From positions 1 to 26,137 of the IMG/VR virus record IMGVR_UViG_3300038421_000048: a DNA stretch of 26,137 nucleotides; one strand, given 5' to 3'. The stretch's first letter is position 1. Each line of letters begins with the position of its first letter. The notes below the pieces were generated by a model. That model was not told the origin of the DNA. It did not search any database and saw only the letters and a list, made by a program, of their open reading frames with translations. This document shows positions 1-26,137 of this stretch, piece by piece. A program made the position numbers and the translations under genes. The stretch comes from a virus.

Positions 1-1
1 C

Positions 2-436
2 AGTGCCATGCAGATCACCAAGGCCGCCAGCCTTGCCGATCAAGCCGTGGTGCGCTCACTGTATGAGTTGACCCAGTACCGTGAGGTCAAGAAGCAGAAA
101 GTGTTCATCAGCGAGGGCAAGCCGATCAAGGTCAAGTACAAGGAAACCTTGGAGCCCGAGATGAACGCCATCAAATTCTGGTTGATGAACCGCGACCCGA
201 TGACCTGGGGCAAAGACCCCGAAGGTGGCGGTGGCGGCGATAGCAAGCTACCGAGCCAGATCAATATCCACATGATAAGGGAGATGCCCAGCGACCAACT
301 GAAGAACACAATCGCCCTTCTACAATCCATCATGACACCCAACACCGGCTTGAAGCGGCTGGATGCCGTGGAAGCCGAAATAGTACCCGAAGAGGAACCT
401 ACCGATGGCGGACAAACTGAAAGTGTGCATTCGTAA
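2..436 (+). CDS. Terminase small subunit, C-terminal part (5' partial)
   Basis: The frame is open to the left edge, so the gene probably starts upstream; the first ATG in view is at 8. About 142 residues are visible. The segment reading IKFWLMNRDPMTWGKDP (about residues 55-71 from that ATG) matches the 'FWLKNR.P..W' block near the C-terminal half of many phage small terminases, where it follows a charged beta-hairpin stretch like the YREVKKQKVFISEGKPIKVK seen here. The expected N-terminal helix-turn-helix would lie outside the window. Small terminases bind pac/cos DNA and load the large subunit. The large terminase gene follows after one tiny ORF, which supports the call. The tail of this gene overlaps the next ORF by 32 nt in another frame. 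Confidence 0.72.
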   Translation, partial: SAMQITKAASLADQAVVRSLYELTQYREVKKQKVFISEGKPIKVKYKETLEPEMNAIKFWLMNRDPMTWGKDPEGGGGGDSKLPSQINIHMIREMPSDQLKNTIALLQSIMTPNTGLKRLDAVEAEIVPEEEPTDGGQTESVHS

Positions 437-584
437 GAATGCTATGTTCAACGGCGAAGAGGTCGTCGACACCCTGACCGAGGTTCTTATCGCTGTGAAG
501 CGCGGCAACGATGTCACGGTCGAGTTCTTGGATGAGGCTGATCCTCGTCCTACGTACATCCAACTCAACGAGGGGCCCAAATAG
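405..584 (+). CDS. Small hypothetical protein between terS and terL
   Basis: A 59-residue ORF starts at ATG 405 inside the end of the small terminase frame and ends with TAG at 582-584. The G of this stop is also the first base of the GTG start of the large terminase, a TAGTG junction typical of translational coupling. The protein begins MADKLKVCIRKNAMFNGEEV and is mixed charged with no membrane segment or motif I recognise. Without it there would be an unexplained 147-nt gap between terS and terL, and the tight overlaps on both sides argue that it is translated. Function unknown. Confidence 0.6.
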   Translation: MADKLKVCIRKNAMFNGEEVVDTLTEVLIAVKRGNDVTVEFLDEADPRPTYIQLNEGPK

Positions 585-2458
585 TGTCGCGCCCGCGTCC
601 ACGCCTGAGCGAGCCGTCAGTAGATGACGGCTTTCTCGGCAAAGCCGATCCTGTGCTCATTCAAGCCCTACTTGCCGAGGCAGAAGCAGAGCTTGCCTTC
701 CGTGAAGGTCGAAGCACCGAACGCTTCGATCCACCCGAGCCACATCCACTCACCAAGGAGGAGTGGGCCACTCGTGATTACGTGATGGTGCAGCGATGGC
801 GGCATCGCCAGCTTGCCATGCTCAATGAAGACCCTAATCTGATCGAGCACCTGTACGGCAGTGACCCGATCAAGTTTATCTGTCACTGGCTCGACGTGTA
901 CGAGCCCCGCAATGCCGGCAAGAACCTGCCGACGCGCATGCCCTTCATTCTGTTCAAACGGCAGGAAGAGCTTGTACAGTTCTATCATGCCTGTTTGATC
1001 GGTGACGGCAACGGCCTTGTCGAGAAATCACGCGACATGGGCGCGACGTGGTGCGGGGTAGGCTACTCCATCTGGCTTTGGCGGTTCATTCCAGGCACGG
1101 CGGTGGGATGGGGCAGTGCCAAATCGGAAAAGCTGGACCGTCTCGGTGACGCCGGCTCGATATTCGAGAAGATCAGGCTGGCCATTCGCGGCTTGCCCAA
1201 GGTGTTTCTGCCGCCTAAATTCAAGGATGACTGGTTGATGCACAAGAGGGTGATCAACCACTACAACGGCTGCAGCATTACGGGAGATATCGGCGACGAT
1301 ATCGGCCGTGGTGGTCGGACCAGAATATACTTCGTGGACGAAGCCGCCTACGTTGAGCGGCCCGAGGCAATGGAAGGCGCGCTGTCAGAAAACACGCGTT
1401 GTCAGATCCACATCTCCTCGGTGTCGGGCCCCGGCACTGTGTTCCATCGCACCCGGCAATCGGGTGCCGAGTGGACGCCGGGCAAGCCTATCCACAAGGA
1501 CCGCCACAATGTATTCTTGATGGATTGGTCTGACCACCCTGAGAAAAGCGCCGAGTGGTTGGCCCAGCGCAAGAAGAGCTTCGATGATCGTGGCCTCGGT
1601 CACGTGTTCGCTCGTGAGATCGAGCGCAACTACGCCGCTGCCCAAGAAGGCTCGATAATCAAACCCGAGTGGGTGGATGCTGCCTTCGACGCACACAAGA
1701 AGCTCAACCGAGTGGCAGAGTTCGAGAGCTGGGGAAAACTGGTTGCCGGCCTAGACGTCGGCGACGAGACCGGCGACGCCAACGCCGGCACCATCATGAA
1801 GGGCCGGCTGGTCAAGCGCCTGCAGATGTGGAAGGTGCGTGATACCGCCATCACCGCCCGCAAGATGATCGATATCTGCAGGCCGTTCGCTGCCAACTCG
1901 GCAGACCCTCTCGAGCTCCAGTACGACTGCATCGGCCTCGGCGCTGGTATCAAGGCCGAGACCAACCGGCTGCGCGACGAGAACCTGATGCCGCCGAACA
2001 TCGTGCTAGTTCCATGGAACGCGGGCCTCACCGGTGTCGCCCTTGTCGGCCCGCATGAGCGCGTGGTCAGGGATGATCCGAAGTCGCCAGCAAACAAGGA
2101 TTTCTACGGCACACTGAAGGCCCAGGCTTGGTGGAACATTCGTACTCTGCTCTACAACACATGGCGGGCAGTGACGCAGGGCGAGGCCTTCCCAATCGAC
2201 CAGTTGATCGCCTTCGATTGCGAGGCAATCCTCAGCATTAGGGAGGTCGATACCACCATTCTCCACAAGATCAAGGATGAACTTTCCCAGGTAGTAAGCA
2301 CCTTGACAACGAAGATGAAGGTGAATATCAACAAGGCACCAACGGGGACCCAATCACCGAACCTAGCCGACAGCTTGGTGATGGCACAGTGGCCGGTCCC
2401 GAATACGGAGCCGGGGTTGTTCGGATACTTCGGGGCACCCATCGTGGTGAAGGGGTAA
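584..2458 (+). CDS. Terminase large subunit (packaging ATPase/nuclease)
   Basis: This 624-residue protein is the DNA-packaging motor. The N-terminal ATPase shows a Walker-A-like loop at about 148-156 (KSRDMGATW, the variant form common in terminases), Walker B at 246-253 (TRIYFVDE, with D252 and E253) and a coupling-motif region around 276-285 (HISSVSGPGT). The C-terminal RNase H-like nuclease has the expected acidic residues: D391 in AGLDVG, D448 in QYDCIGLG and D596 in NLADSLVMAQW. The start is GTG at 584, sharing one base with the preceding stop. The order terS-terL-portal is the classical packaging module. The portal SD (AAGGGG, 2450-2455) lies in the last codons of this gene. Confidence 0.95.
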   Translation: MSRPRPRLSEPSVDDGFLGKADPVLIQALLAEAEAELAFREGRSTERFDPPEPHPLTKEEWATRDYVMVQRWRHRQLAMLNEDPNLIEHLYGSDPIKFICHWLDVYEPRNAGKNLPTRMPFILFKRQEELVQFYHACLIGDGNGLVEKSRDMGATWCGVGYSIWLWRFIPGTAVGWGSAKSEKLDRLGDAGSIFEKIRLAIRGLPKVFLPPKFKDDWLMHKRVINHYNGCSITGDIGDDIGRGGRTRIYFVDEAAYVERPEAMEGALSENTRCQIHISSVSGPGTVFHRTRQSGAEWTPGKPIHKDRHNVFLMDWSDHPEKSAEWLAQRKKSFDDRGLGHVFAREIERNYAAAQEGSIIKPEWVDAAFDAHKKLNRVAEFESWGKLVAGLDVGDETGDANAGTIMKGRLVKRLQMWKVRDTAITARKMIDICRPFAANSADPLELQYDCIGLGAGIKAETNRLRDENLMPPNIVLVPWNAGLTGVALVGPHERVVRDDPKSPANKDFYGTLKAQAWWNIRTLLYNTWRAVTQGEAFPIDQLIAFDCEAILSIREVDTTILHKIKDELSQVVSTLTTKMKVNINKAPTGTQSPNLADSLVMAQWPVPNTEPGLFGYFGAPIVVKG

Positions 2459-2461
2459 GAA

Positions 2462-4054
2462 ATGGCTGTGCAATCCATTCCCGCAGCGCCGGTTGTGGTC
2501 GAGGGTAGCCGGGGCGGTTGGTTCCGTCATGTTTATAACAGCACTCTTGGAAAGGCTGTCGGCCTGCTTGGTCCCCGCAGCCGCCTACAGGTCGGGCAGG
2601 CCCCGCCGGTTCCACCCGTCCAACCGTTCCAGGAGCAGGGCTCTGGCGGCACCGCCGTGTGGGGCGGCGTTGTTCAGGTCAAGGATCGCTCACCTAAGTG
2701 GATTGGTCAGCAGCGTTGGCAGACTGCCTCAGACCTCGCGGTCAATATCAGCGTGGTCGGCGCCGGCATCCATTATTTCCTCAACCTGATCTCGCACCCC
2801 AAGTGGAAGGCGAAGCCAAGCGATCTCACCGACAAGGAGTCCGTCGAGCTTGCCGAGTTCGTGGATCATGTCATCAACGACATGATCTACCCTTGGGAGA
2901 GCATCGTTCGCAGCGCCGGCATGTACCGGTTCCATGGGTTCAGCATCCAGGAGTGGATCGCTAAGAAGATCACCACCGGCAAATATGCCGGTCGTATCGG
3001 CTTCGAGAATATCGAAGTCAGACCTCAACACACCATCGAGCTCTGGGGTGTCAGCGACAAGGGCAGCGTGCTTGGCGTGTGGCAGCGCAATCCACAGACA
3101 TCGCAGCTGCAAGGGTTACCCCGAGGAAAGCTGGTATATATCACAGAGGACCTCCTTACCGATAGCCCAGAGGGCCTCGGGGTTCTTCGTCACTTGGCTG
3201 AGCCGTACAACCGGCTGCTGCGCCTGCAGCAACTCGAGATGCGTGCCTACGAGCGAGACCTCAGAGGTATCCCGGTCGGCCGGGCCCCGATTGCTGAGAT
3301 CAATAAGGCGGTCAAGGCCAACCTGCTTTCACAGGAAGACGCCAATCGCCTCGTGGGGGTGATAGAGAATATCGTTCAGCTTCAGGTGAAAATGCAGGAT
3401 ACCGGCGTGGTGCTCGACAGCCAGCCGTTCCTCAGCACCACGGCCGGCGGCCCGGCGGTCAGCGCCGAGAAGATGTGGAGCCTGGAGCTGCTTAATGGCC
3501 CGGCCCTCGGTCTTGCTGAGATCAGCCAAGCCATGGATCGTATTCAGCGCGAGATGGCGCGCATCATGGGCATCGAGCATCTGATGATCGGTGACCAGGG
3601 CGGCAACCGCGCTGTGGCTCAGGACAAGAGCCGCAACGTCTACCTGATAGCAAGCTCGGTGTTGCGGTTGCTAAGGTCGTGCATGCAGAAGGATGTCGTC
3701 GACGTCCTCTGGCTCATGAATGGCTTGCCCGAGGACAAGAAGCCGAAGCTCGAAAGCGAGGATATAAGCCCGAAGGACGTGGTCGAGATCACCACCGCCC
3801 TCGCTCGCATGTCGCAGAGTGGTGCCACGCTCGCACCCGATGATCCGGTCGTGAACGACATACGCGATCTGCTTGGCGTCAGCCGGGCCAAGCCCATCGA
3901 CCCGACCGCCCTGCTTGGACCAGATGGCAACCCGCTCAGCGCCAAGCCCAATGGGGCAATGCCGGGCGAGGCCAACACGACGGATGAAGATCAACGCCTG
4001 CCTCGGGTCACCGACGTGAACCGTGATCCAGGTATGAACGGAGCCGTGATGTGA
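2462..4054 (+). CDS. Portal protein
   Basis: A 530-residue protein starting at ATG 2462, with the SD AAGGGG overlapping the terL stop region. It fits a portal in size and place directly after terL. Supporting segments are an early helical region (SVVGAGIHYFLNLISHPKW), a middle block YERDLRGIPVGRAPIAEI, and a late block GLAEISQAMDRIQREMARIMGIEHLMIG followed by RAVAQDKSRN, resembling portals related to the DUF935/Mu gp29 group (subfamily assignment tentative). Portals form the dodecameric ring at the capsid vertex through which DNA enters and to which the connector binds. The C-terminal 50 residues are low-complexity and acidic. The last ATG overlaps the GTG start of the following methyltransferase. 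Confidence 0.85.
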   Translation: MAVQSIPAAPVVVEGSRGGWFRHVYNSTLGKAVGLLGPRSRLQVGQAPPVPPVQPFQEQGSGGTAVWGGVVQVKDRSPKWIGQQRWQTASDLAVNISVVGAGIHYFLNLISHPKWKAKPSDLTDKESVELAEFVDHVINDMIYPWESIVRSAGMYRFHGFSIQEWIAKKITTGKYAGRIGFENIEVRPQHTIELWGVSDKGSVLGVWQRNPQTSQLQGLPRGKLVYITEDLLTDSPEGLGVLRHLAEPYNRLLRLQQLEMRAYERDLRGIPVGRAPIAEINKAVKANLLSQEDANRLVGVIENIVQLQVKMQDTGVVLDSQPFLSTTAGGPAVSAEKMWSLELLNGPALGLAEISQAMDRIQREMARIMGIEHLMIGDQGGNRAVAQDKSRNVYLIASSVLRLLRSCMQKDVVDVLWLMNGLPEDKKPKLESEDISPKDVVEITTALARMSQSGATLAPDDPVVNDIRDLLGVSRAKPIDPTALLGPDGNPLSAKPNGAMPGEANTTDEDQRLPRVTDVNRDPGMNGAVM

Positions 4055-4617
4055 GCATCCACCACATCGACCAGTTGGTCTCGCCATATTATCGCGGCCT
4101 GCTCAACCAGATGCACGAAAACTTCGAGTGGGGTATCGGCGGGCCGCGACACATCAAGAACTTCATCGATCATCTGAACAGCCTGCCCATTGCCACCTTT
4201 CTTGATTACGGCTGTGGCAAGGGCAGGCTCAAGCACAGCCTGCTTGCCGTTGATCCCAGCTTGCAGATCGGGATGTTCGACCCTGGCAATCCCAAGCTCG
4301 ACACGCTGCCGGCGCCGGCGGATTTCGTGGTGGCGCTTAGTTGCCTTGAGAACATCGAGCCTGACCGCGTCGTCAATGTTCTAAGCCATATCGATAGCCT
4401 CATGAAGATCGGGGGCTATTTCCACATCACCACCCGCTCCGGCTACAAGAACGATCTGCCCGACGGTCGCAACGAACATCTGTCGGTACACGAGCCCGAA
4501 TGGTGGCTCGACATGATCGGCGGCTTCCACCAATTCGAGTGGCGCATCTCAAAGCACAATGCTATACCGGGCAAGGCGCTGCAGGTCTGGCTTACGAAGC
4601 CAGGCTACAATCGGTAG
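4051..4617 (+). CDS. Class I SAM-dependent methyltransferase
   Basis: A 188-residue protein starting at GTG 4051, overlapping the portal stop by four bases (ATGTGA), which implies translational coupling. Motif I of the Rossmann methyltransferase fold is clear at about 50-60 (FLDYGCGKGRL). A later strand ADFVVALSCLENIEPD (about 92-107) corresponds to the motif IV region, and MKIGGYFHITTRSG to the strand after it. The acceptor cannot be read from the sequence. It is followed by an FkbM-type methyltransferase and, further on, three glycosyltransferases, so a sugar or virion-protein acceptor is possible. DNA methylation is less likely because no DPPY/NPPF-type catalytic motif is visible. Confidence 0.8.
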   Translation: MSIHHIDQLVSPYYRGLLNQMHENFEWGIGGPRHIKNFIDHLNSLPIATFLDYGCGKGRLKHSLLAVDPSLQIGMFDPGNPKLDTLPAPADFVVALSCLENIEPDRVVNVLSHIDSLMKIGGYFHITTRSGYKNDLPDGRNEHLSVHEPEWWLDMIGGFHQFEWRISKHNAIPGKALQVWLTKPGYNR

Positions 4618-4624
4618 ATAGGGT

Positions 4625-5335
4625 ATGACTACCACCGTTCTAGAAAAGTCCGGTCTAATCGCCCCCGCTTTCGGGCGGGGTGATAAATTCTTCGAACCCG
4701 TGGGCGGTCCCCACGACCTACCACTCCATAATCGTGATCAGGCCGTCGCTTGCGTGCAGGCATGCTCGGAGCGGCTGCGGGTGGCAATAGATGGTGGAGC
4801 TTACTGTGGCACCTGGGGCATGCAGCTACTCCCAAATTTTGAGAAGATTTTCTTGTTCGAGCCCGTAGAAGAAAACTTTAACTGCTGTCGTTTGAATATG
4901 GTGTGGGCTAGAGATAAGATGCCGAAGGCGGCCTCTGCCACTACTAGGAGGCTTGCACTTAGTTCTAGCGTTGGTACGAGGCCCATGTTTAGCCCCGGCA
5001 CTTACAAGAACGGTGTTCGTGCAAGGAAGGCTTATGCATGGAAAGTGGGTGAGGGTAATCCTGAAGATACTATTACTGTTCCTTCAACCACCATTGACAA
5101 CCTTAACTTAGAGGTGCTTGATCTGCTAAAGCTCGACGTTGAAGGTCATGAGTACGAGGTTCTCCAAGGGGCTCGCGTCACGATACTGAAATGCCGGCCG
5201 GTTATCATGATCGAGGAAAAGCTGGATTCCGAGTACAGGGCGACGGCTTTTCTTGAGCACTTGGGTATGGTATACAAGAAGTCGATTGAACAGGATCGAC
5301 TGTTCGTATGGCCTAAACAACGGGGACTTAGATGA
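4625..5335 (+). CDS. FkbM-family methyltransferase
   Basis: A 236-residue protein with the hallmarks of FkbM methyltransferases (Methyltransf_21): SAM-binding motif I at about 53-62 (VAIDGGAYCG), the acidic LFEPVEENF at 77-85, the family signature TIDNL...LDLLKLDVEGHEYEVLQGA at about 156-183, and RPVIMIEEK at 191-199. Known family members O-methylate sugars or polyketides (for example rhizobial NoeI on a fucose residue). It is clearly related to the FkbM gene on the opposite strand at 10367-11221. By eye the DNA is more AT-rich (a 90-nt sample near 4801 is about 46% GC) than the surrounding terminase and portal genes, suggesting separate acquisition. No strong SD is visible. It ends in an ATGA overlap with the next gene. 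Confidence 0.85.
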   Translation: MTTTVLEKSGLIAPAFGRGDKFFEPVGGPHDLPLHNRDQAVACVQACSERLRVAIDGGAYCGTWGMQLLPNFEKIFLFEPVEENFNCCRLNMVWARDKMPKAASATTRRLALSSSVGTRPMFSPGTYKNGVRARKAYAWKVGEGNPEDTITVPSTTIDNLNLEVLDLLKLDVEGHEYEVLQGARVTILKCRPVIMIEEKLDSEYRATAFLEHLGMVYKKSIEQDRLFVWPKQRGLR

Positions 5336-5724
5336 CCGCCTACACAAAGTATCCGGTTGGCAACAAGCAATTCGTGATCGAGTGGGACTTGTCGGTAAAC
5401 CAGAGTGAGGATCAAGGTGACGCCTTCGAGGCCATCGACTGTGAACTGGTGTCTATCTCGGCCTTGACGCTGGTGTCTTCGGGGGATGTCAGCTCCCAGC
5501 TTCGGTACACCAACCAGTCGAATTTCCCTGGAAGTCCGGGGGTGGCTGGGAACTATACCCTCGACCTTGAGATCGCGGGCGCGGGGTATTTCATGCCCTG
5601 GCCCGAGCCCGCGCAGTTTGTGAGGACTATACCTCAAGCGCGGTACTACGCGCCCAGACTTGAGGGGCCCGATGTAGGCGCCATTGCCACTGCCAAGGTG
5701 GCATTGTTGTTCAGGACTCTGTAA
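5332..5724 (+). CDS. Hypothetical protein, possibly virion-associated
   Basis: A 130-residue protein starting at ATG 5332, four-base ATGA overlap with the FkbM gene. I do not recognise a family. It reads as mainly beta-strand: alternating hydrophobic residues, no signal peptide, no membrane segment, with stretches such as AISALTLVSSGDVSSQLRY (within 451-510) and a C-terminal IATAKVALLFRTL. Its place between the portal end of the operon and a head-tail connector suggests a small structural or decoration protein, but that is positional inference only. It is followed by a strong hairpin at 5735-5762. Confidence 0.6.
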   Translation: MTAYTKYPVGNKQFVIEWDLSVNQSEDQGDAFEAIDCELVSISALTLVSSGDVSSQLRYTNQSNFPGSPGVAGNYTLDLEIAGAGYFMPWPEPAQFVRTIPQARYYAPRLEGPDVGAIATAKVALLFRTL

Positions 5725-5734
5725 GGCATCGCTA

Positions 5735-5762
5735 CTCCCCAGCGCCTGAGTGTGCTGGGGAG
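5735..5762 (+). terminator. Intergenic hairpin, possible terminator or attenuator
   Basis: CTCCCCAGC (5735-5743) pairs perfectly with GCTGGGGAG (5754-5762), a nine-pair GC-rich stem with a ten-base loop. It sits ten bases after the stop of the preceding gene and 23 bases before the connector start. No U-run follows (AGACGTATCG), so it is not a textbook rho-independent terminator. Partial termination, RNA stabilisation or processing are alternatives. Confidence 0.5.
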
Positions 5763-5785
5763 ACGTATCGCTAGTGGGGTGGTAA

Positions 5786-6358
5786 ATGTCTCAGATCGTA
5801 CTCGAAAACGTCTCTGACCCGTTCGATGTCTACGCCAATCTCGAAGAGGCCGACTACTACCTTGCCGGCAATATCGCCAGTTCGAACTGGTTCTCGGCGA
5901 CTGAGAACACGCGCAAGCAAGCCCTGATTACGGCGACCCGTATCTTCAACCGGGAGTGCTGGCTCGGCGACCCGAGCGCGGGCGAGAGCGGCCAGCCGCT
6001 CGCGTGGCCTCGGGACAATACCGGCATCGATGGCGTTGAGGATGGTACAACTCCAGAGGATATCACCTTCGGGGCCATCGAGTTGGCTATGGCTCTGGTC
6101 GATGGCAGCACGGTGCAGACCAATGCGGCACCCGGCCAGCAAGGCATCGAGACCCTGAAGGCGGGCAGCGTGCAGATCACGTACTTCCGATCGGCCCAGT
6201 CGCCGCTCAACGAGTTCGGCCGGTATCCGTTGCCGGTGCAGGAGCTGGTGGGCAAGTACCTCTGCGGCAGCCAATCTGCTGTGTTTGGCCTTGCCTCTGG
6301 CACCACGGGGGATGATAGCGTGACCAGCGATGACTTCGGCTTTGATGATGGGCTCTAG
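5786..6358 (+). CDS. Head-tail connector, DnaT_2-like (adaptor)
   Basis: A 190-residue protein starting at ATG 5786 after GGGGTGG. The N-terminal pattern 'Y..LEEADYYLAG....SNWFSA....RKQALITATRIFNRECWLG' followed by QPLAWPRDNTGIDGVE is the signature of the family annotated as putative DnaT-like / head-tail connector (DnaT_2), whose members sit beside portal and head-closure genes and are thought to form the adaptor ring under the portal. The middle contains ITFGAIELAMALVDG, and the later SVQITYFRSAQSPLNEFGRYPLPVQELVGKYL is also typical. The acidic C-terminal tail (TGDDSVTSDDFGFDDGL) is probably disordered. The gene lies in the portal operon while the tail genes are on the other strand. Confidence 0.75.
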   Translation: MSQIVLENVSDPFDVYANLEEADYYLAGNIASSNWFSATENTRKQALITATRIFNRECWLGDPSAGESGQPLAWPRDNTGIDGVEDGTTPEDITFGAIELAMALVDGSTVQTNAAPGQQGIETLKAGSVQITYFRSAQSPLNEFGRYPLPVQELVGKYLCGSQSAVFGLASGTTGDDSVTSDDFGFDDGL

Positions 6359-6375
6359 GAGAGGATAGGGTTGCC

Positions 6376-6939
6376 ATGACCAAGCATGGCTGGCTATACA
6401 AAGTTCTGACTGAAATAGGCGTTCGCATCGTTGGGGCATCTGGTAATCCGGTTGCTGACGAGCCCCATAGCCGTATCCACCAGGGTAAGATGTTCAGTGC
6501 TTGCCATCTGGTTGAGGGTGTGGCTAACGATGCCTCGATCCTGTTGGCCATCACTACCCCAGCCGATGACTATCCGCATTTGAGCGTGTTCCCAAGCTGT
6601 TCGGGCTTGGCATACTTCACAATCTTTGAAGATGTTTTGTTTTCTGGTGGCTCAGTGGTTCCTGTTTTTAATCACAAGCGATATAGCGACAATGAATTTG
6701 GGGGTACGGTCATCCATACTCCGACTGTGTTGACTGTTGGTGCACAATTGGCCGAGTTTCTGATGCCCGGTGGTGAGCGCAATTCGGCAGTAGGCAGCGC
6801 CCCTGATTTTGGATTGGAGTGGATATTGAATAACTCAACCACCTATCTAATGCAACTCACAAACAAAAGCGGCCAAGCCGCCTCCTTGCACATGGGCATC
6901 GCCTTCTACTCGGCGCCTTGGTTAGCCGATGCTACATAA
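6376..6939 (+). CDS. Predicted virion structural protein (beta-rich)
   Basis: A 187-residue protein with SD-like AGGAGAGGATAGGG upstream of ATG 6376. The layout resembles a recurrent phage structural family of about 150-200 residues: an opening IHQGKMFSACHLVEGVANDAS, a mid 'FNHKRYSDNEFGGTVIHTPTV', then LMPGGERNSAVG and a closing WILNNSTTYLMQLTNKSGQ and GIAFYSAPW. No signal peptide or membrane helix is seen, and the strand-rich pattern suggests a jelly-roll or beta-sandwich. The codon use is more AT-rich than the connector gene next door. It could be a head decoration or fibre protein; I cannot distinguish these. It could also be an acceptor for the glycosyltransferases encoded just downstream, but this is only proximity. 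Confidence 0.65.
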   Translation: MTKHGWLYKVLTEIGVRIVGASGNPVADEPHSRIHQGKMFSACHLVEGVANDASILLAITTPADDYPHLSVFPSCSGLAYFTIFEDVLFSGGSVVPVFNHKRYSDNEFGGTVIHTPTVLTVGAQLAEFLMPGGERNSAVGSAPDFGLEWILNNSTTYLMQLTNKSGQAASLHMGIAFYSAPWLADAT

Positions 6940-6952
6940 GGATAGCTCACAG

Positions 6953-7138
6953 GTGCCACTCAATCTCAACGAACTCGACACCAAGTCCTCCGATTACCTG
7001 GAGGAATTGCAAGCGCACTACCGTGCACTCAGGCGAGGTGTAAGCCGGTATGATCTGAAGAGGTGCGACGACGCACTCAAGGCAGTACGACAAGCCTTGC
7101 GTCGGCGGCGTCAGGGGATAACGAGTGAGCCAGAGTAA
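6953..7138 (+). CDS. Small helical hypothetical protein
   Basis: About 61 residues from GTG 6953. An in-frame ATG at 6929 would give 69 residues but lacks an SD and overlaps the previous gene, whereas AAGGA at 6938-6942 is placed for the GTG. The sequence is highly charged and predicted helical (DYLEELQAHYRALRRGVSRY, then ALKAVRQALRRRRQG). It faintly recalls the size and helical character of gpW-like head-joining proteins, but the similarity is too weak to name it. It is read in the same direction as the connector genes. Confidence 0.5.
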   Translation: MPLNLNELDTKSSDYLEELQAHYRALRRGVSRYDLKRCDDALKAVRQALRRRRQGITSEPE

Positions 7139-7165
7139 TTGCTTCATGCTAGATGACTTGGCATC

Positions 7166-7180
7166 GCCCGAATATCGGGC
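7166..7180 (+). other. Short hairpin before glycosyltransferase start
   Basis: GCCCGA (7166-7171) and TCGGGC (7175-7180) form a perfect six-pair stem with an ATA loop. It ends three bases before the AAGAGGT SD (7184-7190) of the GTG start at 7195. It might affect ribosome loading, or supports the view that 7139-7194 is non-coding leader. Confidence 0.35.
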
Positions 7181-7194
7181 AGCAAGAGGTAGTC

Positions 7195-8025
7195 GTGAAA
7201 GTCAGCGTTAACATCCTGAAGGGTAATGGCAGTGCAGAGAAGACCTGTGCAGCTATGGCCAAGGGTATTGCACGATGCGGCGATGACGTGGCCGTCCGTA
7301 CCGATCTCGACAATCGGATGGAAGGCTTTGACGTTGCTATACTATGGGGCTTCGTCGCCAGTTGTCAGAACGTTATTAAGTCGTGCCGAACAGCTGGAAT
7401 ACCTTTTCTATTCTTTGATATGGGTTATTGGGCTCGCGATAAAGGCTTCTTTAAGGTAGCCTGCAACGACCGTCATCCTGACAAATACTTCATGCGCCGG
7501 CCCAAGCCGGCTGACCGCTTCAACCGGCTCGGTCTTACCATCGAGCCGTGGCAGAGGAACACGACCGGCTACATCCTGCTAGCTGGTATGAGTGGCAAGG
7601 CATCATGGTCATGGGGGTGGGGAAATGAAGACTATGAGAGGCGAACTATCGCAGAGCTGCGAAAATACACCGACCGGCCTATCGTCTACAGGCCCAAGCC
7701 CAGTTGGAGCGCCGCCAAGCCGCTCTCTGGTGCACGCTTTGATGTCAAGACTCCACTCCGCACAGCCTTGGCCGAAGCTCATTGCGTGGTCAGCCATCAC
7801 AGCAACGTCGGCTGCGATGCTCTTCTGGCTGGCGTCCCTACATTCAACAAACTAGGGGCGGCCTCGATCCTTGGCCCATATGAACTACGCAAGATCGAAA
7901 AGCCCAACTACCCCGAGGGGAGGGAGCAGTGGGCCCACAATCTTGCGTATTGCCAGTGGTCCCTGGCCGAGATGACCACCGGCGAGTGTTGGGACTTCTT
8001 CAAGCGCGAAAACTTCATGAGGTAA
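7195..8025 (+). CDS. GT-B-like glycosyltransferase, paralogue 1
   Basis: 276 residues from GTG 7195, chosen because AAGAGGT lies five bases upstream and the protein then opens MKVSVNILKGNGS, a normal first Rossmann strand and glycine loop. An ATG at 7153 would add 14 unconvincing residues. C-terminal half: RPIVYRPKPSW (161-171), then CVVSHHSNVGCDALLAGVPTF (about 197-217), the 'H-S-N-x-x-x-x-A-L-x-x-G-V-P' block of GT-B enzymes and capsule/glycerophosphate transferase relatives that contacts the nucleotide sugar, then LAYCQWSLAEMTTGECWDFFK near the end. The same three blocks occur in the next gene, so the two are tandem paralogues. Donor and acceptor are unknown. Cytoplasmic, no signal or membrane segment. 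Confidence 0.7.
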   Translation: MKVSVNILKGNGSAEKTCAAMAKGIARCGDDVAVRTDLDNRMEGFDVAILWGFVASCQNVIKSCRTAGIPFLFFDMGYWARDKGFFKVACNDRHPDKYFMRRPKPADRFNRLGLTIEPWQRNTTGYILLAGMSGKASWSWGWGNEDYERRTIAELRKYTDRPIVYRPKPSWSAAKPLSGARFDVKTPLRTALAEAHCVVSHHSNVGCDALLAGVPTFNKLGAASILGPYELRKIEKPNYPEGREQWAHNLAYCQWSLAEMTTGECWDFFKRENFMR

Positions 8026-8028
8026 GCA

Positions 8029-8919
8029 ATGAGAATAACCCTCTATCTATCGACCAATGAGCGTGAGCAGGAAATTGGTCGAGCCCTCTATGTCGGCTGC
8101 AAGCAGCACGGCGTATCAGTCAAGCTCCTGTACAGGTCGGACTTCTGGCAATCCAACCTCGACAAGCAAACAGATATCATCGGGTTTATCGGTGTCAAGT
8201 CGCGACGGTTCTTCAATGCCGCCCTCGCCGAAGGCAAGACTACCATGATCATCGACAAGGGGTACTTCGGTCGAGGGGAGTACTACCGCATCTCGGTCGG
8301 CGGCTACCAGCCACCCTACCTGCATCGGATGGACAATGACCCGAGCCGGATGGTCGGCTTGGGCGTCATGCTCCATCCGTTGTATGACGGAGGCCAGCCC
8401 GGCGATCACGTCATGTACGTGGGGAGCAGTGAGAAGTACTGCCTATTCCACGAACTTGGCAGTTGCAACGACTACGCCCGTAAGATCGTTACCGAGATCA
8501 AGAAGTATTGGCAGGGCCCGATCATCTACCGGCCGAAGCCTTCTTGGTGGGCCAAGCCGAAGCCGGGTGAGGCCCGGGATAACCTAAAGGACCTGGGAGT
8601 TTACTTTTCTGGTCCCGGTGAAGCCGCTGGAGCTTACTTTGTCAAGAAGCTACGGCAGTGCAAGGCCATCGTTACCCACGGCAGCAATGGTGCCGTCGAG
8701 GCTCTGGCCAGGGGCGTGCCCACTATCCTGACCTCGCCGGTGGGCGTGAGCCCAGTGCACCATCTGTGCAGTCATGGTATCAATGAGATTACCAATCCGT
8801 ACTGGCCGCCGGCCGAGGAGCGCATGAAAACGCTCTCTCAACTCGCATGGTGCCAGTTCAGTGTCAAGGAAATGGCCTCGGGCTTTGCCTGGGAGAACAT
8901 CAAACGGTGGCTGCCTTGA
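8029..8919 (+). CDS. GT-B-like glycosyltransferase, paralogue 2
   Basis: 296 residues from ATG 8029, with SD GAGGTAAG overlapping the previous stop. It shares with the preceding gene the blocks GPIIYRPKPSW (163-173), CKAIVTHGSNGAVEALARGVPTIL (about 211-234) and LAWCQFSVKEMASGFAWENIKRW (272-294), in the same order and spacing, so it is a diverged tandem copy. The N-terminal half (IGFIGVKSRRFFNAALAEGKTTMIIDKGYFG) differs more, as expected if the acceptor domain changed. It is presumed to transfer a sugar or sugar-like group from a nucleotide donor. The following glycosyltransferase starts within its last 13 bases. Confidence 0.7.
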   Translation: MRITLYLSTNEREQEIGRALYVGCKQHGVSVKLLYRSDFWQSNLDKQTDIIGFIGVKSRRFFNAALAEGKTTMIIDKGYFGRGEYYRISVGGYQPPYLHRMDNDPSRMVGLGVMLHPLYDGGQPGDHVMYVGSSEKYCLFHELGSCNDYARKIVTEIKKYWQGPIIYRPKPSWWAKPKPGEARDNLKDLGVYFSGPGEAAGAYFVKKLRQCKAIVTHGSNGAVEALARGVPTILTSPVGVSPVHHLCSHGINEITNPYWPPAEERMKTLSQLAWCQFSVKEMASGFAWENIKRWLP

Positions 8920-9836
8920 TCCCTATCCACGTCATTACCAGTTGCAGCCGGGCGGGTTTCGAGAAGTACGGGCGAAAGGCCATCGAAACCTTGCACCGGT
9001 TCTGGCCTCAGGATATCCCCCTGCATTTGGTCAGTGAGGACCTACTTGCCTTGTCGCCTGAGATCGGCGATCACCGCAAGGTGATCTACTACAACCTGCA
9101 TCAGTCAAGCGTGTGGGCCAACGAATTCCACGTCAAGCACAAGGACAACCCCCGTGCTCACGGGCGCGGCGCCGGCTTCAGCGTCAAGCACCAGGACCAG
9201 AAGAAGGGTTACAGCTTTAGGCACGACGCCTACAAGTTCAGCAAGAAGGTGTTTGCCATCGAGCTTGTCGCCCGCTCGATCGGATCAGGTAGGTTGATCT
9301 GGCTCGACGCCGATACGGTGACTTTCGCCGGTGTTCCCCGCGATATGTTGGAGCGCCTGCCGCCAGCCGAGTATCCGATAGCCTGCCTGGATCGCCCTGG
9401 CTATCATAGCGAGTGCGGGTTTATCGGGTATAATCTCGATCATCCCGATGCGATGCGGTTCATTACGGAGTTTGCCGCCCTGTATTGGGGCGGTCGGGTG
9501 TTCGAGCTCCAAGAATGGCATGATAGCTGGGTCTTCGACTGGCTGCGCAAGTCGCTTGGTATCCATGCCTATGGGATACCCCATCGCAATCCCAGCCACC
9601 CGTTCGTGCATAGTGAGCTAGGGCGGTACATGGATCACATGAAGGGTGCCCGCAAGGATCACGGCGTCAGCCACGATCACCCGATGTGTGTCCGTGAAGG
9701 TAAGACGATGAGGATCGTCGCTGGCCACGTGCCCGAGCCCGAGAAGGGCCGGCGCCCACCGCAGCGGGGCATGTCGTGGACCGGCTCAGGCTGGCGCCAA
9801 GCCCGGTCTAACAGGGTGAAGCCCAGGCGGCTGTAG
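8907..9836 (+). CDS. GT-A-like glycosyltransferase with DxD motif
   Basis: 309 residues from GTG 8907, with GGGAG at 8891-8895 as SD. A longer frame from 8847 would lie wholly inside the previous gene. The opening PIHVITSCSRAGFEKYGRKAI is a typical first strand of nucleotide-diphospho-sugar transferases. GRLIWLDADTVTF (128-140) carries the DxD metal/nucleotide motif (D134, D136), and later CLDRPGYHSECGFIGYNLDHPDA and LQEWHDSWVFDWL are consistent with the acceptor side. The last 60 residues are basic and Pro/Arg-rich (EKGRRPPQRGMS, ARSNRVKPRRL). It is the last gene of the rightward operon and ends 27 bases before the junction palindrome. Substrates are not readable from sequence. Confidence 0.75.
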   Translation: MAALIPIHVITSCSRAGFEKYGRKAIETLHRFWPQDIPLHLVSEDLLALSPEIGDHRKVIYYNLHQSSVWANEFHVKHKDNPRAHGRGAGFSVKHQDQKKGYSFRHDAYKFSKKVFAIELVARSIGSGRLIWLDADTVTFAGVPRDMLERLPPAEYPIACLDRPGYHSECGFIGYNLDHPDAMRFITEFAALYWGGRVFELQEWHDSWVFDWLRKSLGIHAYGIPHRNPSHPFVHSELGRYMDHMKGARKDHGVSHDHPMCVREGKTMRIVAGHVPEPEKGRRPPQRGMSWTGSGWRQARSNRVKPRRL

Positions 9837-9862
9837 TCCTCACAGATATTTTCGGGGGCCTC

Positions 9863-9884
9863 GGGGGTAGGGTACCCTACCCCC
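9863..9884. terminator. Perfect 22-nt palindrome at convergent junction
   Basis: Two 11-base arms, GGGGGTAGGGT (9863-9873) and ACCCTACCCCC (9874-9884), are exact inverse complements with no spacer. It lies 27 bases after the last + gene and 50 bases before the end of the last - gene, so it can form the same hairpin in both transcripts and would suit a bidirectional terminator. U-runs are absent on either side. A protein-binding site is the alternative. Confidence 0.5.
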
Positions 9885-9903
9885 TAACCCTACCATCAAA
9901 GCG

Positions 9904-9922
9904 AGGACGCTTATTACGTCCT
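9904..9922. terminator. Second hairpin in the convergent junction
   Basis: AGGACG (9904-9909) pairs with CGTCCT (9917-9922) across a seven-base AT-rich loop. In the leftward transcript it is followed by CGCUUUG, a weak U-tract. Together with the 22-nt palindrome it makes the 97-base gap between the converging operons a likely termination zone. Confidence 0.4.
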
Positions 9923-9933
9923 GGAATTGACCC

Positions 9934-10353
9934 TTACTGTGGGGGATTGTAGGGGACCGGCGGGTTGAACCCGACGGGCTCGGGGTGCCGGTCCAGTTGG
10001 TCCTCGGGCGTCTGAAGCACCCTCTTGTAGATCAGCGCGCACACACCGAGCCCGATCAACCAGATGAAGCTGACTTGCCCATGCTTCCATGGGTCATAGA
10101 CGCCGATCATGCTCCAGACGGTCGTCATCAGCAACGTGGTTGTGGTGAGAATAAATAGCCAGATGGCAATTGGCCACACCAGAGCATAGGCCACCTCCTC
10201 GAAGGTGCGTGGCGGTGCCCTGGTCTCACCAATGTTCAGGCGGTCCCGTTCCTGTTGCTCTTGGGCGTGCCGCATAAAGTCGGGCACGTAGCCTTGGCCT
10301 CGGCTGCCCACGTGAGGCTCTTCCCCACGGTACCGGGAGTGCTGTGCAGTCAT
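9934..10353 (-). CDS. Membrane protein with two transmembrane helices
   Basis: A 139-residue protein starting at ATG 10353 behind a strong SD (GGAGGT, five bases from the ATG) that overlaps the end of the FkbM gene. Hydrophilic N-terminal 50 residues, predicted helices at about 57-78 (ALVWPIAIWLFILTTTTLLM) and 95-109 (SFIWLIGLGVCALIY), then a proline-rich tail ending PVPYNPPQ. No family recognised. It is the last gene of the leftward operon. It might be an accessory lysis or inner-membrane protein, or act with the FkbM methyltransferase at the membrane. Both are guesses. Confidence 0.65.
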   Translation of the reverse strand: MTAQHSRYRGEEPHVGSRGQGYVPDFMRHAQEQQERDRLNIGETRAPPRTFEEVAYALVWPIAIWLFILTTTTLLMTTVWSMIGVYDPWKHGQVSFIWLIGLGVCALIYKRVLQTPEDQLDRHPEPVGFNPPVPYNPPQ

Positions 10354-10366
10354 GATAGACCTCCGC

Positions 10367-11221
10367 TCAGGGTTGATCGGTCGGGTTATTGTTATTGCTT
10401 GTTCCCTCAGCCCCCACTACCGGTGGCAGCACGAGGTCTGCCTCCGGTATCCAATTGACCAAGCCCCGTTCCCTGGGTACCAGGTGCAGGTGCTCGGGCC
10501 AAACCCAGATCATGTCGTACTGATAGCGCCAGACCTTGATCATGCCCAGTTCCATCAGCCACTTGCTCGATAGGCGGGCCTCGTCGAACTTTTCCTCTAT
10601 GAGGATAACCGGCCGGCAAGCTCGTATCGTATGCTCTCCCCCTTTGAGGGCTTGTAGTTCGTGGCCCTCAATGTCGAGCTTGATAAGGTCCAAGGTCTGC
10701 AGCTCCAATGTGTCGATTGTGCGGCATTTGACCTCGACGGGGCCATCATCCCTGATCATCCATGAGAAGCTCTTGTTGTTATTTGGCTTGCCTCCCATGC
10801 GTAGCGTACCCACGTGATCGCTGAGTGCGGAACAGTAGCGTTGGAAGCTAGCAGCGGTGTTCGGGTGAAACTTCTCGAAGTTGAGGTGCAGCCTGACATT
10901 CTCTTCGAGAGCATCGAAGGTGGTGGGTAGTGGCTCGAACGCATGTACGTGCTGGAAGTACGCGTGGAATTGCAAGGCCAGTAACCCGACGTGCGCGCCG
11001 GCGTCGATCATGAGGCAGCGGCCGGGGCAGACTGTCAGCGCCGCCATTACGGCATTGCGTTGGTAGCCGGGCACGCCCTCGAAGATCTCACCCTTGGCAA
11101 ACTCTGAGGGGTCAGTGTTGGGTATCCATACTCCGTTGACGAACTTGTATTCGAAGCCTTGGACGTTGCACCGGTACTGGCCTTTGTGCTGATAGGTAGG
11201 CAGGCCGCGAATGCCGATCAT
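10367..11221 (-). CDS. FkbM-family methyltransferase (second copy)
   Basis: 284 residues from ATG 11221. This start has SD GGGAG eight bases upstream. The open frame reaches a GTG at 11314, but that extension would run through a strong hairpin (11243-11280). Family blocks: motif I CLMIDAGAHVGLLALQFH (69-86), HAFEPLPTTFDALEENV (93-109), TIDTLELQTLDLIKLDIEGH (168-187) and CRPVILIEEK (202-211), ending with IWVWPEH. The last four blocks are close to those of the + strand FkbM gene at 4625-5335, marking paralogues of different length: this copy has an extra N-terminal region (YRCNVQGFEYKFVNGVWIP) and C-terminal tail. Likely an O-methyltransferase acting on a glycan; acceptor unknown. Confidence 0.85.
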   Translation of the reverse strand: MIGIRGLPTYQHKGQYRCNVQGFEYKFVNGVWIPNTDPSEFAKGEIFEGVPGYQRNAVMAALTVCPGRCLMIDAGAHVGLLALQFHAYFQHVHAFEPLPTTFDALEENVRLHLNFEKFHPNTAASFQRYCSALSDHVGTLRMGGKPNNNKSFSWMIRDDGPVEVKCRTIDTLELQTLDLIKLDIEGHELQALKGGEHTIRACRPVILIEEKFDEARLSSKWLMELGMIKVWRYQYDMIWVWPEHLHLVPRERGLVNWIPEADLVLPPVVGAEGTSNNNNPTDQP

Positions 11222-11242
11222 CTTTGGTGCTCCCAAAATGGT

Positions 11243-11280
11243 AAGGCCCCGCAACTGGTCCATACCGGTCGCGGGGCCTT
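11243..11280 (-). terminator. Hairpin between coiled-coil membrane gene and FkbM gene
   Basis: AAGGCCCCGC (11243-11252) pairs with GCGGGGCCTT (11271-11280), ten perfect pairs, and the 18-base loop contains a further six-pair stem closed by CCAT. In the leftward transcript it is followed by ACCAUUUUGGG, so a short U-run lies four bases after the stem. It probably terminates or attenuates the upstream transcript and makes a start above it for the methyltransferase unlikely. Confidence 0.6.
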
Positions 11281-11388
11281 CCCCCTCCAAGCTAGGTGTC
11301 CCCAGTCGTCGCACTAAGGGGCTGACAATATCCCCGCTCCAGCCTGGAAGTGATAGTCATAGCAGGTCCGCTTATGCTCGGCAAGGGC

Positions 11389-11736
11389 CTATCGTCGACC
11401 CTTATCCGTTCGATTGAGCACAGCGTCGAGTTTCAGCTTCATCTCATCGAACCGCGCCTCGAACAGATTCTTGTTGTCGCCGACCTCAGCAAGTATCTTC
11501 TTGGTCTGGTCGTTGAACTGGTTGATTTGCTTTGTCAGGTCCTCGAACACTGTGAGATCAGTGGGCGGGGCCATCTGCTCGATCATCAGTGTGAGGCGGC
11601 GAATTTCGTTCTTGGTGTGGGCAACGCTGAACACTGCACCCGTTAAGGCAACTGTCGTGGAAATCACCAAGGCGCCCAGCGCAATGTAGAACGCCTTGCG
11701 AAAGTCGGTTACTCCATCGTACACGGCTCGCCTCAT
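11389..11736 (-). CDS. Small membrane protein with coiled coil
   Basis: A 115-residue protein starting at ATG 11736. One hydrophobic segment lies at about 16-38 (FYIALGALVISTTVALTGAVFSV), followed by a charged, helical stretch (TKNEIRRLTLMIEQ..., EDLTKQINQFNDQTKKILAE, EARFDEMKLKLDAVLN) typical of a coiled coil. The topology (N-in, long helical C-terminus outside) resembles i-spanins and other phage envelope proteins, but a better spanin pair is present upstream. The upstream region holds a CACGGGGGC leader motif shared with two other leftward genes and, before that, the outer-membrane gene's terminator, so it may start its own transcript. Confidence 0.65.
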   Translation of the reverse strand: MRRAVYDGVTDFRKAFYIALGALVISTTVALTGAVFSVAHTKNEIRRLTLMIEQMAPPTDLTVFEDLTKQINQFNDQTKKILAEVGDNKNLFEARFDEMKLKLDAVLNRTDKGRR

Positions 11737-11743
11737 TTGGTTT

Positions 11744-11764
11744 GCCCCCGTGCCCCTAACATAC
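11744..11764 (-). promoter_or_regulatory. Leader with GTATGTTAGG and CACGGGGGC motifs
   Basis: Read leftward, GTATGTTAGG (11764-11755) is followed immediately by the block GGGCACGGGGGC (11755-11744), and the ATG comes eight bases later at 11736. The first 10-mer recurs at 12620-12611 ahead of the outer-membrane gene; the second block recurs ahead of ATG 14229 and, in shorter form, ahead of ATG 21117. It may be a shared ribosome-binding leader or part of a phage promoter. No good -35/-10 pair is evident. Confidence 0.35.
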
Positions 11765-11780
11765 CCAGTTTCTAAACATG

Positions 11781-11826
11781 AAAAAGCCCCTGGGATGACG
11801 TAGGTGCGGTCTACGTTCCCAGGGGC
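11781..11826 (-). terminator. Rho-independent terminator of the outer-membrane gene
   Basis: Read leftward, GCCCCTGGGA (11826-11817) pairs with TCCCAGGGGC (11795-11786), ten perfect pairs. Inside, ACGTAG pairs with CTACGT around a seven-base loop, leaving a two-base bulge. Five U follow at once (A-run 11781-11785 on the + strand). This is the clearest intrinsic terminator in the window, 35 bases beyond the stop of the outer-membrane gene. Confidence 0.85.
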
Positions 11827-11860
11827 CCTCAGCCCACGCCGGTAGGGACGTGGACCAAGC

Positions 11861-12561
11861 TCAGTTGAACAAGCCGGCCCCGAGCGCCACGTTGAGGCGC
11901 ACGCCGAACACGTGCTCCTGCACCCTGGCGTTGATGCTGGTGTCCGAGAAGTTGTTGAACTCGTGATCGGACATGTTCCACTCGAAGGCGACGCTGGTGT
12001 AGTTGTTCAGCTTGTGCTCCAAGCCGAGGGTGTACCGGAAGCCATCGTCGGTCGCTGACAAGCCCCCTGGGAGCCGGTCCAGTCGACCGCCAGCTTGGCC
12101 CGCTGCCACGACACGTCGCCATAGAGCATGCTGCGGCCCGAGAGTGCGAGGCCGAGGCCGCCACCGCCGTACCACTCCGGCGTGAACTTGCCGCTGGCGT
12201 GGAACGCGCCGTCGTTCATGTCGAGCGTGGGCTCAGTGCTGCCGAAGTTGTAGCCGGCGTGGACCCGAAGAACGAACGGCGTGTTGGGCAGATGGTAGTT
12301 GATGCCTGCCTTCACGTCGCCACGCCAGCCGTCGCCGGAAACTCCGTCGAAGCTGAAGCCCTCCTCGACCGACGAGAGCTTGGTGTCGGCGACACCCCAG
12401 CCGCCCATGCCGCCAAAGTAGATGCTGGTCCAGTTGATCTTCTCGACCTTGCCGGGTTCGGCGATCCTCTTCATCCACGAAGGCCCGTCGGCAAGCGCGG
12501 CGCTGGTCAGCATCGCACCGCCTACGACGGCGAGCAGGATTGCATTCCAAAGTCGTTTCAT
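11861..12561 (-). CDS. Outer-membrane beta-barrel protein, interrupted by a -1 frameshift
   Basis: Start ATG 12561 has SD GGAG nine bases upstream and opens with a signal peptide, MKRLWNAILLAVVGGAMLTS, with a likely cleavage at ALA|DGPSW. The body has alternating aromatic beta-strands (SIYFGGMGGWGVADTKLS, VLRVHAGYNFGS, WYGGGGLGLALSGRSMLYGDVSW) like small Omp25/opacity-type eight-stranded porin-like barrels. This frame goes on to a stop at 12007 without a barrel end. The -1 frame supplies it: LSATDDGFRYTLGLEHKL, YTSVAFEWNMSDHEF, and VFGVRLNVALGAGLFN as the final strand, ending at 11861. The frames join at a GGGGG run (12063-12067), giving 233 residues. The DNA is more GC-rich than its neighbours, and the gene has its own terminator: a moron-like gene. 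Sequencing error, mutation or programmed slippage are all possible. Confidence 0.75.
12063..12067 (-). other. G5 run where the outer-membrane gene changes frame
   Basis: On the coding strand the context is TCC CAG GGG GCT TGT. A slip of one base back on the G-run gives GGG GGC TTG TCA GCG and enters the frame encoding the rest of the barrel. One extra G would restore the frame equally well, so an indel in the homopolymer is the simplest explanation. Confidence 0.65.
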
Positions 12562-12610
12562 TGCTTTCTTCTCCAGTCGGTTGCGTTTGACGCAGCACAA
12601 ACCCTAGTGA

Positions 12611-12683
12611 CCTAACATACACAGGCACCGCTCACAACGCGCCCGCATTCGTTGTGCTGGCAACCTGTGGCCTTGGGGCCACA
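12611..12683 (-). promoter_or_regulatory. Intergenic region with two hairpins before the outer-membrane gene
   Basis: Just after the Rz1-like stop there are two perfect hairpins: TGTGGCC/GGCCACA (12666-12672 with 12677-12683, TTGG loop) and CACAACG/CGTTGTG (12633-12639 with 12650-12656). Neither has a U-run. The 10-mer GTATGTTAGG follows (12620-12611 leftward), identical to one at 11764-11755. The region probably separates the lysis operon from the outer-membrane gene and may hold its promoter. Confidence 0.4.
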
Positions 12684-12687
12684 GAGC

Positions 12688-13071
12688 TCATTCGGGGTTC
12701 AGAACCGAACCGGTCGGCCCCTTGGGGATAACCTTGCCCCTGCGGGTCTTCCTCGGCGCCGGCTCGGGCAGGCCCATCACCTCACGATCTCGCTTGGTTA
12801 TGGTGCGCACCAGTGCAGCATGCCTCAGCCGGCAATCCTCGTACATCTTGTCGGTGGTGAGGCTGCTCTTGATGCTGGGCGCCTTCGACATGGGCTCCCG
12901 CTTGTGCTTGTAGAGCCTGGGGCAGGGCCGCTTCATCCAGTAGGGTATCTCAGCGAGCTTTGGTTTTTCGGCCGCTACCTTGAATTCGGGTACCCCTCCG
13001 GTCGTGCCGCAGCCTGTTGAGAAGATCAACATCGTCAACAGTAAAGATAGTGTCGTCAGGGTTCGATACAC
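12688..13071 (-). CDS. o-spanin, Rz1-like outer-membrane lipoprotein
   Basis: 127 residues from GTG 13071, with SD GGAGG six bases upstream. The N-terminus is a lipoprotein signal: MYRTLTTLSLLLTMLIFSTG followed by C21 (lipobox STGC, slightly atypical at -3). The mature part is short, charged and proline-containing (PYWMKRPCPRLY, then KMYEDCRLRHAALVRTI and PEPAPRK). The DC...RH.ALV pattern and the position, starting out of frame inside the last 122 bases of the Rz-like gene, are diagnostic of Rz1. O-spanins sit in the outer membrane and bridge to the i-spanin to fuse the membranes at lysis. At about 107 mature residues it is longer than lambda Rz1. Confidence 0.85.
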   Translation of the reverse strand: MYRTLTTLSLLLTMLIFSTGCGTTGGVPEFKVAAEKPKLAEIPYWMKRPCPRLYKHKREPMSKAPSIKSSLTTDKMYEDCRLRHAALVRTITKRDREVMGLPEPAPRKTRRGKVIPKGPTGSVLNPE

Positions 13072-13522
13072 GTTTCGCCTCCTCTATCGCCTTGTCACGT
13101 GCCGCCCGTAGGTCGGCGCGCTCCTTGAAGTGCTGGGCAGTGTCGGTTACCAGCTTCGTCTCCAATTCCTTTTTGATCTTGTTAAGCCAGGCGACCTCGG
13201 TATCTACTGCGCCCTTGTAGATCTTGTGCACCTCGGTCTTCGCGGCATCGATGCGGGGTCCCTGCTTGTCGTGCTCATGGAACCCCCCGGCAAGGTACGC
13301 CACGCCGATCATGCCTGCAACATACGCCAGCCGAGGCAACTCACTCGCCGTGGCGTACAGATAGATTAGGCACCCGAGGGCGCCTAATAGGATGATGCTG
13401 TGAAGGGGAATCCAGTCGAACCACCAAGTTGTTAGCAGCCCTCCACTGGTCAGCAATCCCAACAGGGTTGGAAGCAGGAAAGGCCCTACCCACCCGAGGA
13501 CTAGCTTGATTAGCCCGCTCAT
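12950..13522 (-). CDS. i-spanin, Rz-like, with extra membrane segments
   Basis: 190 residues starting at ATG 13522, four-base overlap with the holin-like gene. The C-terminal half is a coiled coil (about 90-150, KKELETKLVTDTAQHFKERADLRAARDKAIEEAK in two stretches) ending in DDTIFTVDDVDLLNRLR, close to the 'LTP.DV.LLN' end of Rz proteins. The overlapping lipoprotein gene confirms the pair. Unusually, the N-terminal half has three hydrophobic segments (about 5-25, 37-57, 62-80) instead of one, so it could combine holin-like or anchoring function with the spanin. I-spanins sit in the inner membrane and span the periplasm once the endolysin has degraded the wall. Confidence 0.8.
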   Translation of the reverse strand: MSGLIKLVLGWVGPFLLPTLLGLLTSGGLLTTWWFDWIPLHSIILLGALGCLIYLYATASELPRLAYVAGMIGVAYLAGGFHEHDKQGPRIDAAKTEVHKIYKGAVDTEVAWLNKIKKELETKLVTDTAQHFKERADLRAARDKAIEEAKRVSNPDDTIFTVDDVDLLNRLRHDRRGTRIQGSGRKTKAR

Positions 13523-13833
13523 GTGCCCCTCGCTGCAATCTGCTTAGCGTAGGCGTCCAATGAGAACACCCAGCCGGCAAACGTGAGAATCGTGGTTGTC
13601 ATCGTGCTGTAGATGGGCCCCCACGCTGCGGCCATGGCCTGCATTACGGGTGGCTCGGGGTAGAACAACAAAAATCTGCCTGCACTCAACATGGTGAGTA
13701 GCAGCCAGATCAGGAGCAGCACGATTGCGATCTCGCGTTTGTAAGTCTTGGTTTCCCACGTGTCCTTGACGTGCCTCGCCGTGCGGCGGATAGTGCCAGC
13801 CTTCATGTCAGCCGGCGCTGTTGTTGTGGTCAT
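13519..13833 (-). CDS. Holin candidate, two transmembrane helices
   Basis: A 104-residue protein starting at ATG 13833 with SD-like GGGGGTG upstream. Charged N-terminus (IRRTARHVKDTWETKTYKRE), helix 1 at about 35-56 (IAIVLLLIWLLLTMLSAG), helix 2 at about 72-92 (GPIYSTMTTTILTFAGWVFS), short C-terminal tail. Size, two-helix topology and position between the endolysin and the spanins fit a holin, which would form the membrane lesion that times lysis. No sequence family could be named, and the adjacent membrane protein at 13852-14304 is a second candidate. Confidence 0.6.
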   Translation of the reverse strand: MTTTTAPADMKAGTIRRTARHVKDTWETKTYKREIAIVLLLIWLLLTMLSAGRFLLFYPEPPVMQAMAAAWGPIYSTMTTTILTFAGWVFSLDAYAKQIAARGT

Positions 13834-13851
13834 GACACCCCCAATGCTAGA

Positions 13852-14304
13852 TCATTTGTGGTGACTGTGTCCCTTTGCCTCAGATCGCCGATCACGCCTC
13901 AGGTCCTGTCGAAGTTCTTTGAGCGTCTCGTTGACGGCCTTTAGCTCGGTTTCGATGACGGCGATCTTGTTGTCGAGTTTCGAGAAGTTCCCGATGGTAG
14001 TGTCGATGCGTTCGACGGCACGGGCGAACTCTTTGTTTCGTTCCTTGTCATCATCGAAGTTGCGTTTGAGTTCGCTTTTGACGAACTCGTTCTCACGCTT
14101 CGCCTCGGTCTGTATTCGATGTACGGCGGCCTTTAGCTCCGCGTAGGCAAAGAGCCATTGGCCGGTTGTGGAAAGCAGCGATACCACCGCAACGGCAATA
14201 CCAATCCATGCTGTTGGTGATGCTGACATAAGCCCCCGTGCCCTACTAGTAGAGCCAGCCTTCCCAGCCGGCTGGCTCTTCCCGCCCCGTTGTCGCGCAG
14301 CCAT
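13852..14304 (-). CDS. Membrane protein with coiled coil, lysis-region
   Basis: 150 residues from ATG 14304 (SD AGAGGA seven to eight bases upstream), or 125 from ATG 14229 (preceded by GGGCACGGGGGC). The longer form adds a basic, low-complexity N-terminus. Then comes one helix at about 31-53 (AWIGIAVAVVSLLSTTGQWLF) and a long coiled coil (RIQTEAKRENEFVKSELKRN..., AVIETELKAVNETLKELRQDLRRDRR) ending in a His-rich tail. Such proteins often follow phage endolysin genes and are called holin-like or spanin-like, but the function is open. A hairpin (14251-14279) lies between the two starts, so dual initiation is possible. Confidence 0.6.
   Translation of the reverse strand: MAARQRGGKSQPAGKAGSTSRARGLMSASPTAWIGIAVAVVSLLSTTGQWLFAYAELKAAVHRIQTEAKRENEFVKSELKRNFDDDKERNKEFARAVERIDTTIGNFSKLDNKIAVIETELKAVNETLKELRQDLRRDRRSEAKGHSHHK
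14251..14279 (-). other. Hairpin between two possible starts
   Basis: AGAGCCAGCC (14251-14260) pairs with GGCTGGCTCT (14270-14279), ten perfect pairs with a nine-base loop. In the longer reading it lies inside the coding region; in the shorter one it is in the leader of ATG 14229. No U-run follows on either strand. Confidence 0.45.
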
Positions 14305-14384
14305 TTAGGTATTCCTCTGTGTATGCTACCTGGGAGTGCCACGTGGGGTTAATTTACAGTAGCGAGCCAAAATGTGCAAATATT

Positions 14385-15182
14385 CTACAGGCGGGCGGCC
14401 TGGATATGCATCCAGTCGAAGTCGCGAGCCCGGCCCAGTGATAGCCAGCCCTCGGCCTCCCAAATCTCCCAGAAGCGAACGTATTCGGGCCGGGCGAACA
14501 GGGCGAGGGTGTGGTCCATCTTCAGCGAGTTGAGGGCAGCATTCCAGTCGATGGCAATGCCCCAACTGTGCATCGACCATGCACTGCCACCACGCATCTT
14601 GCGAACATTGAGTGAACCTGAGTAGAGGTTGAGCCCGAGCTCCTTGATGCGCTGTTCCCCGTACTCGGCTAGCACGGCGGCGAATACGCGGCCCGCGCTC
14701 GCCGCCACCTTCTCGTGGAGGCTGATGCGCTTGACCAGTTCATTGCCGAAGTAGATCTTGTACGGTACAGCGACCAACACTTGGTTCTCACCACGGTCAC
14801 CATAGAAGGCGGGCACGTCTTTCTGACGAGGCCACGTATTGCGGATCAAGCTGGTGGGAGGGGCAATAGGTACCGGTGGCTCGACGGGTTCTGCAGGCTC
14901 GCTGTCGCGTTGCAGAGTGATCCACGCGTCGTGGGCAGCCTCGGTACCGGGCCCGTACAGGCCGTCTATCTCGCCAACGTCGAAGCCTTGTGCTTCGAGG
15001 AAGATCTGCTCGATCGCCCTGAACTTACGGGCGTTGTCCCATCCAGCAATCACAGAGTCCGATAGTTGGCCGACAACCTGATCAATGGCCGCTCGGCTCT
15101 TGGGGCCAATCAGGCCGTCGATAGGGCCGTCGTAGACCTTGTATTCCTTCAGCCAAGTCTGTAGGGTGCGAGGGTCTATCAC
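14385..15182 (-). CDS. Endolysin: two PG-binding-like repeats plus M15 peptidase
   Basis: 265 residues from GTG 15182, chosen because AAAAGGAG lies six bases upstream; an ATG at 15209 overlaps the previous gene and would put this SD inside the coding region. The N-terminus has two peptidoglycan-binding-like repeats (about 5-40, with DGPIDGLIGPKSRAAID; about 57-88, with GEIDGLYGPGTEAAHDAW), then a proline linker. The C-terminal domain is an M15 (VanY/L-Ala-D-Glu type) zinc peptidase: SMHSWGIAID supplies H205 and D212, and DFDWMHIQ supplies H259 with a preceding acidic residue. It cleaves peptide cross-links of peptidoglycan. No signal peptide, so it depends on a holin. It is followed by membrane and spanin genes. 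Confidence 0.88.
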   Translation of the reverse strand: MIDPRTLQTWLKEYKVYDGPIDGLIGPKSRAAIDQVVGQLSDSVIAGWDNARKFRAIEQIFLEAQGFDVGEIDGLYGPGTEAAHDAWITLQRDSEPAEPVEPPVPIAPPTSLIRNTWPRQKDVPAFYGDRGENQVLVAVPYKIYFGNELVKRISLHEKVAASAGRVFAAVLAEYGEQRIKELGLNLYSGSLNVRKMRGGSAWSMHSWGIAIDWNAALNSLKMDHTLALFARPEYVRFWEIWEAEGWLSLGRARDFDWMHIQAARL

Positions 15183-15199
15183 ATTAAGCTCCTTTTGGG

Positions 15200-15856
15200 T
15201 TACCCACATTCGATGTAGCAGCTTAATAGCATGTTGCGAACGCCCTCATCATCCATATTCACGGTTACATCGGCAGGAGCCGTGTTGTAGATCTTATTGG
15301 CTAACCAAAGATCATAGGTTCCTGAAATGTAGTTGGTAACATTTTCCTCGTCGTCTTTAGCGGGGCTGAAGGATCGTGGATCTACATCACCGTTAGTGAC
15401 ATATCCTGCAAACACTACAAGCGGTTTGGTACTGGCTGAGGCGGTAACCGTCTGTGCGGTTGGATCACCCGTAGTATCCTCGGAATCAGCGTCTTGTACT
15501 GTTACCGCTGTTATCGGGACGTCCCCTCGAAAGATAAAACCAACAATGCCAGAGCCATCGCCGGTCATGCCGCTGAGTACATCGCTGTCCTCGTCTCCAC
15601 CAGCCAACTTGTAGCTTAGGATTGTTCTGTCATTGGCATTAGATATATTGAGTATTGCTGTAAAGCCTGAGGGAACTACTGTTACTGGAGTACTGGCAGC
15701 GGCAGAATGATTTATCAGAACGATTAGATCGCCCTGGCGTATATCTGCAGGGAGTGTGAATGAACTGGCAGTTGCATCATTAATCGTTGCAACTTGTGTG
15801 AGGGTTGTCAGTGCCGGAGCTGCGTTGAACCCGGTCAGTTGGTTTACTTGCAGCAT
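15200..15856 (-). CDS. Tail appendage protein, hypothetical
   Basis: 218 residues from ATG 15856 with SD TAGGAG. Predicted all-beta, rich in Thr/Val/Ala/Asp: ASSFTLPADIRQGDLIVLINHSAA, TVVPSGFTAILNISNAND, then SGIVGFIFRGDVPITAV. The 'GDLIVL....P.GFT.I' pattern is common in small proteins next to phage fibres, though I cannot name a fold. It lies between the fibre gene and the endolysin, in the same operon. Likely a fibre-associated or receptor-binding accessory protein. The SD of the endolysin follows four bases after its stop. Confidence 0.65.
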   Translation of the reverse strand: MLQVNQLTGFNAAPALTTLTQVATINDATASSFTLPADIRQGDLIVLINHSAAASTPVTVVPSGFTAILNISNANDRTILSYKLAGGDEDSDVLSGMTGDGSGIVGFIFRGDVPITAVTVQDADSEDTTGDPTAQTVTASASTKPLVVFAGYVTNGDVDPRSFSPAKDDEENVTNYISGTYDLWLANKIYNTAPADVTVNMDDEGVRNMLLSCYIECG

Positions 15857-15864
15857 GCGTGCTC

Positions 15865-17196
15865 CTAGGCATCGTTGGGTGCGTCAACATTGTAGAGCAG
15901 CTTGATCCCGATCAGCTTTGCATCGGCGGTTAGTGTGTCGTTCCCATCGCTGACGACACGGCGTACCTGGAATATAGTCAGATCATCTATAGCAGGTGTA
16001 CCATCTGGGGTCACAGCACCACTTTCTGGTCCTATGTGTAGATCGTTGGCTAGTATGAATGTATCCGAGCTACTTACCTCTACACCAAACGCCGCGTCTA
16101 GTGGATCATCGTCGTCTCTAGATACAATACCGAGACCCCATACGACACCACCAGCGCCTGACGCCGCTGTCCAGTAGGGAATAAATGTAAATGATCCTAA
16201 ATCCCAACTTTTAGGCAATGCAAGCTGGAACTGTGCACCCTCATGGGTTGTCTGATCGAAATCTAACGTGCGTAACATCACATCGTTGGTCGCCAGCTCT
16301 GTCGTGACCAAAGCTGGACCGTTAGTCGTGCGGGGAACCATTGATGTGGCTGGTATCCATATCGTATGGATACCGGTAGAGAGGGGTCGCTCACCGTTAT
16401 TCAGGTTCAGTTCTGAACCTGAAGGCATGTTGATATCGTGCCCATTGGCATTCAAGTCCCCACCCAAGGTTGGGGTCAGGTCACCCATCACTGCTGTGAG
16501 TGTTCCAGGCTGACCGGCATATGAGAATCTGAGGATATACGAGCTCTCGTTGTCATCGGTGAAGATGTTAGCCATGGCCGCTGCGCTTGCTACTAGCGGG
16601 GTGACCGTCAACTTCTTATAGCCAGTCCCATCAACCACCGTGCCGGTTACTCTGAACATGGCAAACTTGGTAGTGGGGAATGCAGGGTCGAGGATCTCTA
16701 ACACGCCTCGATTGGTTGTGCTGGCGAAGTCATCAAACGTGTTGAGCCAGCTAGAGATATCAATCTCTCCGACGTTGTTGTCATCAACGTAGAATTGAGT
16801 GACGCTGGCAAAGGTGGCGTTATTGGCCCTGAAGAATCCTATACCTGGGTCAGAGTCTGCGGTGTCAGCATCGAACATGAACCGGGCGAGGCTGTCATCG
16901 ATTACGCCGGCATCCGTCTCTGCCGAAGTGCCCACGGCCTCGTAACGCCATGTTCTGGTAAGAATACCACTGACGACTTGCACTCTATAGGCACCGCCGG
17001 CTGCGAAGAATTCTGCAAACCCGTCGTCAGCGGACGTGATCGTGAATGGGTTGGATTTGGGAACCAGCCCGTCGCGGTCGCTGTATAGGTCGGCAAGGGG
17101 CGCACCGGAGACTTCCCGGCGCACCGTGATCGTAGCGTCCTCTACGATATCGCCTTCTTCGTCGGTGATATGTTTGTGCCAGACTGCGAGTGTCAT
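15865..17196 (-). CDS. Tail fibre protein
   Basis: 443 residues from ATG 17196 (SD GAGGGG). The N-terminal 80 residues (VWHKHITDEEGDIVEDATITV, then YSDRDGLVPKSNPFTI and FFAAGGAYRVQVV) form the small beta domain that begins many siphophage fibres and attaches to the tail tip. A central GDLTPTLGGDLNANGHDI segment is a frequent fibre element, after which come beta-rich stretches (GAQFQLALPKSWDLGSFTFIPYW, VWGLGIVSRDDDD). No catalytic motif was seen, so it is a fibre and not a depolymerase. It lies directly downstream of the large tail-tip gene and probably contributes to host recognition. Confidence 0.75.
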   Translation of the reverse strand: MTLAVWHKHITDEEGDIVEDATITVRREVSGAPLADLYSDRDGLVPKSNPFTITSADDGFAEFFAAGGAYRVQVVSGILTRTWRYEAVGTSAETDAGVIDDSLARFMFDADTADSDPGIGFFRANNATFASVTQFYVDDNNVGEIDISSWLNTFDDFASTTNRGVLEILDPAFPTTKFAMFRVTGTVVDGTGYKKLTVTPLVASAAAMANIFTDDNESSYILRFSYAGQPGTLTAVMGDLTPTLGGDLNANGHDINMPSGSELNLNNGERPLSTGIHTIWIPATSMVPRTTNGPALVTTELATNDVMLRTLDFDQTTHEGAQFQLALPKSWDLGSFTFIPYWTAASGAGGVVWGLGIVSRDDDDPLDAAFGVEVSSSDTFILANDLHIGPESGAVTPDGTPAIDDLTIFQVRRVVSDGNDTLTADAKLIGIKLLYNVDAPNDA

Positions 17197-17211
17197 CGCC
17201 TATCCCCTCGA

Positions 17212-20200
17212 CTAAGCCGCCTCGCGCCAGACTAGCACAATGATGCCATCAGCGCCATCACCACCGCTGGAGCCGGGGTCGCCACCACCGCCACCACCGC
17301 CACCACCGTAGTTCCCGCCATTACCACCCTTGCCATCTGTGGCCGTGAAGGCACGACTTCCTCCGCCACCCCCGCCACCGCCGGGGCCGGCACTGATGAT
17401 AGGTGCAATGGTCTGGGTCCATATCTGTTCACCTGTGCCACCGGCTCCACCGGGCTCGACACCTTCTGAGGAGGCACTACCGTTGCCCCCGCGACCGCCG
17501 CCACCTTCCTGACCCCCTGCAGTCTCGGAGGTTCCCCCACCGAAGTTGAACCGGTTATCGCCTCCATCACCACCTGTTTGGTTACTGGGGTCTGATCCAT
17601 TCTCACCCCCGTCAGCACCACCACCGCCACCACCACCGTCTTCGCTATCGTCGGTTAGGTTCGCTCCATTGCCGCCGCCACCGTTGGGACCGGCAGCCCC
17701 GCCACCTCCACCACCCCCAGCACGGGTATCGCCCTTAGGAGCGCCGTTACCACCGTTACCACCGTTATTCTTCGTAGTTCCTGTGCCTTGCGAGGCTAGA
17801 CCACCTGTTCCACCGTCAGACGAGCCGCTCGTGCCGGCATCTCCACCCTTGGCTCCTACCGTGCTGGCAGCCAGTGTAGCGCCGTTGAACCAAGTATCTT
17901 CACCATCGTCACCAAACGCGTTACGCCCTCCACCGTCACCCCCTCGTCCGACCTGATAGGAAACACTGGCTAGTGGGGTTAGGTCTATATTTGTAGAGCT
18001 GCTATAGGCCCCACCACCGCCGCCGCCACCACCACTATCTCCATCGCCTCCACTTCCACCAGCACCAGCACCAATGCAATGGATGCTGTTATCGGCGTCA
18101 TTCCAAGTCTCAGGTACAGTGAACGAAGCTATCCCAGATGTGGCAGTTAGGAATACCGTGTTGGTGACCACGACGGTGCCAGAGGCCAGCATCTCCTCAG
18201 CCTCTACGTGGATGATACCCTCGTCGTAGCTTACCCGAGTAATCTGTATCGGTGCGCCACCCTCAACCTCAGCCCCATGCTCGTTCTGGTTTAGCCGCCA
18301 TCTCAGGCGATAGCCATTGCCGGCCGTAATCGCTGTGCCGGCATGAAGATCGAACCGGAAATTGCGGGGTGGGTCCTTGAACCTTGACAACTGGATCTGG
18401 TTGAACCGCTCGGCAGCGGTTTCAGTTTGGATGAAGGTGCCGATGGTTTTGTCGATCTCTTGGCTGCCGTATTCGAGCTCCTTCTCGAGGTCAACGGTCG
18501 CAAGGCCGTTGCGGTAGTTGTCCTCGTCATCGCCACGGTCGGCAGGGTTGCGCTGACGATAGAAAGTCCAATATTGCGACTTGCGCTTTTCGGGCTGCTC
18601 CTTTGTCTGCAGGCTGTTCAAGACAATTGCGCCCTCGTCGAACATGTCAGCGTCGGTCGAGATCTCACGAAGCACCTTCAACCGGATCAGTTGAGCCTGC
18701 TCGTCCCACCACAAGGCCAGCGCCGCCTGTTTGATAATCTCACTGAGCAGCTTCTTTACGGGGGTTGGCTCGGTGATAAGCCGGGCGTAGGCAATGTTGC
18801 CAAGATGATCAGCAGTTTCCTGCAACCATTCGGTCAATGGGATGTAGTGGTAGTCAACGCTAGCGTAGTTTTCCAGTTGGTCAGCGATGATCTCAGCTAC
18901 ATCGTCGTCATCGTAATTTATGCAGAGCTGGAACCGCTCGTCGGCCTCGTGCGAGATGGCGACCGTGTTGAATTGACCGCGCACGATTGAGAGGCTTTCA
19001 CCCGAGCGGGTGAACGTCACCACCTCCTTGCCGCCGATGCAGCCAACTCCTGATGTGGGGTATTCAGAGTCCCCGACGCTGGCCGGTGAAAGGATGGCGG
19101 TTAGCTGAGAACTGTCGATGGCGCCGGCAAGCATGCCCGTACTCAGCCGAGGCGCCATAGCCCGTTCGTCGTCGGCAAATTTGAGAATATCCTGTGCTAT
19201 GAGACTGTATCGACCGTCTCGAGGTGTGGGCCCATCGAACTTGTCGAACAGGTAGTGGAACCGGGTGAACGATTCTAGTGCTTGATCAGCATAGCCTCGA
19301 AGCAGTCTTACTGCACTGCCGCGTCGTAGCAGCTTACGTGCCCGCATGCGGCCCCAGAAGGTACCGTCATCGAAGAACTCACCCCGCTCGGCGTGTGGAT
19401 GATCTCGGAAAGTGATGCTCAGTTGGGCGCGTTTACCCAGGTCTTCACCCAGACTGATGGTAGCAGCGGTTGCAGAGACGCTGACGACGTTCGCGATGGC
19501 GTCGAAGTCGTCAGGCAGAAGTTTGTCGGGCTCGGCAAACCTCAACGTCTCATTGAGACTGCCTAACAATGACTTGACCCGGAAGTAGTTGTAATGGGCT
19601 TCAGAACCAGCCGTGAACGCGGCGATACCAACACCCCCGGCTCCTAGGATGGTACCTGCCGTGTCGTCGACGGTCAGGTCCCAATCCTCAGGCTCCTCTT
19701 CAGCATTGCCCTGCCAAATCTTGCCGCGCACCCGTACATTGTTGCCGGATAGGGTGGCAACGTCGAACCTAACCCATACCTCGTCCCCAGCATTGAGGGG
19801 GTAATCCATGCTAGCCAACACGGTACTATTGCCAGCATTTTGGAGTCTTAGGGTGAAAGTGGCACCGGTTATGCCGGCGTAGTAGAATGACGAGGGTCCT
19901 GATGAGATTCTAGCACACATCCGAACTTCTGCATTGAACCATGCAACATTGACCAGGAGCGAAACGTCTTCCATGTCGGGGGGTAGGAGCCATTGACCCA
20001 CCGTTACCGCAGAACCCGCGCCTTTTAGGAACCTCGCCGTCTTACCACTCGGAGAAGTTTCGGAGGGTAATACGATCATTGTGGCCATTGTCGGATCGGT
20101 AGCGTGTAGAAACCACCGGCTATTATCGACGGTGAGCAAATCTTCCCCGAGCACCGCAGCTTCGAACTGCGTGGCACGGAATACGTCGACGTCCAGCTCG

Positions 20201-20229
20201 ACGAGGGTAAGCGCCGTTCCAGTGGTCAC
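17212..20229 (-). CDS. Tail-tip/fibre fusion protein with glycine-rich C-terminus
   Basis: 1005 residues from GTG 20229, with SD AAGGGG eight bases upstream overlapping the previous gene's end. Residues about 40-220 look like a LamG/concanavalin-type beta sandwich (WVRFDVATLSGNNVRVRGKIW, HYNYFRVKSL). Residues about 225-690 resemble phage tail baseplate/hub proteins: RAQLSITFRDHPHAERGEFF, GRYSLIAQDILKFADD, GGKEVVTFTRSGESLSIVRG, ALWWDEQAQLIRLKVLREIS, and a late AERFNQIQLSRFKDPP. From about residue 720 to 998 the chain is extremely glycine-rich with many GGGGG runs and ends GIIVLVWREAA, like the glycine-rich domains of phage adhesins. It is the largest protein here and the likely host-contact hub of the tail tip. 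Confidence 0.8.
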   Translation of the reverse strand: MTTGTALTLVELDVDVFRATQFEAAVLGEDLLTVDNSRWFLHATDPTMATMIVLPSETSPSGKTARFLKGAGSAVTVGQWLLPPDMEDVSLLVNVAWFNAEVRMCARISSGPSSFYYAGITGATFTLRLQNAGNSTVLASMDYPLNAGDEVWVRFDVATLSGNNVRVRGKIWQGNAEEEPEDWDLTVDDTAGTILGAGGVGIAAFTAGSEAHYNYFRVKSLLGSLNETLRFAEPDKLLPDDFDAIANVVSVSATAATISLGEDLGKRAQLSITFRDHPHAERGEFFDDGTFWGRMRARKLLRRGSAVRLLRGYADQALESFTRFHYLFDKFDGPTPRDGRYSLIAQDILKFADDERAMAPRLSTGMLAGAIDSSQLTAILSPASVGDSEYPTSGVGCIGGKEVVTFTRSGESLSIVRGQFNTVAISHEADERFQLCINYDDDDVAEIIADQLENYASVDYHYIPLTEWLQETADHLGNIAYARLITEPTPVKKLLSEIIKQAALALWWDEQAQLIRLKVLREISTDADMFDEGAIVLNSLQTKEQPEKRKSQYWTFYRQRNPADRGDDEDNYRNGLATVDLEKELEYGSQEIDKTIGTFIQTETAAERFNQIQLSRFKDPPRNFRFDLHAGTAITAGNGYRLRWRLNQNEHGAEVEGGAPIQITRVSYDEGIIHVEAEEMLASGTVVVTNTVFLTATSGIASFTVPETWNDADNSIHCIGAGAGGSGGDGDSGGGGGGGGAYSSSTNIDLTPLASVSYQVGRGGDGGGRNAFGDDGEDTWFNGATLAASTVGAKGGDAGTSGSSDGGTGGLASQGTGTTKNNGGNGGNGAPKGDTRAGGGGGGGAAGPNGGGGNGANLTDDSEDGGGGGGGADGGENGSDPSNQTGGDGGDNRFNFGGGTSETAGGQEGGGGRGGNGSASSEGVEPGGAGGTGEQIWTQTIAPIISAGPGGGGGGGGSRAFTATDGKGGNGGNYGGGGGGGGGDPGSSGGDGADGIIVLVWREAA
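17236..18074 (-). repeat. Low-complexity Gly-rich coding repeat
   Basis: The DNA is built largely of GGT/GGC codon runs (on the + strand, many CCACCACCG-type stretches, e.g. 17281-17310, 17616-17640, 18010-18030). The runs encode poly-Gly blocks separated by Asp, Asn and Ser. Such tracts are prone to slippage and recombination, so this segment could vary between relatives or be difficult to assemble. Confidence 0.8.
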
Positions 20230-21117
20230 TTACGCAACCCCTTGCATGTTCAGAGTTACCGACATGAGGCCCAGGCCGGTGCCAGAGATATTGGGGGCAC
20301 TGTGACTAATGCTAGGCGTGGCATCGCCGGTCAGCCACACGTATCCAACCTCGTAGGGGTAAGAGACCGGTGCCCAGGCAAAGAAGAACGGTTCAGTCTG
20401 AGCATTCTCAACAAACTCGTCGAAGAACTCCCGGTACCAGTCAGGTGACATGAACGCAAAGTTGGCCGATGTCTCGAGCCATTGGCTTGTGATGACCCGG
20501 CCAAGGAACTGACCATCCTCGCTGCGGCCTGACAGAACATTGCTGTGTCGGCCCATCGTGATCGGTGTAAAGGCGACTTGGAGCTTGCGCTCACAGACCA
20601 GTAGCTTGCCCACGTACATGACGGCGATGCGTGGGTTCTCGGTTTCACCCGAGTTGGTGATTGTAAGCATCAGCTTGATCGCGATGTAGCTTCCAGTCTC
20701 GAAGCGGACCAGCACCGCGTTGTCGTTCTCAAGTATGAAGTCTTGTGTGAGTGAGAAGTATACGGGATCATCGTTGGCGTCGCGCCCGGTGGCACCGAAC
20801 ACCTGTAGGCTGAACCGTTCTGTACCCAGGTTGTGCTTGGCGAAGGCGAGGTAGTCTACATCGTTGAGGCCATCTAGAGTAACCTCAAGGAAGACGTCCG
20901 ATCCCTCAGCATCTGCTTGCCACCTTGCGGCCGTGCTAGGGTTGGCAAGATTGCTGGCTGGCCAGTCGGTATTGTCTGCGCTTGTATCAGGATCATTGAC
21001 CAAGCCTGAGCGAACCGAGCCGGCGGTGATCAAAGTTTCCCAGCCGATCACGGGGTTGTCCGCATCGAACTCTTGTTCTTGGCTGACAACTAGACTGTCC
21101 GAGATGATGATCGGCAT
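20230..21117 (-). CDS. Distal tail/minor tail protein
   Basis: 295 residues from ATG 21117, immediately after the tape measure gene in transcription order, the usual place of the distal-tail (Dit-like) protein. The N-terminal part (WPASNLANPSTAARWQADAEGSD, then DVFLEVTLDGLNDVDYLAFAKHNLG) resembles a discoidin-like beta sandwich. The C-terminal part includes VCERKLQVAFTPITMGRHSN, FMSPDWYREFFDEFVENAQTEPFFFAW and a closing VTLNMQGVA. No enzymatic motif. It likely forms the ring joining the tail tube to the tip protein. Its leader carries the GCACGGGGGC block. Identification by position and beta-rich layout, not by a diagnostic motif. Confidence 0.65.
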   Translation of the reverse strand: MPIIISDSLVVSQEQEFDADNPVIGWETLITAGSVRSGLVNDPDTSADNTDWPASNLANPSTAARWQADAEGSDVFLEVTLDGLNDVDYLAFAKHNLGTERFSLQVFGATGRDANDDPVYFSLTQDFILENDNAVLVRFETGSYIAIKLMLTITNSGETENPRIAVMYVGKLLVCERKLQVAFTPITMGRHSNVLSGRSEDGQFLGRVITSQWLETSANFAFMSPDWYREFFDEFVENAQTEPFFFAWAPVSYPYEVGYVWLTGDATPSISHSAPNISGTGLGLMSVTLNMQGVA

Positions 21118-21121
21118 CCTG

Positions 21122-21131
21122 GCCCCCGTGC
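21122..21131 (-). promoter_or_regulatory. GCACGGGGGC leader element
   Basis: Read leftward GCACGGGGGC ends four bases before ATG 21117. The same 10-mer precedes ATG 11736 and ATG 14229. It contains a G-rich SD-like core and is probably the ribosome-binding region; a wider regulatory role is unproven. Confidence 0.4.
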
Positions 21132-21153
21132 ACGCGCAGCGGTATCGGTAGCA

Positions 21154-23019
21154 TTAAATCAGGCGAGTAGCAAATAGCGTGTGTCCATTCCCAACCTGCT
21201 CTCTCATCATGGCCATGAGTGCCACGACTTGCTCGCTGCTGAACAGAGCCCCCTGTTGCAACTCGATGGTTATCATCTGGGGCATCATGCCTGCTGCTTC
21301 CTCGCTGGCGGCTCCACCCCCACTGCCCACTGTAGGGGTGCTGCCGCCACTCGGGCTTGCCGATCGGATCGATGCGATCTGGGCTGCACCCGTGGCTGCC
21401 ACAAGGGCAGCCTGTATCCAGCTGAAGGGGGGCGGGAGCTGCAGTGCTCTGGTGATACCAACTGCCGTGTTGATGACTGCGGCCCCGATGGCGGCTGCCT
21501 TCGATTTGGGGAAGATCGAGGTGATTGCGCTGGCGGCCTTGCTCGCTGTATCGAGGGTCAGGTTCTGTTCCTGCAACAGGAGCTGCCGCTTCATGGCGAA
21601 CACCTCAGCCGCCGTAGCACCAGACTGCAGCATGGCGGCTTCCTGCGCGGCGAACGCGTTACGGAATGCCTGTGTGTGAAAGCCGGTGAGCTCCTGCGTG
21701 AAACTGTTAAAGCCCCCCTGTAGGGTCTGGAGAGGGTTGATGAAGAGACTGCCGAACTGGACGGGTATGCCGCTCAGTGCATTGACCATATTCTGAGCTT
21801 GGGCCGTCATCTCTCGTTGGGCCAACGTAACTAGCTGAGCTTGGATAGCCATCTGGCGATAGTTGGCTAGTTCCTGGGCTGTTAGATTAACGCCAAGCTG
21901 CAAGAATTGCAGTCTTATCTGCTCAACGCGTACTCGGATTTCAGCCTCATTCCTGGCAACGCCCAGGAGGCTAGCCTCGAATTGCAAAGCTGTGGTGATC
22001 TGGCCTTGTAGTGCTAGCCTGCGAACTTCTTGCACAGCACTGCCAGCAGTACGCGCGGCGATCTCGTTTCGTATCGCGAGCTCCTGTGCAGCCAAACGCC
22101 TTCGTTCTGCCTGTATATCCAGAGATTGGCGGCCCGCCTGCTGGTCTTGGCCTTGGAGTGTTCTTAATTGTCGTTGAACGTCAGTCAAGCTGGCGCGTAA
22201 CTCATTTACGTTGAGGGTGCGTAACGATGCTCGGAAAGACTCGGCCGCCCGCAGGGCCTCACCGCCAAGGAATGTAGTAACACTCCTGAAGACATCACCG
22301 ATACCCCGCACGACATTGGCAACTAGTTGCAGGGCGCCGATGAGAGCATTGCTGATGCTGAGCATCTCATCGAAGGCGAGTACCGTCTTGCCAACATCGT
22401 CCAGGAGCTTGCTGGTAGCACCAGCGATGGTGTTCTCCCGAAGCAGGCCCTGAGCTTCTTCCGCGCGCCTAAAGACCTCGATGGCTTGGTCGAGGTTTAC
22501 CGTCGTGCCTTGGATGGCTTGAGCCACGTCGGTGAAGCGTTGGTGAAGATCAGCAATGCTGCTGGAGCTAGTTTGGGCAACTTGCTCCAGTACCCGCATC
22601 ACGTCGGACGCGCGAGCGCCGACGGTTTCCACTAGCAGCAATTGGTTATGGAATTGTGCGAACTGAGTGGATGCCCTGGCCAAGGCAAGGATTACTTGGG
22701 TGACCCTTTGGGTAAGAATGTTGCCCAAGGCCGTACCCAGCGCGATGGTGGCCACGTTGGTCCCGAGCATATTCGTCGTGATGATGCGGACGGCTCGGCC
22801 AAGGTTGCTCGATGTACCTTCACCTTCCTCCTGGGCCCTGTTGAGGTCACTCTGGTTCCTGGCAGCTTTCTTGGTTACGTCGAGCAGCTTATCGGTTTCA
22901 CCCTTCAATTTCTGGGTGGCCGCTGCAATACCCTCCGTAGACTGACGGGCTTTGGCCTCAGCCGTGTTAAGCTGACCGAGGTTTGACGTAAAGGTGACGT
23001 TGAGTGAGCCGACTTCCAT
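21154..23019 (-). CDS. Tail tape measure protein
   Basis: 621 residues from ATG 23019 (GAGG eight bases upstream). It sets tail length and is ejected with the DNA. Long helical, Gln/Ala-rich coiled regions (e.g. LTDVQRQLRTLQGQDQQAGR, IQAERRRLAAQELAIRNEIA) alternate with hydrophobic segments near 95-120 (ATIALGTALGNILTQRVTQV) and about 225-245. The C-terminal KAAAIGAAVINTAVGITRAL followed by FSWIQAALVAATGAAQIASI is very typical of siphophage tape measures. At about 0.15 nm per residue a tail near 90 nm is expected. It lies downstream of the chaperone and HK97-gp10-like genes. Confidence 0.9.
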   Translation of the reverse strand: MEVGSLNVTFTSNLGQLNTAEAKARQSTEGIAAATQKLKGETDKLLDVTKKAARNQSDLNRAQEEGEGTSSNLGRAVRIITTNMLGTNVATIALGTALGNILTQRVTQVILALARASTQFAQFHNQLLLVETVGARASDVMRVLEQVAQTSSSSIADLHQRFTDVAQAIQGTTVNLDQAIEVFRRAEEAQGLLRENTIAGATSKLLDDVGKTVLAFDEMLSISNALIGALQLVANVVRGIGDVFRSVTTFLGGEALRAAESFRASLRTLNVNELRASLTDVQRQLRTLQGQDQQAGRQSLDIQAERRRLAAQELAIRNEIAARTAGSAVQEVRRLALQGQITTALQFEASLLGVARNEAEIRVRVEQIRLQFLQLGVNLTAQELANYRQMAIQAQLVTLAQREMTAQAQNMVNALSGIPVQFGSLFINPLQTLQGGFNSFTQELTGFHTQAFRNAFAAQEAAMLQSGATAAEVFAMKRQLLLQEQNLTLDTASKAASAITSIFPKSKAAAIGAAVINTAVGITRALQLPPPFSWIQAALVAATGAAQIASIRSASPSGGSTPTVGSGGGAASEEAAGMMPQMITIELQQGALFSSEQVVALMAMMREQVGNGHTLFATRLI

Positions 23020-23024
23020 GATAC

Positions 23025-23468
23025 CTACCTCGGTGCCCCTGTCGGTATCCTAGGTCCGATCGCCGATGCAACCTCGCCTCCGACTTGCTTGAGTACATCT
23101 CGCCGGATAGTCGCCAAAGCCGGCCTCATGAACGGCCGCGCTGCCATTCGGCTCGTCCCGTATTCTAGATACTTGGCGTAAAGCGACTGAGTGCTGACCC
23201 TAACCTTGGGTCGCACGTCGTCGAGCTCCGTTGTCACCCTGAAGCTGAGGATTAGCCGGCCTGTTTCTGAAGCCGGCGGCTCGCCGGGGGCACTGGCTTG
23301 GTGGGAGCCATACATGACGCCAGTCTTCGGCGTCTCTAATATGAGGCGCCGAAGCTCAGCGACGTAGAGCTTTGCAACCTTTCGGAAGCCCCTGATAGTG
23401 GCTTGGTTGATGGTCTGCACAGCCTGCTTGCCCTGCCACTTTAGGGTGATCGTAGCTATGCGGATCAT
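23025..23468 (-). CDS. HK97-gp10-like tail completion protein
   Basis: 147 residues from ATG 23468, in ATGA overlap with the preceding frame and with a GGGGG SD-like run upstream. The family signature is clear: SAPGEPPASETGRLILSF (about 60-77), then LYAKYLEYGTSRMAARPFMR (about 107-126) and PAL. HK97 gp10-like proteins act at the head-tail or tail-tube joint and are usually encoded before the tail terminator. Here the gene sits between the tail chaperones and the tape measure, an unusual position that might reflect rearrangement or a different role. Confidence 0.85.
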   Translation of the reverse strand: MIRIATITLKWQGKQAVQTINQATIRGFRKVAKLYVAELRRLILETPKTGVMYGSHQASAPGEPPASETGRLILSFRVTTELDDVRPKVRVSTQSLYAKYLEYGTSRMAARPFMRPALATIRRDVLKQVGGEVASAIGPRIPTGAPR

Positions 23469-24189
23469 GGAGCCCCCTTAACTTCTCCAGTTGGTGTGAT
23501 GACCAACTTCTTAGGTCGCTGGCTGCCAAACATGGCGTCAAATGCAGCCGGCGTCAATGGCCTCGCTTTTCCTTTGCCGGCTGCTGTCAGGGGCTTCAGG
23601 CCCTCCTTCTCTTTGCCCCCGTAGATAGCTTTCAACTTCTTAATCAGGCCCTCATACCCGATGCGAATGGCATTCACATCAGAGTATAAAGTTTGTTCTT
23701 CGCTCCAGCCCAACCAACCTAGGGCTATTTCAGCCCATTGCTGGTAGAACTCTTCGATTGCTAGCTGGAGCTCGGCGGGTTTCCCGACCCAGTCCCCTGC
23801 TGGCCCTGCTGGACGTAGGCAGCGAGGTCATCAATTGGCCGACCCCCACGGGTGAGGGTAAGCACAAAGCGTGCACAGGCATTCTGGATTCTGCCTGTGT
23901 CATCGCTGATCCCGGCCTCGAAGAGCTTCTCGGTGAGTTCCTGCCTCACCTTGGGATTGCTGTAGTGGTTGCCTAGGCCGGCGATAACCACGGCGACGAT
24001 TGCATCGAAGTTCAGAATCTGGAGAGCTTCGAGCACGGGCTGCAGACCTCCAAACTGTCGGCTCAAACTCTGCATGGCGTGCACGCTTGGCTTCAACACG
24101 AATTCTTCGTCACCGATGTTGAAGGTGATATTCCCTTGGCCAAGCCGAGGGGTGTCTAGATTGACGATGTTGTCGGGGGTGTTGGTCAT
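23465..24189 (-). CDS. Tail assembly chaperone G-T fusion (-1 frameshift product)
   Basis: Ribosomes reading the G frame can slip back one base on GGGG (23797-23794) in the context CAG CAG GGG ACT and continue GAC TGG GTC GGG AAA. The -1 frame is open for 109 further residues (DWVGKPAELQLAIEEFYQQW and onward, ending TPTGEVKGAP) to the TGA at 23465, giving a 241-residue fusion. The -1 frame has no convincing start of its own: a TTG at 23713 lies well inside this coding stretch and lacks an SD. A small hairpin CGGG-AAA-CCCG begins seven bases after the slip site, a suitable spacing, though weak. G/GT pairs by -1 slippage are general among long-tailed phages, where GT binds the tape measure and recruits tube subunits. 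Confidence 0.78.
23761..24189 (-). CDS. Tail assembly chaperone G (GTA-gp10-like)
   Basis: 142 residues from ATG 24189, upstream of the tape measure. NITFNIGDEEFVLKPSVHAM, then SLSRQFGGLQPVLEALQILN and IVAVVIAGLGNHYSN, matches the layout of the TAC_11/GTA-gp10 family of tail chaperones found largely in alphaproteobacterial phages and gene transfer agents. The zero-frame end is a short low-complexity tail (QQGQQGTGSGNPPSSS), the usual look of an unshifted G product. It acts in the cytoplasm to keep the tape measure ready for tube assembly and is not expected in the virion. An HNH gene has been inserted just upstream, between it and the tail tube gene. Confidence 0.82.
   Translation of the reverse strand: MTNTPDNIVNLDTPRLGQGNITFNIGDEEFVLKPSVHAMQSLSRQFGGLQPVLEALQILNFDAIVAVVIAGLGNHYSNPKVRQELTEKLFEAGISDDTGRIQNACARFVLTLTRGGRPIDDLAAYVQQGQQGTGSGNPPSSS
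23794..23797 (-). other. Slip site for the chaperone -1 frameshift
   Basis: The coding-strand GGGG at 23797-23794 follows CAG. After a slip of GGG by one base the next codon is GAC (23794-23792). This is the only point near the G stop where moving to the -1 frame gives a smooth continuation into the T-like domain. Confidence 0.65.
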
Positions 24190-24405
24190 GTTGTTTCCAT
24201 TGCTTGGTTTTAGGGCAATTCTAGGCCATAATCGGCTTCGTATTGCTCGGCGGGATGTTGGGCTAGGGGGTAGGTGACCCTGAAAGGCCCTGGCGGCTCC
24301 TACATCGATAGTAGCCTACCCTTGTCCAACTACGCGCAATGCGTTAATAACGTAACCAGCCAGTCCTGACGCATCAACTAACCCTAACTAATGAGGTAAC
24401 TACGA
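24190..24405. other. Intergenic region before chaperone G and the HNH gene
   Basis: This 216-base divergent gap contains the SD regions of both genes (GGAAACAAC before ATG 24189 on the - strand, GAGGTAACTACGA before ATG 24406). Inverted segments GGGTAGG and CCTACCC near 24266 and 24311 could pair over about 40 bases. I see no further gene and no clear promoter. Confidence 0.4.
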
Positions 24406-24990
24406 ATGGTGGTAATAGAAATTCCGGGGGTCACATGCGCCATCTCTGGATGTGGAAGACCTATCAGGAGTCGAGGGTATTGCAATCGGCATCATTTAAG
24501 GCTGCTGCGATATGGACACCCCCTGAAGTCCGGACCTAATAAGAACAGATTGATTGGTTGGCTTCGAGTAGCCCGCACATATAAAGGACATGAATGTTTA
24601 GAGTGGCCGTTCAGCAAGGATATAGGAGGGTATGGTCAATTCAAGTATAAGGGATTCCGGGGAGCTCATAGAGTAATGTGTTATCTGGCTCATGGAGAAC
24701 CCCCAATTAAGGGTTGTGAGGCCGCGCATAGTTGTAGGAGTAGATCTTGTGTAAGTCCTAACCACTTAAGTTGGAAAACCCTGAGAGCAAACCGTATGGA
24801 TAAAGTGCGTGATGGAACACATCTAAGAGGAGAACGTAATCACAAGGCTAAATTATCGAGCGAGCAAGTACGAACAATAAGAAAGCTGCGAGGCAAGGTT
24901 ACTGGCCGTGCACTCGCAGCTAGGTTTGGCGTTACTCCAGCCCTGATATCCCGTATATACAAGAAGCAATGTTGGGCTTGGTTAGAGTAG
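24406..24990 (+). mobile_element. Free-standing HNH homing endonuclease gene
   Basis: 194 residues from ATG 24406 with GAGGT upstream, on the strand opposite to all tail genes. The N-terminus has a zinc-knuckle-like C11-x4-C16-x9-C26-x2-H. The nuclease core shows GAHRVMCYLAHGE (H88) and AAHSCRSRSCVSPNHLSW (H108, N119, H120), an HNH ββα-metal fold of the I-HmuI/HNH_3 type. The C-terminus (about 147-187, KAKLSSEQVRTIRKLRGKV then GRALAARFGVTPALISRIYK) is a DNA-binding helix-turn-helix. The DNA is visibly more AT-rich than the flanks. Its position in a tail operon intergenic space marks it as an inserted homing gene. It would cut DNA lacking the insertion and spread by repair. Confidence 0.88.
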
Positions 24991-25004
24991 CCCACTGATA
25001 TTCA

Positions 25005-25487
25005 TTATGCGGCATCGACCCTCACTATGTTAGAATTGATGCCCAGCGTCGCGGAGAGCTTGATCACGTTGTTGGCCGTGTCAAGAGTCTCACGGGCCGA
25101 CATGACCTTGGCGATGAAGTACCGCTTGCTGGGCGTGGTACCTCCTACCGGAGTATCGTCGAACTCAACCTTGAAGGCGTAGTTGAAGTTGGTCTGCTCA
25201 CCAGCCAGAAGAGCGACCTGACCGGCATTGTCGAAGACAAGGCCGATGGTAACCTCCATATTGCCGGCATTACGGGTGCCTTTGAGCTTCTTGGTACGGG
25301 CCTCACCGATGGCGTCGAAGGTGATCTCGGCGCTCTCATCGCCAAAAGCGCCGATGCTCTCGATCCAGCCGATCTCAGCATAGCTGTGCGTGAGAAAGTC
25401 GGCCTCCACGAAGTCGCCGCTCTGATCGGCCTGTGCTTGGCCGATGTAGAGCCTACTGCCAACGACTGCAGTCAGTGACGCGGCCAT
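25005..25487 (-). CDS. Tail tube (major tail) protein
   Basis: 160 residues from ATG 25487 (SD GGAGGGG). Strand-rich with the usual tube layout: GWIESIGAFGDESAEITFDA, then TKKLKGTRNAGNMEVTIGLVF, AFKVEFDDTP, KRYFIAKVMSARETLDTANN and a final strand VIKLSATLGINSNIVRV. The 'D..G.....A.....N.I.....L.I.S' end is typical for lambda gpV/HK97-type tail tubes. It assembles as stacked hexameric rings around the tape measure. It is preceded by the tail terminator and followed, after the HNH insertion, by the chaperones, which is the classical order. Confidence 0.85.
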   Translation of the reverse strand: MAASLTAVVGSRLYIGQAQADQSGDFVEADFLTHSYAEIGWIESIGAFGDESAEITFDAIGEARTKKLKGTRNAGNMEVTIGLVFDNAGQVALLAGEQTNFNYAFKVEFDDTPVGGTTPSKRYFIAKVMSARETLDTANNVIKLSATLGINSNIVRVDAA

Positions 25488-25503
25488 GATAGCCCCTCCG
25501 TTA

Positions 25504-25944
25504 CTAGGTCCTAACCTTCGCCAGACTGATGACCAAGCTCACGGTTCGGCCATCAGTCTGGTCCTCTTGAGTAGTCGACACCGGTCCCATACACTGGATA
25601 TCGACCACTCTCCACCCAGGCACCGTCAGCGACCGCCACTGGCGGTGAAACAGAGTACGTACCAAGTACGCAATCTGATCGGCGAGCCTGTAGTGTTCAG
25701 GTGTATCATTTCGAGCATAGGTTGTCACCTCCCTAGTAACAACCGGCCGGAGATCAAACAGCCCATCCTCCTCGGCCTTGGCCACGTCGTCTGAGACGAG
25801 GATGTAGGGAAATTCGATGGTTTCATCAGGCGCGGGCGCACGTGTTAGCACTGCGGGCGAGCCGAGATAGGTGCCGAGCAAGGCGGTGATGCTACTCTCA
25901 CCGACTATGGCATCCCTGATTGGTTGTGAAAGGTCGGCGCTCAT
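25504..25944 (-). CDS. Tail terminator-like protein
   Basis: 146 residues from ATG 25944, in ATGA overlap with the preceding frame. MSADLSQPIRDAIVGESSIT at the start, then FPYILVSDDVAKAEEDGLFD, REVTTYARNDTPEHYRLADQ and IAYLVRTLFH in the middle fit DUF3168/gpU-type tail terminators, which cap the tail tube and bind the head connector. Position directly before the tail tube gene supports this. The C-terminal strand (GRTVSLVISLAKV) is also usual. Confidence 0.75.
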   Translation of the reverse strand: MSADLSQPIRDAIVGESSITALLGTYLGSPAVLTRAPAPDETIEFPYILVSDDVAKAEEDGLFDLRPVVTREVTTYARNDTPEHYRLADQIAYLVRTLFHRQWRSLTVPGWRVVDIQCMGPVSTTQEDQTDGRTVSLVISLAKVRT

Positions 25945-26135
25945 TGCTCTGCCTCGGTACTTTTTTCAGGAGCGGGCGCCGGCACGGGCTTGTTGATCTG
26001 TGCATTTGCTTGCTCACCGAGCACCAGCAAAAGCTGAGAGGCAGAGTGCAACCCATTCTCACCCGTGGCTGGCCATTTGCCTGCCGCGACGATCATATCG
26101 CGCATGCGGATATAAAGGCTGATCGGCACTACCAG
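25941..26135 (-). CDS. Hypothetical protein, probably cut by the right edge
   Basis: The frame is open to the right edge. A GTG at 26129 gives 62 residues (MPISLYIRMRDMIVAAGKWP, then ASQLLLVLGEQANAQINKPV and an acidic Pro-rich tail), but there is no visible SD because only eight bases precede it, so the true start may lie outside. No family recognised. It overlaps the tail terminator by four bases and should belong to the head-tail or head region, where capsid genes are expected further right. Confidence 0.5.
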   Translation of the reverse strand: MVVPISLYIRMRDMIVAAGKWPATGENGLHSASQLLLVLGEQANAQINKPVPAPAPEKSTEAEQ

Positions 26136-26137
26136 CG

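What the first reader, a model, noticed from the sequence alone, without database searches (positions are those of the whole stretch)
4051..9836. Glycosyltransferase and methyltransferase island inside the packaging/connector operon
Two methyltransferases (one FkbM-type) directly follow the portal gene, and two GT-B-like and one GT-A-like glycosyltransferases follow the connector and a probable virion protein. They are all on one strand with short gaps or overlaps. Late co-expression with virion genes points to glycosylation and O-methylation of a virion component, with the 6376-6939 product or a tail protein as candidate acceptor. Modification of host surface glycan is the alternative. I do not know a described phage system with this exact combination.
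Basis: partly seen in the sequence, partly recalled or inferred. Interest (0 to 1): 0.72.

Follow-up and report, generated by a model that had tools for sequence, protein, structure and literature searches.

The report
Phage sugar-coating gene cassette
This bacterial virus carries, among the genes that build its particle, a set of enzymes predicted to build and methylate a small sugar chain, most likely on its own particle; the same enzyme set recurs in dozens of unrelated phages and includes two glycosyltransferase families that standard protein libraries do not name.

Summary
Between portal (2462-4054) and 9836, on one strand, lie a class I methyltransferase, an FkbM methyltransferase, two paralogous GT-B glycosyltransferases and one GT-A glycosyltransferase, with gaps of -13 to +61 nt around a connector and small proteins. 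The GT-A gene probably starts at 8907, not 8847. A second FkbM gene (10367-11314, minus) and a small protein (5332-5724) belong to the same set. Confident models confirm both folds. The GT-B fold is nearest to retaining Kdo transferases (KpsC, WbbB, KrkA), but their catalytic motifs are replaced, so it looks like an unnamed family. The GT-A is nearest to GT6/GT8 enzymes and the PBCV-1 capsid glycosyltransferase. The gene set recurs in about 70 viral contigs, isolated phages and prophages, usually beside head and connector genes. Hydroxymethylase-type DNA modification and GtrA-type O-antigen conversion are disfavoured. Best reading: glycan assembly and O-methyl capping on a virion protein; no acceptor is shown. 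A functional precedent exists: Corndog-type mycobacteriophages carry an O-methyltransferase and glycosyltransferases after the portal, but the enzymes are unrelated. So: a new variant of a known kind.

The parts
2462..4054 (+). Portal protein (Mu-type); its stop overlaps the start of the first methyltransferase by 4 nt
   Evidence: PF06074 E 3.7e-11; overlap
4051..4617 (+). Class I SAM methyltransferase, predicted sugar O-methyltransferase
   Evidence: phrog_24759 E 5e-14; Methyltransf_23 just under its cut-off; relatives in 20 of 67 GT-B-seeded cassette loci; motif PDGRNxHL shared with L003 copies
4625..5335 (+). FkbM-type methyltransferase, predicted sugar O-methyltransferase
   Evidence: PF05050 E 2e-18, 67.6 bits against cut-off 22.7; phrog_8156 E 1.4e-21
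5332..5724 (+). Small protein of unknown family, linked to the cassette; candidate dedicated acceptor or cassette component
   Evidence: No Pfam or PHROG match; 44% identical homologue next to FkbM in L003; found in 5 distinct loci, all with the cassette
5786..6358 (+). Head-tail adaptor Ad1 (connector)
   Evidence: phrog_477 E 6.2e-22
6376..6939 (+).
   Evidence: phrog_5335 E 1.1e-8; relative in phage MEP301 without cassette genes nearby; no relative found in viral contigs
6929..7138 (+). Small ORF of 69 aa, unknown
   Evidence: ORF; no confident match
7153..8025 (+). GT-B glycosyltransferase, paralogue 1
   Evidence: 32% identical to 8029-8919; same profile family
8029..8919 (+). GT-B glycosyltransferase, paralogue 2; invariant D76, R107, G132, Y167, K170, E281
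   Evidence: AlphaFold pLDDT 94.4; nearest folds KpsC/WbbB/KrkA, Z 14.8 to 11.7; alignment A5
8907..9836 (+). GT-A glycosyltransferase, GTG start at 8907, DXD motif D134-x-D136
   Evidence: AlphaFold pLDDT 86.2; nearest folds GT8-like GlyE, BoGT6a, PBCV-1 A064R domain 1, Z 14 to 15; DXD in 44 of 44 aligned sequences
9934..10353 (-). Small protein with hydrophobic segments; homologue sits next to the cassette in L003; role unknown
   Evidence: no Pfam match
10367..11314 (-). Second FkbM-type methyltransferase, 32% identical to 4625-5335
   Evidence: PF05050 E 1.5e-19; phrog_8156 E 4.3e-32; alignment A2

Best explanation
A phage-encoded virion-glycosylation cassette. During late expression the phage makes, together with portal and connector proteins, soluble enzymes that build a short glycan on a virion protein in the cytoplasm: the GT-A enzyme (GT6/GT8-like fold, probably a UDP-sugar donor) and the two GT-B paralogues add sugars one after another, and one class I and two FkbM methyltransferases O-methylate the sugars, capping the chain. 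Shown here: gene order, enzyme folds, conserved motifs, recurrence of the set, location next to head and tail genes in many relatives. Inferred: late co-expression, order of action, O-methylation of sugar, and that the acceptor is a virion protein. Which protein is the acceptor is not known; 5332-5724 is the best candidate by linkage, the major capsid or tail-tube protein (the glycosylated ones in the mycobacteriophage precedent) the best by analogy. No capsid gene was identified in this fragment.
For: Enzyme classes by HMM and structure. Tight co-directional packing with the portal and connector, with overlaps at several gene borders. The set recurs: of 67 dereplicated loci seeded with the GT-B family, 58 have 2-4 GT-B copies, 49 the GT-A family, 44 an FkbM or class I methyltransferase; reciprocally 8 of 11 GT-A-seeded loci hold the GT-B family, the other 3 being contigs of 4-7 kb. 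Flanking genes in these contigs match head-tail adaptors, major head proteins, head proteases, portals and major tail proteins. Isolated phages carry related sets: podovirus MW202713 directly upstream of the terminase, Caulobacter phage CcrBL9 between tail-fibre genes and lysozyme, Pelagibacter phage Mosig. Accessory genes are sugar-related: DegT/LegC/PseC-type aminotransferase, sulfotransferase, heptosyltransferase-like GT9, sialyltransferase-like protein. No strongly hydrophobic segment in the enzymes. Precedents: Corndog-type O-methyltransferase plus glycosyltransferases between portal and protease (PMC4351075) in phages with glycosylated virions (as cited in PMC12363180); PBCV-1, whose own GT domains and two methyltransferases build and methylate its capsid glycan (PMC9614988).
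Against: No virion of any carrier has been examined here; no acceptor is identified. In Pelagibacter phage Mosig the cassette lies among nucleotide-metabolism genes, not virion genes. The flank counts overlap between families and have no control set. Loci were found by conserved peptide patterns, so frequencies are biased. Late co-transcription is inferred from layout only.
Confidence: 0.7

Rival explanations
1. Host-surface modification: the enzymes alter the host's LPS or capsule so that the infected or lysogenic cell no longer adsorbs competing phages.
For: Glycosyltransferase clusters in jumbo cyanophages have been interpreted this way (PMC7824862); a glycosyltransferase in a Sinorhizobium prophage likewise (PMC5537653). 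The GT-B fold is nearest to capsule and O-antigen enzymes KpsC and WbbB. Mosig carries the cassette away from virion genes. Some carriers lie in bacterial genomes as prophages.
Against: Cassette sits mainly beside head and connector genes. GtrA found in 0 of 39 carrier records, while the same search finds it in 7 of 14 control genomes. The enzymes have no strongly hydrophobic segments.
Confidence: 0.15
2. DNA hypermodification: the glycosyltransferases decorate hydroxymethylated or otherwise modified bases of the phage genome.
For: Phage glycosylation of DNA bases is known (for example a pentose on cytosine in Shewanella phage Thanatos, PMC12838424, title and abstract).
Against: No thymidylate-synthase-type hydroxymethylase (PF00303) in 35 of 39 carrier records, including the complete genomes of MW202713, Mosig and CcrBL9. 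Location beside head genes rather than nucleotide genes in most carriers.
Confidence: 0.05
3. A narrower form of the best explanation: the cassette glycosylates only a receptor-binding or tail-fibre protein, changing host range rather than coating the particle (its share lies within the 0.7 given above).
For: In CcrBL9 the cassette follows the host-specificity and tail-fibre genes; major tail protein and tape measure genes are frequent neighbours.
Against: Most annotated flanks are head, connector and protease genes rather than fibre genes.
Confidence: 0.2

Closest known systems
Mycobacteriophage virion glycosylation (Corndog gp35-38, Che8 gp108-110)
   Same: O-methyltransferase followed by glycosyltransferases directly after the portal gene, with a 4-nt overlap of portal and methyltransferase in Wildflower as in this window; enzymes encoded among virion genes in Corndog; capsid and tail-tube proteins reported glycosylated (PMC4351075; Freeman 2023 as cited in PMC12363180).
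   Different: No detectable sequence homology between those enzymes and the window's four families (hmmsearch E >= 0.01, hhalign probability at most 11.2%); there a TylF-type methyltransferase and GT2/GT25-like enzymes, here FkbM plus class I methyltransferases, GT-B and GT-A enzymes. Che8's genes lie at the genome's right end, not after the portal.
PBCV-1 (chlorovirus) capsid N-glycan enzymes A064R and A061L
   Same: Virus-encoded glycosyltransferases plus two methyltransferases that cap a capsid glycan (PMC9614988); A064R domain 1 is among the nearest folds of the window's GT-A (Z 14.3, 177 residues, rmsd 2.9).
   Different: Eukaryotic algal virus, fused multidomain enzyme, no significant sequence similarity (E 0.56).
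Retaining Kdo transferases KpsC (GT107), WbbB (GT99), KrkA (GT140)
   Same: Nearest solved folds of the window's GT-B; all 15 top rows, Z 14.8 to 11.7 against 11.3 or less for the rest; RPKP aligns with the region of their (K/R)XHP motif.
   Different: Catalytic QXXXD appears replaced by GxSxK and the motif histidine by lysine (motifs from PMC10148158 and PMC12887879), so donor and mechanism are expected to differ.
GT6/GT8 glycosyltransferases (BoGT6a, GlyE, LARGE1)
   Same: Nearest folds of the window's GT-A, Z 14 to 15; DXD motif conserved.
   Different: No Pfam match for the window protein; only one of 44 family members matches any Pfam model at E <= 0.01, DUF6492.

Membership tests
Phage virion glycosylation system of the Corndog type | Glycosyltransferase genes within the virion-assembly operon next to portal, protease or capsid | tested here: met
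   Window layout; flanks in relatives; Wildflower order for comparison
Phage virion glycosylation system of the Corndog type | A sugar-type O-methyltransferase in the same cluster | tested here: met
   FkbM PF05050 and class I methyltransferase; the substrate itself is not shown
Phage virion glycosylation system of the Corndog type | Enzymes homologous to Corndog gp35-38 or Che8 gp108-110 | tested here: not met
   hmmsearch and hhalign against enzymes of Wildflower (same layout as Corndog), Che8 and QBert give no significant match; the Corndog record itself is not held
Phage virion glycosylation system of the Corndog type | Virion proteins carry a glycan | not testable with these tools
   Needs mass spectrometry of virions
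Retaining Kdo transferases (GT99, GT107, GT140) | Shared GT-B fold | tested here: met
   Z 14.8 to 11.7, 235-251 residues, rmsd 3.7-4.9
Retaining Kdo transferases (GT99, GT107, GT140) | QXXXD motif with nucleophilic Asp | tested here: not met
   Equivalent segment by strand order is G132-x-S134-x-K136; K in 69 of 71. Equivalence rests on secondary structure, not on a superposition
Retaining Kdo transferases (GT99, GT107, GT140) | (K/R)XHP CMP-binding motif | tested here: not met
   RPKP in its place; K170 in 71 of 71
FkbM methyltransferases (PF05050) | Match above the curated cut-off | tested here: met
   67.6 and 71.2 bits against 22.7
GT6/GT8-type GT-A glycosyltransferases | GT-A fold with DXD | tested here: met
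GT6/GT8-type GT-A glycosyltransferases | Sequence match to the family profile | tested here: inconclusive
   No Pfam match; fold similarity only
GtrABC serotype conversion | GtrA flippase (PF04138) | tested here: not met
   0 of 39 carrier records; several records are fragments, and the window itself was not among the records searched
Hydroxymethylated and glycosylated phage DNA | dCMP or dUMP hydroxymethylase of the PF00303 family | tested here: not met
   Absent in 35 of 39 carrier records, including three complete genomes; the window itself is a fragment and was not searched

The most novel reading that the evidence does not exclude
A mobile, phage-dedicated protein-glycosylation machine found in many unrelated tailed phages, built from two undescribed glycosyltransferase families (a KpsC-fold GT-B with altered catalytic motifs and a GT6/GT8-like GT-A) plus methyltransferases, in some lineages with its own small acceptor protein (5332-5724), coating virions with diversified O-methylated oligosaccharides.
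Probability: 0.35. Interest if true: 0.68.

Novelty: new variant of a known kind. Interest (0 to 1): 0.55.

Why it matters
Virion glycosylation by phages is documented in few systems, mainly mycobacteriophages, where it is reported to shield particles from antibodies. A conserved cassette with non-homologous enzymes in dozens of unrelated phages would make it a common, repeatedly invented trait of environmental phages and would add two glycosyltransferase families. It would make testable what phage particle glycans are for outside animal hosts: protection from adsorption to debris, grazers or defence factors, or tuning of host range. Isolated carriers (CcrBL9 on Caulobacter, a Mesorhizobium prophage) make the test practical.

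Tried and rejected
Megablast of 1-12000 against phage records: no match. First GT-B scan with the single window protein: one relative only, hence the alignment-based scan. Relatives of 6376-6939 and of the portal in viral contigs: none, so insertion of the island could not be shown against a near relative; the genes tested after the portal in terminase relatives Pam3, RHph_I72 and P106B match no cassette profile. Kdo-transferase membership of the GT-B was considered and rejected on motifs. An FAD-oxidoreductase annotation after the portal in RHph_I72 was checked as a possible cassette gene: no match to cassette profiles. DNA hypermodification and GtrA-type conversion were tested and disfavoured. 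Freeman et al. 2023 is not in the library, so it is cited second-hand; the Corndog and Myrna records are not in the collections. Literature searches found no description of this cassette, but most subscription papers are not covered.
Full report
Observation. The window is a 26,137-base virus record without a near DNA match among named phages for its first 12 kb. Its terminase large subunit is 46-48% identical to those of Pseudanabaena phage Pam3 and Rhizobium phages, and the next gene is a Mu-type portal. From the portal stop to 9836, on one strand, lie: a class I methyltransferase (4051), an FkbM methyltransferase (4625), a small protein (5332), head-tail adaptor Ad1 (5786), a protein of phrog_5335 (6376), a 69-aa ORF (6929), two paralogous GT-B proteins (7153, 8029) and a GT-A protein. 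Gaps are -13 to +61 nt. The GT-A ORF is listed from 8847, but homology begins near residue 21-29 in most relatives, so I use GTG 8907. A second FkbM gene lies at 10367-11314 on the other strand. GC at third positions differs within the island (FkbM 4625 and 6376: 0.54; the others 0.60-0.77), which suggests piecemeal assembly (inference).

What the glycosyltransferases are. The window proteins have no confident Pfam or PHROG match; across family members, 27 of 71 GT-Bs match DUF6716 and one of 44 GT-As matches DUF6492 at E <= 0.01. With 71 sequences the GT-B model reaches pLDDT 94.4. Its best solved matches are all retaining Kdo transferases: KpsC modules, WbbB and KrkA fill the top 15 rows, Z 14.8 to 11.7, ahead of UDP-GlcNAc 2-epimerases at 11.3 with larger rmsd; the step from KrkA to the epimerases is under 1, so only the KpsC and WbbB rows stand clear. 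A profile comparison with Capsule_synth proteins, single pair, gives probability 78%, E 1.8e-5, and aligns RPKP with their K-x-HP region. But the hallmarks of those enzymes, a QXXXD nucleophile and (K/R)XHP (PMC10148158, PMC12887879), are replaced by GxSxK and RPKP across the family. I therefore call it a KpsC-fold GT-B family of unknown donor; the two conserved lysines may bind the phosphates of an NDP-sugar (inference). The GT-A model (pLDDT 86.2 with a poorly predicted tail after residue 272) is nearest to GlyE, BoGT6a and alpha-1,3-galactosyltransferase, LARGE1, and PBCV-1 A064R domain 1, all tied at Z 14-15; DXD is invariant in 44 of 44.

The cassette is real and widespread. Alignment-based scanning of viral contigs found 92 GT-B relatives. 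After removing near-identical contigs by hand, 67 GT-B-seeded loci remain: 58 hold two to four GT-B copies, 49 the GT-A family, 44 an FkbM or class I methyltransferase, 35 both GT-A and a methyltransferase. Seeding with the GT-A alone gives the GT-B in 8 of 11 loci, the rest being contigs of 4-7 kb. Other recurrent members over 80 loci are an FAD-dependent oxidoreductase-like protein (32), a sialyltransferase-like or MptE-like protein (26) and an SDR-like protein (22); the window lacks these. Isolated phages MW202713, Mosig and CcrBL9 carry versions of it, as do a Mesorhizobium prophage and a contig binned with Candidatus Methanoperedens. Only 5 of 385 genomes of the class sampled around the Mesorhizobium strain have the GT-B at E <= 1e-10, consistent with a family carried by phages and other mobile elements.

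Where it sits. Of 142 flanking proteins, the most frequent PHROG matches are head-tail adaptors (phrog_442, 13; phrog_40, 10), major head proteins (phrog_617, 11), major tail protein (phrog_1407, 8), head morphogenesis and proteases (5 each). Counts overlap between related families and there is no control set, so this is a tendency, not a statistic. Exception: in Mosig the cassette lies near ribonucleotide reductase and RuvC genes.

Mechanism. Best-supported reading: sequential sugar addition and O-methyl capping on a virion protein by soluble enzymes made with the assembly proteins. Steps shown: folds, motifs, linkage, location. Steps inferred: acceptor class, donor sugars, order, that methyl goes on sugar. 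Host-surface modification is less likely (no GtrA in 39 carrier records; no strongly hydrophobic segments in the enzymes; flanks are mostly virion genes). DNA modification is unlikely (no PF00303 enzyme in 35 of 39 records, among them three complete genomes).

Acceptor. It has one cultured relative, in phage MEP301, without cassette genes in the stretch read, and none in viral contigs by the pattern search. In contrast 5332-5724 is found in five distinct loci, always with cassette genes. It may be a dedicated acceptor or a cassette component; it was not folded. No capsid gene was identified in this fragment.

Comparison with the known. Corndog carries an O-methyltransferase, two glycosyltransferases and a putative N-acetylglucosaminyltransferase between portal and protease, and its authors suggested capsid glycan and methyl modification (PMC4351075); glycosylated virion proteins were later reported for Che8, Corndog and Myrna (Freeman et al. 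2023, cited in PMC12363180; original not readable here). Wildflower, a phage with the same layout, shows portal, O-methyltransferase (4-nt overlap), three glycosyltransferases, protease, major capsid, much like the window. None of the enzymes tested is detectably homologous to the window's families, so this looks like convergence on one solution. PBCV-1 is a second precedent for a virus building and doubly methylating its own capsid glycan (PMC9614988).

Verdict. What is new is the breadth and conservation of a non-homologous cassette and its two unnamed glycosyltransferase families.

Noticed in passing
window 11861-12600 (-): Outer-membrane beta-barrel-like protein with a signal peptide, split over two frames (12007-12600 and 11861-12175): a frameshift or sequencing error.
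   Followed up: no
window 24406-24990 (+): Lone HNH-endonuclease-like ORF in a stretch of low GC on the opposite strand inside the minus-strand tail operon, probably a homing endonuclease.
   Followed up: no
window 17212-20229 (-): 1005-aa probable tail protein with a long glycine-rich C-terminal region.
   Followed up: no
L104 3081-11412: A contig binned with the archaeon Candidatus Methanoperedens carries the cassette next to an Ad1 connector: an archaeal virus or a binning error.
   Followed up: partly
L005 8668-14502 (Pelagibacter phage Mosig): Cassette with two methyltransferases, GT-A, GT8-like, GT-B copies and a sulfotransferase, suggesting sulfated glycans in a marine phage.
   Followed up: partly
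BFVD hits of the GT-B model of window 8029-8919: Tetraselmis virus 1 encodes several proteins with a similar GT-B fold (TM up to 0.72), some annotated as capsule polysaccharide biosynthesis proteins.
   Followed up: no
L147 (G257:C1:263000-279000): A 1.6-Mb genome carries GT-B, FkbM and class I methyltransferase genes near an ORF whose N-terminus resembles a tyrosine integrase.
   Followed up: no
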